64,000 nucleotides of DNA. Origin: an uncultured Amylibacter sp. (GTDB lineage Bacteria; Pseudomonadota; Alphaproteobacteria; Rhodobacterales; Rhodobacteraceae). A program made the position numbers and the translations under genes. Where the stretch lies: positions 1,450,501 through 1,514,500 of the forward strand of contig OY365741.1 in NCBI GenBank assembly GCA_959347425.1. Direction: 5' to 3'. Position 1 is the stretch's first letter. Each line of letters opens with the position of its first letter. Positions 1 through 64,000 of the stretch are shown piece after piece. Below the pieces are notes generated by a model. The model had not been told where the DNA came from and did no database searches. It worked only from the letters and a program-made list of their open reading frames with translations.

Positions 1-563
1 TGGATGAAACTGCCGATAATCCCGCGTGAATCAATCATCCAAAACAGGATTAACGCGCCGATAAGCGGGGTTACAATCATCGGCAAAAGTGAGGCAAAGA
101 TGACCAGCCCGCGCAAAATACGCGGAATGGAATTGACGGCTAGGGCAATGCACAGCCCGAAAATCAACGCAAACGGCGTAACGATAAAGGTATAAGACAA
201 GGTAAAAGCCAATGCGCCATAAAATGGCAGGTTCAAAAGGTTTGAGGCGAAGTGGTGCAAGGTGCGCGATTCGCGCCACAGGGTTGCGATTTCGCTGGTC
301 GCCAGATGGCCGCGATTGGTATAAACCTCGGTTCCTGAAAACTGCCCCAAGGGGCGGCTCTTGCGCAATTCGCGCATCGCGTCTTGGTCGACTGTGGTTT
401 CTATCGTACAGCCAAAGGGACCGCAATTTTCAACCTCTATAATAATTTGCTCGTGGTCGGTGAAAACCGATTGAATCACGACAGACACAATCGGCGCGGC
501 AATAAACAAAACCATCGCCATAACGGTCGGCAGGGTGAACCAGAAAAAACTGCGGTGTTTCAT
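1..563 (-). CDS. Sugar ABC transporter permease (MalF/UgpA type), 3' end outside window
   Basis: Inner-membrane permease subunit of a carbohydrate ABC importer. The visible 187 residues start MKHRSFFWFTLP, have a first membrane segment at about residues 9-30, a long periplasmic stretch (about 31-105) with a Cys-x-x-x-x-x-Cys pair, and further membrane segments rich in Leu, Ile and Phe up to the window edge. The conserved cytoplasmic EAA loop is not yet reached, so the gene is partial. It lies 197 nt downstream of a binding-protein gene in the same direction, separated by a large hairpin. With the ATPase at 2027 the three form one operon. The extended first periplasmic loop is typical of MalF-like subunits. 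The substrate cannot be told. Confidence 0.8.
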   Translation of the reverse strand, partial: MKHRSFFWFTLPTVMAMVLFIAAPIVSVVIQSVFTDHEQIIIEVENCGPFGCTIETTVDQDAMRELRKSRPLGQFSGTEVYTNRGHLATSEIATLWRESRTLHHFASNLLNLPFYGALAFTLSYTFIVTPFALIFGLCIALAVNSIPRILRGLVIFASLLPMIVTPLIGALILFWMIDSRGIIGSFI

Positions 564-619
564 GGGGGTGTCTTTTGGGTTGTTGGGTTAGTATAAAGCG
601 GTTAAGAGTGTGAGGGGGT

Positions 620-682
620 GGCGGCGGTGGGCGGGGGGCTCTCTTACGCGAAGCGTAAGAGAGCCCCCCGCCCACCGCCGCC
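620..682. repeat. 30-bp perfect inverted repeat (hairpin) between binding-protein and permease genes
   Basis: Arms 620-649 and 653-682 are exact reverse complements, with a 3-nt GAA loop. The stem is very GC-rich (runs of G on one arm, C on the other). Neither side carries a clear T-tract, so it is not a standard intrinsic terminator. Its place between the binding-protein and permease genes fits a REP-like element that halts 3' decay and stabilises the binding-protein message. Confidence 0.85.
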
Positions 683-760
683 CGTGGCGACTTCCCGAAG
701 GGATGGCGCAGACCCGAAGGGCCACTCCCCGTCTACACCAGTGCGAAGCATTTTTAAAAC

Positions 761-1999
761 CTAATTCAAAAATCCTTTTTCTTTCGCGGCGGCGGTATAA
801 GCAGCCTCCGTATCCGCCAGAGTTTGCCCAGCCGTTTCATCGCCTTTCAAAAAATCGGCGATATTATCGCCAAGGGCTGTGTGCAACAAACCTTGATAGG
901 GCAACATAGGATAGGGTTTTGTATTGGCAGCAATCGCGGCAAAAACACCATCATTGACGGCGGCGGGTTTATAGCCATCTATCATCCACACGGCTTGTCC
1001 CATCGTTTCATCGTTTAAAATGTTTGGGCTGGTTGCGTGTAGCATCGCCAGAAACGTAGCCTCTGCATCCGCGTCAGAGATGTTTTTGGCAACCGTCCAG
1101 CCATCCCACCATAGGGTAGATGCGGGCTCATTGCCACCACCAACGGTTAGGGGTGGTCCCACGCGCAGGTTGTTATAGACCTCAGGCGCGGCACCTTCAT
1201 CATCCATGAGACTACCCATACGCGATCCCCACATGCTCATCAAAGCGACATTGCCAGCCTCAACTTCCGCCGATGTTGCATTGGAATCATGCGTCAGGTA
1301 ATCGGGGTTCATGTATTCGCTTAACGCCTTTAACATGTTTAATGTCGCGATACCTTTTTCATTGTTTATCGCAACCTCTGCCGAACCCTGTTTATAGAAT
1401 TCGCCACCGAAACCGATGTACATATTGACGAATTCTTCCGCCAGATTCCAGCCCGCTTTATACGCGCCGCCAATCGGGTTTGCCATAATCCCCGCATCGC
1501 GGATTTTCTGTGCGGCGGCCAGCATGTCTTCATAGCTCTTCGGCACATCCGCCCCGATTTTATCCAAAACATCGGCGCGATAAGCCAGAGTTTGCGCGTT
1601 TGCCATAAAAGCAACCGCCATGATATTGCCATTTATCGTAATCAGGCGATTCTTTGGCAGATTGGGCGCGTGTTTGGCAACCAAATCATTCAAAGGGCGC
1701 ACCACATCCTCATTCATCAGGGCAATAAGCGATGAATTGGCGATAATCGCGCTGGTATATTCGGCAGGATTGCCTTGCATCCCTGCCAGATTGATTTTTT
1801 GATGGTCGGCGGTTAAATTAGCCTCACCTGTGATATTATCACAAGCCGTAGCCGCATTTGCAACCGTGTGAATCGCTGGGAATTCATTGCCAACGATACT
1901 GACACGCCCTGCTGTAATGCCGCAATCTGCGGAATAAGCAATGCTGCCAGCACATGCCAGCGTCACACCAAGTGTTAGAGTTTTTGTAAAAGGGTTCAT
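761..1999 (-). CDS. Extracellular solute-binding protein of a sugar ABC transporter
   Basis: Periplasmic substrate-binding protein, 412 residues, of the family-1 (MalE/UgpB-like) type. Start ATG at 1999 is preferred over one 27 nt upstream because AGGAG sits 7 nt before it. It opens with a Sec signal peptide (MNPFTKTLTL, hydrophobic core, cleavage near AYSA-D). Long-chain motifs of this fold include the NPIGGAYKAGW region and the WWDGWTVAKN segment near residue 280. It follows the ATPase gene by 27 nt, an unusual order (ATPase, binding protein, permease). The substrate is unknown. The divergent NTF2-like gene beyond the ATPase gives no clear clue. Confidence 0.82.
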   Translation of the reverse strand: MNPFTKTLTLGVTLACAGSIAYSADCGITAGRVSIVGNEFPAIHTVANAATACDNITGEANLTADHQKINLAGMQGNPAEYTSAIIANSSLIALMNEDVVRPLNDLVAKHAPNLPKNRLITINGNIMAVAFMANAQTLAYRADVLDKIGADVPKSYEDMLAAAQKIRDAGIMANPIGGAYKAGWNLAEEFVNMYIGFGGEFYKQGSAEVAINNEKGIATLNMLKALSEYMNPDYLTHDSNATSAEVEAGNVALMSMWGSRMGSLMDDEGAAPEVYNNLRVGPPLTVGGGNEPASTLWWDGWTVAKNISDADAEATFLAMLHATSPNILNDETMGQAVWMIDGYKPAAVNDGVFAAIAANTKPYPMLPYQGLLHTALGDNIADFLKGDETAGQTLADTEAAYTAAAKEKGFLN

Positions 2000-2026
2000 A
2001 AGGGTTCTCCTATTTTGTATCCGCAA

Positions 2027-3109
2027 CTATGTATTAATCCTTGCCCCTGTCTGCGGATGAAACAGGTGGCAAAATCCGGGTGTAATTTTGGCAGAGACCG
2101 TATCGCCGATTTTGGCGCGGAAGTCTTTATCTGCCTTAATGGAAACCAGTCGCGCCCCAAGGCGCAAGGTCAGCATAACGCAATCGCCCAAAAGCTCAAC
2201 CGTGTAAATCGGTGCTTTGATTTGGGCTCCCTTACCCACGATAACATCCTCGGCACGAAATCCAAGGGTTACGGGGGTGTTTTTGGGTATGTTTTTACCA
2301 GTAAAACCAGTTATTTTTATGTTTTTACTGTAATCTGTCGTGCCCTCTTTGGCGTGAAACGCGCCGTTTTTCATCTCTCCCTTTATCAGATTCATCGCGG
2401 GCGAGCCGATGAAGCCCGCAACGAACTCATTCGTGGGAGAGTTGTAAATATCGGCGGGCGTGCCGACCTGCTGCACTATACCCTTATTCATAACGACAAC
2501 ACGGTCAGCAAGAGTCATCGCTTCCACTTGGTCATGGGTGACATAAAGCGTCGTCGTCTGCAATTCAAATTGTAAATTCTTTATCTGGGCGCGGGTCGAT
2601 AGACGCAGTTTTGCATCCAAATTGGACAAAGGCTCGTCCATTAAAAAAACCGTGGGTTCGCGGACAATAGCACGGGCAAGCGCAACCCGTTGCCTCTGCC
2701 CGCCTGACAGCTCCGCTGGTTTGCGGTGTAGGAACGGTCCCAGCTCCACCATATCGGCGGCTCGGCGCACCCGTGTGTCATGCGTGGCACGGGGGATTTT
2801 GCGAATCCGCAGGGGAAAGCAAATGTTTTGATAGACATTCATATTGGGATAAAGTCCGTAAGATTGAAACACCATAGCGATATCGCGGTCTTTCGGATCA
2901 AGCCGATTGACACAGACTCCGTCAATTAAAATCTCGCCCTGTGTGGGGTCTTCCAGCCCCGCAATCATCCGCATCGTTGTGGTTTTGCCACAGCCAGAGG
3001 GACCCAGCAGAACCACGAATTCCTTATCCTTGATGGTTAAATCAAAGTTATCAACGCCGATAAAATTACCCCAACGTTTGGAAATATTGTTTAATTGAAT
3101 TTCGGCCAT
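2027..3109 (-). CDS. ABC transporter ATPase, MalK/UgpC family
   Basis: ATP-hydrolysing subunit that drives a carbohydrate importer, 360 residues. Walker [10 protein letters not shown] at residues 36-44, signature LSGGQRQR, Walker [11 protein letters not shown], and the H-loop [10 protein letters not shown] are all visible. The C-terminal third is the OB-fold/TOBE regulatory domain that marks the MalK/UgpC group, whose members energise di-, mono- or polyol-importers. It is the first gene of the operon that continues with the binding protein (761-1999) and permease (left edge). It resembles the other two MalK-like ATPases in the window (6615, 34612) in layout but is clearly a separate paralogue. 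Confidence 0.9.
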
Positions 3110-3199
3110 AGTGTTTTTTGCAGTGTTTTATTAGAGTGCTTGTTTTAAGTTATTGCTTTTTGGGGCGGCTTTGTTTAATAGCTATCTTATGCAAACAAT

Positions 3200-3214
3200 C
3201 TTGCGAATAGCAAG
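3200..3214. promoter_or_regulatory. Inverted repeat, candidate operator in divergent intergenic region
   Basis: CTTGC-N5-GCAAG lies between the divergent ATPase gene (3109) and the NTF2-like gene (3250). A second TTGCGAAT half-site follows at about 3222. A possible minus-strand promoter reads TTGCTA, 18-nt spacer, TAAGAT across it. No regulator gene adjoins, so function is inference. Confidence 0.35.
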
Positions 3215-3249
3215 TGGTTTTTTGCGAATTATTAAAAAAAGGATACATT

Positions 3250-4194
3250 ATGGACTTTCGGGATGCAATTTATCCCCGTATAGCGGGGATTTTCAGCGAT
3301 AAATCGGTGATTGCCGATAATGCCGTGTTTGATTTTGCCGCGCCTTTAGACCAGAAAATAGGGCGTGATGCGATTTGGGCGGGGTTTTATGCGCCCCTGT
3401 TATCCGCCTTGCAAGGGGTTCATCGGCGCGATATTTTGTTTATTGGCGGTGATAATATCCGTGATGCGGGCGGGCAATGGGTTGCCAGCGTCACCCACTA
3501 TGTTGGTAATTTCACCGCGCCGTTGTTTGGCATTGCTCCGTCAAACCACCTCGTTTTCCTTCGCGCGGGTGAGTTTTATCGTATAGAGAACAACCAGATT
3601 ACTGAGGCCAAAATTATCTTTGATTTGCCTGATTTATTGCGCCAATGTGGGCGTGCGGTTTTCCCCCATGATTTGGGGGCAGAGATGGTTTTCCCCGCCC
3701 CACAGACGCAAGATGGGATTTTACCTACCCAAGGTGACGGAGCAAACAGCATCAAGATTATGGAAGGCATGTTTGGTGATTTGGGCGCGTTTAATCCGCG
3801 TGATTTTTCATCCGATAATCAAACGGGGGATGATGGCTATTGGCACAAGGATATGATGTGGTATGGGCCTGGCGGGATCGGTTCTAACTTTCAATGGCAG
3901 GGGTTTGTGAATGACCATCGTAGCAGCTTTCTGACCGCTTTCCCTGACCGCAAGGGGGGCAATCATTATTGCCGTTTGGGCGATGGGTATTATAGTGCCG
4001 CCTCTGGCTGGCCGAGCATGACTATGACGTTTCAAGGTGATTATCTGGGGGTTCGCGCCGATGGGCGGGCGTTGACCCTGCGAGTGATGGATTTTTATCG
4101 TTGCGATAGGCGGCAGATTTGTGAAAACTGGGTGTGTTTGGATTATGGCGATTTGATGCGCCAAATGGGTGTGGATATTTTGGCGGTGGGATAG
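3250..4194 (+). CDS. Tandem NTF2-like / SnoaL-type (ester cyclase family) protein
   Basis: 314 residues. ATG at 3250 is chosen over an upstream in-frame ATG because AGGA lies 7 nt before it. The N-terminal half (to about residue 140) and the C-terminal half (about 185-310) each look like an NTF2-like cone-shaped domain of the SnoaL/polyketide-cyclase-like superfamily, with FRDAIYPRIAG at the start and a MMWYGPGGIGSNFQW segment opening the second domain. Family members next to sugar importers are usually called ester cyclases or NTF2-family proteins, but no reaction is firmly assigned. It is divergent from the sugar ABC operon at 1-3109 and may share control with it. Catalysis on a sugar-derived substrate is inference. 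Confidence 0.6.
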   Translation: MDFRDAIYPRIAGIFSDKSVIADNAVFDFAAPLDQKIGRDAIWAGFYAPLLSALQGVHRRDILFIGGDNIRDAGGQWVASVTHYVGNFTAPLFGIAPSNHLVFLRAGEFYRIENNQITEAKIIFDLPDLLRQCGRAVFPHDLGAEMVFPAPQTQDGILPTQGDGANSIKIMEGMFGDLGAFNPRDFSSDNQTGDDGYWHKDMMWYGPGGIGSNFQWQGFVNDHRSSFLTAFPDRKGGNHYCRLGDGYYSAASGWPSMTMTFQGDYLGVRADGRALTLRVMDFYRCDRRQICENWVCLDYGDLMRQMGVDILAVG

Positions 4195-4214
4195 GACGGG
4201 TTTTAACCTGTCTC
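4181..4214 (+). repeat. Dispersed intergenic element, copy A
   Basis: Matches a roughly 35-bp element found five times in this window. Shared parts are GGCGGTGG followed by (A)GTAARACGGG and TTCTAACCTGTCTC. This copy starts within the last codons of the 3250-4194 gene and supplies its stop. The second half folds as an imperfect hairpin, placed between two convergent genes, so it may act as a bidirectional terminator. Confidence 0.6.
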
Positions 4215-4228
4215 TTTGTGCGGGGTTG

Positions 4229-5149
4229 CTATCCTTTAAATGCGATAATTTCCGCGTGGCTGGGGGCGGAGGCTCCATCACGGGTGCAGGTCATCGCGGC
4301 CGCCTTTGATGCGTAATCCAGCGCGGTTTGCAAACCGTTCTTGGCAAAATCCGCCAGTCCATCATACCGCAACATCGTTGCCAAAATCCCCGCCGAAAAA
4401 CAATCGCCCGCGCCGACCGTATCACGGACAACCACGGGAATTGGCGGGGCGTGGCACGCGGGCTTACCCGCGCAAAATGCCGTTGCCCCCTCCGCGCCAC
4501 GGGTTAAAAAGCCCAAGCCAATTTTGTGGGTTTTCATAATGGATTGCAGATAGGTTTCGGGCGATTCATCGGGGGATAACCACGCGCAATCCTCATCCGA
4601 TAGTTTGACAATATCCGTGGCATCATAAATCTGCGCCAGTCGTTTTAAAAACCCCGTGCGGTCAGCAAGAAAGCTCGGGCGGATATTGGGATCAACAAAA
4701 ACAGGGCAGGGTAGCTCGCCGACAAAATCCGCCCATATTTGGGCTTCCGTGCCAGAAGCTATCGCAAGACCGCCAACATAAAACGCCCCTGTTTTTGGCA
4801 TAGCCGCGCGAATCGCCACCCGAATCGCGGGCAAATTTATATCACGATCGGCGGCGGCCTCCCGATGAAAAGTATAGCTCGCCCCGCCGTTTTTATCCTT
4901 TTGAACAATCGCCAAACCCGTGTTGCCATTTGATTTTGGCGACAGTTGCGTGATGTTTAAATCGCGCATTTCCGCGTCAAACATATCGCCAAAAGAATCC
5001 CGCGATATTGGGTTCAAATAGCCCGTCGGCACCCCCATCCTTGCCGCCGCCCGCGCGACATTGTAGGGCCCGCCCCCCGTGAAGGCACTGAACTGCCCGC
5101 CCGTACCTTCAATCATATCAACAATGGTTTCACCTGCAATAACCAGCAT
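4229..5149 (-). CDS. mtlZ: Carbohydrate kinase, PfkB family (fructokinase)
   Basis: Phosphorylates a sugar, most likely fructose made by the mannitol dehydrogenase encoded 8 nt upstream. 306 residues, the usual PfkB length. Signature 1 appears as the GGGPYNVARAAARMG stretch near residue 25. Signature 2 is DTVGAGDCFSAGIL near residue 243, whose Asp is the catalytic base and whose GAGD forms the anion hole. It ends the polyol operon that begins at 12525, an arrangement matching smo/mtl clusters of Rhodobacter-type alphaproteobacteria, where mtlZ encodes fructokinase. Substrate assignment rests on context. Confidence 0.85.
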   Translation of the reverse strand: MLVIAGETIVDMIEGTGGQFSAFTGGGPYNVARAAARMGVPTGYLNPISRDSFGDMFDAEMRDLNITQLSPKSNGNTGLAIVQKDKNGGASYTFHREAAADRDINLPAIRVAIRAAMPKTGAFYVGGLAIASGTEAQIWADFVGELPCPVFVDPNIRPSFLADRTGFLKRLAQIYDATDIVKLSDEDCAWLSPDESPETYLQSIMKTHKIGLGFLTRGAEGATAFCAGKPACHAPPIPVVVRDTVGAGDCFSAGILATMLRYDGLADFAKNGLQTALDYASKAAAMTCTRDGASAPSHAEIIAFKG

Positions 5150-5157
5150 CGGGTATC

Positions 5158-6618
5158 CTACCTTAAATAAGCGTCCAAAGTCGCGTTAATTCCCCCCGCG
5201 TATATTTGGGTTAGCCACGCGGTAAAGGGCTCGGCAAATTCCGCACGACTGGCAAGGTCGCCATAAATCCGCGTGTTTTCCAGCCAGACTATCGGGTTAT
5301 CTTTCGCATGTGTCGCCCGTATTTGCAAGTCTGCCCAATCGGGATCGTTGGCATCAATAACCGAATTATCCTCACGCACACCCAAACAATACCGCGCCCA
5401 TATTGCAGAGGTGAGGGCAAGCCCCGCCACGTTAATTCCCGACTCCAAACAATCGCGCACGGACGGCAAAAGAAACCCCGGATGACGGGCAGAGCCATCA
5501 AACGCAACCCTACGAGGCGTATCAAACACGGCCGTATTGGCAAACCTTCGGGCAACCAGTGCGACATAATCCGCAGGGCTATAATCAGGCACGGCAACCA
5601 CATGGGGCAGGATTTCCTCGCCCACGATTTTCATAAACATCGCGTTTATCGCGGGGTGCGCCATCGCATCGGCTATCGTTTTAATCGCCAATAAATCCGC
5701 CACGGCAGCAATGATTTGATGCCCGCCGTTTAGGACGCGAATCTTCATTTGCTCATAATCACACACGCGGTTTGTGAAGGTCACCCCCACCTGTTCCAAA
5801 GGCGGGCGACCCGCACAAAATTTATCCTCTATCACCCATTGGCGGAAATCCTCGTGGCTGACGGGGATGGTATCGGTAATGCCAAACTGGGCGGGCAGGG
5901 CGCGTTCCACTTCCCCCGTTGCTGGCACAATGCAATCCACCATGGAATTGGGGAAACCGCAGGTTTCATCAATCCAATCCGCCAAATCGGGGTCGGACAA
6001 CCGCGCCAAGCCAACCACGGTTTGGCGCAAAACCGCGCCGTTGCCTTGGATATTATCGCAAGAGAGACATTCAAACGCGCCTAGCCCTGCGTCCTTACGC
6101 ATCGCCAAGGCCGCGACCATCGCGCCAAAAACAGTACGCGGGCGGGTAGGGTTCTGCGCATCATGGATAATATCGGGATGATTTGCGTCAAATTTTAATG
6201 TCGCGGGATCAATAAAATATCCGCTTTCGGTGATGGTGAGCGAGACGATACGGATGCTCGCATGCGCCATTTGTTTAATCAAAGCCGCGTTATCGGGCTC
6301 AATCGGGGCGTAGCCAATGATACTGCCTATGATTTCCGCAGTGGGTGCAGTTTCCCCCAGTTCTATAAGGGTGGTAAGGTAATCCTGCGCCATCATTCGC
6401 CCGCGCATATCCGCGTCATAGCTGCGGACTCCCGCGCCGATAATCGCCCAATCTTTCGCTTCGCCCGCGTCCATTAACCGATGCAAATACCACGCTTGAT
6501 GGGCGCGGTGAAAATTACCCATGCCAATATGCACAATCCCCGCGGTCAATTCCGCTCGGTCATAATGCGGAGTCCGCACCCCCGTTATCTGCCCCAAATT
6601 CGCCTGATTCAAAATCAT
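5158..6618 (-). CDS. mtlK: Mannitol 2-dehydrogenase family oxidoreductase
   Basis: NAD-dependent oxidation of mannitol to fructose (long-chain polyol dehydrogenase family), 486 residues, normal length. The N-terminal Rossmann fingerprint is seen at residues 29-41 ([11 protein letters not shown]). The catalytic K-x4-N-x2-H pattern is present as KIRVLNGGH. It overlaps the ATPase gene by 4 nt (ATGA), implying translational coupling, and is followed 8 nt later by the kinase. Related family members act on fructuronate or arabinitol. Linkage to a polyol importer and fructokinase favours mannitol, with arabinitol or sorbitol as alternatives. Confidence 0.9.
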
Positions 6619-7616
6619 AACGCGCGACCGTTTTCATCAAATTTATAGATTTTATCGCCCGCGTCCAGCGATACTTTATCGCCGTAATTTAGGTTTAACT
6701 CGCCAGCCGAGCGTACGATAATTTCCACCCCGTCTTCCTGTACGATACGCAAAAATGTATCCGAGCCCAAATGTTCCGCCGAGACAACCGTGCCGTTAAA
6801 CGCGCCGTTTTTCACGACATGCAGATGTTCGGGGCGGATTCCTATGGCAAACGCGCCGTGTTTGGCCGCCTGTTCGCCCTCAATAAAATTCATTTTGGGC
6901 GAGCCGATAAACCCCGCGACAAACCGATTTGTCGGGTGGTTATATAATTCCAACGGCGCACCGACTTGTTCAATTATGCCCGCCCGCAGGACGACTATTT
7001 TATCCGCCATAGTCATGGCTTCGACTTGGTCATGGGTGACATAAACCATCGTTGTATCCAGCTTTTTATGTAAATCGGTGATTTCCGTGCGCATATTAAC
7101 ACGTAAGGCGGCATCCAAATTGGATAGCGGTTCGTCAAACAAAAATGCAGACGGCTCGCGCACAATGGCGCGACCAATGGCAACCCTTTGGCGTTGCCCA
7201 CCGCTCAGCTGCCCTGGGCGTTGATCCAAATAATCGGTTAGGTTCAAAATCCGTGCGGCATTGGCGACTTTTGCCTCTGCCAATTCACTGGCAAGCCCCG
7301 CCATTTTCAACGGGAAAGCGATATTTTTACGCACGGTCATGTGCGGGTAAAGGGCGTAGGATTGAAACACCATAGCCAGCCGTCTGTCAACAGGTGCGGC
7401 GTGAGTTCTATCCGTGCCATCAATGATAATCTGCCCACTGGTCAAATCTTCCAGCCCCGCGATTAAACGCAACAAAGTAGATTTGCCACAGCCCGACGGC
7501 CCCACGAAAACCACGAATTCCCCATCGTAAATATCGAGGTCTAGGGGCGGTATGACTTCGGTCGCGCCAAAGGATTTGCTCACCTGTTTTAGGGATATTT
7601 TTTGTGTTTTTGTCAT
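6615..7616 (-). CDS. smoK: Polyol ABC transporter ATPase
   Basis: Energises the mannitol/sorbitol-type importer, 333 residues. Walker [10 protein letters not shown] at residues 39-47, Q-loop [12 protein letters not shown], signature [14 protein letters not shown], Walker [11 protein letters not shown] and H-loop [10 protein letters not shown] are present, followed by a TOBE/OB-fold tail. Gene order binding protein, two permeases, ATPase, dehydrogenase is that of smoEFGK-mtlK. The stop overlaps the mtlK start by 4 nt. It could also serve other polyols. Confidence 0.88.
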
Positions 7617-7637
7617 TTGATAGTCTCCTTATTATTT

Positions 7638-8468
7638 TTATTTCACTGCGCCAAAGGTCAATCCGCGCACCAATTGTTTTTGCGAAAACCAACCCATAAT
7701 TAAAATCGGCGCAATCGCCATAGTAGATGCCGCCGATAGCTTGGCATAAAACAACCCCTCTGGGCTGGAATAACTGGCAATAAACGCGGTCAAAGGCGCG
7801 GCCGAGGCTGCCGTTAATGTCAGTGTCCAAAACGCTTCGTTCCACGCCAAAATGATATTTAACAGCATAGTTGATGCAATTCCGGGCAGAGCCATCGGCG
7901 TTAAAATATAGATAATTTCTTTGCCCAAGGACGCACCGTCCATCCGTGCTGCCTCCAATATATCCTTTGGGATTTCCTTAAAATAAGTATAAAGCATCCA
8001 AATAATAATCGGCAAATTCAGCATCATAACGATGATAACCAAGGCAAGTTTGCTATCCAATAACCCCAACCACTGCACGATAAAATAAATCGGCATCAGC
8101 ACGGCAACGGCGGGCATCATCTTTGTGGATAACATCCACATCAATATGTTTTTCGTCTGCTTGCCTGGCACGAACGCCATTGCCCAAGCCGAAGGCACGG
8201 CTATCAGCAGTCCCAAAATCGTTGATCCCAGCGAAATCACCATGGAATTATAGAAATGTCGCCCGTAGTTCGATCGCTCCTGCACGGTGAAATAATTCTC
8301 CAAAGTCCATTTAAAATTAAACAGATTCGGGGGTGAGGCGATAGCCTCAGCCTCGGTCTTAAAGCTGGTTAATATCGTCCAGAATATCGGGAAAAACAGG
8401 GTAAAGCCAATCGCCCAAGCCGCGATAGTCCAGATTGTTTTATTCATATTTGTTTGTGCGCGTGCCAT
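7638..8468 (-). CDS. smoG: Polyol ABC transporter permease (MalG-type)
   Basis: Inner-membrane permease of 276 residues with six predicted membrane segments: first at about residues 10-30, others across 70-100, 105-130, 140-165, 185-210 and 240-260. The EAA loop that contacts the ATPase reads EAARMDGASLGKEI near residue 190. A GGGGG-type ribosome site precedes ATG. It follows the first permease gene by 9 nt and precedes smoK by 21 nt. The short first periplasmic region is typical of MalG-like partners. Confidence 0.87.
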   Translation of the reverse strand: MARAQTNMNKTIWTIAAWAIGFTLFFPIFWTILTSFKTEAEAIASPPNLFNFKWTLENYFTVQERSNYGRHFYNSMVISLGSTILGLLIAVPSAWAMAFVPGKQTKNILMWMLSTKMMPAVAVLMPIYFIVQWLGLLDSKLALVIIVMMLNLPIIIWMLYTYFKEIPKDILEAARMDGASLGKEIIYILTPMALPGIASTMLLNIILAWNEAFWTLTLTAASAAPLTAFIASYSSPEGLFYAKLSAASTMAIAPILIMGWFSQKQLVRGLTFGAVK

Positions 8469-8477
8469 AATATCCCC

Positions 8478-9347
8478 CTATACATCCAGATTTTTGCCAA
8501 TAAGGCGCATTAAAAATACGGCGACTATATTTGCCAAAATGATTGCCAAGACTCCGCCCGCTGCCGCCCCGCCGATATCATTGCTTAACCGCCCCGTGCG
8601 GTATATCAGCCAAGGCAGGTTGGTGCTTGCCGTGCCTGGCCCGCCCGAAGTCGTCACGAAAATCTCTGCAAATATGTTTAATAAAAAAATCGTTTGTATC
8701 AGTACGACAACGGTAATGGGTCGTGCCAAATGGGGCAGAGTAATATGGATAAACCGCGATATATGTCCCGCCCCGTCCATCTCTGCCGCCTCCATCTGCT
8801 CTTGATCCAGCGATTGTAACGCGGTCAGCAAAATCAGCGTAGCAAAGGGCAACCATTGCCAAGCGACTATACCGATAATGGATTCCAACGGGTAATGCGC
8901 CAGGAAATCAATCGGTGCCACGCCCAGCCATTGCGCCGCGTAACCGAACAAACCATTAACGGGGTTCATAAACATATTCTTCCAAACCAGCGCGGATACC
9001 GTGGGCATGATGAAAAACGGAGCAATAACCATCAGGCGAACGATACCCCGCCCCCAGATGTCTTTGTTCAAAACGATTGCCAATAAAATCCCGCCTATTA
9101 CGGAGATAACAACCACGCCAAGCACCAGCAAAAGCGTATTGATAACGGCAGGCAAAAACGCCGTATCGGTTAGAAAATAACTGTAATTCTTCCAGCCCCA
9201 AAAGCTCGCGGGCGGTCGTAATAAATTATAACGCAGGAAAGAAAAATATAAGGTCATGCCAAGCGGCACAATCATCCATAGCATCAGCAAGACGACCGAA
9301 GGAGTCATCATCAATCTGGCAACTGTGCGGGGTTTGTGGCCTGCCAA
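8478..9347 (-). CDS. smoF: Polyol ABC transporter permease (MalF-type), TTG start
   Basis: Inner-membrane permease, 289 residues from a TTG start at 9347. AGGAG lies 7 nt before this TTG. An in-frame ATG at 9383 is rejected because it sits inside the stem-loop of a terminator (9363-9399) and has no ribosome site. The mature start reads LAGHKPRTVARLM. Several membrane segments are followed by the EAA loop EAAEMDGAGHISRFI near residue 200. It pairs with smoG. Weak TTG initiation after a terminator fits low permease output relative to the binding protein. Confidence 0.85.
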   Translation of the reverse strand: MAGHKPRTVARLMMTPSVVLLMLWMIVPLGMTLYFSFLRYNLLRPPASFWGWKNYSYFLTDTAFLPAVINTLLLVLGVVVISVIGGILLAIVLNKDIWGRGIVRLMVIAPFFIMPTVSALVWKNMFMNPVNGLFGYAAQWLGVAPIDFLAHYPLESIIGIVAWQWLPFATLILLTALQSLDQEQMEAAEMDGAGHISRFIHITLPHLARPITVVVLIQTIFLLNIFAEIFVTTSGGPGTASTNLPWLIYRTGRLSNDIGGAAAGGVLAIILANIVAVFLMRLIGKNLDV

Positions 9348-9362
9348 GGGTTCTCTCCTATT

Positions 9363-9399
9363 AAATAAAACAGGGGCTATCACACACCGATAGCCCCTG
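9363..9399 (-). terminator. Intrinsic terminator/attenuator between smoE and smoF
   Basis: Arms 9390-9399 and 9371-9380 (CAGGGGCTAT and its complement) with a 9-nt loop are followed on the minus strand by TTTTATTT. This is a textbook rho-independent form, but it lies inside the operon, so it probably lets only part of transcription reach the permease genes. Confidence 0.85.
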
Positions 9400-9441
9400 C
9401 AAGTCTTTATATGGAATATAGGGTGTTAGCCCTATACCGCC

Positions 9442-10743
9442 CTAATATCCGGCTTTTTCCATTTCCCGCGTGGTGATGGCTTGGGCTGCTGCCAAAGCTT
9501 CATCCGCAGATTTATCCCCTGCCAAAGCGGCAGCCATCTCTTGCGCGACAGCCGTAGCAATCCCAGCAAATTCGGGAATAGCAACGAATTGTATCCCAAC
9601 ATAAGGCACGGGATCAACCGTGGGTTTATTAGGATTCGCCGACAGGATAGATTCCAGAGTCATTGCAGCAAACGGAACTTTTTTATAGTTCGGGTTTTCA
9701 TACAAAGAGGTCCGCGCACCAGGAGGTACATTCGCCCAACCTTCGTTTTTAGCAACCAATTCAATGTAATCTGTGCCAGTCGCCCATTCGATGAATTGCT
9801 TCGCCGCGGCTTCTTTTTGTGACCCAGCAGGAATTGCCAAAGCCCAAGCCCACAGCCAATTACCGCGCGGTCCAAGACCATTATCGGCAGCCAGCGCAAA
9901 GCCAACTTTATCAGCTACGGTGGAATCTTTGGGGTTTGTTACGAAAGACGCGGCAACAGTCGCATCAATCCACATTCCGCATTTGCCCTGTTGGAACAAT
10001 GCCAGATTTTCATTAAACCCGTTTGAAGACGCACCTGGAGGTCCGTAATTATTCATCAGATCAAGATAAAAATTCAGCGTATCGGCCCAAGCAGCACTGT
10101 CAAATTGTGCGTTCCAGTCGTTATCAAACCAGCGCGCGCCAAAGCTGTTAGACATAGCGGTTAAGAACGCCATGTTTTCGCCCCAACCCGCTTTGCCACG
10201 TAGACAAATACCATAGATACCGTTTGATTTATCCGTCATTGCGGCGGCAGCTTTTTTCACATCCGCCCAAGTCGGAGCGTTTGGCATTTTCAGCCCAGCC
10301 TTTTTCATCAAATCGGTGCGGTACATGATCATAGAGCTCTCGCCATAAAACGGTGCCGCATAAAGCGTGCCGTCATAGGACAAACCACCGCGCATAGCAG
10401 GCAGAATATCGTCAGTGTCATAGCTGGCAGGCAAATCGTCCAAAGACACAAGCCATCCTGCTTTGCCCCAGATAGGGGTCTCATACATACCGATAGTCAT
10501 GATATCGTATTGTCCGCCTTTGGTCGCAATGTCCGTGGTGACTTTTTCACGAAGAACGTTTTCTTCCAAAGTCACCCATTCAACTGTGTGTCCAGTTTTG
10601 GCGGTGAAATCGTCGGTAAGACCCTGCATGCGGATCATATCGCCGTTATTAACGGTGGCTATGGTCAGTGATTCTGCCACCGCCCCCGTGGTTATCAACG
10701 CAATCGCGCTGGCACTGAGTAGTGCTGTTGTTGTAATTTTCAT
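9442..10743 (-). CDS. smoE: Polyol-binding periplasmic protein of ABC transporter
   Basis: Binds the imported polyol, 433 residues. A Sec signal peptide covers residues 1-23 (MKITTTALLS, hydrophobic core, GAVA-E). The remainder has the family-1 binding-protein pattern, with FYGESSMIMYRTDLM near residue 130 and an ARWFDNDW segment near 210. The ribosome site AGGAGGA is close to consensus, suggesting high expression. A promoter and operator lie just upstream (10798-10826, 10780-10796) and a terminator just downstream. In known alphaproteobacterial clusters smoE is the sorbitol/mannitol binding protein. No sorbitol dehydrogenase (smoS) is seen here, which favours mannitol. Confidence 0.87.
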   Translation of the reverse strand: MKITTTALLSASAIALITTGAVAESLTIATVNNGDMIRMQGLTDDFTAKTGHTVEWVTLEENVLREKVTTDIATKGGQYDIMTIGMYETPIWGKAGWLVSLDDLPASYDTDDILPAMRGGLSYDGTLYAAPFYGESSMIMYRTDLMKKAGLKMPNAPTWADVKKAAAAMTDKSNGIYGICLRGKAGWGENMAFLTAMSNSFGARWFDNDWNAQFDSAAWADTLNFYLDLMNNYGPPGASSNGFNENLALFQQGKCGMWIDATVAASFVTNPKDSTVADKVGFALAADNGLGPRGNWLWAWALAIPAGSQKEAAAKQFIEWATGTDYIELVAKNEGWANVPPGARTSLYENPNYKKVPFAAMTLESILSANPNKPTVDPVPYVGIQFVAIPEFAGIATAVAQEMAAALAGDKSADEALAAAQAITTREMEKAGY

Positions 10744-10779
10744 TATGTCCTCCTAAGACTTTTAAATAAAATGAGCATT

Positions 10780-10796
10780 TGCCCATCAAGTGGGCA
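10780..10796. promoter_or_regulatory. Palindromic operator at the smoE start site
   Basis: TGCCCA-N5-TGGGCA sits immediately downstream of the smoE -10 box, overlapping the expected transcription start. Its position suits repression by the SorC-type regulator encoded upstream. Assignment to that regulator is inference. Confidence 0.55.
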
Positions 10797-10797
10797 T

Positions 10798-10826
10798 ATA
10801 ATCACAGATAAGGCATATTGAGTCAA
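10798..10826 (-). promoter_or_regulatory. smoE promoter (sigma-70 like)
   Basis: On the minus strand, -35 TTGACT (10821-10826), 17-nt spacer, -10 GATTAT (10798-10803). It directs transcription of smoE and the downstream operon. Confidence 0.65.
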
Positions 10827-10828
10827 GA

Positions 10829-10886
10829 GGATTCTGGCGGGATTCTGGCAGGATTCGGGCGGATTCTGTGGTTTTTTGCGTGATTC
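10829..10886. promoter_or_regulatory. Helically phased GGATTC repeats upstream of the smoE promoter
   Basis: Five copies of (G/T)GATTC start at 10829, 10840, 10851, 10861 and 10881, so spacing is 11, 11, 10 and 20 nt and all face the same side of the helix. They abut the -35 box. This looks like an array of half-sites for an oligomeric activator, perhaps the SorC-type protein. Confidence 0.6.
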
Positions 10887-10922
10887 TGGGGATTATTGTG
10901 GATTTTTAGGTTATTTTAACGA

Positions 10923-11861
10923 TTATCGCAATAATGTCCGTGCAGTCGATTCGTCCGTGACCAAAGCATTGATGATTCGCCCTTTTATCGCGGCACGCAA
11001 CGGTTCTATCTTTGCCTTGCCACAGGCGATTCCCACGACCATACGGGCATCGGAGGCACGGACTTGAAAGCTCATCATTCGTGCAATCAAAGGCGAATCC
11101 AAATACTGCCCATCGGTATCATAGGCACGTCCTGCAACCTCGCCCACCGCGCCCAAATCCAGCAATCCGCGCCATTCATCCTCTGCCAAAAACCCATCCA
11201 GTAATAACGGTGCGGTTTCATCCATCTGCCCCACACCAACAAAAATAGCGTCGGTTTGTTCGGCCAAACGCAACACTTCCTTCACGGCTTTTAAACGCAT
11301 GTATAACGCCTTTTCCCCCGCATCCTCGGCAAACACAGGTGTGGGCATGGGATAATGGGGCGCACCGACTATATCGGTAAGACGCATAATCACATCATAA
11401 ACGCTGGCGGTGGCATCGGGGGCAATATTGCCAATGACTGAGACGAGGCGATGATGCACACACTCCATCCGTTGCACATGTTCCACGGTTGCCCGCAACG
11501 CCCGCCCCGTGCCAAACCCCAAGGTACGGGGGGTTTTATCCAGCAAAACATCCTCTAACATCGCCGCGGCAAAGGGGGCGAGGGAGGCGGTTGCGTTCGC
11601 ACCGACATCGGGGGCGATACGGACATCTTCAAGGTTATATTTGTCTTTGATAAGCTGGGCGAGGGTCATCAATTCGGCAATCGGGTGTTCCAGCCGTATG
11701 CGCACCAATCCATCGCCCACGGCTTTGGATACCAGCCGTTGCGCCCGTTGCCGCGATACCCCCATGGATTTGGCGATTTCATCCTGCGTGCGCCCGCCGA
11801 CATAATAAAGCCAGCCCGCACGGGCTGCGTCATCCAGCAAATCTGCGTCTGTTTTCGTCAT
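10923..11861 (-). CDS. smoC: SorC/DeoR-type sugar-binding transcriptional regulator
   Basis: Predicted ligand-responsive regulator of the polyol operon, 312 residues. The N-terminal helix-turn-helix is at about residues 25-50 (TQDEIAKSMGVSRQRAQRLV). The rest matches the SorC sugar-phosphate-binding domain, with GFGTGRALRA near residue 113 and VGVGQMDETAPLL near 210. SorC proteins are usually tetramers that sense a phosphorylated sugar. It starts 4 nt after the HAD phosphatase gene, and the operon it likely controls begins 180 nt further on. The phased repeats and palindrome at 10780-10886 are candidate targets. Confidence 0.85.
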   Translation of the reverse strand: MTKTDADLLDDAARAGWLYYVGGRTQDEIAKSMGVSRQRAQRLVSKAVGDGLVRIRLEHPIAELMTLAQLIKDKYNLEDVRIAPDVGANATASLAPFAAAMLEDVLLDKTPRTLGFGTGRALRATVEHVQRMECVHHRLVSVIGNIAPDATASVYDVIMRLTDIVGAPHYPMPTPVFAEDAGEKALYMRLKAVKEVLRLAEQTDAIFVGVGQMDETAPLLLDGFLAEDEWRGLLDLGAVGEVAGRAYDTDGQYLDSPLIARMMSFQVRASDARMVVGIACGKAKIEPLRAAIKGRIINALVTDESTARTLLR

Positions 11862-11865
11862 CGGT

Positions 11866-12525
11866 TTATCTTCTCTGCCCTTTTTCTAATTGCGGGAATC
11901 GCGTGTAAAAATCGGCGAATGTATCAAAGACAATCCCCGCCCCTGCCGCGTTTGTTTTGTCCCTTATATGACTGCCTCCGGTGAAACGCGCGGTTTGCAT
12001 GTGGGCGGCGTTGCCTGCCTGTACGCCCAAAGTGCTGTCTTCTATCACAAGACAATCCTGCGGTGCAACCCCCATAGTTTGCGCCGCCAGCAGAAACAAA
12101 TCGGGTGCGGGTTTGCCGAGTGCCACCTGCGAAGCCGTGAAAATCCGCCCGTGAAACGCCTCCGCCAATCCAACCAGTTTTAACGAGTACGCCACCCGTT
12201 TGGGGGTAGAGCTGGTTGCCACGCAAAACGGGGTGTTAAGTCGGTTTAATACATCGTGAATATCGGGCATGATCCGCAAATCTTTTTCAAACGCGGCGAG
12301 TAATAAGGTGCGATAGCGGTCTTCAAAATCATCGGGTAATTTAATCGCGAATTGTGCCTGGATTTCGGCCAAAACGATGGGGTACGACCGCCCAACATAG
12401 TTATCCAGAATATGGTCAATCGATATATCCACCCCGTGCGATGCGGCCTCTGCTCGCAGCATACGGGCGGATATAATCTCGGAATCCACCAGAACACCGT
12501 CGCAGTCAAAAATCACCAAATCCAT
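11866..12525 (-). CDS. HAD-superfamily phosphatase (beta-phosphoglucomutase-like)
   Basis: Predicted sugar-phosphate phosphatase of HAD subfamily IA, 219 residues. Motif I DCDGVLVDSE at about residues 7-16 includes the nucleophilic Asp and the acid/base Asp two residues on. Motif II appears as the Thr/Ser-rich VATSSTPKRV near 103. Motif III is the Lys in GKPAPDLF near 140, and motif IV is VIEDSTLGVQAG near 162. Similar genes sit at the head of smo clusters in alphaproteobacteria. It probably dephosphorylates a polyol or sugar phosphate, which could also tune the SorC ligand level. Exact substrate unknown. Confidence 0.82.
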   Translation of the reverse strand: MDLVIFDCDGVLVDSEIISARMLRAEAASHGVDISIDHILDNYVGRSYPIVLAEIQAQFAIKLPDDFEDRYRTLLLAAFEKDLRIMPDIHDVLNRLNTPFCVATSSTPKRVAYSLKLVGLAEAFHGRIFTASQVALGKPAPDLFLLAAQTMGVAPQDCLVIEDSTLGVQAGNAAHMQTARFTGGSHIRDKTNAAGAGIVFDTFADFYTRFPQLEKGQRR

Positions 12526-12555
12526 GCCCTAGATAATCACATTTTTATATGAATA

Positions 12556-13410
12556 TCAAGTGGTTTGAAATTTTTGCCAGTGGGCGGTTAGGTTTATCTG
12601 TGATGCTTTGGATATATCCACAATTTTCTGGTCGTATTTATTATAGTGTTCGCCTGTGTTTTTGAAATGCACCTTGCCCGTGGCTGGGTCAATAGCCATA
12701 AGACCTCTATCAAACAAAAGGTGTAAATCAGCACGAAGCAATAATCCATTTTCCGGTGCGTCGTCTCTGTCCTCTGAAAAAGGTTTTATGTGCGCGGCTT
12801 GTAATGCCGCCCTAACATTGCAACCCGTAATGACGCAAGCATGGTTATATTGGTTACGAATTTTTTCGCTAAACTTTCCTTGATCTAGGCGAGCCAAAGT
12901 CGTATGAAGTTTAACGCGTCCCTCTGCCTCTTCGGGGGGTTCTGTGGTGTTAAGGATTCTTTTTGCTTTAGGTCCTTTGTCTATAAATTCTACGGGCGCA
13001 TATTTAAGTAAATCCTTTGCAACACGTTGTATTATTGAATGAGGAAAATTAGTAATAAGTAAAACTTCTGAACAATTAGATGGTAAATTTTTTGCATAAT
13101 ACGCGTCTCTTGTTTCAGAATTAACCGCGTATGTGGATTGATCTGCAACAGTCTTATCCGTTATAAAAATACCAGCACCAAAGGCAACAGATATAATAAA
13201 ACCTTGCATCCCAAGCTCGTCGTTATTTGAAAATTTGAAAAAATACCTATCTGCCCTTCCAAAATTGCTTGTTGATGTTTTTAATGCTCGTGCTTGCCAT
13301 GTACTATTTTCAACTTCTTTAACTTGTTTTTTAAATTCACTAGAAAGTCTTTTGGCAAATTCTTTTGATTCTGCGTCCTTTATTGTAATTGTATTTATCT
13401 TAATAGCCAT
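12556..13410 (-). CDS. HNH endonuclease-domain protein
   Basis: 284 residues. The C-terminal third (about 195-265) is an HNH nuclease of the type found in restriction-like proteins: CVITGCNVRAALQAAHIKP gives the first His, ENGLLLRADLH the Asn and following His, then LFDRG. The N-terminal 190 residues are not recognised but resemble uncharacterised substrate- or DNA-binding parts of similar proteins. Base composition is clearly more AT-rich than its neighbours, and it lies 3 nt after frcK, between a sugar kinase and the polyol operon, with no functional link to either. It is probably a recently acquired stand-alone nuclease, possibly defensive. Confidence 0.75.
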   Translation of the reverse strand: MAIKINTITIKDAESKEFAKRLSSEFKKQVKEVENSTWQARALKTSTSNFGRADRYFFKFSNNDELGMQGFIISVAFGAGIFITDKTVADQSTYAVNSETRDAYYAKNLPSNCSEVLLITNFPHSIIQRVAKDLLKYAPVEFIDKGPKAKRILNTTEPPEEAEGRVKLHTTLARLDQGKFSEKIRNQYNHACVITGCNVRAALQAAHIKPFSEDRDDAPENGLLLRADLHLLFDRGLMAIDPATGKVHFKNTGEHYNKYDQKIVDISKASQINLTAHWQKFQTT

Positions 13411-13413
13411 TTT

Positions 13414-14079
13414 TTATTCCCCCTCCACACCATCCGTCAAACCAAGGATAAAATCCGCCACACGGCTGTTTTCCAGAACCATCCGTGCGTTGAGCAAATC
13501 ATTCCCTTGCGTGCGTTTTTGTGCGCTAGCACTATCCAACCCGTGGCTGTGCCACCGTGCCATGCAGCGGCTTTCAATCACATCTAACGGCACATCCAGC
13601 CATAGGCTGACATCCCACAATCCGTGCAAGACATCCCACGGCGGCTGATTATACAACAGATAATTGCCCTCTATCAAGATTAACCCGTGGTTTGATATTT
13701 CTGTGGCAGAGGCGACGGATATATCCCATCGGCGTTCAAATCTCGGGGCATAAACCGGCGCGTCAGTTCCTAGCGTTCCCCGTTTTGCCCGTTGTACCAG
13801 CGCAATAAACCCATGGACATCAAAACTGGCGGGCGAGCCCTTTCGCGCCAATAACCCTTTTGCCTCCAAAACCGCGTTATCCAGATGAAACCCGTCCATC
13901 GGTAATAGAGCGCAAGCCACACCCTCAGCGGTAAAATGGGTCTGCATCGCCTCGGCAAGGGTGGATTTGCCAGCAGCAGGCGGTCCAGCAATCGCGACCA
14001 TAACGGGGGAGTTGGGCTGGCTTTGCAACCGCGTATTTATCGCCATTAAAGCAGGGTGTAAATCGGCAGGCAGAGTCAT
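13414..14079 (-). CDS. frcK: Fructose-type kinase, uridine-kinase-like P-loop fold
   Basis: 221 residues. Walker A GPPAAGKST at residues 32-40, then MDGFHLDN and RKGSPASFDV as in PanK/uridine kinase/phosphoribulokinase relatives. In rhizobial frcBCAK operons this family member follows the ATPase gene. Here it stands alone, 30 kb from frcBCA, but is preceded by a copy of the frcB promoter. Its first 14 codons recur as a stub directly after frcA (41479-41520). A third fragment lies at 14260-14326. The kinase is therefore very likely the operon's original partner, moved by duplication and deletion. Its exact sugar is not certain. Confidence 0.8.
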   Translation of the reverse strand: MTLPADLHPALMAINTRLQSQPNSPVMVAIAGPPAAGKSTLAEAMQTHFTAEGVACALLPMDGFHLDNAVLEAKGLLARKGSPASFDVHGFIALVQRAKRGTLGTDAPVYAPRFERRWDISVASATEISNHGLILIEGNYLLYNQPPWDVLHGLWDVSLWLDVPLDVIESRCMARWHSHGLDSASAQKRTQGNDLLNARMVLENSRVADFILGLTDGVEGE

Positions 14080-14090
14080 CGGCTAGGCAA

Positions 14091-14192
14091 TCTTATTAAG
14101 TTTAATATGGGACGCGGATTTGCCCGCCATTTTCAAACGCTAGTGTGAATGGGCGGGTGTGTCAAGTGCGGTTTTTATTTTGGGGGGAATGG
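14091..14192. repeat. Duplicated promoter block, frcK copy
   Basis: About 100 bp upstream of frcK is closely similar to 44460-44564 upstream of frcB, including the AAGTTTAATAT and GACGCGG segments and the whole promoter. Similarity stops where this copy enters dispersed element B and the other enters a flanking direct repeat. Confidence 0.8.
14137..14165 (-). promoter_or_regulatory. frcK: frcK promoter
   Basis: -35 TTGACA (14160-14165), 17-nt spacer, -10 TAGCGT (14137-14142), minus strand. An imperfect inverted repeat TTCAAAC-GCTA-GTGTGAA overlaps the -10 and spacer and could be an operator. The frcB promoter has the same layout. Confidence 0.65.
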
Positions 14193-14216
14193 CGGTGGCG
14201 TAAAACGGGCTCTAAC
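14188..14216 (+). repeat. Dispersed intergenic element, copy B
   Basis: AATGGCGGTGG followed by CGTAAAACGGGCTCTAAC, a partial copy lacking the CCTGTCTC end. A left extension (GTTTTTATTTTGGGG) is shared with 25016 and 44545. Confidence 0.55.
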
Positions 14217-14222
14217 AAATCC

Positions 14223-14251
14223 TTGACAAGACCATCAAATGGTTTGATAGT
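14223..14251 (+). promoter_or_regulatory. Orphan plus-strand promoter with palindrome in the spacer
   Basis: TTGACA (14223-14228), 17-nt spacer, GATAGT (14246-14251). The palindrome ATCAAA-TGG-TTTGAT (14234-14248) fills the spacer, as repressor sites often do. It points into the 3' end of the gcvT-like gene and has no plus-strand gene to drive, so it may be a leftover of rearrangement. Confidence 0.4.
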
Positions 14252-14259
14252 CCTGTACG

Positions 14260-14326
14260 CAGAGGGCGCGGTATATCCCCATCGGCGTTCAAACCTCGGG
14301 GCATAAACCGGCGCCGCATATCCTAG
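14260..14326 (-). pseudogene. Internal fragment of frcK, duplicated
   Basis: Closely matches 13708-13772 inside frcK in the same orientation, sharing ATCGGCGTTCAAA and CTCGGGGCATAAACCGGCG with a few indels. It ends at the stop codon of the gcvT-like gene. It is a third trace of frcK shuffling in the window. Confidence 0.75.
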
Positions 14327-15541
14327 CTATTTTGCCGCAATCCGCTTGGTTGGAATATCCACCAGCTTGCCCCGCGGGATCAGCCGTTCTGCATCATACA
14401 TCGGCATCGTGCAAAGCGTGCCTTGACACAGGCTACCATCCAACAGCGCAACATCCACAACCGTTTTGGGACCGTGTTTGGCATCATCCATCCGCACGAT
14501 ACAAACCCCGCACCCCTGATAGGGCGAATAGCCAGAGGTGCAAACCCGCCCAATGACCTTACCATCTTGGGTTATCGTACGCCCCAGGGCGGCGACACCA
14601 TCCGTGTTCAGACGCATGCCCCAAGTGCGAGACTCCCGCGGTGCTGCCTCCAACGCCTTGCGCCCGATAAAATCGTGGTCGCCGAATTGAACAAATCCGC
14701 CCAACCCCGCATCAAACGGCGTGGTTGTCGCGTCAAAATCCGACCCAGCGTTCAGCAATCCTGCCTCTATCCTACGCGCCCGAAAAACGGGAGTGGCAGT
14801 CAGCAGCATATCAAATTTCGCGCCGATTTGCGTAATTTTATCGCCAATCGCGCGAATATCGGTATTGGGTAGCAGATAAACCTCCCACCCCAGCTCGTTA
14901 GAAAAACCAGACCTGCTAATCCAGCATTTCTGGTTGGCAATCGTGACTTCCATGCAATCAAAATAGCGAAACGGGTCGGGCATCCCGCCGTCCAGCACTT
15001 CGGCCAAAACATCCAGAGACCGCGGCCCTTGGATTTGGCTTATCCAAACATCGGGGTCGTGGATTTTCACATCCAAACCCTCCGCCGCCGCCTTGTACCA
15101 TTTGAACAAATCCCCATCGGCCTGCGCCATCCAAAACCGATCCTCGGCCAGGCGCAATAAAACTCCGTCATTAATCATTCCACCATCGTGATAGCAGGCG
15201 AATTGATAGGCGCACCGCCCGACTTTTAATGAGGTCACATCGCGGGGGAAAACTCGGTTTAATAGGGTCGTCGCATCGGGGCCGCTGAATTCAATCGCCA
15301 GCTCGCCCGTGTTGCGGAAAATAACACCCGTGCGTACCGCCCAATACATATCGTCATCGTTCGCATGGCTGAGGTATTCGGGGGTTAGACGCGAATTATA
15401 CAGCGTGTATTCGGGATCGTAAGGCAGCTCCATATAGCTGAGCGGATGGGGTGCCATTGTCCGCGACATTTCACGCGGGCGGGCGTTTTCGTTTGGCATC
15501 GCCTTGGCGACAAAGCGGTAGTCAGATAGGTTTTGGCTCAT
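14327..15541 (-). CDS. Aminomethyltransferase (GcvT/DmdA/sarcosine-oxidase family)
   Basis: 404 residues, folate-dependent one-carbon transfer family. Typical motifs include the GVIFRNTGELAIEFSGPDA segment near residue 75, ending LLNRVFPRDV, then IQGPRS near 170, the GFSNELGWEVYL turn near 215, and a C-terminal barrel with GYSPYQG. GcvT proper is usually about 370 residues and linked to gcvH and gcvP, neither of which is present. DMSP demethylase DmdA and dimethylglycine or sarcosine demethylases share this fold. It stands alone with its own promoter (15594-15622), so the methylated substrate cannot be named. Confidence 0.72.
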   Translation of the reverse strand: MSQNLSDYRFVAKAMPNENARPREMSRTMAPHPLSYMELPYDPEYTLYNSRLTPEYLSHANDDDMYWAVRTGVIFRNTGELAIEFSGPDATTLLNRVFPRDVTSLKVGRCAYQFACYHDGGMINDGVLLRLAEDRFWMAQADGDLFKWYKAAAEGLDVKIHDPDVWISQIQGPRSLDVLAEVLDGGMPDPFRYFDCMEVTIANQKCWISRSGFSNELGWEVYLLPNTDIRAIGDKITQIGAKFDMLLTATPVFRARRIEAGLLNAGSDFDATTTPFDAGLGGFVQFGDHDFIGRKALEAAPRESRTWGMRLNTDGVAALGRTITQDGKVIGRVCTSGYSPYQGCGVCIVRMDDAKHGPKTVVDVALLDGSLCQGTLCTMPMYDAERLIPRGKLVDIPTKRIAAK

Positions 15542-15593
15542 AGGTTTATCCTTTTAAAATGGTTTGTGGGGGCGGTTTTGCCCCGTGCAAGCG

Positions 15594-15622
15594 CAAATAA
15601 TAAAAAAACGAATAAGAGTCAA
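15594..15622 (-). promoter_or_regulatory. Promoter of the gcvT-like gene
   Basis: Minus strand: -35 TTGACT (15617-15622), 17-nt spacer, -10 TATTTG (15594-15599). The leader has a small GGGGC/GCCCC hairpin and an AAAGGA ribosome site before ATG at 15541. Confidence 0.45.
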
Positions 15623-15905
15623 TAGGGGGGTGAAAATATGTAAGGGGGTTATTGGGTGGTTTGTTTTTCGTAAAGCGCGAACAGGTGGTTTATCCGCGCG
15701 GTATCATCGGCAAAGGGTTGCCCCGCGCATGGGGCGATGGTGTTGGTGGCGGTGGAGTAAGACGGGTTCTAACCTGTCTCTCAATACCACATAGAGGCAT
15801 AATTCACCCAGCATTTTGCTCATTCCACGGGGTTTTCCGCCCGCTCTGCAAAAGGAATATGCGATATTTCTCCTTGTTTTTGGTTAAAAAAGGCTTAATA
15901 AACTA
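15623..15905. other. Non-coding remainder of the 424-bp divergent spacer
   Basis: Apart from dispersed element C at 15745-15783 nothing is recognised here. Short reading frames lack ribosome sites and resemble no known protein. It may carry decayed sequence. Confidence 0.5.
15745..15783 (+). repeat. Dispersed intergenic element, copy C
   Basis: GGTGGCGGTGGAGTAAGACG followed by GGTTCTAACCTGTCTC, a full copy. Unlike copies A, D and E it is not between convergent genes. Confidence 0.65.
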
Positions 15906-15934
15906 TTGACAAAAAATAAAAAATTGGTAATATA
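15906..15934 (+). promoter_or_regulatory. Promoter of the giant lipoprotein gene
   Basis: TTGACA (15906-15911), 17-nt A-rich spacer, AATATA (15929-15934, continuing TATAT). The consensus -35 suggests strong constitutive transcription. The ribosome site GGGAGAG is at about 15955-15961. Confidence 0.65.
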
Positions 15935-15965
15935 TATGTTTGATTGAAAATTTTGGGAGAGATAA

Positions 15966-18900
15966 ATGAAACTCTTTTTTCAAAATAATGTTGCATATAC
16001 GCGAGGCGCACTGCTTGCCCTGTTCGCGGGGCTGTTTATCTTGGCGGCTTGTGGTGGTGTAAATGTCGCGCCCACATTCGTTATAAACAACCCACCGGCA
16101 GATAGCCTTTGCGTGACTAACCCGTATGGTCCGACCTGTACCAAACAGAAGGAAGCGGCTATTGAGCTTTGCCGTATGGCTATCGCTGGCGGGAATGATT
16201 GTGCCGATAACACGCCAGAGTCTGTGGTCAGTTGCTTGACAGACCCGTTTAGCACGGCTTGCACCACTGCGCATGCTACCGAGAACCCGTTTGAAGGAAC
16301 GGAGATAACCATTGCGAAGGAACAGGAAAAACGGCAAGACACATGTTTGCGTTCGGATACAACCGCGGTTTGTGAGACGGCAGTTTCGAGCCTTTGTTCC
16401 GCTGATCCCTTTACGCAAACGAGGGGCGATACGCCGACCAATCTTTGTGTGGATATAAGTGGCACGGCTTATGCCGATGCGCGCGCAGAGGCTTGTTTGG
16501 CGAGTCCTGATGGTACGCCTGTGGATTCTAGTTGTGCGACGAATACGCTTGCAGAGAATACGTGTGAAACTGCTCCGTTTGGTCGCACTGGGTGTGATAA
16601 TCTTGATGAAATTGATGGATATAGAACAACTTTCTGTACGGTAACGGATGTTTTTAATCCAAGCTGTGGCGATACGGATGAATATGGTGCTACGAATGCG
16701 GCGCGTGATGGTTTTTGCAGTGATACAGCAGCAGAAGGAAATAGCGATTGTGCGAGTCGCCTAACAGGGATTTGTACGATGAATGGTGGGACTTCGCCCT
16801 TCTCTAGGCTTTGTGGCACGAATGTGGCAAGCCAACGTATTTTCTGTACCACTAATAGGGCACATGTGGGTACTACTGGAAATTGCCCCGATACGATAAC
16901 AACCTTCTGTAATGATAGCGCGAATGATATATTTGACACGCTTTGTAATGATGATGCTGGAACTTATGATGTCGCGCGGGGGAGGCAATGTGTGGCTGAT
17001 GGTACTACGGGCGGTGAGTGTGGTGATGAGGATTCGGGTTATATCCAAGACTATTGTGATACGGCCGCGGGGCTTACGAATGTAACGCATTGCCCTGATA
17101 CGTATGAAAACGCGAATCCTGCGGTTGCGGAAGTGAATGTGACTGCATTAGCGGGCAAAGCCCTTAATTCCGAGGGTACGGCTCTGCTAACGGGTGCGGA
17201 TGGGACTACGGACACAGCAATTATCAGCTCTGGCGGGGCGCATGCAGACAACGATGACCCCGCGAACTTTATTGCGGGCGGTACTGCTGTGCTGGATTTG
17301 GGTACAAGTGTGACCACGACCAGAGAAAGCACCTTGACGTTAGGTATGCTTGACAATGATAGTGATGCCAACGGTGGCTTTGCCATTGCGGTTGGTGAGT
17401 TTGATAGTGATAACCACAGGTTCTATGTCGGTTTGTTATCCGTCACGGCTTTGGGTGCACCTTTGAATGATGCCGCGCAAGGTGGTATTTGGAGTGCAAA
17501 AGTACGTATATTAACGTCAATCAAAACTAACCCTCTTCTGGAAGCGGATTTCAAATTGAATGTTGATTTTGCTACGAAATCCCTTAAAATTGTTAATGCC
17601 GCGGGTGAGGATGCCAATATTAATTTTGATATTTCTGGAACGAGACTTGCCTTTTTTATAGATGGTAAATTCACCGCCAATGGCGTGATATATGGCACGG
17701 TTGATTTTACTGGTGCCGACAATAACGGTACGTTGACGGGCTTGATTGGGCAAAACGGCGCGGTTGGTATATTTAAGAGGAATAGTGATAGCTCGCCTTA
17801 TGTCGGTGGCTTTGTTGCCGCGAAAACTGATTGTACTGCCACGGGGACTCCGTTCCATGCCGATTGTACGACCACGAAGGACTACGATTTGCAGGCGCGG
17901 TTGTGTAACAACCACCGTACGACTTCAGTTGCGAATTTTAACACGAATTGTCGGGATAACGGGGAGGTTACATCCCGTGTTTGTGAGTTCAAGGGAACTC
18001 ATGCAAATCCGTTTAATAAGGACATTTGTACAGGTGCAGGTTATGACAATGAGCGGGCGCGGTTCTGTTTCCGCCGGAATACTATATTTAGGCACTTCGG
18101 GATAACCAGGCTAGCGGGCTTTAGTGTGGCCAGGGATTGCGCGGGGGACTCTGTGGTTCAAGACCAGGTTTGTAGCCCCCATGGGGCATACGCGAGGCCG
18201 TTTGATTTGCAGGTTTGCCCAGATTCAGACGGGGAGTCGGTAGCGGTGCGGGCGGGGTTATGTAGCAACAACGATGAACGTCCTGTTACGGATTTTAACA
18301 CCCGTTGTTTGAAAACTGTGATTCAAAACTTGGTTTGTGCCCCCAGTGGCAAAAATGCGAATCCGTTTGATAAGGTTATTTGTCCAGATAGTAAATCTAG
18401 CAATAAGGAGGTAAGGGCGCAGGCATGTCGCGATCGCACCCTACCAGATGGCGTTAATGTACTGGTTGATTGCGCCAGAGACTCTGCTATTACAGACGTG
18501 ATTTGTGCGACCAGTGGCACCCTTGCGAATCCGTTTGATAGTGAGATTTGTTTGGGCGACCAAGCGACCGCCCAAACGGATTTTCTTGATAATTGTAAAG
18601 GGAATACCGCGGGTGGGGCAGATTGTGCCAGATATACCGATTGTGTCGCGAATCCCTATATGGACGGGTGCGATGCTAAGTACTATGTTGCCGAACGCGA
18701 AGATTATACTGAAAGGCTTTTGACGTATTGCAGCAGCGACCGTGCTGGGGAAACCGCCCCCGTGGGTGCGCCCTCTTGCGCAACCCCCACGATTCAAGCC
18801 GTTGTTTGTGCCAGCAGTGGGACTTATGCGAATCCGCTTGATGCAGAGGTTTGCCCTGAAAGCGATGTCGCCGATATTGACATGATTCAAAATGAATTTA

Positions 18901-21900
18901 CAACAACGTGCTATCACGCGCGGGCGGATTTAACGGAAAGACCCGAATGTAATAATATCGCCACTTGTTTTATGCTGGGCAAACTTGCCAATAATACCGA
19001 GACTTCGACTGATGGCAGGTTTGCTTGTAATATTGGTGGGCTTTTTGATGTGAAGAATTTGGTAATATGCAGTAGTTATGTTTATGGTCAACCTTTGCCA
19101 CAAGACTGTAATCAAGCCACGATTGACAAGGCTTGCAATGCCAATCCGTTTTCCACCGCCCTTGATGGGATTGATTGTATTAGTGATAGAACGCGTGATA
19201 CCGCACGGAATGAGCTGTGCTTTGGTGCCGCAAGCGTTCAGTATGATTGTACAGAGACGCGGACCCGTGCGTGTGCGATGGATGCTACAAGCAAATATTG
19301 TCCAGAGGATGTCGCGAACAGTCCCTGCATGATGGATCCTTTCGGCGACACTTGTTTTGATGATGATACCTATAACTCTGTCCGTTTGATGGCGTGTGAT
19401 ACCGACCCTATCGCGGCCGAGATTTCTTCGGATACTGCATTTGCGGATAAAACCACCCTTGCCCAAAATTGTCTTGCTACGATAGATGAAGAGTGTAGTT
19501 ATGATGAGACTGAGCAATTTACAAATGACTTTTGCAAGATTGGCACGCTTTATGATGCCGAACGCGGGCGGTTGTGTTTGTATGGTTATACCCCAGCGAA
19601 TGCGGGTGATACTATCGTCATCCCTACCGAATGTGCTAGTAATACGAGTTATGAAGTCGCCTATTGCAGTGAGCTTGCGCTTGAGGGTAATATGGAGTGT
19701 GCGGGTAGAAAAGCAGATATTTGCACCACTAATAATGGCACCGCGCCCTTCGCACCGCTTTGTGGTGAAAATTTGGCGGTCCAGATGAAGTTCTGTACAG
19801 AAGGTGTGACGACTATCTTTGATACCCGTTGTGCTTCTGCTGATGGACTTACGCAGACTATCGCTGGTACAAATAATGCGCGTAGAGAGGCATGTGGTGG
19901 GAATGAAGGTGAGTCTAATCGTGCGACGGATGCCCAGTGTGCAGATACGGTATTGCATGTTTGTGGTAGTGAGAGGGGTCAGCTTGACACTCCATTTCAT
20001 TCTGCGTGCTTGCGTAAGAAAGACGGGGCTTATGTTTATCAGGTTTATGTTGTGGCACGTGGGGAGGCTTGTTTTGACCAAGCCTTCAATCCATCAATAG
20101 GTACATGTGGTGATGAGGATTCGGGTACTTATATCAAAGATTATTGTGCTACGGACGCGGGTAATACCAATGTAACGTATTGCCCTAAGAAGTATGCGGG
20201 CGCGAATCCTGTTAATACTGGTGATACCGCGAATGTGGCGACTTTAACAGCCAAAGCCCTGAATGCAGAGGGTACGGCTCTGTTGCCGACATTTATCGCG
20301 GATGGCGCGGCGAATACAGCCACCGATGACCCCGCGAACTTTATTGATGGCGGGGCGACTGCGTTGAATTTGGGCGATGCCGTGACGGCAAACGCAGATA
20401 TCCCTGCTGAGCGCAACTTGGCGTTAAGTGATGATACGACCAGTGGTTTTGCGATTGCCAGTGCGGGTTCTGGATTCAGCAAAAAATATTATGTCGGGAT
20501 TTTATCTAATACCGATTTGGGTGTGCTTTTGACCGTGCAACCAAGTGTTGATTGGACTGGAAAACTGAGTATAACAGGAACATCCATTGACGGGGACGAT
20601 GTAGGCGGTGTTTATGAGGATATTACCTTGAATGTTAATCTTGAAGATAAGGAATTGACCTTGAAGGATGGTTCGCTTGATATTTCTAATAACTTTTCTG
20701 AACTTTTGACACTTGATATAGAAGGTAAATTCACCGCCAATGGCGTGATATATGGCAGGGTTGTTATTGAAGATGCAGACGGTTATACTGATTTCAATAA
20801 CGGTACGCTTACAGGTTTGATTGGCGTGGAGGGCGCGGTTGGCATATTTAAGAGCAATCTTAGGACGGACACCACTTATGTAGGTGGGTTTGTTGTTGCA
20901 CCGTCAATTGATTGTAGTGAAGATGGGACTCCGTTTCATGTGGTTTGTACGAATAACGCGGCGGCGCGGGCGGCACTTGCACTTGCTTGTGGCGATAACG
21001 GTGCTAAACGTGGTACCCCACAGTGTAATCAGTTTATTAACGGGGTGGATGGGCTAAGAATTGCCGATTGTAACGCGAATCCATACCGTACCACCAGTGG
21101 TTGTGCTGGTGACCCTGCGTTTGTGGAGGCGCGGAGAATTCATCGTGCCTTTTGCGTTTCCACTGCGGGTAATTTTGATATCAAGTGTGATATTTTATCT
21201 GATACGGAAACAGACCATATTCGCATTATACATCTCGTACGTGGGCGGGCTTGTGTTAGAGGAGGTGACAGCTTCAATCCACCAAGGGGTGTATGTGGTA
21301 GTGAAGAGACCGCAGGTTATATCCAAGATTATTGTGGCACGGCTGAAGGTATTACCAAAACAGAGGTTTGCAAAAGGGCCTATAGTTTAGCGAACCCTAC
21401 CCTTGCACTCGTGGATGTGTCATTGCTGGGCAGCAGACTGCGCAATTCCGATGATACAGATTTGGCAACGGTTATTGCAGAGGGTATGGCGAATACCGCA
21501 AACGATGATGATGCGAACTTTATCGTGGGCGGTGCGGGCGCACTGGATACGGGTTTAACCCAAACAAATGATGACACCTTTAGGTTAAATGAGCTTGATA
21601 ATAGAGCCGATGCCAACAGTGGTTTTGCCGTGGCGATTGCTACACAAAAATACTATGTCGGTTTATTGTCTGGTACGAATCTGGGTAGGGTTTTGCCGAC
21701 CACCACTACAGAGGCATTCCTTGACTGGCCAGCACAATTGCGTATCCTACGTGGTACGACTTTTGAAACCGCACAGGATTTCACATTGCGGATTGAACTT
21801 AATGCCAAGACGATTAGCGTGAAAGCTGGTTCTATAACGGCTGGTGTATTTGCTATAAATAATGGTGGATTCACCATCGCTGGCTTGTTATATGGCACGG

Positions 21901-24900
21901 TTACTGTTGGCAATGCTGATGCGGGTACGCTTACAGGTTTGATTGGCACAAAAGGCGCGGTTGGCATATTTAAGAGCAATGTTGCATCGGCGAGCGATTA
22001 TGTCGGTGGGTTTGCTGCCTACATGAATGCTGATTGTACTGAAAATGGGACTCCGTTCTATGTGCTTTGTGCGGATAACGCGGTGGAGCAGCAGAAACTT
22101 GCATTTGATTGTTTCCCTAACGCTACTAAATATGGTGACCCGCAGTGTAATCAGTTTATTAACGGGGTGGATGGGCTAACCATTGCCGATTGTGCCAAGA
22201 GGCCATTCCGTACCACCGATGGCTGTAATACGAACCCTGCGTTTGCGTCCGCGCGGGGAGCTATAGTTTCCTATTGCATCGCCGACCTTTATACTACTTT
22301 TGCTGCCCTGTGTGATATTTTCAGTTTCCCTGATACACACCCGGACCATGTTGCCAATACAAATATCGCGCGTGGGAAGGCTTGTGCGATAGGCTACCAA
22401 CCACACCAGTTTCAATCGAATACTAATCGTATATGTGGTAGTGAAACGACCGCAGGTAGTTATCTTGAAGCCTATTGTCGCACGGAAACGGGTCAGGCAG
22501 ATGATGGGATTTGCAAAATCTCCTATAGTATAGCGAACCCTACCCGTGCATTCGTGGATGTGTCATGGCTGGGCAGCAGACTGCTCAAATCCGCCACTAC
22601 TACGGCAACGGTTATTGCAGAGGGTGCGGGGGATACCACAAACGATGATGACGCGAACTTTATCGTGGGCGGTGCGGATGCACTGGTAACGGGTCTAACC
22701 CAAACAGCGGTAGAGGATTTAGTAACCGCACCAGATGATACCACCTTTAGGTTAAATGATCTTGATAATAGAGCCGATGCCAACAGTGGTTTTGCCGTTG
22801 CGATTGCCACACAAAAATACTATGTCGGTTTATTGTCTGGCACGACTCTGGGTAGGGTTTTGCGGAACGAAGATGTAGAGACCTTCCTTGACTGGCCAGC
22901 AAAATTGCGTATCCTACGTGGTACGACTTTTGAAACCGCACTGGATTTCACATTGCGGATTGAACTTAAAGACAAGACGATTAGCGTGAAATCTGGCACT
23001 CTAGATGCGTCTGTATTTTCTATAAATGATGGGAAATACGGCACCTATGGCTTGTTATATGGCACGGTTACTGTTGCTGGTACTAATGCGGGTACGCTTA
23101 CAGGTTTGATTGGTGTGAAAGGCGCGGTTGGCATATTTAAGAGCAATCCTGCATCGGCGAGCGATTATGTCGGCGGGTTTGTTGCCGTACCTGATGAAGT
23201 TAATTGTACTACCGATGGGACTCCGTTTGATGTGGGTTGTACGAATAACGCGGCGGCGCGGGAGGCACTTGCAATTGCTTGTCGCCATGGACCCGGAGGC
23301 TTTAAACGTAGTAGAGATGACCCACAGTGTAATCAATTTATTAACGGGGTGGATGGGCTAACCATTGCTGAGTGTGCTTACAGACCATTCCGTACCACCG
23401 ATAACTGTAATACGAACCCTGCGTTTGTGCCTGAGCGGAGAAGTATAGTATGGCTTTGCACCCACCCTATGTATGCTTTTTCATACCAGTGTGATCCTTT
23501 CCCTGATACACAAGCGGGTCATCAGACCACTATAAATGCCGCGCGTGGGGGGCTTTGTATTGCAGCAGGTGACGGCTTCATTCCACCAAGGGGTTTAGTA
23601 TGTGGTAGTGAAACGACCGCCGATAGTCTTATCAAAGATTATTGTGAGAGCACGGCGGGGCTTACCAATTTAGCGGGGTGTCCTAAAAATTATGTCACGG
23701 CGAATGGCGATGCTGGGGAAGTGTCTGTGCCTGCTATTGGAACGGGTGAAAACCAGTTGCTCAATTCCGATGGTTCGGGTGCGCTGACGGTTATCCCTGC
23801 GGTACCTCCGCAGGGTACGGGCTTTTTCGCCACGAACTTTATTGGAATCGCTGCTGGTAGCATCACACCCCTAACTTTGAATTCTACCCACAAAGGTCTT
23901 CGCTTGGCGGATGAGGAAGATGGTTTTGCCTTTGGCATTAGTGGTACCAAAAAGCTCTATATCGGGTTGTTGGCTGGCACGAGTCTGGGCGCACCTTTGC
24001 GTAATGCTACCGCACAGACCGCCACTTGGGATGCAGATTTGAGTGTCCTATTTTATAATGGCTCGGCAGATGCAATAGAAAATAAAACTTTCAAATTGCA
24101 GGTTAATTTTGGTGGCGACACAGACAACACCCTTGCTATAATGGGGGATGCCCCAAGCATTACTGGTCCTGGTGTGTTTTCCTTGGATGGTAAATTCACC
24201 AGAAATGGCGTGATATATGGCACGGTGGGTTTTACCAATGCCAGTTATGGCGCGGGTACGCTTACAGGTTTGATTGGTGTGGATGGCGTGGTCGGTATAT
24301 TTAAGAGCGATGATCCCAATCTCGCTTTTGCCGCTAGCCGATATGTCGGCGGGTTTGTTGCCGCGCCAACACCTCCCGATGTGACTGCGATTGATTTCAA
24401 AGCCAACGCGCGGCAGAATAATGGTATGGACACGTTGACTGTTTTGGGCTCTGGCGTGCCTGATACTAATATTGGCTCCGTTAACTTTATTGAGGGCAAG
24501 GTCGGGGAGTCTTCGTTGGGGATTGAGAATGTTGATGAAACTTCTCTGCTTCTATCTGGAAACAAAGGCGGCGTTGCATTTACATTTGGCAATGCATCTG
24601 GTGTAGCAAATTACCATGTCGGAATTTTGGCTGACACGAATGTGGGTCCTGCTTTGAATAACGATGTGACGGGTGATTGGGTTGGTAAAATACAGGCAAT
24701 AGTTAATGGTTCTGACACCACCGAACAGGCTATAACGTTCAATGTTAATTATGGTGCGAAATCTTTTGCTATAAAAGATGGTACTGCGCCTACCTTTGCG
24801 AATATTGGCGCGATGACTATGGATGGTCGTTTCACCGATACTGGTGTGATATATGGCTCGGTTTATTTTGGCGGGGCAAATACAAATACAGGTATGCTTA

Positions 24901-25004
24901 CGGGTTTGATTGGGCAGAATGCTCTGGTTGGCGCGTTTGCGGGTAATGGTGGTCTTGCCAACCCATACGTAGGTGGGTTTATTGCCAATAAGCCCACACA
25001 ATAA
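15966..25004 (+). CDS. Giant cysteine-rich surface lipoprotein with six TbpB-like beta-domains
   Basis: 3012 residues. It begins with a type II signal peptide: hydrophobic stretch to residue 26, lipobox LAAC with lipidated Cys29, then Gly at +2 (no inner-membrane retention signal). Two kinds of module alternate. First, cysteine modules built around C-x2-NPF-x3-C and an Arg-x3-Cys helix, dense at about residues 40-385 and 620-1420. Second, domains of about 200-230 residues starting near 388, 1423, 1816, 2196, 2585 and 2808, each ending with NGVIYGTV, GLIGxxGAVGIF and YVGGFVA. That ending recalls the C-terminal barrel of TbpB/fHbp-type lipoproteins. Function unknown. Surface exposure, adhesion or ligand capture is inference. 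No Slam-like exporter is in the window. Confidence 0.75.
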   Translation: MKLFFQNNVAYTRGALLALFAGLFILAACGGVNVAPTFVINNPPADSLCVTNPYGPTCTKQKEAAIELCRMAIAGGNDCADNTPESVVSCLTDPFSTACTTAHATENPFEGTEITIAKEQEKRQDTCLRSDTTAVCETAVSSLCSADPFTQTRGDTPTNLCVDISGTAYADARAEACLASPDGTPVDSSCATNTLAENTCETAPFGRTGCDNLDEIDGYRTTFCTVTDVFNPSCGDTDEYGATNAARDGFCSDTAAEGNSDCASRLTGICTMNGGTSPFSRLCGTNVASQRIFCTTNRAHVGTTGNCPDTITTFCNDSANDIFDTLCNDDAGTYDVARGRQCVADGTTGGECGDEDSGYIQDYCDTAAGLTNVTHCPDTYENANPAVAEVNVTALAGKALNSEGTALLTGADGTTDTAIISSGGAHADNDDPANFIAGGTAVLDLGTSVTTTRESTLTLGMLDNDSDANGGFAIAVGEFDSDNHRFYVGLLSVTALGAPLNDAAQGGIWSAKVRILTSIKTNPLLEADFKLNVDFATKSLKIVNAAGEDANINFDISGTRLAFFIDGKFTANGVIYGTVDFTGADNNGTLTGLIGQNGAVGIFKRNSDSSPYVGGFVAAKTDCTATGTPFHADCTTTKDYDLQARLCNNHRTTSVANFNTNCRDNGEVTSRVCEFKGTHANPFNKDICTGAGYDNERARFCFRRNTIFRHFGITRLAGFSVARDCAGDSVVQDQVCSPHGAYARPFDLQVCPDSDGESVAVRAGLCSNNDERPVTDFNTRCLKTVIQNLVCAPSGKNANPFDKVICPDSKSSNKEVRAQACRDRTLPDGVNVLVDCARDSAITDVICATSGTLANPFDSEICLGDQATAQTDFLDNCKGNTAGGADCARYTDCVANPYMDGCDAKYYVAEREDYTERLLTYCSSDRAGETAPVGAPSCATPTIQAVVCASSGTYANPLDAEVCPESDVADIDMIQNEFTTTCYHARADLTERPECNNIATCFMLGKLANNTETSTDGRFACNIGGLFDVKNLVICSSYVYGQPLPQDCNQATIDKACNANPFSTALDGIDCISDRTRDTARNELCFGAASVQYDCTETRTRACAMDATSKYCPEDVANSPCMMDPFGDTCFDDDTYNSVRLMACDTDPIAAEISSDTAFADKTTLAQNCLATIDEECSYDETEQFTNDFCKIGTLYDAERGRLCLYGYTPANAGDTIVIPTECASNTSYEVAYCSELALEGNMECAGRKADICTTNNGTAPFAPLCGENLAVQMKFCTEGVTTIFDTRCASADGLTQTIAGTNNARREACGGNEGESNRATDAQCADTVLHVCGSERGQLDTPFHSACLRKKDGAYVYQVYVVARGEACFDQAFNPSIGTCGDEDSGTYIKDYCATDAGNTNVTYCPKKYAGANPVNTGDTANVATLTAKALNAEGTALLPTFIADGAANTATDDPANFIDGGATALNLGDAVTANADIPAERNLALSDDTTSGFAIASAGSGFSKKYYVGILSNTDLGVLLTVQPSVDWTGKLSITGTSIDGDDVGGVYEDITLNVNLEDKELTLKDGSLDISNNFSELLTLDIEGKFTANGVIYGRVVIEDADGYTDFNNGTLTGLIGVEGAVGIFKSNLRTDTTYVGGFVVAPSIDCSEDGTPFHVVCTNNAAARAALALACGDNGAKRGTPQCNQFINGVDGLRIADCNANPYRTTSGCAGDPAFVEARRIHRAFCVSTAGNFDIKCDILSDTETDHIRIIHLVRGRACVRGGDSFNPPRGVCGSEETAGYIQDYCGTAEGITKTEVCKRAYSLANPTLALVDVSLLGSRLRNSDDTDLATVIAEGMANTANDDDANFIVGGAGALDTGLTQTNDDTFRLNELDNRADANSGFAVAIATQKYYVGLLSGTNLGRVLPTTTTEAFLDWPAQLRILRGTTFETAQDFTLRIELNAKTISVKAGSITAGVFAINNGGFTIAGLLYGTVTVGNADAGTLTGLIGTKGAVGIFKSNVASASDYVGGFAAYMNADCTENGTPFYVLCADNAVEQQKLAFDCFPNATKYGDPQCNQFINGVDGLTIADCAKRPFRTTDGCNTNPAFASARGAIVSYCIADLYTTFAALCDIFSFPDTHPDHVANTNIARGKACAIGYQPHQFQSNTNRICGSETTAGSYLEAYCRTETGQADDGICKISYSIANPTRAFVDVSWLGSRLLKSATTTATVIAEGAGDTTNDDDANFIVGGADALVTGLTQTAVEDLVTAPDDTTFRLNDLDNRADANSGFAVAIATQKYYVGLLSGTTLGRVLRNEDVETFLDWPAKLRILRGTTFETALDFTLRIELKDKTISVKSGTLDASVFSINDGKYGTYGLLYGTVTVAGTNAGTLTGLIGVKGAVGIFKSNPASASDYVGGFVAVPDEVNCTTDGTPFDVGCTNNAAAREALAIACRHGPGGFKRSRDDPQCNQFINGVDGLTIAECAYRPFRTTDNCNTNPAFVPERRSIVWLCTHPMYAFSYQCDPFPDTQAGHQTTINAARGGLCIAAGDGFIPPRGLVCGSETTADSLIKDYCESTAGLTNLAGCPKNYVTANGDAGEVSVPAIGTGENQLLNSDGSGALTVIPAVPPQGTGFFATNFIGIAAGSITPLTLNSTHKGLRLADEEDGFAFGISGTKKLYIGLLAGTSLGAPLRNATAQTATWDADLSVLFYNGSADAIENKTFKLQVNFGGDTDNTLAIMGDAPSITGPGVFSLDGKFTRNGVIYGTVGFTNASYGAGTLTGLIGVDGVVGIFKSDDPNLAFAASRYVGGFVAAPTPPDVTAIDFKANARQNNGMDTLTVLGSGVPDTNIGSVNFIEGKVGESSLGIENVDETSLLLSGNKGGVAFTFGNASGVANYHVGILADTNVGPALNNDVTGDWVGKIQAIVNGSDTTEQAITFNVNYGAKSFAIKDGTAPTFANIGAMTMDGRFTDTGVIYGSVYFGGANTNTGMLTGLIGQNALVGAFAGNGGLANPYVGGFIANKPTQ

Positions 25005-25015
25005 CATCGGGGCGG

Positions 25016-25042
25016 GTTTTTATTTGGGGATGATGGCGGTGG
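25016..25042 (+). repeat. Left half of the dispersed element at a gene-fusion junction
   Basis: GTTTTTATTTGGGGATGATG followed by GCGGTGG closely matches the left end of copy B (14171-14198). It lies 11 nt after the stop of the giant gene, and the following bases enter coding sequence of the next giant gene just after where its lipobox should be. Confidence 0.6.
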
Positions 25043-25220
25043 GGCAGCTGTCGCGCCCACAGTTGTTGAATCACCCACAACGACAGACTCTTGCACGACT
25101 GATCCGTTTGGCGATGGATGCGACACGGCCGAGGATGAGATTGCGCAGGATATAAAAATCACCGAATGCCTTGCTGGTGAAGCGGCCGCCACGCCAACCT
25201 GCGAGTCTGCGGTTAAGTCC

Positions 25221-27926
25221 GTGCCATGTCTGAATAATCCGTTTGATACCGCATGCGCGAATAACGCGGAGTTTGCTAAATATTTGACACCTGCCAGAAC
25301 AGCGCGGATGACCCTTTGCACCGGTAATCCGTTTAACGGACTTTGCACGGCGGACCCAGTGGCACGGCTGGCGTTTTGCCGTGATACAGGCAGGACAACC
25401 ACTACGAAATCTGCCGATTGCACGGGTACGATAAACACGGCTTGCACTGCCGATAGGTTTGCCCAAACGACTGGAACAACGGTTGGCAATCTTTGCTCTG
25501 CTGACCCTATTGCTGATTTGGTATTTTGCCGTGATGCGAGCCTAACCCCCGCAGGGAAAGAGGCTAATTGCACTGGTACGATAAAGACGGCTTGCGTTGC
25601 TGATCCGTTTGATACGCTTTGTACGGCGGGTTATGCAACTGAGCGTGCGACTGCGTGTCGTACTAGTTCCAATGGGGCTAATGATTGTGCTCAGACGGTG
25701 ATTGACGTTTGTACGGCCTCACCTGCAACCAATGTCGGTCCGTTTGATACGCTTTGTACGGCGGGTTATGCAACTGAGCGTGCGACGGCGTGTCGTACTA
25801 GTTCCAATGGGGCTAATGATTGTGCTCAAACGGTGATTGCGGTTTGTACCGCTTCACCTGCAACCAATGTCGGTCCGTTTGATACGCTTTGTACGGCGGG
25901 TTATGCGACTGAGCGTGCGGATGCGTGTCGTAGTAATACCGCTGGGTCTAATGATTGTACTGCGACAGTGGTTGCGGTTTGTACGGCTTCGCCTGCAAGC
26001 AATGTCGGTCCGTTTGATACGCTTTGTACGGCGGGTTATGCGACTGAGCGTGCGACGGCGTGTCGTACTAGTTCCAATGGGGCTAATGATTGTGCTCAGA
26101 CGGTGATTGCGGTTTGTACGGCCTCACCTGCGAGCAATGTTGGTCCGTTTGATACGCTTTGTACGGCGGGTTATGCGACTGAGCGTGCGACTGCGTGTCG
26201 TGATAAGACCAATGGGGCTAATGATTGTGCTCAGACGGTGATTGCGGTTTGTACGGCGAGTGCTGCGAGCAATGTTGGTCCGTTTGACACTCTTTGTACT
26301 GCGGGTTATGCAACTGAGCGTGCGGATGCGTGTCGTAGTAATACCGCTGGGTCTAATGATTGTACTGCGACAGTGGTTGCGGTTTGTACGGCTTCGGCTG
26401 CAAGCAATGTCGGTCCGTTTGATACGCTTTGTACGGCGGGTTATGCGACTGAGCGTGCGACGGCGTGTCGTGATAATCTAGCTGGCTCTAATGATTGTAC
26501 TGCGACAGTGGTTGCGGTTTGTACGGCTTCGGCTGCGAGCAATGTTGGTCCGTTTGATACGCTTTGTACGGCGGGTTATGCGACTGAGCGTGCGACTGCG
26601 TGTCGTGATAAGACCAATGGGGCTAATGATTGTGCTCAGACCGTGATTGACACTTGTGGTCAGCAAGGGTCTATTACTAAAGGGGCGGCTTTGTTCACGG
26701 ATGGTCTTTGTACTGCTGGTACGGCTTATCATGGCTCACGCGAGACGGCATGCTCTGCAGATCGTGTAGGGTATGCTAATAAGAATCAGTGTGCAGGTAC
26801 GGTAGCGCGGGTTTGTACTGGTAACGGTATCTTTGGTGCTGTGTGCTTGCGGGCTGACGTTACTGCGGATTATGCAACGCAACGTGCGGATGCGTGTCGT
26901 AATAATACCAATGGGGCTAATGATTGTACTCAGACGGTGATTGACGTTTGTACGGCGAGTGCTGAGAGCGCGGCTGGTCCGTTTGATACGCTTTGTACTG
27001 CGACGTATCTGCCTGCGCGTTTGGCACATTGTGCCGATCATACTATCGCCAATAAAAACTCTGCTTGCGCCGATCAAGTTGATGGTAGTGGTATTGTTCA
27101 GACCTATTGTAATCGTCGTAGTGCTGCGGATGATATTTACGGGATTTGTGATAGTACGAATGGCAATGGATTTACCGCGTGGCGTGGCAATGATGATAGC
27201 AGTCCTGTTATCGGGGCTGGTTCGGCGACTGGGGATGATCCGTCTGCGAACTTTATCGCGGGCGGTGCGAATGCGTTGTATTTGGGCAGTGGCATAACGG
27301 CTACAAACACGATGACTTTGACCTTGACGGGCGATACGGCCGATGGTATTGCCATAGCTTCTGCTGATTTTGACGGGGAGTTGCAATCTTACGCGGGTTT
27401 GCTGTCTGGGTCTGATTTGGGCGGTCCGATAGCCAGTGGCACGACTGGCACGGTAAACTGGACGGGTGGTAAAATTGCCATCGGCTGGCATGATGGGACT
27501 GGTATCACGACTCTTTCTAATACTGACTTTACCCTTGAAGTTAATTTTACCGATGGGGAGCTTACGGCGAGCGATGTGGCTGTTGGGGCTAGCACGCTTG
27601 ATATAGAAGGGACATTTGACGTGGGGTCAACTGCGGTTAGCGGGACGACAACATTAACGAAGGATTCGATTGGGATTACCGCAACTATTCGTGGTGTTAT
27701 TGGCACAGAGGGTGTTTTGGCGGTGTTTGCCACGAATGATACGGTTACCTCTGGTTTTTATGCGGGTGGGTTTGTTGCCGCCTCTCTGATGGCGCGGTTG
27801 GCATACCAGCGGCGGATTGTGCTGTCAATCCGTTTACGGCACTCGATTGTACCTCTGGTGAAAAAGATACGTATTGTAGTATTTCTGGCAATGTCTTTCA
27901 ATCGAATTGCGATGACCCAGACGTGA
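25221..27926 (+). pseudogene. Second giant cysteine-rich gene, 5' part: lacks start and signal peptide, frameshifted at the end
   Basis: Homologous coding begins at about 25041, before the first possible start (GTG 25221), with AAVAPTVVESPTTTDSCTTD. This mirrors the first giant protein just after its lipid-anchored Cys (VNVAPTFVINNPP). So the signal peptide and lipobox are missing. Domains: cysteine modules, a 45-residue tandem array (25605-26684), more cysteine modules, one TbpB-like domain (27150-27785). After FVAA near 27780 the last 48 residues lose the family pattern, while the continuation (ADCAVNPFTALDC) is in another frame from about 27782. The two frames together would make one protein of about 2050 residues. 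As read, it is a decayed or mis-sequenced gene. Confidence 0.65.
25605..26684 (+). repeat. Eight 135-bp tandem coding repeats
   Basis: Units start at 25605, 25740, 25875, 26010, 26145, 26280, 26415 and 26550, exactly 135 bp apart. Each encodes 45 residues with four Cys, in the form PFDTLCTAGYATERATAC, then NDC and VIAVC. Cys spacing is 11, 9, 7 and 14 residues. Unit 8 diverges at its end (VIDTCGQQG). Variant patches (TSSNGAND, DKTNGAND, SNTAGSND) are shuffled among units, a mark of unequal crossing-over or gene conversion. Confidence 0.95.
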
Positions 27927-30900
27927 CCGTGGAAGAGGAACAGCGGTTGCGGGTTGCGGATGGGTGTTCTTTAGAGGGTGTCACGACGACCACCCATCCT
28001 GAATGTGGGCAGGCTATTGGTGCCACTGGGGCAACTGTTTTGGCTTGCGTTGCCAATCCGTTTCTTCCGGATTGTAGCGAACTTGGAACGGGGGACAGAA
28101 CCCGTGATGCGCGGGCAGAGTTTGCCAAGGCGCGGATGGCGTATTGTGGCGATCAAGCGAATGCGTGGCAGATAAATTGTAATGGTTATACCGAATCTGC
28201 TATGCCTCGGGCGGCGATCTGTGTTGCCAATGGTGCGATTGTTACGAACGGCGGGACTGATGTGCTTGCGGGTTCATCTTTGTTTGATGTAGCTTGTATG
28301 GGTTTGGATGGTGTTTTGGTAGAGCAGACGCGCATTTGTTTGATTCCGTCGAGTAGTTTTACAACTGGATGTATGGATGGCACGCATGGCGCGGAGGGTG
28401 ATCTTAATACCGCGCGTACAACCGCTTGTTTGCTTGCGCCAACAACGGCTGATGGCGGCGAGGCTGGTCGTTGTACTGGTTTAGTTGCGAGCTATTGTGG
28501 CGATGCAACTGGTACAAATCCGTTTAATGCAGGGTGTGTTGCTAGTGAATATGATGACGAACGGACGGTCGCTTGCTTGGCTGATAGAACCGATAGCGCC
28601 AGCACCGACCGTTGCCCTAGTTTGGTTGCGACTTATTGTACTGCGAACCCGTTTGATTCTGATAGCGATTGTTCAACTGGTACGACTTATGACCCGCAAC
28701 GTACAACCGCTTGTTTGCTTGCGCCGGCAACGGCTGATAATGGCTCGCCTGGTCGTTGTACGGATTTGGTTATGAACTATTGTGGCGATTCATCTGGTAC
28801 AAATCCGTTTAATGCGGGGTGTGTTGCTAGTGAATATGATGACGAACGGACGGTCGCTTGCTTGGCTGATAGAACTGATAGCGCCAGCCCCGACCGTTGC
28901 CCTGGTTTGGTTGTAACGTATTGTGAAGCGAACCCGCTTGACCTTGCCCCTGATTGCATGGTTGCGGATTATGATGATGAACGTGAGACGGAATGTAGCA
29001 AGACAGGTATGTCCACTATGGGTGATTGTACGGCCACCGTTACGAGCCTTTGCACTGCGAACCCGTTTGAAAAAACGACTGAAACAATTGGCGACCTTTG
29101 CACTGGAACATACCTTGACCACGATACTAGGTTAGAGTTTTGTCGTGATACAGACAAACTAACCGATACGAAAGACTCCGATTGCACAGGTACGATAACA
29201 ACGGCTTGTGGTGATAACCCGTTTATCCAAACGACTGGAACAACAGAAGGCAATCTTTGCGATGGTAGTTATGATATGGCGCGTGAAACCGAATGCAGCA
29301 AAACAGGCACATCCGATTTGGGCAGTTGTACGGCCACCGTTACGAGCCTTTGCGATGCGAACCCGTTTGAACAAACGACTGGTGACACTGACATGCCCGC
29401 CGACCTTTGCACTGGCGCATACCTTACCCACGATACTAGGTTAGCGTTTTGCCGTGATACAGAAAAAAACCCTATTAATAAAGTGAACGATTGCGATGGT
29501 ACGATAAAGACGGCTTGTTCGGATAATCCGTTTGATACGCTTTGTGTTGATACATACCTAGTGGATGCCGCCGGTAGGTTGGCATTTTGTCGGGCAGACA
29601 GGAAGAAGAACGTTATCAATCACGTTGCCGCGACCTTTAGCCAGCCGATGGGATGCGACCCGATTCGCATTGAAACTTGCCGAAACAACCCCAATGATCC
29701 TGTCTGCAATGATAATAATGCGGGTAGGGTAACGCATGCCGACTGGTTGCGTGGTTTTGATGCTCCGCTTGCCAAATACGCCGCCATAACCAATCCCTCA
29801 CAGCACCAATTTTTGGACCTCAGTGATACCGATGTGGCATCTATTTCTGGTATTTCTGGTGCAATCCACCTGAACCTTAACAACGCGCGGTATGATGACC
29901 ATCCAATCGGTAAGGATGGCAGCGATGGCTTCGCGTTTTGGCGGAATTCTTCAGGCACTAATTTCGTTGGGATTACGAAGGGCACAGATTTGGGTAGACC
30001 CTTTGCAGAAAAGCCAACAAGAACTGAGGTGAGGTGGCGCGGCCAAATTCGCGCGATAGGTAAGGAGTTTCATGGGACGGTTAGCGCGGATTTAATCGTA
30101 GATATTGTTTTTTACGCTGGGTTAACTGGTGGCAATGTTGGCTACATAAATGCATTCCACATGCCCAATAAGCTGTCCGTGGGGTTCGGTGGCTATTTCA
30201 TCAACGGCACATTTAATCGTGCGGGATTTTTGCGCGGCACGGCTAGGTTAAGCGGAGTTTCTGTTCCTAGTGCTCTTCCTTTTCCTGAAACCACGGGGCT
30301 GCTGAGAGGGCTTATCGGGGAAGAGGGTATAGTCGGCGCGTTTCTTGGTTCTAAGCCAGCTGTTTCAGGCGTTCATCGCGGAAGTAACTTTGTTGGCGGG
30401 TTTGTTGCGCATCCTGATGTCAAGTCCGCGCGCACAGAGGCAACTCATGCCGTTTGGGTGGCATCATCTTCAACAGGTACGTTGTATTACACCCCGCCCA
30501 ACCGCGAAAACAGGGGCAGTCAATTTTTGAAAGGCGCGGCGGGGCGTAACCCCCTTTTTGCAACAGGAAATAACCCTGTAAGGCACACTAACCCTCAAAG
30601 CGTATCTTTTGGCTACATTACTGCGAACGCTCTTTTTGCTGCTGGTACCCGCCACCGCGGCCAACCTCTAACCCTTAATAGCAGTGGTCTTGGGAGTGTT
30701 TATTATAGGAGCGGTTATACGCTTTGGTATACAGACGGCACCAACACTGATACAACCAGATATTATTATGCTGGGCTTAGCCACGATGCCAATGTCGGGC
30801 TGACTATTCACCCCAGCAGGACTGGCACGGCAGTGTGGAACGGAGCGTTTAGAGCCCGTCGTAATGGCCTGAATAATGAAGCTGTTCAGGATAGAGAGTT

Positions 30901-31213
30901 TGCTACCTATCAAAGTCTGGCTTTAACTATTAACTTTGGTGAAAGAAAAGTGTCGGGTAGTGTTAGTAATGGTGATACCCAACATGGCGACTCCGATTTT
31001 GTCCGTGGCGATGGGGACTTTGACATAAGCGGCGTATGGGATGCTGTGGGGGTGCTTTCAGGCTCGGTTAATCAGCGTTTCGACTATCAGACCGAGAATA
31101 TTAGCGATGGAAAACTGACTGGGCTTATCGGCGAGAGCGGTGCGATTGGCGCGTTTATCAGCAATAAAACGGGCCCGGCTGGCTTTGCTGGTGGGTTTTT
31201 TGTTAAACCATAA
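27923..31213 (+). CDS. Second giant cysteine-rich gene, 3' part, in shifted frame
   Basis: 1096 residues from a GTG at 27923. The same frame reads back to about 27782 with family-like sequence, so this is more likely the continuation of the preceding frame than a separate gene. There is no signal peptide and no convincing ribosome site. Cysteine modules with DANPFEQTTG-, NPFNAGCV- and AYLTHDTRLAFC-type units fill residues 1-600. Two TbpB-like domains follow (29750-30410 and 30420-31213), with GLIGEEGIVGAF / FVGGFVA and GLIGESGAIGAF / FAGGFFV endings. Several 40-50-residue units repeat (for example EYDDERTVACLADRTDSAS twice), suggesting internal duplication. Confidence 0.6.
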   Translation: MTVEEEQRLRVADGCSLEGVTTTTHPECGQAIGATGATVLACVANPFLPDCSELGTGDRTRDARAEFAKARMAYCGDQANAWQINCNGYTESAMPRAAICVANGAIVTNGGTDVLAGSSLFDVACMGLDGVLVEQTRICLIPSSSFTTGCMDGTHGAEGDLNTARTTACLLAPTTADGGEAGRCTGLVASYCGDATGTNPFNAGCVASEYDDERTVACLADRTDSASTDRCPSLVATYCTANPFDSDSDCSTGTTYDPQRTTACLLAPATADNGSPGRCTDLVMNYCGDSSGTNPFNAGCVASEYDDERTVACLADRTDSASPDRCPGLVVTYCEANPLDLAPDCMVADYDDERETECSKTGMSTMGDCTATVTSLCTANPFEKTTETIGDLCTGTYLDHDTRLEFCRDTDKLTDTKDSDCTGTITTACGDNPFIQTTGTTEGNLCDGSYDMARETECSKTGTSDLGSCTATVTSLCDANPFEQTTGDTDMPADLCTGAYLTHDTRLAFCRDTEKNPINKVNDCDGTIKTACSDNPFDTLCVDTYLVDAAGRLAFCRADRKKNVINHVAATFSQPMGCDPIRIETCRNNPNDPVCNDNNAGRVTHADWLRGFDAPLAKYAAITNPSQHQFLDLSDTDVASISGISGAIHLNLNNARYDDHPIGKDGSDGFAFWRNSSGTNFVGITKGTDLGRPFAEKPTRTEVRWRGQIRAIGKEFHGTVSADLIVDIVFYAGLTGGNVGYINAFHMPNKLSVGFGGYFINGTFNRAGFLRGTARLSGVSVPSALPFPETTGLLRGLIGEEGIVGAFLGSKPAVSGVHRGSNFVGGFVAHPDVKSARTEATHAVWVASSSTGTLYYTPPNRENRGSQFLKGAAGRNPLFATGNNPVRHTNPQSVSFGYITANALFAAGTRHRGQPLTLNSSGLGSVYYRSGYTLWYTDGTNTDTTRYYYAGLSHDANVGLTIHPSRTGTAVWNGAFRARRNGLNNEAVQDREFATYQSLALTINFGERKVSGSVSNGDTQHGDSDFVRGDGDFDISGVWDAVGVLSGSVNQRFDYQTENISDGKLTGLIGESGAIGAFISNKTGPAGFAGGFFVKP

Positions 31214-31287
31214 TAACAAAACGCAACAATAAAATACACAGATAACCTTTGCTCCTTGCCCTTCACATGATTTTAGGGGGCGTGGGT

Positions 31288-31326
31288 AATGGCGGTGGAG
31301 TAAGACGGATTCTAACCTGTCTCTTA
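31288..31326 (+). repeat. Dispersed intergenic element, copy D
   Basis: AATGGCGGTGGAGTAAGACG followed by GATTCTAACCTGTCTCTTATA, between the convergent giant gene and glycerate kinase gene. The AGACGGATT/AACCTGTCT part can fold as a weak hairpin. Confidence 0.65.
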
Positions 31327-31338
31327 TAAACGCTTGCC

Positions 31339-32613
31339 CTAATCCTTTGTGATTAAAAAGCCGCGGAAATCATTCACATTTGTCAGGGTTGCCCCAGTGA
31401 TAATCTGCCCGCCGATTGCCGCGAAAAACCGATGGCTATCGTTGGTTTGTAAGGCGGTATCGGGGCAAATCCCCGCCGATTTTGCCCGCGCCAGAGTGTC
31501 GGCATCGCCGAACGCCCCCGCGACCTCGGCCGCGCCATCCACCCCGTCTGTATCGCATGCCAGCACGGATATTCCTGCACGTCCGTTTAACGCCAGAACC
31601 GCCGATAAAACGAATTCCGCGTTTGGACCGCCAATCCCCGTGCCTGTGCGGATAACACTGCACTCGCCCCCCGATAGCATCACGATGGGTGCGTCGCCCG
31701 CCCGCATTTTGTCTTGTATTTGCTGTGCCATCTTTGCCTGTTTTGCGCCCAAATCCCGGGCTATACCTTGCAAATCATCGCCGATTATTCGCGGTTCTGC
31801 CCCCGCAAGTTGGGCTGTTTTGGCGGCGGCATTCAGGCTGGTTTGGGCGGTTGCGACAATATAATGTTCGCATTTTGCCAGCCGAGCATCGCTAGATTTA
31901 ATCACGCCACTATTTTGCGCAATCGCCATACGAACATGGGCGGGCGTGGCAATCTGCCATTTATCCAAAACCGCCAAGGCATCGTGGGGCAAGGAATCCT
32001 CACCGATTGTCGCGCCAGAGGCTATGTCGCGGGGATTATCCCCCGCCACATCCGAAATCAGCAAGCTAACCACCCGCGCAGGATAACACGCCGCCGCCAG
32101 TTGCCCGCCTTTAACCCGCGATATATGCTTGCGCACAAGATTTATCTCTGCAATGGTCGCGCCAGATTTTATCAGGGCGGTGTTCAAATTGATTTTATCT
32201 TGCAAAGTAATCCCCGCAATCGGCGCACATAATAAAGCCGAGCCGCCCCCAGATATCAGGGCAATCACCATATCATCGGGCGACAAATCCGCCACGCAGT
32301 CTAGTAATTTATCGGTTGCGGACAACCCGTTTTCATCGGGAATAGGATGGGCGGCGGTCAGGATATTTATCTTTGGATGCGGGCAGGGGCAGTCATGCCC
32401 ATAGCGGGTTATGATAACACCTCGGGCAATGGCCCCTGTGGGATAGTGGTTGGCAACGCACCGCGCCATCGCCGCACTCGCCTTGCCCGCGCCGATAATA
32501 ATCAGCCGTCCGCGTGGCGGGTTGGGCAGATACTGTGGCAAGATTTTATCAGGGTCGGCAGTGGCAACGGCCGTATAAAACAGGTCGGTTAGGAATTGTT
32601 TTGGGTTTTGCAT
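31339..32613 (-). CDS. gckA: Glycerate 2-kinase, GckA/MOFRL family
   Basis: Phosphorylates glycerate to 2-phosphoglycerate in the cytoplasm. 424 residues, with the DUF4147 N-terminal domain (IIIGAGKASAAMA near residue 38, LISGGGSALL near 118) and the C-terminal MOFRL domain (GGPNAEFVLSAVLAL, then ACDTDGVDGAA). It is the last gene of the operon starting at 38701. It would use the glycerate released by the GH63 enzyme encoded two genes upstream, which strongly supports the assignment. Family members also act in serine or tartrate pathways. Confidence 0.9.
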   Translation of the reverse strand: MQNPKQFLTDLFYTAVATADPDKILPQYLPNPPRGRLIIIGAGKASAAMARCVANHYPTGAIARGVIITRYGHDCPCPHPKINILTAAHPIPDENGLSATDKLLDCVADLSPDDMVIALISGGGSALLCAPIAGITLQDKINLNTALIKSGATIAEINLVRKHISRVKGGQLAAACYPARVVSLLISDVAGDNPRDIASGATIGEDSLPHDALAVLDKWQIATPAHVRMAIAQNSGVIKSSDARLAKCEHYIVATAQTSLNAAAKTAQLAGAEPRIIGDDLQGIARDLGAKQAKMAQQIQDKMRAGDAPIVMLSGGECSVIRTGTGIGGPNAEFVLSAVLALNGRAGISVLACDTDGVDGAAEVAGAFGDADTLARAKSAGICPDTALQTNDSHRFFAAIGGQIITGATLTNVNDFRGFLITKD

Positions 32614-32627
32614 TTTATTTTAATTTA

Positions 32628-33314
32628 TTATTTTAATTGATTATCATAATCGCTGACCAATAAATATTTCGGGTCGCAATCTTCCTCAATATCGGAAAAC
32701 CGCCCAATCGGCTCGCGGAAAACATTATCGGTTTCATCATCATTGACACTGGAAACTTCGCCGATTAAAACATCCCCGCCATGCCCCCAAAACGCGTGCC
32801 AATCGCCGGGCATCAGGGTAACGCTCTGCCCTGGGTGTAGGTGGATTTGCTCGCCCGCGTGGAAGTCGCGAGCGATACCATCGCAATAAACCACCCCGCC
32901 TTTATTGCCGTCAAAGCCGCCCGTGTTATCACTGCCAAACAGCTCTACCACTAACGTGGCACCGCCTCTGTTAATAATATCCTCCGCCTTAATCACATGC
33001 GTGTGCATCGGTGAGAGTTGCCCATCGCGCGCTATCAGCAGTTTTTCGGCGTAACACATACCCCCGCCGCCGCGCAAATCCGCCAGCCGTCCGTTGCGCA
33101 AGGTAAATAAAAACAGCCCCATTTTATCATAATCCCCCAGCCCATAATCGGTAATATCCCAACCGCATCGCGCCGTGATAATAGCCTCTGCAAGGACTCT
33201 GTTCGCGCGGAATTCATCGGGCGACCAATAGGCAAAAGGCGGCAGAGTAAAGCCGAATTCGCGAATCATAGTATCCGCGTGTTCAATGATTTGATTGATT
33301 TTGGAACGTTTCAT
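32628..33314 (-). CDS. D-lyxose/D-mannose isomerase (cupin)
   Basis: Interconverts D-lyxose and D-xylulose, and usually D-mannose and D-fructose. 228 residues from ATG 33314, which overlaps the upstream stop by 4 nt (ATGA). The metal-binding cupin residues are visible as MHTHVIKAED near residue 122 and PGDWHAFWG near 190. AYWSPDEF near the start and the SDIEEDCDPKYLL tail match the family. In this operon the likely substrate is mannose released from mannosylglycerate, giving fructose for central metabolism. Confidence 0.85.
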   Translation of the reverse strand: MKRSKINQIIEHADTMIREFGFTLPPFAYWSPDEFRANRVLAEAIITARCGWDITDYGLGDYDKMGLFLFTLRNGRLADLRGGGGMCYAEKLLIARDGQLSPMHTHVIKAEDIINRGGATLVVELFGSDNTGGFDGNKGGVVYCDGIARDFHAGEQIHLHPGQSVTLMPGDWHAFWGHGGDVLIGEVSSVNDDETDNVFREPIGRFSDIEEDCDPKYLLVSDYDNQLK

Positions 33315-34612
33315 TTTGTTAATCTTTCTGGTGGGCTTTCGCCTTGTTTTATAAATTCTATCACCATCGCGGCAGTCCAAGTGAAATCACTGCCACCGCA
33401 ACCAGCCCCGCTCTGCGGGTCATAGTATTCGGCAAAACCCCCCGCGTTTATCAGCGACAGGCTATCACGGGCAATCCGCCCTGCCAAATCGGGCTCGCCC
33501 AATCGGCGTAGTCCATCTGCTATCATATAATTCATGATTAACCAAGCTGGCCCGCGCCAATATCGCGCCCCATCATAATCAAGGGCGTTTGGGTCATGGC
33601 TGGGGACGAGGAATTTTGCCCGCGCACCCAAATCGGCAATCCGCTGAATCAAAGCCCGCGCCCGCCCCGCGTCAATCGGGGCAATAACACCCAGCAATCC
33701 GCCAATCGTTGGGCAGTCATTTAACGTCCCAGATACTCGGTCAAAACAAGTATATTGCCCGATTTTATCGTTCCAGAGCGACTCCATCGCCCTCCCCCCC
33801 CGCTTTGCCCATTCGCGCGATTGCGTGGCAATATCGGGCATATTAAATTCATCTGCCAGCCACGCCAAATCAGTGCAAGATCGCAATAAAACCGCATTTA
33901 TACTGGTATCCACCATTTGAAAGGGCGAGGCATCGTGCAAAATCGTATTATCCCAGCCCGTATCGGCAAACCCCTGCACCAGAGCGATATAGGCGTTATA
34001 TTCGGCTTGCGTAGGGCGATGGGCTGGGTTCGCATGCTGGGTATCACGGCGGGTAAAGGGGGCAACCGCGTCCGTATTCACTCGTGCCAAAGGCACATCC
34101 CAATCAATCGCGTTATCACGCCCCGATTCCCACGGGTGCAAAATCGCGACAAGCCCTGTGTTCTGCGGGTCTCTGGCACGATAAAACCAATCGTGCCATG
34201 CATGAATTTTCGGTAATAATTCGGCAATTTTTACCCGTGCAAGCGTTTTATCTGTGGCGCGTTCGTATAAAAGTTTTATCACAAACCCAGCAACAGGGGG
34301 TTGGGTAATACCAGAAGTCGGCACGGATTTTGTCTTTGTGTCGGTTCGCCAAACCGCGGGCCCCGGGAAATATCCCGCGTCCTCTGCGTGGAAAATAATA
34401 TGCGGTACCATGCCGTCATCCCACTGATTGGCGAATAAAGTTTCAATTTCCAGCCACGCTCTGGGTTCATTAAAATGGGCGAAACCCAGCGCGGTCAGGC
34501 AGCTATCCCAATTCCATTGGAAAGGATAGAGCCCATGGGTCGGCACAGTATAACCGCCCAAATCATTACGGTGTAGGATTTCTTTGGCGCGAGTCATAAG
34601 GTCGTTTTGCAT
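33311..34612 (-). CDS. GH63 mannosylglycerate (or glucosylglycerate) hydrolase
   Basis: Predicted to split 2-O-mannosylglycerate into mannose and glycerate. 433 residues with the (alpha/alpha)6 GH63 fold. Typical strings are YPFQWNWDSC near residue 28, HPWESGRDNAIDWD near 160 and the C-terminal EYYDPQSGAGCGG followed by FTWTA, which contain the acidic catalytic candidates (Asp of ESGRDN and Glu of EYYDP). Length and motifs fit bacterial mannosylglycerate/glucosylglycerate hydrolases rather than long eukaryotic GH63 glucosidases. There is no signal peptide, so it acts after import. It overlaps the ATPase gene by 1 nt. Mannose isomerase downstream favours the mannosyl compound. Confidence 0.82.
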   Translation of the reverse strand: MQNDLMTRAKEILHRNDLGGYTVPTHGLYPFQWNWDSCLTALGFAHFNEPRAWLEIETLFANQWDDGMVPHIIFHAEDAGYFPGPAVWRTDTKTKSVPTSGITQPPVAGFVIKLLYERATDKTLARVKIAELLPKIHAWHDWFYRARDPQNTGLVAILHPWESGRDNAIDWDVPLARVNTDAVAPFTRRDTQHANPAHRPTQAEYNAYIALVQGFADTGWDNTILHDASPFQMVDTSINAVLLRSCTDLAWLADEFNMPDIATQSREWAKRGGRAMESLWNDKIGQYTCFDRVSGTLNDCPTIGGLLGVIAPIDAGRARALIQRIADLGARAKFLVPSHDPNALDYDGARYWRGPAWLIMNYMIADGLRRLGEPDLAGRIARDSLSLINAGGFAEYYDPQSGAGCGGSDFTWTAAMVIEFIKQGESPPERLTK

Positions 34613-35667
34613 CAGTGCACCGCCCGTCCTGTTTGTGGGTCAAACCAGCGAATACGCTCTGGCGTGGCAACCAGATTTAATGTGTCGCCCACACGTACGG
34701 ATAAATCGCTATTGAGGACGGCGCGGAAGGGGTCGCCCGCGACATCACAGGTCAGCAACAGATGCGCCCCAAGCGGTTCGACCACTTTTATCACCGCGGG
34801 CAGGCCTTTTTTATCGGGCGATAAATCCTCTGGTCTTATTGCGAAATGTAAGGTGGATTGGCTGGTTTTTGGTCCGTTAAATATCTGTCCTGCAACCTGC
34901 CATTTGCCCGTGCCTTTAGCCACACCTTTAGATTTTGCGGGTAGGAAATTCATCGGCGGGTTGCCGATAAACCCTGCCACGAATTGCTCTGCTGGATTGC
35001 GATAAACCTGTATGGGCGTGTCGGCTTGGATAATCCGCCCCTCATGCATTACGCTGATACGGTCAGCCAGGCTCATCGCTTCAACTTGATCATGGGTGAC
35101 ATAAATCGCGGTGGTTTTACTTTGTGCCAATACTCCCTTTAATTCCGCACGCATTTCAAGACGTAATAACGCGTCAAGATTGGACAAAGGCTCGTCCATT
35201 AAAATCACATCAGGCTCCATCGCCAAGGCACGAGCAACAGCAACCCGTTGGCGTTGCCCGCCCGAAATCTCGCCCGAATAGCGGTGCAAAAGCTGTTCAA
35301 TATGCAGCAGGTGCGCAGTGCGTTCCACGCGGTCTTTCACCTCCGCATTCGGTAATTTTTGCATCCGCAGACCAAAGCCGATATTTTCAAACACGCTGAG
35401 ATGGGGAAAAACCGCGTAGTTTTGAAACACCATAGCAATGCCACGATCCTTTGGCGGTAGGTGATCCACCCGCCGCCCGCCAATCCAAATCTCGCCGATT
35501 GACGCGGTTTCCAGCCCCGCGATTATCCGCAAAAGCGTGGTTTTGCCACAGCCAGACGCGCCCAGCAAAACCATGAATTCTTGGTCTTTTATCGTCAGGT
35601 CTATTGACTGTAACGCTTGGTAAGTGCCAAAGGTTTTGGCAACGTTTTTGATTTGAATTTCTGCCAT
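34612..35667 (-). CDS. ABC transporter ATPase, MalK/UgpC family (osmolyte importer)
   Basis: 351 residues. Walker A GASGCGKTT near residue 36, Q-loop MVFQNYAVFPHL, signature [14 protein letters not shown], Walker [12 protein letters not shown]-loop [10 protein letters not shown], and a TOBE tail. Couples to the two permeases just upstream. The TGATG overlap with the hydrolase gene indicates coupled translation of uptake and hydrolysis. Confidence 0.9.
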   Translation of the reverse strand: MAEIQIKNVAKTFGTYQALQSIDLTIKDQEFMVLLGASGCGKTTLLRIIAGLETASIGEIWIGGRRVDHLPPKDRGIAMVFQNYAVFPHLSVFENIGFGLRMQKLPNAEVKDRVERTAHLLHIEQLLHRYSGEISGGQRQRVAVARALAMEPDVILMDEPLSNLDALLRLEMRAELKGVLAQSKTTAIYVTHDQVEAMSLADRISVMHEGRIIQADTPIQVYRNPAEQFVAGFIGNPPMNFLPAKSKGVAKGTGKWQVAGQIFNGPKTSQSTLHFAIRPEDLSPDKKGLPAVIKVVEPLGAHLLLTCDVAGDPFRAVLNSDLSVRVGDTLNLVATPERIRWFDPQTGRAVH

Positions 35668-35678
35668 TATGACTCCTT

Positions 35679-36512
35679 TTAACGGTTAGCAATGCCCCAC
35701 ATTGCAAATAAATATTTGCGCACGGCAAAGATGAATATCAACGCGGGTACAACCAAAATAAACCCGCCAGCGAATTTTAAATACAACGCGGTGGTGTCCA
35801 GATTTTGCAATAAAAACGCGGTGAGGGTGCGGTTTTCTATCGTTAAAACGGCGGCCGCGAAAACTTCGTTCCACGAAATAACAAAGGCAAATATGGCAGA
35901 GGCGGTAATCCCCGGTAAAATCAGTGGCCAGATGACTTTTCTAAACGCCGAAAAACGGGTGCAACCGAGCGTCCATGCCGCCTCTTCCAATTCCAGTGGA
36001 ATGCCAGCAAACAGGGAAAACGTAATCAGCACAGAAAACGGCAAAGCCAGCGTGGTATGCACCAGCGACAGTCCGATGATAGTATCATCCAGCCCCGTGC
36101 GGATAAAAAACACCGCCAAGGGCAGTGCCAGCAAAGGCAGGGGAAAGGCGCGGGTCAGCAAAATCAGCAGACGAAACAGGTGCTTGCCTCGGAAATCAAA
36201 CCGCGATAGGGCATAGCCCGCAGGTGCGCCAATAATGATTGACATAAACATGGTCAAGGTGGCGACAAGGATGGAGTTTTTCAAAGCCTCCAACATCCCT
36301 GCGAAATTGGCGAAAAAGGTGAGTGCGCCCAAATCAAATTCGGGGATAAAGGATTTTGGAAAACTGCTGACCGATGCGGGTGATGAAAGCGTGTTAATGA
36401 ATAAGAAATAAATCGGCACAATCACCCAAGCGCAAAGCAGGATTATTGACGCGGTATAAAGTGCGCGGGATGCACGGTGTGGATTAGGGTGGGGGCTATT
36501 TATTTTGCTCAT
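35679..36512 (-). CDS. ABC transporter permease (MalG-type)
   Basis: 277-residue inner-membrane permease with six membrane segments. The EAA loop reads EEAAWTLGCTRFSAFRKV near residue 185. Starts in a 4-nt ATGA overlap with the preceding permease stop. Second permease of the presumed mannosylglycerate importer. Confidence 0.88.
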   Translation of the reverse strand: MSKINSPHPNPHRASRALYTASIILLCAWVIVPIYFLFINTLSSPASVSSFPKSFIPEFDLGALTFFANFAGMLEALKNSILVATLTMFMSIIIGAPAGYALSRFDFRGKHLFRLLILLTRAFPLPLLALPLAVFFIRTGLDDTIIGLSLVHTTLALPFSVLITFSLFAGIPLELEEAAWTLGCTRFSAFRKVIWPLILPGITASAIFAFVISWNEVFAAAVLTIENRTLTAFLLQNLDTTALYLKFAGGFILVVPALIFIFAVRKYLFAMWGIANR

Positions 36513-37366
36513 ATCTCTGCCCCTTTTGGCACACGCAAAACCCGCAGAATAACAATGGTAAAGGCAATGGAAATCGCCAGAATAATCAACGCCAAGGCCG
36601 CCGCCGCAGAGCTGTTTAACAAATCAAATTGATAGGCAAAGGTTTCCCCCATCAAAACAGGAAACAGTGTGCCACCAAGTGCTGCCACCACGGCAAAAAT
36701 CTCAAACGCCAGAATAACCCGCAATATCAGTGCGGTTTGCAAAGACGGGCGTAGCAAAGGCAGAGTAATCCGCAAAAACCGTTTCCACGGGGACGCGCCG
36801 AAAACCTCTGCCGCCTCGTAGTATTCTTTTGGAATCAAGCCAATCCCCGCGACCAATATCACCAGCATAATCGCGGTTGCTCGCCAAATCTCTGCCAATG
36901 CTATTGCCAAAAATACCATGCCCGGATTTTGATAGGATAGCAGATTAGTCGGCTTATCAATCATGCCCAGCCCAAACATCATAGAGTTCAAAAACCCAGA
37001 TTGTTCAAAAATCGCCAGCCAAATAATCCCCGCCGCCAAATCCGAAATGCCTAAGGGAATCGTCCAGATATACAAAACCAAATCGCGCCCCTTTTGCATC
37101 CGTGCAACCATGGTTGCCATTAACAAAGCCAGCGCGAGTTGAACAGGAACAACCGCCACCGCCAGCAATAAAGTATTGCGCAGGGATATTGGGAATTTCC
37201 AGTATTCCACCACGGTGCGGAAATTATCCAGCCCAAAGCCCGCGTCGGTAAAAAACGCAGTCTGTGCCACCAGAACAAACGGATAGATGAAAAACAACCC
37301 CAGAAACGCACAGACAGGGGCGATTAAAATATAAGGCAAAATGCGGTTATTCACGGGGGAATCCAA
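36509..37366 (-). CDS. ABC transporter permease (MalF-type)
   Basis: 285-residue inner-membrane permease. The first membrane segment is at about residues 10-33 and the EAA loop EAAEVFGASPWKRFL near 190. Pairs with the following gene, which overlaps it by 4 nt. It lies 66 nt after the binding-protein gene with a terminator-like hairpin between. Confidence 0.88.
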   Translation of the reverse strand: MDSPVNNRILPYILIAPVCAFLGLFFIYPFVLVAQTAFFTDAGFGLDNFRTVVEYWKFPISLRNTLLLAVAVVPVQLALALLMATMVARMQKGRDLVLYIWTIPLGISDLAAGIIWLAIFEQSGFLNSMMFGLGMIDKPTNLLSYQNPGMVFLAIALAEIWRATAIMLVILVAGIGLIPKEYYEAAEVFGASPWKRFLRITLPLLRPSLQTALILRVILAFEIFAVVAALGGTLFPVLMGETFAYQFDLLNSSAAAALALIILAISIAFTIVILRVLRVPKGAEI

Positions 37367-37377
37367 CGTAAAAGCTA

Positions 37378-37418
37378 TAAAAAAGAGCCCACACCAATGA
37401 ATTAGGCGCAGGCTCTTT
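37378..37418 (-). terminator. Terminator-like hairpin between binding protein and permease
   Basis: On the minus strand AAAGAGCC (37418-37411) pairs with GGCTCTTT (37389-37382) across a 21-nt loop, followed by TTTA. It is intra-operonic, so it probably attenuates permease expression. Confidence 0.7.
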
Positions 37419-37432
37419 CAAATTATATCAAA

Positions 37433-38701
37433 CTATTCAACGGGACACGCGCCAGATGAAGGTGCGTCAGGCGCCCAACACGGCGCACCTGTTTCCTTCA
37501 TAATCGCCCGTAATGTGACCTTTTGTTCATCCAGCACGGTGCGGATGTCTTGACCACCCAGCACGATACGCTCAAAACTATCCACGAAAACGCGGTTGAA
37601 ATCACCGCCCTTATCGCCCAGTCCTGCGGGCAAAAGCCCTGGATTGGCATCGGCAGAGCCACTCATTTTGGCAACCGCATTACCCGCAGCCTGAACAGCA
37701 GGGGGCAAATCGGACGGCAAATCCACATCGACAACGGGAAAGAAGTTCGTCGCCCGCAGGGTTGCGATTTGCGTCGCAGGTTCCAGCATATAAGCAACCA
37801 ACGCCTTGGCCGCGTCCATATCGGGGGCGGTGCGAGGAATCGCTACACCAGCGAGTACGGGCATAAAACCACGTCCCGTTGGACCAGCAGGTGCAGGAAA
37901 CGCCACGAAATCATTCGGGCGGTCGTTAAACGCTTGCGCCAAACGCGAGGTGTGGTCAAACACTATCCAAGCATCGCCAGACAAAAGCTGCTCTTGCATA
38001 AAAGAAAAGTTCGTTGATGCGGGATTGGTATGTTCCCAAAGCTCGCGGAATTTTTCCCACGCAACAACGGCGCGGTCAGAGGCAAAAGTCCGCACGACTC
38101 CGTCGGTATAAGACGGATACAGATAGCCTTGGAAAAAGCGGTGTTTCAGCCCCTTTGGACCAGCAGGAAAGCCGAATTTCGCCTCGCCCGTAGCCTTATG
38201 CACATTGGCCGCCCATTGAATCAATTGGTCGTAAGTCAGTGCGTCAATATCCGCGCCATCGGGCAGATACTCCAACGCCTTCTTACTGGCCGCCATGATA
38301 TAACTGGCCTGCATCCAAGGGATATATTGCGGTGAATTCGTGCCGAGCATTGATAGATTGTTAAAGGTCGTGCTGGCAGAGGTCACACCCAGCCCGCCCA
38401 AATCCACCAAATCATCAGGGTTCATAGCCGAGAAATCCCCGTGCAACGCCCCCAAAACTCCGATAGAGCCTTTGCCCGCTTGCATTTCAGCCTGCAAACG
38501 GGTCAGCCATGGGCCACCGTCATTGGGTTGATAATCAATCGCTTCGCTATGTCCTTTTAGGACTTGTTCGCGCATCGCCTGCGCCTCTTCAATGGGTTTT
38601 GCTTGGGTTGACCAAAACAAAACCTCCGCACCCGCGGCACCAGCCGTGATGGTAAGGGTTATCGCCGTCAGCGCACCCGTAAGTTTATGGTTAAAAAACA
38701 T
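37433..38701 (-). CDS. Periplasmic solute-binding protein (mannosylglycerate-type operon)
   Basis: 422 residues from ATG 38701, preceded by AGGAG at 7 nt. A longer frame to 38755 has no ribosome site. Signal peptide about 1-25 (MFFNHKLTGA, AGAAGA-E). The mature part starts VLFWSTQAKPIEEAQ and has the family-1 binding-protein layout. It heads the operon of importer, GH63 hydrolase, isomerase and glycerate kinase. The ligand is thus likely mannosylglycerate or glucosylglycerate. Confidence 0.82.
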   Translation of the reverse strand: MFFNHKLTGALTAITLTITAGAAGAEVLFWSTQAKPIEEAQAMREQVLKGHSEAIDYQPNDGGPWLTRLQAEMQAGKGSIGVLGALHGDFSAMNPDDLVDLGGLGVTSASTTFNNLSMLGTNSPQYIPWMQASYIMAASKKALEYLPDGADIDALTYDQLIQWAANVHKATGEAKFGFPAGPKGLKHRFFQGYLYPSYTDGVVRTFASDRAVVAWEKFRELWEHTNPASTNFSFMQEQLLSGDAWIVFDHTSRLAQAFNDRPNDFVAFPAPAGPTGRGFMPVLAGVAIPRTAPDMDAAKALVAYMLEPATQIATLRATNFFPVVDVDLPSDLPPAVQAAGNAVAKMSGSADANPGLLPAGLGDKGGDFNRVFVDSFERIVLGGQDIRTVLDEQKVTLRAIMKETGAPCWAPDAPSSGACPVE

Positions 38702-38828
38702 GTTTATTCTCCTAATGTTGTTTTTTTGAATGCCTTGCAAATAGGATAAATGCAAAAGCTATGCGATAAGTTGCCATAACGATGTATCAAAATCAAGGCA
38801 GTTTTTGCATTATTTTTAGGGTTTTTTA

Positions 38829-38858
38829 GCTAAATTTAGCGATTTATCAACAAATCGC
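38829..38858. promoter_or_regulatory. Two overlapping inverted repeats, candidate operators
   Basis: GCTAAATTTAGC (38829-38840) is a perfect 12-bp palindrome. GCGATTT-N6-AAATCGC (38839-38858) overlaps its end. Both lie between the divergent binding-protein gene and the LacI-type gene and are plausible sites for that regulator. Confidence 0.5.
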
Positions 38859-38944
38859 ACAAAATCAATACCCATTTGGGTTTTTATTTGGTAAGAGTAG
38901 CCTAAACGATTAACCTAATGTTTCACCAATGTAAAGACCCTCTT

Positions 38945-39961
38945 ATGCGCCCACCTAACAGACCCAAACTTGAAACCGTGGCAAAGTCCGCGGGTGTTTC
39001 CACCGCCACCGCCAGCCAAGTGATGCGTGGCACCGGGCGTATATCGGAAAAAACCCGCGAGCGGGTTTTGCAAGCCGCGCAGATTTTGCATTATGTTCCC
39101 GATGGTCGCGCCGCCGCTATGCGCACGGGGATGAACCGCGAAATCGGGTTTAGCATTCATCAAATATCCAATCCTTTTAATGCCGAGGTTATCAGTGGAG
39201 TCAGCGATTTCCTAGAAAACGAAGGCTATCTGGTGTCTGTCTTGGACAGCCGCAATGATGCCAATCGCCAAGGGCAGCATTTAGAGACTTTCGTGCGCAA
39301 CGCTCGCGCTGGGGTTTTGTGGGTACCTGCGGTTGGCACTGCGCAAAAGCGGTTTGATTTGCTGGCGGCCTATAACATTCCCACGGTGACTTTCCTTCGC
39401 CGAGCCGATTCGTGTTTGTTTGACCATGTTGGGATTCGCAATGCAGAGGCTACCGCGCTGGCGACCAATCATCTGGCGGATTTGGGGCATCGTCATATTG
39501 CCTATCTGGGTGGTACGGATTTAACCGAGGTTCGCCAAGACAGAATCGCGGGCTATTGCGATACGCTGGGGTTGCGTGGGTTGGGCGCGGGAATCGTGTG
39601 GGATTCAGAGGATAATAAGGTCGCGGGGATGAACGCTCTGTTGGCGTTGTATAAGGCACAACCGCATATAACCGCGGTTGTGTGTAACGGGGATATGGTG
39701 GCTTTGGGTGCGTGTTTGGCTTTGGCGCAATTGGGGCTGGTTGCGGGGCGCGATATGTCTATTATCGGCTTTGATGATATAGAGGATGCGGCCGTGGCAA
39801 CCCCCGCGTTAAGCACTATGGCCGTGTCGCCCTATCAATTGGGGCGTAAGCTGGCGCGGGTGATGTTAGAGCGGATAACCGACCCGACAATGCCCGTCGC
39901 CTGTGCCGAGGTTTCGGCAAAATTAATCCTGCGTGGGACGACTGGAAAGGTGCCTATTTGA
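38945..39961 (+). CDS. LacI-family transcriptional regulator
   Basis: 338 residues. The helix-turn-helix occupies about residues 9-30 (LETVAKSAGVSTATASQVM), followed by the hinge and a periplasmic-binding-like ligand domain ending in ISIIGFDDIE-type sequence (MSIIGFDDIEDAA). ATG 38945 is preferred since it puts the helix-turn-helix at the usual place. An ATG at 38918 is also possible and neither has a good ribosome site. The stop overlaps the tcuA start by 1 nt. It may control tcuA, the divergent osmolyte operon, or both. Confidence 0.85.
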   Translation: MRPPNRPKLETVAKSAGVSTATASQVMRGTGRISEKTRERVLQAAQILHYVPDGRAAAMRTGMNREIGFSIHQISNPFNAEVISGVSDFLENEGYLVSVLDSRNDANRQGQHLETFVRNARAGVLWVPAVGTAQKRFDLLAAYNIPTVTFLRRADSCLFDHVGIRNAEATALATNHLADLGHRHIAYLGGTDLTEVRQDRIAGYCDTLGLRGLGAGIVWDSEDNKVAGMNALLALYKAQPHITAVVCNGDMVALGACLALAQLGLVAGRDMSIIGFDDIEDAAVATPALSTMAVSPYQLGRKLARVMLERITDPTMPVACAEVSAKLILRGTTGKVPI

Positions 39962-41445
39962 TGAAAAACCACGCTGACATTATTATTTTGGGCTCTGGCA
40001 ACGCCGCCCTGTGCGCTGGTCTTGCCGCGATTGAACGCGGCGGATCGGTTTTAATCCTTGAAAAAGCCGACAAAGAACTGGCGGGGGGCAATTCCAAATA
40101 TACGGCTGGGGCAATGCGTTTCACCTATAATAATAAAGCCGATTTAATGCCTTTATTGGCAAATCCAAACGACCCTCGGCTGGCAAAAACCGATTTTTCC
40201 ACCTATACTAAAACCCAATTCCAAACCGATTTGTTAAAGTTTAATGGCGGGCGAGAGCTCAGCCCCGAACAACATGCTTTGATTGATGACTCTTATCAAA
40301 CGATGCTTTGGTTGGCGCAAAACGGCGTTAAGTTTGAACCCATTTACTCCCGCCAATCGTTTGAAAAAAACGGGCGGGCGGTGTTTTGGGGTGGATTGAC
40401 TCTGGCAGCCAAAGGCGAAGGCGTGGGGCTGGTTGAGGCAGAGCTGGCGGTTTTCACGCAAAAGGGCGGGCAGATTTATTACGGATGCGAAGGCGTGGAA
40501 TTGATTTATCAAAATGACCGTGTTATTGGAATTATTGCACAAACACCCGATGGTCGCAAAGAATACTTTGCCGATGCGGTTATCCTTGGCTCTGGCGGGT
40601 TTGAGGCAAGCACCGCCCTGCGCCAAAAATACCTTGGGGACGATTGGGGATGCGCCAAAGTCCGTGGCACCCCGCATAATACCGGGCAAGGATTGCAGAT
40701 GGCACTGGCACTGGGCGCACAGGAATACGGGTTTTTCCAAAACTGCCACGCTACACCGATGGATTTATATATGAAGGATTTTGGCAATTTAAATATCCCG
40801 CATTTGGAACGCAAGAACTACCGCAAGATTTGTTATTTTCTGGGAATTATGCTGAATGCCAAGGGGCAGAGGTTTGTGGATGAAGGGATTGATTTCCGCA
40901 ATTATACCTATGCTCAGTTTGGGCGGGCGATTTTACAGCAACCGAATCAGTTTGCTTGGCAGATTTTTGATGCTAAGGTGGCGGATTTGCTTTATGAAGA
41001 ATATCGGTTTGACGATGCGCATTTTATTACAGCGGAGTGTTTGGATGATTTGATAGCACGGCTGGACGGGGTGGATTCGCGCACCGCCACGCAAACGATT
41101 GCCGCGTTTAATGCCGCCGTGGATACGGGGCGGGCGTTTGACCCAACGATAAAAGACGGTAAGGCGACGCGGGGTTTGCCCTTGGCGAAATCCAACTGGG
41201 CGCAGGCCTTGGACACGCCGCCCTTCACCGCCTATCCTGTGACCTGTGGCATTACTTTTACCTATGGCGGGCTAAAGGTGGATGAGAGTGGGGCGGTTTT
41301 GCGCCCCGATGGACGCGCGATTGCTGGGCTTTACGCCTGTGGTGAGCTGGTTGGCGGCGTGTTTGCAGAGGGCTATCCAGGCGGGTCTGGTTTGACCTCT
41401 GGCGCGGTGTTTGGCAGACGGGCGGGGGCAGGTGCTGGGTTTTAG
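39961..41445 (+). CDS. tcuA: FAD-dependent tricarballylate dehydrogenase-like flavoprotein
   Basis: 494 residues, FAD-dependent fumarate-reductase/succinate-dehydrogenase flavoprotein superfamily. The dinucleotide fold GSGNAALCAGLAA near residue 11, the KADKELAGGNSKYTAGAMR substrate-domain entry near 35 and the C-terminal FAD motif GLYACGELVGGVFAEGYPGGSGLTSG are visible. TcuA oxidises tricarballylate to cis-aconitate. The TctC/TctA-B importer and PrpF isomerase at 44680-49027 would supply and use such tricarboxylates, so the genes probably once formed one contiguous locus. Exact acid substrate not proven. Confidence 0.82.
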   Translation: MKNHADIIILGSGNAALCAGLAAIERGGSVLILEKADKELAGGNSKYTAGAMRFTYNNKADLMPLLANPNDPRLAKTDFSTYTKTQFQTDLLKFNGGRELSPEQHALIDDSYQTMLWLAQNGVKFEPIYSRQSFEKNGRAVFWGGLTLAAKGEGVGLVEAELAVFTQKGGQIYYGCEGVELIYQNDRVIGIIAQTPDGRKEYFADAVILGSGGFEASTALRQKYLGDDWGCAKVRGTPHNTGQGLQMALALGAQEYGFFQNCHATPMDLYMKDFGNLNIPHLERKNYRKICYFLGIMLNAKGQRFVDEGIDFRNYTYAQFGRAILQQPNQFAWQIFDAKVADLLYEEYRFDDAHFITAECLDDLIARLDGVDSRTATQTIAAFNAAVDTGRAFDPTIKDGKATRGLPLAKSNWAQALDTPPFTAYPVTCGITFTYGGLKVDESGAVLRPDGRAIAGLYACGELVGGVFAEGYPGGSGLTSGAVFGRRAGAGAGF

Positions 41446-41457
41446 GGGTTAAGGATG

Positions 41458-41473
41458 AATGGTAATTTTTTGC
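41458..41473. repeat. Left direct repeat flanking the frcBCA block
   Basis: AATGGTAATTTTTTGC, matching the copy at 44560-44577 except for T-run length. Together they bracket about 3.1 kb holding frcBCA. They may be a target-site duplication or a recombination scar. Confidence 0.6.
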
Positions 41474-41478
41474 CCTTT

Positions 41479-41520
41479 ATCGCCAATAAAGCAGGGTGTA
41501 AATCGGCAGGTAGAGTCATT
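41479..41520 (-). pseudogene. 5' stub of frcK behind frcA
   Basis: Encodes MTLPADLHPALLAI, the same as residues 1-14 of FrcK (13414-14079) apart from one residue. Its ATG lies 2 nt after the frcA stop, as expected for frcK in a frcBCAK operon. After 14 codons the match ends and a stop follows shortly. Confidence 0.9.
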
Positions 41521-41522
41521 GG

Positions 41523-42293
41523 TTATACCACCTCTGCAGGGGGTTGTTTCGCCCCCGTCATAAACGCCACGGCATCGGACATGCTATAATCTTTGGGATT
41601 AATCACACATAACCGCCGCCCCAAACGATGGATATGAATACGGTCAGCAACCTCAAACACATGCGGCATATTGTGCGAAATCAAAACAATCGGCAAACCC
41701 CGCGATTTCACATCAGCTATTAAATCCAGCACCCTTTGGCTCTCTTTCACGCCCAGCGCGGCGGTCGGCTCGTCCATAATCACAACACGCGAGCCAAAGG
41801 CAGCAGCCCGCGCCACTGCCACACCTTGACGTTGCCCGCCCGATAGAGTCTCCACCGCTTGGTTTATATTTTGAATAGTGGTTAGCCCAAGATCATTTAA
41901 ATGCCGCCGCGCAATCGCTTGCATTTGTTTTTTATCCAAGGCACGAAACACCTGCCCCAAAATCCCCGCCTTGCGAATTTCACGCCCCATAAACATATTA
42001 TCGGCAATGGACAGAGCAGGGCTTAACGCAAGGTTTTGATAAACGGTTTCAATCCCCGCCTTCCGTGCCTCCAAAGGTGAGGCAAACCGCACGGGTGCGC
42101 CGTTCATTAAAATTTCGCCCTCATCTACGCGAATCGCGCCAGACAAGGCCTTTATGAGGGTGGATTTGCCCGCGCCATTATCGCCAATAACGCCCAAAAC
42201 TTCCCCGCCATACAGGTCAAAATCCGCGCCATCCAAGGCAACAACACGCCCAAAGTTTTTCACCAATCCACGGGCTTTTAATACCAGTTCCAT
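41523..42293 (-). CDS. frcA: Fructose/ribose-type ABC transporter ATPase
   Basis: 256 residues from ATG 42293, which overlaps the permease stop by 1 nt (TAATG). Walker A GDNGAGKST near residue 36, signature LSGGQRQGVAVARA, Walker B VIMDEPTAALG, H-loop LISHNM. This is a single ATPase domain, as in FrcA, unlike the double-domain RbsA/XylG type. It is the last intact gene of the frc operon. The next gene, frcK, survives only as a stub here. Confidence 0.87.
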   Translation of the reverse strand: MELVLKARGLVKNFGRVVALDGADFDLYGGEVLGVIGDNGAGKSTLIKALSGAIRVDEGEILMNGAPVRFASPLEARKAGIETVYQNLALSPALSIADNMFMGREIRKAGILGQVFRALDKKQMQAIARRHLNDLGLTTIQNINQAVETLSGGQRQGVAVARAAAFGSRVVIMDEPTAALGVKESQRVLDLIADVKSRGLPIVLISHNMPHVFEVADRIHIHRLGRRLCVINPKDYSMSDAVAFMTGAKQPPAEVV

Positions 42294-43339
42294 TATGCCG
42301 AGACCTTTCGTATCCACTGATCAATCGCCACCGCGATAATAATGAGCCAGCCAATGGCAAAAACCTGCCATTGCACATCCAGCCCTGCTTGGCGCAACCC
42401 TGCCTCAAACACGCCGACAATCAGCGCACCGAATAGGGGTCCAAGGATAGAGCCGCGCCCACCAAACAAAGACACTCCGCCGATAACCACGGCGGTGATT
42501 GATTGCAAATTCGCCTCGCCAAAGGAATTGGGCGAAACAGAGCCAACACGACCAATAGACGACCATGCCGCCAGCGCACAAATCGCCCCCGCAACCATAT
42601 AAACCGTGGTTAATTGGCGGTTTGTGCGGATGCCTGACAGGGTCGCCGCTTCCGCATCATCGCCAACCGCATAAACATGCCGCCCCCATGCGGTTTTATT
42701 CAAAACATACCATAGCACGGCAAAGGTCATAAACATCAGCATAGAGCCATAGGTGATTTTTGTCCCCCAAACCAAAAATCCTCCGCCGAAGAATTTTAAC
42801 AAGGGTGCGATCATATCCACGTCTTGACTGCGGATGGATTGCGAACCAGTCAGCAACCGATTGGTTGCCAGAAATATACTCCATGTTCCCAAGGTTACGA
42901 TAAAGGGGGGTAGCTTTAGGCGTGCCACGAAAAACCCATTCAGCCCGCCACAGAATACACCCAAAGCGAATCCCAAAGCTATCGCCAAAGGCGTGGGTAC
43001 GCCGATATGCACCGCCAGTTTGCCCATGATAACGGCGACCAGCACCATAATCGCGCCGACCGATAAATCAATCCCCGCGGTTAGGATAATCAAGGCTTGG
43101 GCGGCCGCCAGAATGCCGATGATGGAAACTTGTTGCAGGATAAGCGACATATTATACGGGTTAAAAAACCGCCCCCCGACAACAAAGCCAAACACCGCCA
43201 AGGATAGGAATAGGATAAAAACAGGCACGACCGTGGGATAGGCGTGAAGGAAATGCTGCAAACGTGCCAGCATCGTTCGGGGCGCGGTGTCAAAAGCGGC
43301 GGTTTTATCGGGGGAATTATGTGCCAAAGGATTTTGCAT
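42293..43339 (-). CDS. frcC: Fructose/ribose-type ABC transporter permease
   Basis: 348-residue inner-membrane permease of the RbsC/FrcC family (BPD_transp_2), about 10 membrane segments. Family strings include TAGIDLSVG near residue 88, followed by FIVTLGT and GGVSLFGGRGS near 285. Linked to frcA by a 1-nt overlap and 91 nt from frcB with a terminator between. Confidence 0.88.
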   Translation of the reverse strand: MQNPLAHNSPDKTAAFDTAPRTMLARLQHFLHAYPTVVPVFILFLSLAVFGFVVGGRFFNPYNMSLILQQVSIIGILAAAQALIILTAGIDLSVGAIMVLVAVIMGKLAVHIGVPTPLAIALGFALGVFCGGLNGFFVARLKLPPFIVTLGTWSIFLATNRLLTGSQSIRSQDVDMIAPLLKFFGGGFLVWGTKITYGSMLMFMTFAVLWYVLNKTAWGRHVYAVGDDAEAATLSGIRTNRQLTTVYMVAGAICALAAWSSIGRVGSVSPNSFGEANLQSITAVVIGGVSLFGGRGSILGPLFGALIVGVFEAGLRQAGLDVQWQVFAIGWLIIIAVAIDQWIRKVSA

Positions 43340-43380
43340 CGTTTTAGATTATCGGTTATTACGGAGTTTCAAATTATAGA

Positions 43381-43412
43381 TAAAAATAGCAGGGGCGATT
43401 GCCCGCCCCCGC
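43381..43412 (-). terminator. Terminator-like hairpin between frcB and frcC
   Basis: Minus strand GCGGGGGCG pairs with CGCCCCTGC (43404-43412 and 43389-43397, one G-T pair), 6-nt loop, then TATTTTTA. A further case of a hairpin following a binding-protein gene inside an operon. Confidence 0.8.
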
Positions 43413-43430
43413 TTTTATTTTATGACAGGC

Positions 43431-44450
43431 TTAACCCCAGCATTTTTTCAAACCCTCAGCCGCGGTAAGGCTTGGGATTCCACTGACGGGTTGGTCTGTA
43501 ATCAGCTCTACCCCTGTGTTAAAGAATTCCAACCCAGGTGAATTTTGCGGTTTTGTCCCAGATTCAGCCCAAGTTTTAATGGCTTCCATACCCTTTGATG
43601 CCATCAGCAAGGGGAATTGCATGGCTGTCGCGCCAATCACACCCTCTGCCACATTTTGCACACCCGGACAACCACCATCAACCGACACGATTAAAACATC
43701 GTTCTCGCGCCCTGCGGCCTTTAGGGCTTCATAAGCACCAGCGGCGGCAGGTTCGTTAATGGTATAGACGACATTCACACCCGCATCAACCTGCAACAGG
43801 TTTTCCATCGCGGTGCGTCCGCCTTCTTCGTTACCACTGGTGACATCGTTGCCAACGATACGGGGATCGTCTTCATCCCCAATATCGGTTGGGTCTTTGA
43901 TATCAACGCCAAAGCCTTGCAGAAAGCCGTTGTTACGCAGGTAATCCACGCTGATCTCTGCTGGGCTTAAATCCAGCATAGCGATTTTGGCATTGGCCGC
44001 ATCCGCGCCCATTTTTGCATTTGCCCATTGCCCGATCAGCTCGCCCGCCTTGAAGTTATCCGTGGCAAAAGTAGCATCGGCCGCATCGGCAGGATCAAGC
44101 GGAGTATCCAGCGCAATCACCAAAATACCACGTTCACGCGCCTGTTGCAAAATCGGCACAACGTCAGAGGTGGAGGCAGTGATAAGAATCCCATGCACGC
44201 CAGAGGCTATACAGCTCTCCACCGCCGCGATTTGGGTTTCGACATCGCCGTCCAGCTTACCCGCGAAGGTTTGCAATTTAATGCCATGTTGGGCGGCGGC
44301 GGCCTGTGCGCCTTCTTTCATCTTCACGAAAAACGGGTTGGTATCGGTTTTTGTAATCAAACAAGCACCGATATCTTGCGCCAATACAGGGGCGGTCAGC
44401 CCCAGGGTTAAGGTTGCCCCAATCAGGGCGGTTTTCATTGTTTTTAACAT
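43431..44450 (-). CDS. frcB: Fructose/ribose-type periplasmic binding protein
   Basis: 339 residues, RbsB/LacI-like periplasmic-binding fold. Signal peptide about 1-24 ([10 protein letters not shown], hydrophobic, PVLA-Q). Family pattern [20 protein letters not shown] near residue 29 and the [21 protein letters not shown] stretch near 230. A purine-rich AGAGAG ribosome site precedes ATG 44450. Substrate fructose (or ribose/mannose, as for rhizobial FrcB) is inferred from the frcK link. Confidence 0.85.
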
Positions 44451-44459
44451 TGTTTTCTC

Positions 44460-44564
44460 TCTTGTTAAGTTTAATATAGGACGCGGAATTGCCCCCCATT
44501 TTTAAATGCTAGTGTAAATGGGCGGGCGTGTCAAGTGCGTTTTTGTTTTTATTTGGGGAAATGG
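44460..44564. repeat. Duplicated promoter block, frcB copy
   Basis: Closely similar to 14091-14192 upstream of frcK. The -35/-10 pair lies within it. Confidence 0.8.
44506..44534 (-). promoter_or_regulatory. frcB: frcB promoter
   Basis: -35 TTGACA (44529-44534), 17-nt spacer, -10 TAGCAT (44506-44511), minus strand. Same layout and near-identical bases as the frcK promoter at 14137-14165. Confidence 0.7.
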
Positions 44565-44577
44565 TAATTTTTTTTGC
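44560..44577. repeat. Right direct repeat flanking the frcBCA block
   Basis: AATGGTAATTTTTTTTGC, partner of 41458-41473. Beyond it begins the leader of tctC. Confidence 0.6.
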
Positions 44578-44679
44578 ATTTTCACCCATTTTCCCCCTTG
44601 CAATATGTTTGATAAATCCCCTAGACTGCCGATTGGGGGAAACCCTTACTTATTAAAAACTGCATAAAGGAGATTTGAA

Positions 44680-45756
44680 ATGCACATAAATAAAACACTA
44701 GCAATCCTCGGCGCGACCGCCGTTTTTGCCACCGCCAGCCATGCCCAAGTGGATATGTCCGGCAAAACCGTGGAATGGACAATTCCATTTTCTGAAACAG
44801 GTGGCTCTGCCAAATGGGCGAACTTTTTCGCACCCCTGTTATCCGAAGCCCTGCCCGGCAACCCAACGGTTGTTGTGAATTTTCTACCTGGCGCGGGCTC
44901 TACCAAAGGCGCGAACTGGTTTCAACAGCAATCAAACGGCGATGGCACGGTTTTATTCGGCTCTTCTGGTTCAACCCAATTCCCCTATCTTTTGGGCGAT
45001 CCACGGGTGAAATATGAATACAAAGACTGGAACCCCGTGATGGCAACAGGCACGGGCGGTGTTGCCTATCTGAACGCCAAAGATGGAGCGTTATTTGACG
45101 GCTCTGCCAATGCGTTGCAGGGCAAAGCCTTTATCTATGGCTCGCAAGGGGCGACGCGTCTTGATCTGGTGCCGTTATTGGCGTGGCAAATGCTGGGGAT
45201 GAAGGTCGAGCCCGTGTTTGGTATTGAAGGTCGCGGCGATGGTCGTTTGATGTTTGAGAGAGGCGAAGCCACGATTGATTATCAAACCACCTCTGGCTAT
45301 TTGGGCGGTTCTGCCCAACTGGTTGAGGCAGGAACAGCCGTTGCCATGATGACTTGGGGATCGCTGGATGCCAACGGTAATATCGTGCGTGACCCAACTT
45401 TCCCCGATATCCCAACCTTCAAAGAAGTCTGTGAAAAGACCGATGGCTGTGAAACAAAGGGCGAGGCTTGGGATGCGTGGAAAGCGTTTTTCGTGGCTGG
45501 ATTTCCATCACAGAAAATCGCGTTTTTACCCAAAAACACCGACCAAGCCGTTATTGATACTTTCGTGAAGGCTTTTGCCAAGGTGAAAGCCCGCCCCGAT
45601 TTTGCTGAGATTTCGGCAAAACACGTGGGTAAATACCCGATGTATGTTGGCGGGGAGGCAGAAACTGCACTGGGTGTGGCAACAACTGTCCCCGCGTCGG
45701 CGAAAACTTTCGTAACCGATTGGTTGCGTGATGCCTATGGTGTGGAATTTAAGTAA
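44680..45756 (+). CDS. tctC: Tripartite tricarboxylate transporter binding protein
   Basis: 358 residues, TctC/Bug family periplasmic receptor that hands a carboxylate to the TctA-B membrane pair. Signal peptide residues 1-22 (MHINKTLAIL, ASHA-Q). Family patterns WTIPFSETGGSAKWA and VVNFLPGAGSTKGANW are visible. AAGGAG lies at good distance. It is followed by a terminator and then the membrane gene. Likely ligand is a tricarboxylate such as tricarballylate, citrate or aconitate, judged from tcuA and prpF. Confidence 0.85.
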   Translation: MHINKTLAILGATAVFATASHAQVDMSGKTVEWTIPFSETGGSAKWANFFAPLLSEALPGNPTVVVNFLPGAGSTKGANWFQQQSNGDGTVLFGSSGSTQFPYLLGDPRVKYEYKDWNPVMATGTGGVAYLNAKDGALFDGSANALQGKAFIYGSQGATRLDLVPLLAWQMLGMKVEPVFGIEGRGDGRLMFERGEATIDYQTTSGYLGGSAQLVEAGTAVAMMTWGSLDANGNIVRDPTFPDIPTFKEVCEKTDGCETKGEAWDAWKAFFVAGFPSQKIAFLPKNTDQAVIDTFVKAFAKVKARPDFAEISAKHVGKYPMYVGGEAETALGVATTVPASAKTFVTDWLRDAYGVEFK

Positions 45757-45781
45757 GGGTTTTTAAACCCGTAAGCCCAAA

Positions 45782-45811
45782 CCTCGCCAGATTTGTCTGG
45801 CGGGGTTTTTT
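45782..45811 (+). terminator. Terminator between tctC and tctA
   Basis: CCTCGCCAGA pairs with TCTGGCGGGG across a 4-nt loop, then TTTTTT. Canonical form. Transcription into tctA must rely on read-through or another start. Confidence 0.85.
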
Positions 45812-45848
45812 GCAAGATTTTTTTATTGTATCCGAAAGGAGCGGTTTC

Positions 45849-47882
45849 ATGGACATTTTTATCCAAGCCATACCTGCGTTGTTGGAGGCTTTTGCCCTCA
45901 TCGGGCAACCCGTCGTTCTCGGCTATCTGGTATTGGGTGTGGTGATGGGGCTGTGTATTGGCGTGTTTCCCGGGCTCGGCGGGATTGTCGGATTGTCGTT
46001 ATTGTTGCCGTTTATGTTTGGCATGGACCCGATTTTGGGACTGGCATTGATGATTGGCATGGTCGCGGTTGTGCCAACCTCTGATACTTTTGCCTCTGTT
46101 TTGATGGGTATTCCTGGCTCTTCCGCATCGCAAGCCACAGTGCTGGATGGTTTCCCTTTGGCGAAAAAAGGACAGGCGGCGCGCGCCCTATCCGCCGCCT
46201 TTGCGTCATCGTTATTCGGTGGGCTGATGGGCGCATCCTTTCTTACCATTTTTATTCTTGTCGCGCGGCCGATTGTGTTATCCTTTGGTCTGCCAGAGCT
46301 GTTGATGATGACTATTTTGGGATTATCCATGGTGGCGATTTTGGCAGGGCGTGTGGCGATAAAAGGAATTGCCGCGGCGGGTTTGGGCATTATGCTCGGC
46401 ACGATAGGCGAGTCTGATGCGGGCGGTAGCCTACGTATGGCCAGCTATGATATTCCGTATTTGACCGATGGATTTAAGCTGGTGATTGTCGGTTTGGGAA
46501 TTTTTGCCATACCCGAAATCATTGCCCTCCTACGCCAAGATCGTGCGATTTCGCGGGTATCCATCCTTGGCACAGGTTGGCTGGATGGGATAAAGGATTG
46601 GTGGCAAAATATCTGGCTGTCGCTGCGCTGTTCTATCATTGGCGTGGTTGTCGGGGTGATTCCTGGGCTGGGCGGCTCGGTTGTTGATTGGATAGCCTAC
46701 GGGCATACCGTGCAATCCACCAAAGATAAATCGGGGTTTGGCAAAGGCGAGATTCGCGGGGTGATTGGACCAGAAAGCTCTAACAACGCCAAGGAAGGCG
46801 GCGGGCTGGTACCGACCCTTTTGTTTGGGATTCCGGGCTCTGGCTCTATGGCGATTTTTATTGGCGCGGTCGCGCTTTTGGGAAGCGGTTCAATAGAGGT
46901 TGGTCCCAACATGTTAAAGGACAATTTGAATTTCACCTATTCCATTGTTTGGCTTTTGGCACTGGCAAATGTGGTTGGCACGGTGCTGTGTATTATTGCC
47001 ACACCGATGATTGCCAAGATGACAACAATACGATTTACTCTTATTGCGCCGTTTTTGTTTATGCTGATTTCCTTTGCCGCCTTTCAATCGGGGCAGAGCT
47101 TTGGTGATTTGGTCGCCCTTTTTGGCATTGGCTTGCTGGGGATTTTCCTGCGCCGATTTGATTGGTCGCGCCCAGCGTTTTTAATTGGCTTTGTTCTATC
47201 CGAACCCGTTGAAAAATTCACCAACCAAGCCTTTCAAATCGCGCGGTTTCGGTTTCGGGATGGGTTTGATACGGGGATGGAATATATCTTTAGCCCGATT
47301 GTCATTGTTCTTATTATTATCACGGTTTTATCCGTGGTGCTGGGCTTGCGCCAAGCCAAATCAATTCTGGCAGAGGGCGAAGTGCGGGCGGGCAACAAAC
47401 GCGCACCTTTCGTGTTTTTGGCGGTTATCACGACCTATCTTATCGCTGCCTATTGGAACGCCGCACTGATTAATGACCGTTTAATCGGCGATAAAATCAT
47501 CCCGATGGTGATTGCTGGGATTGCTTTAGTCTGCTGTGTTTTGATGATGATAAAAATGATTCGCGCACCCGAATCAGACCCTATTTTTGCCGATAGAGAC
47601 TATGGTGCGGATGCCTCCACTGGGCACGGGCTTTGGTCAACATTGGCGTGGTTTGGCGGGTTATTGGTGATGAGCGGACTATTCGGATTTATCCTAGCAT
47701 TGGGCGTGTTTTTAATTGGATTCTTTCGCTTGCGGGCGGGGTTAGGCTGGCACCGCACGATACTTTTATCTCTATTGGGGATTGCTTTTATTTGCTTTAT
47801 GGCGTGGGTGTTAAACCGCGATTTCCCCCCTGGTCTGTTACAAAATTATAGTGACTTGCCTTGGCCTTTGGGAGGACCATAA
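45849..47882 (+). CDS. tctA: Tripartite tricarboxylate transporter TctA-TctB fusion
   Basis: 677-residue inner-membrane protein from ATG 45849 (AAGGAG 8 nt before; a longer frame to 45810 overlaps the terminator and is rejected). Residues 1-500 are the large TctA permease, with the typical GVFPGLGGIVGLSLLLPFMF stretch near 38 and the SNNAKEGGGLVPTLLFGIPG motif near 315. Residues about 510-677 add four membrane segments resembling the small TctB subunit, normally a separate gene. It is followed by prpF after 2 nt. Confidence 0.85.
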   Translation: MDIFIQAIPALLEAFALIGQPVVLGYLVLGVVMGLCIGVFPGLGGIVGLSLLLPFMFGMDPILGLALMIGMVAVVPTSDTFASVLMGIPGSSASQATVLDGFPLAKKGQAARALSAAFASSLFGGLMGASFLTIFILVARPIVLSFGLPELLMMTILGLSMVAILAGRVAIKGIAAAGLGIMLGTIGESDAGGSLRMASYDIPYLTDGFKLVIVGLGIFAIPEIIALLRQDRAISRVSILGTGWLDGIKDWWQNIWLSLRCSIIGVVVGVIPGLGGSVVDWIAYGHTVQSTKDKSGFGKGEIRGVIGPESSNNAKEGGGLVPTLLFGIPGSGSMAIFIGAVALLGSGSIEVGPNMLKDNLNFTYSIVWLLALANVVGTVLCIIATPMIAKMTTIRFTLIAPFLFMLISFAAFQSGQSFGDLVALFGIGLLGIFLRRFDWSRPAFLIGFVLSEPVEKFTNQAFQIARFRFRDGFDTGMEYIFSPIVIVLIIITVLSVVLGLRQAKSILAEGEVRAGNKRAPFVFLAVITTYLIAAYWNAALINDRLIGDKIIPMVIAGIALVCCVLMMIKMIRAPESDPIFADRDYGADASTGHGLWSTLAWFGGLLVMSGLFGFILALGVFLIGFFRLRAGLGWHRTILLSLLGIAFICFMAWVLNRDFPPGLLQNYSDLPWPLGGP

Positions 47883-47884
47883 AA

Positions 47885-49027
47885 ATGAATCCGCCAAACT
47901 ATCATCCGCAAAAACATATCCCGTGTTTGTTTATGCGTGGGGGGACTTCGCGTGGTCCCTATTTTAATCGCGGCGATTTACCGCAGGATTTGAAGGCTTT
48001 ATCACGGGTGTTAATCGCGGCGGTGGGGGCGGGGCATCCGCTCAATATCGATGGGATAGGCGGTGGCAATCCAGTAACAACAAAGGTTGCGATGTTATCA
48101 AAATCGAGTGATAGCTGGGCGGATATTGATTATTTCTTTGCCCAAGTCGCGCCTGATAAACCCTCCGTAGATTACGCCCCGACCTGTGGCAATATCCTAT
48201 CCGCCGTTGGACCAGCTGCTTTGGAGATGGGGTTGGTGGAAATGGCGGATGATAAAACAGGCGACACAACACCTATAAAAATCCTCAGCACAAACACCGG
48301 TGCGCGGATAGAGGCAATTGTGCAAACCCCTATTATCGCGGGTGCGCGTAGGGTCAATTATGCTGGCACGGCAGAAATCGCGGGGGTGCCGAATACCGCC
48401 GCGCCCGTGATTTTGAATTTTATGGATGTTGTCGGGTCTAAAACCGGACACCTGTTTCCCACGGGCAAACCGATGGATATGATTGATGGAATTGCCCTGA
48501 CTTGTATTGATGTCGCCATGCCGATGGTGATTGGACGGGCGCGTGATTTCGGTATAACAGGCTATGAAACAGCCGCAGAGTTGGACGCGAATTCGGCCCT
48601 ATTCGCACGGTTTGAACCCTTGCGGATTAAGGCAGGGATGATGATGGGTTTGGGCAATGCCGATACGCTGGCAAAATCGGTTGTGCCGAAATTTGCTCTG
48701 CTGGCAGAACCGCAGAAAGACGGGGCGGTGGCGGCTCGGTATTTTATGCCGTGGAAGACGCATCCGTCCTATGCGGTAACGGGGTCTATCTGCACGGGTG
48801 CGTGTTTATTGGCGCAAGGTACGGTGGGCGAGGGGGTGGCGCGATTGCCACAAGGAAACCCCGCACAGATAAAAATAGAACACCCAAGTGGTTTGATTGA
48901 TGTCGTATTTGATTATAGCCACGAGGGCGGGTTTTCTTTGCACTCGGCGGGGTTATTGCGCACGGCGCGGAAATTATTTTCAGGGGATATTTGCATTCCA
49001 GCAACCGCGTGGGAAGACGGATGTTAG
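47885..49027 (+). CDS. prpF: PrpF-family isomerase/tautomerase (aconitate or oxalomesaconate type)
   Basis: 380 residues from ATG 47885 with GGGAGGA before it. Opens with CLFMRGGTSRGPYF, the PrpF fingerprint. PTCGN near residue 108 and GSICTGACLLA near 300 follow. The fold is the diaminopimelate-epimerase type with two active-site halves. Family members isomerise 2-methylaconitate or aconitate, or tautomerise 4-oxalomesaconate. With TcuA and TctCA nearby, isomerisation of an aconitate is most likely. Confidence 0.85.
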   Translation: MNPPNYHPQKHIPCLFMRGGTSRGPYFNRGDLPQDLKALSRVLIAAVGAGHPLNIDGIGGGNPVTTKVAMLSKSSDSWADIDYFFAQVAPDKPSVDYAPTCGNILSAVGPAALEMGLVEMADDKTGDTTPIKILSTNTGARIEAIVQTPIIAGARRVNYAGTAEIAGVPNTAAPVILNFMDVVGSKTGHLFPTGKPMDMIDGIALTCIDVAMPMVIGRARDFGITGYETAAELDANSALFARFEPLRIKAGMMMGLGNADTLAKSVVPKFALLAEPQKDGAVAARYFMPWKTHPSYAVTGSICTGACLLAQGTVGEGVARLPQGNPAQIKIEHPSGLIDVVFDYSHEGGFSLHSAGLLRTARKLFSGDICIPATAWEDGC

Positions 49028-49791
49028 AGCTTTTCTCCCTCGCCCAGATTGACCAGATGAGCTGGGCTACCATCGCGTTAATCTGTTTTATCACCCTAAC
49101 AACCTCGGCAATCCATGGCGCAACAGGCGTGGCTGGCGGGTTTTTATTAACCTCGGCCTTGGCGCTGGTGATTGGCGTAAAACCGATAGTCCCCGTGGTC
49201 AGCGTGGCGTTGTTAATCAGCCATTCCACACGGGCTCTGTTAAATAGTGGGGCGTTCGATCGCAAAGTTTTCCTCAGCGTTACCCTGCCCGCTTTGCCCT
49301 GTATATTGGTGTTTGCCCTGTTATACGGCAGAATGTCCGCCCCCGTTATCGCGGTGTTTTTGGGCGTGGTGATTTTGGCATCAATCCCCTTGCGTTATTG
49401 GGCGGCATCACGGCAAATCAAAGTCAGCAAAACACAACTGGGCGCGGCGGGCGCGGTTTATGGCACATTATCGGGCGCGAGCATCGGCGGGGGGATGCTG
49501 TTAGTGCCGTTTTTATTGGGCTATGGCTTGCGTAAGGAGGCTTTTGTAGCAACCCTAGCCGTGATTGCCCTAGCCACGAATATCGCCAGAGTTGGGGTTT
49601 ATGGCACAACCGATTTGCTCAGCGGGGGGTGGTTTTTATTGGGAATTTTGGTCGGGTTAATGACGATACCAGGCAACTGGTTTGGGCGGTCTGTGTTGCG
49701 ACGGATAAGCAATAAACGCCACGGAGTCTTTGTGGATATTTTGTCCCTGCTGGGCGGTTTGAATTTTTTCTGGCTGGCGTGGCAGGGGTAG
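49021..49791 (+). CDS. TauE/SafE family membrane exporter
   Basis: 256-residue membrane protein with about eight hydrophobic segments and two TauE/SafE halves (ITLTTSAIHGATGVAGGFLL near residue 24, GTLSGASIGGGMLLVPFLL near 150). ATG 49021 overlaps prpF by 7 nt. An upstream in-frame ATG lies deep in prpF. The family exports small anions such as sulfite or sulfoacetate. In this locus it could extrude a carboxylate or be a transporter accessory. Substrate unknown. Confidence 0.75.
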   Translation: MLELFSLAQIDQMSWATIALICFITLTTSAIHGATGVAGGFLLTSALALVIGVKPIVPVVSVALLISHSTRALLNSGAFDRKVFLSVTLPALPCILVFALLYGRMSAPVIAVFLGVVILASIPLRYWAASRQIKVSKTQLGAAGAVYGTLSGASIGGGMLLVPFLLGYGLRKEAFVATLAVIALATNIARVGVYGTTDLLSGGWFLLGILVGLMTIPGNWFGRSVLRRISNKRHGVFVDILSLLGGLNFFWLAWQG

Positions 49792-49889
49792 TTTTTAGTG
49801 ATAAATATTATACATAAAGTAAAAAGGCTTGTTTTATAGCACCCTACTGCGCCAAATTTTTATCAGCAATACTATTAAAGGCGGGTCTT

Positions 49890-49925
49890 AATGGCGGTGG
49901 AGTAAAACGGGTTCTAACGGGTCTT
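49890..49925 (+). repeat. Dispersed intergenic element, copy E
   Basis: AATGGCGGTGGAGTAAAACG followed by GGTTCTAACGGGTCTTTT, between convergent genes. The remaining part of 49792-50056 holds nothing recognised except a 15-bp TAAAACCTATGGTAA at 50022-50036, which is shared with defence-gene leaders. Confidence 0.6.
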
Positions 49926-50056
49926 TTATCGCGCCATTCGCTCGTATCTGTCCTAATTACAAGCAGGCCTCGCGCCCGCGGCGGATGGGGCTTAGGGTTA
50001 CGCGATACAAGAATTACAATCTAAAACCTATGGTAAAGAGAGGAACAGACAATTAT

Positions 50057-51790
50057 CTATAAAGCACAAACTTTGCCCTCGCCAAACCAGTTTTCCAACG
50101 TGCCTATAGCGTCGTTATTGAGCCTTTGGGTAAATAGCAAACACAATCTTTCTTTTGGTCGCGAACACGCGACATAAAACAGATTGCGGTTTCTTTCAAA
50201 AGTATCCGTTTTGTCTGGTGGGGGTGTTCCCCCCGCCCATTCCAAATATTGATTAAAATTATATTGGTTCCAGCCGCGACCAAAAACAACCAACACGTTT
50301 TCAAACTCTGCGCCTTTCACGCCATGTTTTGTACTGAATGGTGTTGAGTCATCTAGAAATTTTGTCAGCGCGATTATTTCGCTATAAGCTACGGCTTTCA
50401 GGCGGTTTAGTTCAGATAAAGAGCGGTCATCTTCGGATGCATCGTCTGCCAGCCATTCCTGTAACCGCCGTTCCTTATCTTCTACATTTTCTGGCAGTCT
50501 TGGCCGTTTTGTTTGGCGCAGATGGTTTATCACGTCTCCTATTGTTCCATTTTCACGCAAACCGAGTAAAGCATCCATATCGTTAGCCCATTTTTCTTTA
50601 TCTTGATGCGAGCGCATCAAAGGTGTGCGTTGCCCCAATAAAGCAAACATTTCACCAAAATGTTTTGCCTTATAAGCCTCGCAGACTGGCTCTACTATAT
50701 CAACCATGAAGGCTATATGATTATTTTCTTTTTTTGTGAACGAGTCGTTGTAGCGAAAAACATTAAATATATTTTTGTAACCTTGCTCTTGCGCTAAGAC
50801 ATTATGGGTCAACATTAAAATTTTTGTCTTGTCTGGGGCAAAATTCCAACCTTCGTTGGCAAGCCGTATCCTTAAATCATCCAAGTAATTATGTGCATTT
50901 TCTGGGGGCAGGTCTTCTTGCCAAGGATTTCTAGTGAGCCGCGTTCCCTGCCAACTATTTGTGTGAAAGACGCTGACTGCGCCTTGTGTATCGGCAGGAT
51001 CACGCACATCTTGTGCCAGCTCTGGCCGTATTTTGTTAAGAGCATTTACAATAATCGGTACAGAGCGAAAATTGGCTTTCTTACCTATTTTTTCAAGGTT
51101 CGGGTGTTCAATCTTACCGCAACCTGTGCCATAAATCTTTTGCCAATGGTCGCCAAAAAATCCAATTAATAGTCCGGGGTTGTTGTCTAAAAAATAAGTT
51201 TTCAGAGCGTCGGCAAAACCTGTGTTTGTGTCTTGGTACTCGTCTATAAAAAGTATGGGATAGCGGCTTATAAATAAGTTTTGAAATTTAGGTTCAGCAA
51301 GAATTTTTACCATTAAAGATAACACATCGTCGTGGTCTAGCGTGATTTTTTCGTCGCATATTTTTCTGTATCCAAAATCATATTTGACCTTTTGATTTCT
51401 GATACCGCCGGCTTCTTTAATTTTTTCAGGCCATTTTTCGTGTATTTCTGATAGTTGATCCCTTAAAAAAGGTTGGAAATATTGGATTAAAGACCAGCAA
51501 AAATGATGAATCGTCGATGAATGAATTGCTGGATGGCTGTCTGTTCTTGAAGCAATTTCAGCCGCGGCGACATTTGTATAGGTAATACAGGCTATTTTCT
51601 GGTGTTTGTTCACCAGTTCATTGCCTCTTTCTTTTATCAGATGCTTTAGCGTTTGGATCAGGGAATAGGTTTTACCTGCCCCAGCACCAGCTTCTAATAA
51701 AAAGCTTTTATTTTCGGCAAGACAGTTTCGAATTTTGTCCAGTGCATATTCGGAAGCTTGTTCCGCTGGATTTAAGGTATTATCGCTCAT
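50057..51790 (-). CDS. gajB: UvrD/Rep-like helicase, GajB-type (Gabija defence)
   Basis: 577-residue SF1A helicase. Walker A AGAGAGKT at residues 34-41, motif II IDEYQDTN, motif III GDHWQKIYG, motif V TKHGVKGAEFENVLVV, and motif VI FYVACSRPKERLCLLF. In Gabija, GajB is a UvrD-like partner of the OLD-family nuclease GajA and is activated during phage infection. It overlaps the gajA-like gene by 4 nt (ATGA). Somewhat longer than the prototype GajB (about 490 residues). Confidence 0.82.
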   Translation of the reverse strand: MSDNTLNPAEQASEYALDKIRNCLAENKSFLLEAGAGAGKTYSLIQTLKHLIKERGNELVNKHQKIACITYTNVAAAEIASRTDSHPAIHSSTIHHFCWSLIQYFQPFLRDQLSEIHEKWPEKIKEAGGIRNQKVKYDFGYRKICDEKITLDHDDVLSLMVKILAEPKFQNLFISRYPILFIDEYQDTNTGFADALKTYFLDNNPGLLIGFFGDHWQKIYGTGCGKIEHPNLEKIGKKANFRSVPIIVNALNKIRPELAQDVRDPADTQGAVSVFHTNSWQGTRLTRNPWQEDLPPENAHNYLDDLRIRLANEGWNFAPDKTKILMLTHNVLAQEQGYKNIFNVFRYNDSFTKKENNHIAFMVDIVEPVCEAYKAKHFGEMFALLGQRTPLMRSHQDKEKWANDMDALLGLRENGTIGDVINHLRQTKRPRLPENVEDKERRLQEWLADDASEDDRSLSELNRLKAVAYSEIIALTKFLDDSTPFSTKHGVKGAEFENVLVVFGRGWNQYNFNQYLEWAGGTPPPDKTDTFERNRNLFYVACSRPKERLCLLFTQRLNNDAIGTLENWFGEGKVCAL

Positions 51791-53787
51791 TCGGTATTTC
51801 CGTTATCTGCGGCGTTTTCGTCAGAAGGGGCAAGCCAATTTAGCCCTTGAATTATATAAAGAGGGACAACCCATTCCGTATTTTCAATGCCGTATTTTAT
51901 GGCAAAATCTATTTTATTGTATTTTGAGGCTTTATCATAGGCTTTTTCAGCATCTGCCTCTGGCAGGTCAAAGGTAGGATAGTTTGCAAGGATAAAGGCA
52001 TCTTCAAAACTTCTGCCACAAGCGGTGCTGTCCGTCTCTGGTATTTGATACGCCAGCCGAACACGCTGTTTTATTTTGTCCGTATCATATTTTTCTAAAA
52101 GCTGTGTAGGTGTAAGTGTAACATCGTTCTCAAACCATTCTTTGATGCAATAGTTGCTTGTACCTTCTCCATCAGCAACTTTACAAGCCTTTTTCGGATT
52201 TCCAGCCACGGTATCTATATCTGTTATGATAAGGGTTTTGAGATCAAGAAAATTTAACAGTCCAAAAAATTTATGGGCGTGGGCGCCGCCTACCTCCATA
52301 ACAGAAATATACTGACTGGAAAGCTTTTTGTCCACCTTTTTAATGATTTCTGGTAGCATAATACGTTCTGTTTTTCCTTCAATAAGCAAAATCTTATCGG
52401 CAAATAACAAGTCACATCCTGTAAGAACCATATATTTATGTAAAAAATCTCTATCCGGCTTTGGTGTATCATTTAATCCTATTTTTAGGTCTTTAATCGT
52501 GGTCATACGGATTTTTTTTGCATCGTCGCGCGGGTGCGCTGAAAAATACCGTATAGCCTCAAACTGCGCTTTGTTTGCAATGTGCGATGAGTGTGTTGTA
52601 ACAACGAACTGTACAGACCAGTTCGCACCCGCGCCAAATTTTGTAGCAAAAGTTTCTGTTATTTTATCAAGTTGGGCGATAAAAACTTCTTGCATTTGCG
52701 GATGAAGGTGGGCTTCTGGTTCCTCAATAAAAACCAAATGTATTCCCGGCATTGAACCGTGTTTTGTAAAATCTTTATAAAATTCTAAAAGCTTTAGCAA
52801 TATATATATAAGATTTCGAGAGCCAAGACCATTATAAGTTTCTGGAAGATTAATACCGTTTATTCCCGCATAATTAACTTTCGTATGGTTGATTAGCAAC
52901 CTTTGGGCATCTAATATAGTTTCTGTTTGCAAGTCTGGGTCACCCAGCCCCGGATAACCAAAATCCACAATAAGTGGAAGTAGGTTTTTTAACCGATCTT
53001 TAAACTCCGCATCAAGACTTCCTTGAATATCCTGAACTGCAATGTCTAATTTATTTATAACCTCTTTATCATCTTGATTTTCAGAGTCTGAAGCTATTGT
53101 AAAAAGACGCTCAAGAATACGTCCCAAGATATTTTGATTTACGCCACCCTTATCTGTCGCGTCATCCAATACCCGTTGTGCATTAATGAAACCAGATTTT
53201 AAGAGAGCGTGAAGGTTTCTCGCCTCTAGAACTTTCCGATTGGTGTTATTATTTGGGTCTTCTGCATAAATCGTGGTATCATAAAACTTAGGAACACGGT
53301 CTTTCATGGACCTAAAGAAAGCGGCTTTGTTTTGCTCAGGAGAAGCCTCTGCATCGGGTTCAATATTTTCGAATAATGCTTTAATGTTCCCTTCTTTAAG
53401 CTCATATGTGGCTTTGATAAGGGCGTCTTTACAGTTAGCATTTAAATCAATAATGAATTTGTCCAATGCTCCATAAGCTGCAGTATCGCTCTCATAATTA
53501 ACGGATAGACAGATTTCTATAGCGGGCAAGGTCTCTCGCACCATACTTTCGTCTTCTCCATCCTGCCGTTTCTGATATGCACGCCAGAAGTCCTCATGAA
53601 CTGGCAAAGAAAAATCTTCCATCTTAAAAGAAGCGGAATTAGCAGATAACAAGCGGCGAAAAAGCTCTGTCAGAGAGGTTTTCCCGCTATTATTACGCCC
53701 TACGATAACCGTGGTGCCTGCTTCAAGAGAAAGACTAACATCTTTTAAAAGACGAAAATTTTTGATATCAATTTTTTGTATGTGCAT
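51787..53787 (-). CDS. gajA: OLD-family ATPase/TOPRIM nuclease, GajA-type (Gabija defence)
   Basis: 666 residues. Walker A GRNNSGKT at residues 30-37, signature region GLGSRNLIYILLK, Walker B VFIEEPEAHLHP, H-loop TTHSSH. A C-terminal TOPRIM domain follows, with LIEGKTER giving the first Glu and IITDID giving the DxD pair. GajA is a nucleotide-sensing, sequence-specific DNA-nicking enzyme held off by ATP. Pairing with a UvrD-like helicase defines Gabija. The prototype is about 580 residues, so this one carries extra sequence, and an unrelated OLD-helicase pair cannot be fully excluded. Confidence 0.82.
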   Translation of the reverse strand: MHIQKIDIKNFRLLKDVSLSLEAGTTVIVGRNNSGKTSLTELFRRLLSANSASFKMEDFSLPVHEDFWRAYQKRQDGEDESMVRETLPAIEICLSVNYESDTAAYGALDKFIIDLNANCKDALIKATYELKEGNIKALFENIEPDAEASPEQNKAAFFRSMKDRVPKFYDTTIYAEDPNNNTNRKVLEARNLHALLKSGFINAQRVLDDATDKGGVNQNILGRILERLFTIASDSENQDDKEVINKLDIAVQDIQGSLDAEFKDRLKNLLPLIVDFGYPGLGDPDLQTETILDAQRLLINHTKVNYAGINGINLPETYNGLGSRNLIYILLKLLEFYKDFTKHGSMPGIHLVFIEEPEAHLHPQMQEVFIAQLDKITETFATKFGAGANWSVQFVVTTHSSHIANKAQFEAIRYFSAHPRDDAKKIRMTTIKDLKIGLNDTPKPDRDFLHKYMVLTGCDLLFADKILLIEGKTERIMLPEIIKKVDKKLSSQYISVMEVGGAHAHKFFGLLNFLDLKTLIITDIDTVAGNPKKACKVADGEGTSNYCIKEWFENDVTLTPTQLLEKYDTDKIKQRVRLAYQIPETDSTACGRSFEDAFILANYPTFDLPEADAEKAYDKASKYNKIDFAIKYGIENTEWVVPLYIIQGLNWLAPSDENAADNGNTE

Positions 53788-53854
53788 TTTTTATCCCTTG
53801 CTTGAAATACGGTTTTTGATTTATACAATAGGTAGATTGGAATTAAAAGCTCTA

Positions 53855-53899
53855 CTTACAAGAGTAAAAACAATTCTACATAATAAAACCTATGGTAAT
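53855..53899 (+). promoter_or_regulatory. Shared defence leader, SIR2-remnant copy
   Basis: CTTACA, 16-nt spacer, TACATA (53877-53882), merging into a 21-bp block CATAATAAAACCTATGGTAA(T) at 53879-53899. The block is identical at 57298-57318 ahead of the SNF2 gene. The central ACCTATGGT is nearly palindromic and may bind a common regulator. Confidence 0.55.
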
Positions 53900-53942
53900 C
53901 CTCACCAATATTTTTTATACTGGTTAAAGGAAGGAAACCCAA

Positions 53943-54101
53943 ATGCGCTTTATTGAACATGGCCCCGATATCCCTGATGAATTGCTGCTTGCTTTGGATG
54001 AAGAGCGGGTTGTGTTTTTCTGTGGCGCGGTGCAAAGGATTGAAAAGAAATTAGATTTACCGGGGTTAGTTATGGTCTGCTCCATTTTATGTCGTCCATA
54101 G
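53943..54101 (+). pseudogene. Truncated SIR2-domain defence protein remnant
   Basis: 52 codons starting MRFIEHGPDIPDELLLALDE, then VVFFCGA, which is the usual start of SIR2-domain defence proteins. The intact family continues CGAGVS, the NAD-binding loop, but here the text becomes CGAVQRIEKK and then stops, running into the convergent restriction gene. The AAGGAA ribosome site and leader are intact. The remainder of the gene is missing, so the product should be inactive. Confidence 0.65.
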
Positions 54102-57100
54102 TGGTTTTGGTTTGGACTAGGACGGCGATTATTTTTTGGTAGTCGTCTATATCTTTTTGTTCTAGGGTTCTTCCTCTGCGTTTTTTTAGCCACATTTTTG
54201 CGGGTTGATAGCCACCGATGAAAAAATCCCACGCTGATTCTGGCACAGAGTCAAAGTATTGGGTATCGTTAATCCATACTTTTTTGTCGTCAAATCTGGT
54301 GTATTTTACTATGCTATCGCCTTTGCCTCTGAATGTATAAACGGCGGGGCTATCCCAACCCTCCATCAGGTGTAGCTTGCGCAATTTTGTTCCGATAGAG
54401 GATAAGTGCCAAAACTCGGCAGAGTCCTTGGGATAGGGGATATAGGGGAAATCAGCTTTTAAGAATTCAAGATAGAGTCTGCGGTATTCTGGGGCATGGA
54501 GTATGCCGTAGATATAATCAAAAATTGCGTATTCGTCAGGTGTGCTGTGTTTAGAATCTGTGGCAATATCCTCAATAGCCTTACGGATTGTTTTATCCAT
54601 ATTCACTTTTTTGGAATGCCCGTTGGTGTCTAAATCTTTATCTCCATTGGGGTAAAGGTGGAGAGGAAAAACAGGTGTTGAATTTCCGGGTCTTGTTGAC
54701 ATAATACCAAATTCAACAATTTTATCAGTACATTGTATTTCTTGCCAAGAAGACTGCCCAGTGGCACTTCTGGAAATTAGAAACCCTAAATTATCTCCCG
54801 CCAGAAAATGACGCATGACTCTTTTATCTCTTAGATGAACAGCAACATGTGTATTATAAACTGTTGTTCTTGTATCAAAAGGGCGGTATGCAATTTCTAC
54901 AACTTTATCGTGCCATTCGTTTTTTGAAAGCTCGGCTTTTGCGTTATCATAATTCCATTGGCTTTGTGAGCAAAGCCTCCATAGTTCGCGGGCTTCGGCT
55001 TCCGTTTCAGTGGTAAGAAAATCTTCAATTTTTTTTCGTGCTTCTTGCGCATCCCAAGAAATAGAAAATTGGTCGTGTGTCGTTACTATTCCGGGTGCAT
55101 AAACAGGCATAAAATCTGTTATCTTAAAGCCCTCCTCGTATTTTTTCATGAGTTCATAATCCATTGGGATAAATAAATAGTTGGGTGCGCAAGGTTTTAA
55201 TTCATTAAATAGTCCTGAGTCTAAACTTTCTGCTGATAGAGCCTTAAACTTTTCTTCGCGTTCGCCCCATAAATCACCACGAAAAACTTGGGCAAGGGGT
55301 TTTTCTGTACCCTCTGCCTGTTTCTGTTTCCAAGCGATTATGATGGAAACCCCTGCCATAATATCAAAAACATTTTTATCGGGCTCGTCATTTGGCGCGA
55401 TTTCTTTTTTACGGCTGTTACCATGTAAATCCAAAACATAAATTTCATCAAAACTTTTCATCAGTTGCCAGCGCATATCGCAAAAAGTGGGATTATCCAG
55501 ATAGCTATGGTTGGTAATCATGCCAACCACGCCCTCGCCATTTTTATCCACCATGTGCTGTGCCATGCGGATAAATTTGACATAATCATCGCTTAACCAT
55601 TTAGTTTGGGCGGGTTTTTTTAATTGGGGGCTTTGTTTGTAATCCTCTAACAGTTTTAGAATCCATGGGTCTTTATTAATACTTTCCCCAGCATAGGGCG
55701 GGTTGCCTATCACACACATAATAGGTTGGTTATCTTTAATATCGGCTGCGCCTTGTGCCTCTTTTTTCAACCATTTGGCAAAGGGCAGACTGGGAATATT
55801 TTTATTTGCCCCTGTCAAGCTATTGGTTAAATAAATGCTCATTCGTTTGGGGCGGTCTTTTGTTGGTTTATAGCCCAAGCTATCAAGCACCATATCCAGT
55901 TTTAAATAACACATAACATAGGGTGCCATCATAAATTCAAACCCATGCAAACGTGGCAATAAATCCTTATCCACATAGGCATCCCAATTTCCAGGGGCTG
56001 ATGGTTTTATCTGTTTTGAAATATGGCGGATGACCTGTGCCAAAAATGTGCCTGTACCTGTGGCAGGGTCTAGGATTTGAATTTTATGAACATTGCGTAA
56101 TTCATCTCTGTATTCTTCACCCTCTTTCCTATCCAGTTTCCACGTTACGTCAGTTTTTTCTGAATTTGCCAGCCCGCCTCGCAGATTAAATTCACGTTTT
56201 AATACCAAATCCACCGCCCGCACAATAAAATCCACCACAGGTTCGGGGGTATAATAAACGCCCGAACTTTTGCGCTCTTCTGGATTATAGGCTTTTAGAA
56301 AATCTTCATAAAAATGGAGAAATGGGTCTTCGCGTCCAGTACCGCGCCCATAGGTTGCCATAATAGATTCTACATCGGCGGAGCGATACAGGTTTGCCAA
56401 GTCATCAATAGACCAGTCTAGGGCATCGGTCAAATCTTCTGACGCGATGAATCTAAACAAATCTTTTAAAAATGGATAAGTTGTTGGTAATAGCTTTGGT
56501 GCTTCTTGTCTGCTAAAGGTAACTGGGTTTTTGCTATAAAGCCGCGCGATAAACATGCCATAAGTAATCGTTTGTGCGTACATATCAGCAAAATTTTTCG
56601 CACTAATATCCTTGACCAGCATTTTTTTAAAAGCGTCATGTTGTTCTTTTAAGTCTTCTATGAGGGTATCGGCATCCGCGCTCGTTAGACTCTTTTCAAA
56701 AGAATAGCGAATCATGTGTGTCCGCTTTGCCATATATTCGGTTAGCTCTTCCGCGGTTTTAATGGTCTTGGGGCGTTGCCCCAAGAAATCCAGTAAATAA
56801 TCCGCCAGTTCATCAAAATTATCGGGCTTTGGTTTTAATTCACCCCCGCGAATCTCTGCAATGGAGACACTACGCACTAAATTGCCGTTCAGATAAAAAT
56901 CCCACTTCAAACAATCGGTATAAATCAAATTATCCAAATCATTTGTATAGCGTTCAAATTGGTCTTTATTCGCAAGGTTTGTAAAATTACGAATCCGCTC
57001 GCCAACGTTTTTGGCTTCTATGTAGCCAATGGCTATATCTTTAAGCATCAGGGTTATATCGGGCGCACCACAGCGAATCCGTTTTGCCTCGTTTATCGCG

Positions 57101-57243
57101 CGGACTTCGCCCGCCCCCAGCGTATCGCACAGCAGAGTCAAAGCAGGACGATAAGTGTGTTCCGTCACCTTGCCCGTTTCATAGGTGAGCTTAACCGTTT
57201 TCATAAATTCGCGGATTGCGCGTTTGTGGTTTCTATCTATCAT
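54070..57243 (-). CDS. Type IIG restriction-modification enzyme (nuclease, N6-adenine methyltransferase, specificity domain)
   Basis: 1057 residues. An N-terminal PD-(D/E)xK-like nuclease motif is seen as PD at residues 61-62 and EAK at 76-78. A helical linker follows, then the methyltransferase with motif I LDPATGTGTFL (391-401) and motif IV NPPY (514-517). The C-terminal half (about 700-1057) resembles the type ISP/LlaBIII specificity domain. No helicase domain is present, so it cuts and modifies as a single type IIG-like chain. It lies between the Gabija pair and the divergent SNF2 operon. Its 3' end overlaps the SIR2 remnant. Confidence 0.85.
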   Translation of the reverse strand: MIDRNHKRAIREFMKTVKLTYETGKVTEHTYRPALTLLCDTLGAGEVRAINEAKRIRCGAPDITLMLKDIAIGYIEAKNVGERIRNFTNLANKDQFERYTNDLDNLIYTDCLKWDFYLNGNLVRSVSIAEIRGGELKPKPDNFDELADYLLDFLGQRPKTIKTAEELTEYMAKRTHMIRYSFEKSLTSADADTLIEDLKEQHDAFKKMLVKDISAKNFADMYAQTITYGMFIARLYSKNPVTFSRQEAPKLLPTTYPFLKDLFRFIASEDLTDALDWSIDDLANLYRSADVESIMATYGRGTGREDPFLHFYEDFLKAYNPEERKSSGVYYTPEPVVDFIVRAVDLVLKREFNLRGGLANSEKTDVTWKLDRKEGEEYRDELRNVHKIQILDPATGTGTFLAQVIRHISKQIKPSAPGNWDAYVDKDLLPRLHGFEFMMAPYVMCYLKLDMVLDSLGYKPTKDRPKRMSIYLTNSLTGANKNIPSLPFAKWLKKEAQGAADIKDNQPIMCVIGNPPYAGESINKDPWILKLLEDYKQSPQLKKPAQTKWLSDDYVKFIRMAQHMVDKNGEGVVGMITNHSYLDNPTFCDMRWQLMKSFDEIYVLDLHGNSRKKEIAPNDEPDKNVFDIMAGVSIIIAWKQKQAEGTEKPLAQVFRGDLWGEREEKFKALSAESLDSGLFNELKPCAPNYLFIPMDYELMKKYEEGFKITDFMPVYAPGIVTTHDQFSISWDAQEARKKIEDFLTTETEAEARELWRLCSQSQWNYDNAKAELSKNEWHDKVVEIAYRPFDTRTTVYNTHVAVHLRDKRVMRHFLAGDNLGFLISRSATGQSSWQEIQCTDKIVEFGIMSTRPGNSTPVFPLHLYPNGDKDLDTNGHSKKVNMDKTIRKAIEDIATDSKHSTPDEYAIFDYIYGILHAPEYRRLYLEFLKADFPYIPYPKDSAEFWHLSSIGTKLRKLHLMEGWDSPAVYTFRGKGDSIVKYTRFDDKKVWINDTQYFDSVPESAWDFFIGGYQPAKMWLKKRRGRTLEQKDIDDYQKIIAVLVQTKTTMDDIKWSRP

Positions 57244-57272
57244 ACCCCCCTTATATACCCAAACCCCGCGTT

Positions 57273-57318
57273 TTTACAACCTCCTGACCCCCATTTACAT
57301 AATAAAACCTATGGTAAT
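57273..57318 (+). promoter_or_regulatory. Shared defence leader, SNF2-operon copy
   Basis: TTTACA (57273-57278), 17-nt spacer, TACATA (57296-57301), then the 21-bp block at 57298-57318 shared with 53879-53899. Similarity continues loosely to the AAGGAAACCC ribosome site of each gene. Confidence 0.55.
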
Positions 57319-57367
57319 TCGCGGCAATAGTCTTTACAATCATTAAAAGATTAAAAAAGGAAACCCT

Positions 57368-60262
57368 ATGACCACCAATTTCCATGCAAAATACTACGCC
57401 CATGATTTAACCAAAATCGGCCCCAGCACCAGCAGCGACAGATTATCCATGTCCTTGTTTGATGCCTGTGTTGATTTGAATCCTCACCAGATAGAGGCGG
57501 CGTTGTTCGCCGTGCGCTCGCCCATTTCCAAAGGGGTTATTCTGGCGGACGAGGTTGGGCTTGGCAAAACCATAGAGGCAGGCTTGGTTCTGTGCCAACT
57601 ATGGGCCGAACACAAACGAAAACTGTTAATTATCTGCCCTGCGTCTCTGCGCAAACAGTGGAGCTTTGAGCTACGCGAAAAGTTTAACCTGCCAAGTGTT
57701 ATCCTTGATGCCAAAACCTATAAGGACGCTACGCGCGCTGGCAAAAAGCACCCCTTTGAACAAGACTCCGTGGTGATAGCATCCTATAATTTCATCGCCA
57801 ATCGTAAGGAAGAGGTGAAAGCGATAAACTGGGATTTGGTCACGATTGATGAGGCGCATAAACTGCGCAATTGCTATCGTGAAAGTAATAAAATTGGGCA
57901 AGCCGTTCGGCTCGCCACAGATGGGATTAAAAAAATCCTGCTGACGGCAACGCCTCTGCAAAACTCGCTGATGGAATTATACGGGCTGTGCTCGCTGATT
58001 GATGAGCGGATTTTTGGCGACCCACTGTCGTTCAAATCGCAATACACAACGGCAAACGGCAACTTGCAAGATTTGCGCGAAAGGCTAAAACCGTTTTGCA
58101 AACGCACCCTCCGCGCCGATGTTTTGGAATACGTCCCCTATACCGAGCGCAAATTGATAACCCGCCCGTTCAGCCCAACGGATGAGGAGCATAAACTCTA
58201 CGAAGCCGTGTCGGATTTTCTGCTAAAGGAAAACACCTACGCCATTCCCCACGCGCAAAAACACCTGACAACTCTGGTTGCCCGCAAACTGCTGGCATCG
58301 TCGTCTTATGCGATTGCCAAGACGCTGGAAACCATGGCGGACAGGTTGCGCGGGATAAAAGAGGGTAAGCTGGAAGAGCAAGACCATTTAAAAGACATCG
58401 CCGAAGCCGAAGATTTGGAAGACTATATGGATGAGGAATACGCCGAGGATATGCCCAATGTGGATTTCCAAACCTATCAACAGGGCGGCGAATTCACTCC
58501 ACCGCCAAGCGAGGCAGAGCTGGATTTGGCACAACTGGATGCAGAGATTAAAGAGCTGGAAACACTGGAACGTTGGGCGAATAGCATTGGTATTGATGAA
58601 AAAATGCGCACCTTGCTGTCGGCTTTGGAGGTTGGCTTTAAGGAAATGACGGACATGGGCGCGGCGCAAAAATCCCTTATTTTCACCGAATCGCGGCGCA
58701 CCCAAGACTACCTGCGTAATTTTTTGGAAGCCAACGGTTATGCTGGTAAAATCGTTTTGTTTAATGGCAGCAACAACGATGATGACTCGAAAAAAATATA
58801 CGCCGATTGGGTTGAGAAAAACCAAGACACGGGGCGGGCTTCTGGCTCTCGCCCGATTGATATTCGCAGTGCGATTATCGAACACTTCCGCGATGACGCA
58901 CAGATTATGATAGCAACCGAGGCGGCGGCCGAAGGCGTGAATCTGCAATTTTGCTCTATGCTGGTGAATTACGATTTGCCGTGGAATCCCCAGCGCATAG
59001 AACAACGGATTGGTCGCGTGCATCGGTACGGGCAAAAGCACGATGTCGTTGTGATTAACCTGCTGAACAAACGAAACGAGGTCGATTGCCGCGTGCATGA
59101 ATTGCTGAAAGAAAAGTTTTCCCTGTTCAGTGGGGTTTTTGGCGTGTCCGACGATGTGCTCGGCAATTTGGAATCTGGCGTGGATTTTGAAAAAAAGATT
59201 ACCGCGATTTGGCAGAGCTGTCGCACCCCCGATACCATTAACAAAGCCTTTAAAACCTTGCAGGACTCGCTGGAAGAGGAAATCCAAAATAAGATGAAAG
59301 AAACCCAGCAAACTCTGATTGACCATTTTGATGATGATGTCCATTTGCGTTTGAAATTCCACCTTGATGGGGCGCGGAAAACTCTGGATGAAATCAGCCG
59401 TAAATTCTGGGCTATCACGAAATACCGTTTGGCGCAAAACGCCGATTTTAACGACACGGATTATTCGTTTAAAATCCTTGATGCGGGGGATGCACCAACC
59501 GCGCCCGATTACCGCTATCACCTTATTTCTAAGGATAAAGAGAATATTACAGGCGACCGTTTGTATCGTATATCGCACCCCTTGGGGCAGTGGGTGATTA
59601 ACCAATGTAAAACCGCAAAAACACCGATTGGCGGGCTGGAATTTTGCTATACCAAGCATCCCAAACAGATTACGGTTGCCAAGGCTTTGCTTGGGCAAAG
59701 TGGCTGGCTGACCTTGCGTTTGCTGGATATTGATTCCTTTGCGACAGAGCAACATTTGCTCTTCACCGCGCTGATGGATAATGGCAAAAACCTGCCCGAT
59801 GAAACCTGCGCCAAACTGTTTGCTATTGATGCAACGACCTTTGATTTGGACGGGCAGATGCCGCCACCAAAGCTGGATAAAGAGGCGAAACAGTTTGCCA
59901 AGGCAACGATTAACCAAGCGGTTGAGCATAACAACACCGTTTTCAAGGAAGAGCAGGAGCGCATGGAAAAATGGGCGGAGGATTTAATCCTGTCCGCCGA
60001 AAAAGACTTGCACGATATTAAAGCCCAGCTTAAGGCGGCCAAACGCACTGCTCGTTTGGCGACAACGATAGAAGACCAACACACCGCGCAAAAGGATATT
60101 AAAGATTTGGAATCCAAACAGCGCGATAAACGGCGCAAGATATTTGATTACTCGGATGATGTGGAGGCGAAACGCGATGAGATTATGGATGATTTACTGC
60201 AAAGAATGCGCCAGAAAACCAACGTTCAAACTTTATTTACCGTGCGATTTAAGGTAGTATAG
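57368..60262 (+). CDS. SNF2-family helicase of a defence operon
   Basis: 964-residue SF2 translocase. Motif I DEVGLGKT (61-68), DEAH box (161-164), motif III LLTATPLQNS, motif V/VI IATEAAAEGVNL and QRIGRVHRYGQ. The last 100 residues are a charged coiled coil (EEQERMEKWAEDLILSAEKD onward). SNF2 helicases beside adenine methyltransferases occur in class 1 DISARM (drmD, drmMI) and in some type III-like restriction systems. It starts the operon with an AAGGA ribosome site and is followed 38 nt later by the methyltransferase. Identity as DrmD is only possible. Confidence 0.8.
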   Translation: MTTNFHAKYYAHDLTKIGPSTSSDRLSMSLFDACVDLNPHQIEAALFAVRSPISKGVILADEVGLGKTIEAGLVLCQLWAEHKRKLLIICPASLRKQWSFELREKFNLPSVILDAKTYKDATRAGKKHPFEQDSVVIASYNFIANRKEEVKAINWDLVTIDEAHKLRNCYRESNKIGQAVRLATDGIKKILLTATPLQNSLMELYGLCSLIDERIFGDPLSFKSQYTTANGNLQDLRERLKPFCKRTLRADVLEYVPYTERKLITRPFSPTDEEHKLYEAVSDFLLKENTYAIPHAQKHLTTLVARKLLASSSYAIAKTLETMADRLRGIKEGKLEEQDHLKDIAEAEDLEDYMDEEYAEDMPNVDFQTYQQGGEFTPPPSEAELDLAQLDAEIKELETLERWANSIGIDEKMRTLLSALEVGFKEMTDMGAAQKSLIFTESRRTQDYLRNFLEANGYAGKIVLFNGSNNDDDSKKIYADWVEKNQDTGRASGSRPIDIRSAIIEHFRDDAQIMIATEAAAEGVNLQFCSMLVNYDLPWNPQRIEQRIGRVHRYGQKHDVVVINLLNKRNEVDCRVHELLKEKFSLFSGVFGVSDDVLGNLESGVDFEKKITAIWQSCRTPDTINKAFKTLQDSLEEEIQNKMKETQQTLIDHFDDDVHLRLKFHLDGARKTLDEISRKFWAITKYRLAQNADFNDTDYSFKILDAGDAPTAPDYRYHLISKDKENITGDRLYRISHPLGQWVINQCKTAKTPIGGLEFCYTKHPKQITVAKALLGQSGWLTLRLLDIDSFATEQHLLFTALMDNGKNLPDETCAKLFAIDATTFDLDGQMPPPKLDKEAKQFAKATINQAVEHNNTVFKEEQERMEKWAEDLILSAEKDLHDIKAQLKAAKRTARLATTIEDQHTAQKDIKDLESKQRDKRRKIFDYSDDVEAKRDEIMDDLLQRMRQKTNVQTLFTVRFKVV

Positions 60263-60300
60263 CGGCAAATACCCGCTAACCCCACCAAAACGGACACAAA

Positions 60301-63300
60301 ATGACCAACACCCCCGCCGATACTTACACCGACCTAAAAGCCAAATTGCGCGAGATGTTCCAGATGGACCAAGCCGATTTGGACTTTGGCATTTATCGTA
60401 TTATGAACGCCAAACGCGATGAAATAAGCGATTATTTGGATAATGACCTGCAACCGCAAGTCAAAAAAATCCTGGAAGATGCTTCCCTGCACGACCGTGC
60501 GGATTTGGAAAAACAGATAAAAGAAGCCATCACGGCGGCGAATGAATTGGGTATTGAACCCGAAGACTCGCCGAAATACAAAACATTGCTGGCGCAAAAA
60601 TCCAAACCAAACGACATTACCGCGTTGGAGCGCGAGATATTCTCGGACTTATACAGTTTTTTCGCACGGTACTATGAAGGTGGGGATTTTTTATCCCTGC
60701 GCCGATATAAGGCGGGGGTTTATGCGATTCCGTATGAGGGAGAGGAGGTGAAACTCCACTGGGCGAACGCCGACCAGTACTATATTAAAACGTCCGAATA
60801 CTTTGCCAATTACGCCTTTACACTGGGTAAAAAACGGGTTGCCTTTCGGCTGGTATCCGCGAATACAGAGCAGAATAACAATAAACCCGCCCAAGGCACA
60901 CATCGGCGGTTTGTTCTGGCAGACCCGCCGATTTTGCCTGACGCGGACGAGCTGGTGATAGCCATGGAATACCGCCTGTTTGATGCAAAAACCTCGCAAG
61001 ATGATTTATGGAAGGCGGCGATTAAAACCCTGTGTGATATGCCCGAATTAAAATCTTTTGGCGGGCTATTTGATGCCAAAGACCCTAATCAAATTTGCAA
61101 AAAGGATGAAACCCCAACCAGTGTTTTGCAATACCATTTGAAAAAATACACCGCGCGGAATAGCTTTGATTATTTTATCCATAAAGACCTTGGCGGATTT
61201 TTAAAACGCGAGCTGGATTTTTTCATTAAAAACGAAGTTTTGTTTTTGGATAATTTCATTGGCGGGGCGCAGGAGGATATTATCGCACGGCTGGCGAAGG
61301 TGCGGGCGTTAAAGGCGATTGCCGATAAGATTATTACATTTTTAACGGGGCTGGAAGAGTTTCAAAAAAAGCTGTGGTTAAAGAAAAAATTCGTGGTGGC
61401 GGCGGATTGGTGCATGACCTTGGATTTTGTTGATGAAGAGTTTTATAAGGAAATTGTGGCGAACCAAGCCCAGCATGACGCGTGGGTTGCGCTGTTTGGC
61501 ATTGATGGATTGACGGCGGATTTGGGCGGGGGTGTTGCCTATGAAAATCCGCTGTCGGAGGAATTTTTGCAGGCAAACCAAAATCTGGTGCTGGATACGG
61601 CCTTGTTTGATGCGGATTTTAAGCATCGTTTGATGGCGAGTATTGATGATTTGGATGAACGGACAGACGGGCTTTTGATTCATGGGGATAATTTCCACGC
61701 GCTTAATCTGTTGCAAGAGGGCTATCGCGAGCAAATCAAATGTATTTATATTGACCCGCCTTATAATACCAATGCGTCCGAAATTGTCTATAAAAATGGC
61801 TATAAGCATTCGTCATGGTGTTCTCTTATGGCTAACAGGTTAGAGTTGGGAAAAAATTTACTCTCTGATGAAGGGTGTCAAATTACAGCTATTGATGATA
61901 CCGAATTTGTTTTGCTTGCGCAGATATGTGATGAATACTTTCGGGATTTTGAAAGAAATACCGTAGTTATAAATCATCACCCCGCAGGTGCAGGATTAGA
62001 AGGAACAAACATATCGGAAACTCATGAGTATGCCATATTTTGTGTTCCAAGAAATAAAAAAATATTACACGGGAGAAATAAGAAAGATGCGAATAGCGAG
62101 ATAGGCTTTATGAGAACAGGCACTGCCGAAAGTAATTTGAGGTCTGGAAGACCAAATAGTTTTTATGCTGTTTTGGTTGATCCCGTTTCTTCAGAAGTTA
62201 TGGGCGCGGAACCCCCACCTAAAGATGATAATTATTCTATGGATGATACAGAACAAGGGTTTAGAAGAATATATCCTAGAAGCGGTGACGGAACGGAAAG
62301 GGTATGGAGGCGTTCTTATGAGTCTTTTTTAAATGAAATAAAAGAAGGTGGTATAATTTGTAGGAATGGTAAAAGCATATATTTGCGCACTAGCAATGAA
62401 GGTAAATACCACCCAATATTTAGTAATTGGACAGATTCAAAATATAACGCAGGGGCATACGGAAGTAAGGTTTTGAAAAATTTAATGGGTGAAAATCTAT
62501 TTAGCTATCCAAAATCAATACATACCGTTGGAGATTGTGTGGGGTCTGCAACTAAACATGGTGAAAACCCCGTTATCCTAGACTATTTCGCGGGGTCTGG
62601 CACGACCGGGCATGCCGTCATAAACCTCAACCGAGAGGATGGGGGCAAGCGAAAATACATCCTCGTGGAAATGGGCGAATACTTTGAAACGGTCACAAAG
62701 CCGCGTATTCAAAAGGTCATATACGCCAAAGATTGGAAAGACGGCAAGCCTAACCCATTAGGCGGTACGCGGACGGACGCGTCCCCCCCAAACTCGCACT
62801 GTTTCAAAACCATCCGTTTGGAATCTTACGAGGACGCGCTGAATAATCTGGAAATCGTCCCCACCGCCACCCCGATAAAACAGGCAATCCTTAAGGACGA
62901 ACAAAGCAACGATGGCAAAGACTTGCGCGAACAATATATGCTCTCCTATATGTTAGAAATGGAGGCAAAAATCTCTATCCTAAATCTGGACAGATTCGCC
63001 CGCCCGTTTGACTATACCATGAACATAACCACTCATACGCAAACCGCCGAAACCCCCGTGGATTTGGTGGAAACCTTTAACTATCTTATCGGGCTGCGCG
63101 TTATTGCCCGCGGTGTCATACAGCAGTTCAACGCCCAAATGGAACCCGATGAACACGGCCGAGTTAAAACCGAGCGATTAAAAACAAAAGAAAAAGGCGA
63201 ATTTTCATTCCAAAAGCTGGAAGGCAAAACCCGCGACGGCAAGGTCGTGCTGGTCATCTGGCGCACGTTGACCGGGGATTTGGAACGCGATAGTGTCGCG

Positions 63301-63471
63301 CTGGAAAAATACTTGCGAAAGCAAGATATTAACCCCCGCGAACACGAATTTGACGTGATTTATGTTAATGGCGATAATACTCTGCCCAATATCCGCAAAG
63401 AAAATGAAAAGTGGAAAGTGCAACTGATTGAACAGGTGTTCTTTGATAAAATGTTTGGCGGAGCACGTTGA
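60301..63471 (+). CDS. N6-adenine DNA methyltransferase, type III Mod-like (beta class)
   Basis: 1056 residues. Motif IV DPPY at 485-488 comes before the AdoMet-binding motif I DYFAGSGTTGHAV at about 761-773, the beta-class order of type III Mod proteins. The region between (about 495-755, nucleotides 61780-62560) is clearly more AT-rich than the rest and is the expected target-recognition domain. The 480-residue N-terminal extension is not recognised. Its stop overlaps the next start by 1 nt (TGATG). It would protect host DNA in the operon with the SNF2 helicase and the DEAD-type helicase. Confidence 0.82.
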   Translation: MTNTPADTYTDLKAKLREMFQMDQADLDFGIYRIMNAKRDEISDYLDNDLQPQVKKILEDASLHDRADLEKQIKEAITAANELGIEPEDSPKYKTLLAQKSKPNDITALEREIFSDLYSFFARYYEGGDFLSLRRYKAGVYAIPYEGEEVKLHWANADQYYIKTSEYFANYAFTLGKKRVAFRLVSANTEQNNNKPAQGTHRRFVLADPPILPDADELVIAMEYRLFDAKTSQDDLWKAAIKTLCDMPELKSFGGLFDAKDPNQICKKDETPTSVLQYHLKKYTARNSFDYFIHKDLGGFLKRELDFFIKNEVLFLDNFIGGAQEDIIARLAKVRALKAIADKIITFLTGLEEFQKKLWLKKKFVVAADWCMTLDFVDEEFYKEIVANQAQHDAWVALFGIDGLTADLGGGVAYENPLSEEFLQANQNLVLDTALFDADFKHRLMASIDDLDERTDGLLIHGDNFHALNLLQEGYREQIKCIYIDPPYNTNASEIVYKNGYKHSSWCSLMANRLELGKNLLSDEGCQITAIDDTEFVLLAQICDEYFRDFERNTVVINHHPAGAGLEGTNISETHEYAIFCVPRNKKILHGRNKKDANSEIGFMRTGTAESNLRSGRPNSFYAVLVDPVSSEVMGAEPPPKDDNYSMDDTEQGFRRIYPRSGDGTERVWRRSYESFLNEIKEGGIICRNGKSIYLRTSNEGKYHPIFSNWTDSKYNAGAYGSKVLKNLMGENLFSYPKSIHTVGDCVGSATKHGENPVILDYFAGSGTTGHAVINLNREDGGKRKYILVEMGEYFETVTKPRIQKVIYAKDWKDGKPNPLGGTRTDASPPNSHCFKTIRLESYEDALNNLEIVPTATPIKQAILKDEQSNDGKDLREQYMLSYMLEMEAKISILNLDRFARPFDYTMNITTHTQTAETPVDLVETFNYLIGLRVIARGVIQQFNAQMEPDEHGRVKTERLKTKEKGEFSFQKLEGKTRDGKVVLVIWRTLTGDLERDSVALEKYLRKQDINPREHEFDVIYVNGDNTLPNIRKENEKWKVQLIEQVFFDKMFGGAR

Positions 63472-64000
63472 TGCCAATCGGGTTTCAAGAAAGACTGGTA
63501 TTAAACCAATGGATGCTTGGGTTATTTGATTGCGCAAGTTTTGAATTGCTGGCAGAGCATTTAAACCGCGATGCAATGGAAGGCTATGATGGCGAAAACA
63601 CATCCTATTTTTACACCGCGTTGATTCGTAATACTCTGCAACGTCAAATACCAGATGACGAATTGCTCCGCTATGATGTCAATATATTTAACCATACAGA
63701 AAGACTCAATAACAACCGCACCGGCAATGAAAAAATAAACTGGAAGTATTTTCAATATCTGGCGTTGCTTTTTACAGAGATTTATCTGGATAAGTATTTT
63801 CGCGATTCGGACGGGTTGTTAACCGCGTTAAATGACCATGTCATGGCGTTTAATTCCGTCCACGCCCCCGCCGATCATATTGATAAATTTAAGGCGGAGG
63901 ATTTGCGCCGTATTGCATTTTTCCAAGCAACTGGGTCCGGCAAAACTCTGCTGATGCACATAAACATTATGCAATACGAATTTTATTTGAAACAATACGG
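63471..64000 (+). CDS. SF2 helicase / type III Res-like subunit, 3' end outside window
   Basis: The first 176 residues start MPIGFQERLVLNQWM. A Walker A of helicase type, FQATGSGKTLLM, appears near residue 151, after which the window ends. Its 1-nt overlap with the methyltransferase shows they are one operon. A Res-type endonuclease or a DISARM DrmA-like helicase would both fit. The missing C-terminus and next genes would decide. Confidence 0.7.
   Translation, partial: MPIGFQERLVLNQWMLGLFDCASFELLAEHLNRDAMEGYDGENTSYFYTALIRNTLQRQIPDDELLRYDVNIFNHTERLNNNRTGNEKINWKYFQYLALLFTEIYLDKYFRDSDGLLTALNDHVMAFNSVHAPADHIDKFKAEDLRRIAFFQATGSGKTLLMHINIMQYEFYLKQY

What the first reader, a model, noticed from the sequence alone, without database searches (positions are those of the whole stretch)
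15966..31213. A 15-kb cluster of giant cysteine-rich lipoproteins with nine TbpB-like domains
Seen directly: a lipobox (Cys29), long alternation of NPF/Cys modules with domains ending GLIG..GAVGIF..YVGGF (six in the first frame, one in the second, two in the third), no transmembrane anchor. From family knowledge the domain ending resembles TbpB/fHbp-type surface-lipoprotein barrels, but thousands of residues of disulfide-type stalk joined to repeated barrels is not a described architecture I know. Inference: a surface fibre for adhesion, ligand capture or cell-cell contact, with disulfide-rich spacers.
Basis: partly seen in the sequence, partly recalled or inferred. Interest (0 to 1): 0.85.

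Follow-up and report, generated by a model that had tools for sequence, protein, structure and literature searches.

The report
Giant beaded lipoprotein with cysteine-rich stalk
A bacterial gene encodes a 3,000-residue lipoprotein that strings six copies of the barrel domain known from iron- and complement-binding surface proteins along a cysteine-rich stalk; one relative comes from a sponge symbiont, and the arrangement is much larger than any we found described.

Summary
ORF1 (15966-25004, 3,012 aa) has a lipobox (Cys29), no other membrane segment, and six ~210-residue domains between Cys-rich arrays; ORF2 holds one more domain and ORF3 two. The nine domains contain no cysteine (0 of 1,959 residues); the rest has 227 in 3,050. 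A confident AlphaFold2 model of domain 1 (pLDDT 90.7) matches hemophilin, HpuA, TbpB, fHbp and NHBA, although sequence searches miss it. So the TbpB-like reading holds at fold level.

Correction: these are not three lipoproteins. ORF2 and ORF3 are halves of one gene, unbroken in relative P0019, but here without a signal peptide and split by a frame break shared with the nearest relative.

All 125 ORF1 cysteines are kept in two relatives at 97% and 89% identity, which argues for disulfides. Relatives have up to 18 barrels; cargo of the Slam (type 11) exporter described in the papers seen has one to three. One named homologue is from a sponge symbiont. Slam export, surface display and ligand are inferred: no Slam gene was found among the 35 window ORFs scanned, and no genome is held. 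Best reading: a multivalent surface fibre for ligand or host contact.

The parts
15906..15933 (+). sigma-70-like promoter (TTGACA, 16 nt, TAATAT), 32 nt between it and the ORF1 start
   Evidence: 10 of 12 matches; the number of such sites in the region (24) is no more than in shuffles (mean 21.9), so only its place supports it
15966..25004 (+). ORF1, intact giant lipoprotein, 3,012 aa, about 315 kDa, pI 4.4, 125 Cys
   Evidence: full-length homologues P0004 (3,102 aa) and P0005 (3,021 aa)
15966..16052 (+). signal peptide and lipobox LAAC, Cys29 (16050-16052) followed by Gly-Gly
16053..17156 (+). Cys-rich stalk segment 1
17157..17822 (+). handle-plus-barrel domain 1 (the one modelled)
17823..20228 (+). 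Cys-rich stalk segment 2 (longest, about 800 aa)
20229..20900 (+). barrel domain 2
21417..22022 (+). barrel domain 3
22542..23189 (+). barrel domain 4
23742..24365 (+). barrel domain 5
24372..24989 (+). barrel domain 6, C-terminal, in tandem with domain 5 without Cys spacer; ends 4 residues before the C-terminus
25005..25220 (+). frame of ORF2 open from the ORF1 stop, Cys/NPF-type coding but no start codon; the relative has a lipobox-like MTAC start here (P0023)
25221..27926 (+). ORF2 (N-terminal part of the second, headless gene); Cys-rich modules and one barrel
25604..26649 (+). tandem array of 45-residue four-Cys modules, 135-nt period, 7.7 copies
27150..27782 (+). barrel domain 7
27783..27926 (+). 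out-of-frame tail of ORF2; the frame break between ORF2 and ORF3 lies about its start; the tail is identical in relative P0023
27923..31213 (+). ORF3 (C-terminal part of the second gene), frame open upstream of its GTG back to 27740; Cys-rich modules and two tandem barrels
29714..30412 (+). barrel domain 8
30497..31207 (+). barrel domain 9, C-terminal
15748..15781 (+). 34-bp repeat, left copy, flanking the pair of genes
31291..31324 (+). 34-bp repeat, right copy (33 of 34 identical), direct orientation

Best explanation
ORF1 encodes a giant outer-membrane-anchored lipoprotein built like beads on a string: repeated handle-plus-barrel domains of the TbpB/hemophilin/fHbp fold, spaced by disulfide-bonded Cys-rich modules. 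It is most likely exported to the cell surface through a Slam (type 11) translocon that recognises the C-terminal barrel, and there presents many divergent copies of a binding domain at once, so that it works as a multivalent adhesin or ligand trap toward the host or its secretions. Shown: sequence anatomy, cysteine conservation, fold of domain 1 (prediction). Inferred: disulfide bonding, export route, surface display, multivalent binding. The neighbouring ORF2/ORF3 gene is a paralogue of the same build that has lost its signal peptide and reading frame, and is probably not displayed.
Against: No Slam gene among the 35 window ORFs scanned and none could be sought in the genome. Pfam TbpB_B_D and NCBIfam slam_lipo stay below their cut-offs (13.2 of 26 bits, 12.8 of 80). 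Slam moves unfolded TbpB (PMC9090332, passages); a disulfide-rich 3,000-residue chain would have to stay reduced in the periplasm, which I have not seen shown. The invariant columns of 28 domains are Gly, Trp, Ile and Phe; a Tyr (residue 90 of domain 1) is at least 90% conserved in a 21-domain set but points to no known ligand, so none can be named. The C-terminal-barrel class signal fades at the strictest redundancy cut (3 of 10 at 40%). The stalk model is meaningless (pLDDT 41.9). Only domain 1 was modelled; the C-terminal barrel was not. The PF04575 search rang in 0 of its 14 control genomes, so its sensitivity was not shown by a positive control.
Confidence: 0.55

Rival explanations
1. The barrels are haem or metalloprotein binders of the hemophilin/TbpB kind, and the protein is a multi-site nutrient scavenger feeding a TonB-dependent receptor.
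For: The closest solved folds are haem-binding hemophilins and transferrin-binding TbpB.
Against: No His, Tyr or Met among the invariant or nearly invariant columns of 28 domains, though a Tyr is nearly invariant in a 21-domain subset. No TonB-dependent receptor, haem oxygenase or iron gene was named among the 35 window ORFs scanned; neighbours are sugar and tricarboxylate transport and sugar metabolism. A shared fold shows no function: fHbp shares it and binds complement factor H.
Confidence: 0.2
2. The lipoprotein stays on the periplasmic side of the outer membrane and works as a structural spacer or cross-linker.
For: No exporter among the window ORFs scanned; disulfide chemistry is at home in the periplasm (general knowledge).
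Against: The nearest folds in the PDB are surface or secreted proteins; block-wise divergence between close relatives (variance to mean 8.2 in 50-residue windows against P0005) is more like a surface protein.
Confidence: 0.12
3. ORF2 and ORF3 are a silent store of modules for recombination into ORF1.
For: Headless, out of frame, yet ORF3 is 94.9% identical to P0018 over 1,096 residues without a stop and with 46 of 46 aligned cysteines kept.
Against: In the 36 P0005 windows printed (starts 1111-1171 and 1651-2611, chosen because they include the diverged blocks), the best match to ORF2/ORF3-type sequence is 48%; the diverged ones match other units of the same protein or P0006 better.
Confidence: 0.06
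4. ORF2 and ORF3 are still made as one protein, by frameshifting or restart at the overlapping GTGA, and are exported by an unrecognised signal.
For: ORF3 stays open and conserved in two lineages that share the break; its GTG overlaps the ORF2 stop.
Against: No signal peptide on either piece; no classical slippery heptamer noticed at the break (by eye, not tested by a tool).
Confidence: 0.15
5. The stop and frame break are sequencing or assembly errors and the second gene is intact.
For: Metagenome-derived sequence cannot be excluded as the source; P0019 shows an unbroken form.
Against: The same out-of-frame tail occurs in P0023, which aligns to ORF2 at only 459 of 708 positions overall but 248 of 272 in barrel and tail, so it is not the same assembly.
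Confidence: 0.12

Closest known systems
Hemophilins (HphA/Hpl, e.g. 7re4, 8glo, 6om5), type 11 secretion cargo
   Different: One domain per protein, secreted haem binder; here six domains, lipidated, no haem ligand identified, 14% identity
TbpB / LbpB
   Same: Lipidated, repeated handle-barrel lobes, barrel at the C-terminus (PMC12282271, passages)
   Different: Two lobes, solved chains of about 500-600 residues; most relatives here have 2 to 18 barrels, about 1,000-5,000 aa and Cys-rich spacers; below the Pfam cut-off
Psychrobacter and Sphingomonas surface proteins with multiple TbpBBD domains (PMC12282271)
   Same: Proteins, many of them lipidated, with several handle-barrel pairs predicted as T11SS cargo
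   Different: Two to three copies and Pro-Thr or Pro-Thr-Asp repeats at the N-terminus; no Cys-rich arrays between barrels are mentioned in the passages seen
fHbp, NHBA, HpuA, PmSLP
   Same: Same barrel fold, surface lipoproteins
   Different: Single barrel, no stalk of this kind; ligands known for several (recalled)

Membership tests
Slam-dependent surface lipoproteins (T11SS cargo) | N-terminal signal peptide with lipobox | tested here: met
   ORF1: LAAC, Cys29. ORF2 and ORF3 have no signal peptide
Slam-dependent surface lipoproteins (T11SS cargo) | handle-plus-eight-stranded-barrel fold | tested here: met
   Model of domain 1 and its PDB matches; the other eight domains by sequence alignment only
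Slam-dependent surface lipoproteins (T11SS cargo) | barrel at the C-terminus | tested here: met
   By sequence: domain 6 ends 4 residues before the end; 21 of 29 proteins within 18 residues. Domain 6 itself was not modelled
Slam-dependent surface lipoproteins (T11SS cargo) | cognate Slam/DUF560 gene nearby or in the genome | tested here: inconclusive
   None among 35 window ORFs scanned; genome not held; PF04575 over cut-off in 47 of 149 genomes of one alphaproteobacterial order
Slam-dependent surface lipoproteins (T11SS cargo) | Slam-dependent surface display | not testable with these tools
   Needs an expression assay
Pfam PF01298 TbpB_B_D | score over the gathering cut-off (26 bits) | tested here: not met
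   Best 13.2 bits in ORF3; among 28 single domains one weak match, E 0.019
NCBIfam NF041636 slam_lipo | score over cut-off (80 bits) | tested here: not met
   Best 12.8 bits in ORF3; one of 28 domains at E 0.021
Hemophilin (haem binding) | conserved haem ligand | tested here: inconclusive
   No His, Tyr or Met among the 13 invariant and 5 nearly invariant columns of 28 domains; a Tyr is nearly invariant in 21 of them; ligand sites were not mapped

The most novel reading that the evidence does not exclude
A new class of bacterial surface fibre: one Slam-type translocon threads chains of 3,000-5,000 residues carrying up to 18 divergent TbpB-fold beads and, in the stalked ones, over a hundred cysteines, which oxidise after export into a rigid disulfide-spaced rod, used by sponge-associated bacteria to recognise host or other cells; units are exchanged by recombination to vary the display.
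Probability: 0.3. Interest if true: 0.82.

Novelty: new variant of a known kind. Interest (0 to 1): 0.6.

Why it matters
Slam/T11SS cargo described in the papers seen has one, two or at most three barrels (PMC5449769 and PMC12282271, passages). These proteins carry up to 18, most of them on cysteine-rich spacers, in a family that Pfam and NCBIfam do not recognise. If Slam exports them, the size range and the unfolded-substrate rule of that translocon need a new look, and it can be asked where the disulfides form. One named carrier is a sponge symbiont, so the family is a concrete candidate for a host-contact factor in an animal symbiosis. The claim is testable with single domains in E. coli.

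Tried and rejected
Sequence-only proof of TbpB kinship: Pfam, NCBIfam and a profile search of the PDB gave nothing significant; the one precomputed Pfam label among the homologues (PF23497 in P0009) rests on 12 residues with no stretch passing on its own and is not used. Module fold: the prediction for four tandem modules failed (pLDDT 41.9) and its profile has no PDB match up to E 1; the helix pattern in that model is not used. Distribution in genomes: no relative in genome contigs with a domain alignment, 0 of 8 genomes, 0 of 136 and 0 of 385, 0 of 136 and 0 of 390 with P0003; these sets overlap, and the tool warns that without a genome known to match these blanks show nothing. Viral contigs: none; the flanking repeat is not there either. 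Each protein search scored only the 7,990-7,993 best candidates, so '37 homologues' is a lower bound.

Taxon: the neighbour at 14327-15541 is up to 77% identical to genes of Ruegeria and other Rhodobacteraceae, SAR116 and a few MAGs with other labels; the neighbour at 31339-32613 is at best 60% identical in 149 genomes of the order of G003 (a Ruegeria locus) and 53% in 136 of the order of G002 (a SAR116 locus). I rank the window as alphaproteobacterial, perhaps Rhodobacterales, not more.

Silent-reservoir idea for ORF2/ORF3: tested by windows, not supported. C-terminal barrels as a separate class: 9 of 15 nearest neighbours are C-terminal against 0.22 by shuffling (11 of 2,000 shuffles reach it), but 6 of 12 at a 45% redundancy cut (57 of 1,000) and 3 of 10 at 40% (372 of 1,000), so only suggestive. 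Domains after a Cys array versus tandem domains keep apart at all four cuts (at most 44 of 1,000 shuffles reach the observed value).

Known-in-print check: in the rows listed (capped lists, titles and abstract starts) I saw no paper on these proteins. The genome paper on Ca. Halichondribacter (Knobloch 2020) is cited in PMC8994243; I saw nothing of it.
Full report
Anatomy. ORF1 (15966-25004) is a single 3,012-residue frame with a typical lipoprotein signal peptide (ALFAGLFILAAC, Cys29) and no other hydrophobic stretch. A family profile finds six ~200-225-residue domains in it, one in ORF2 and two in ORF3. In between lie Cys-rich stretches with recurrent NPF motifs. A module profile seeded on the 45-residue tandem array of ORF2 (135-nt period, 7.7 copies) settles on a 43-position unit whose four cysteine columns are cysteine in every copy aligned there (169, 176, 172 and 163 of 176 copies, the rest gaps; the alignment was made by that profile, so this is partly by construction). 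Cysteine is wholly absent from the nine domains (0 of 1,959 residues) and makes up 227 of 3,050 residues elsewhere; over the 29 family proteins with barrels it is 26 of 31,216 against 2,369 of 32,849.

Is it one cluster of three genes? No. ORF1 ends right after its last barrel, as 21 of 29 family proteins do within 18 residues, so its end looks natural. The frame behind its stop is open without a start codon until 25221. In the closest relative with three pieces, P0005, P0023 and P0018 are all listed with a 2,370,456-base contig as their longest; there the counterpart of ORF2 starts MTACGGAAVAP, a lipobox remnant. ORF2 ends in 47 out-of-frame residues, and the module frame, open from 27740, goes on as ORF3; P0023 has the same tail and P0018 starts at the same place as ORF3. 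P0019 carries both halves in one protein, 48% identical to ORF2 over 728 aligned columns and 48% to ORF3 over 942. The second gene is thus a headless, frame-broken paralogue, and the break is old enough to be shared. ORF3 is nevertheless 94.9% identical to P0018 over 1,096 residues with 46 of 46 aligned cysteines kept; in ORF2 against P0023 37 cysteines are kept, 5 changed and 22 face gaps. Whether ORF3 is still translated is open.

Constraint and variation. Against P0004 and P0005 ORF1 is 96.7% and 89.4% identical, and 125 of 125 cysteines are kept in each. If cysteines changed like other stalk residues in P0005 (13.2% different), keeping all 125 would have a probability near 2e-8 (my arithmetic, no call). 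Differences are clumped (variance to mean 3.1 and 8.2 in 50-residue windows). In P0005 some windows resemble another unit of the same protein (for example 74% against 56% to the ORF1 counterpart) or P0006 (80% against 62%) more than their ORF1 counterpart. That points to recombination among units. In the 36 windows printed the best match to ORF2/ORF3-type sequence is 48%, which speaks against a silent-store role.

Spread. Three protein searches gave 37 homologues, P0004-P0040 (lower bounds). Barrel counts run from 1 to 18 per protein, 18 in the 5,046-residue P0011. Not all are stalked: P0028 has 6 barrels and only 3 cysteines, P0011 49 cysteines in 5,046 residues. Seven homologues carry a source name: one Candidatus Halichondribacter symbioticus, one Gammaproteobacteria bacterium, five Proteobacteria bacterium. 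NCBI places Halichondribacter in Rhodobacterales and two papers name it the dominant symbiont of the sponge Halichondria panicea (PMC12625764, PMC8994243, passages). The habitat of this window is not told; its neighbours are mainly sugar transport and metabolism, a TctA-type transporter and a TauE-type gene, with an alphaproteobacterial look.

Mechanism. Published cargo of Slam (T11SS) is marked by an eight-stranded barrel, generally C-terminal, with a variable N-terminal part; one or two barrels in 2017 (PMC5449769, passages), two to three in Psychrobacter and Sphingomonas proteins in 2025 (PMC12282271, abstract, passages and section 18). TbpB is moved unfolded, with Skp as holdase, and a C-terminal motif is thought to be read by Slam (PMC9090332, passages). 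ORF1 meets the anatomical part: lipobox, many handle-barrels, one at the very end. Slam-family genes occur in such bacteria (20 of 190 in the class, 47 of 149 in one order, over cut-off; the 14 control genomes gave none), and haemophilin-like cargo is reported in Rhodobacteraceae/Roseobacteraceae (PMC12282271, section 18). I therefore take Slam export and surface display as the most likely route, without direct evidence. What the beads bind is unknown: the invariant positions look structural. Many divergent copies on a long spaced chain suit multivalent contact better than a single-ligand receptor; this is inference.

Verdict. It is a new variant of a known kind, with one intact gene here instead of three.

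Noticed in passing
window 15748-15781 and 31291-31324: A 34-bp direct repeat (33 of 34 identical, no other copy in the window with up to 3 mismatches, none in 100 shuffles) brackets the whole gene pair; it may mark an inserted segment or allow its deletion.
   Followed up: partly
window 50057-63471: A lower-GC defence island: Gabija-like GajB and GajA (50057-51790, 51787-53787), a type IIG restriction enzyme-methyltransferase (54070-57243), a DrmD/DISARM-like helicase (57368-60262) and a type III-like methyltransferase (60301-63471).
   Followed up: partly
window 12556-14079: An HNH endonuclease gene and a small P-loop kinase/zeta-toxin-like gene lie near the giant gene, separated from it by the aminomethyltransferase-like gene.
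   Followed up: no
window 14327-15541: Aminomethyltransferase-fold gene next to the giant gene, up to 77% identical to genes in Ruegeria, SAR116 and others; looks like DMSP demethylase DmdA, a name that is recalled and not given by a call.
   Followed up: no
window about 20913-24371 (ORF1 residues about 1650-2800): Barrel-plus-stalk units repeat at about 1.1-1.2 kb spacing and seem to exchange sequence with each other between strains.
   Followed up: partly
P0028, P0011, P0025: Some relatives are strings of 6-18 barrels with few cysteines (3 in P0028, 49 in 5,046 residues of P0011), so the stalk is not obligatory in the family.
   Followed up: no
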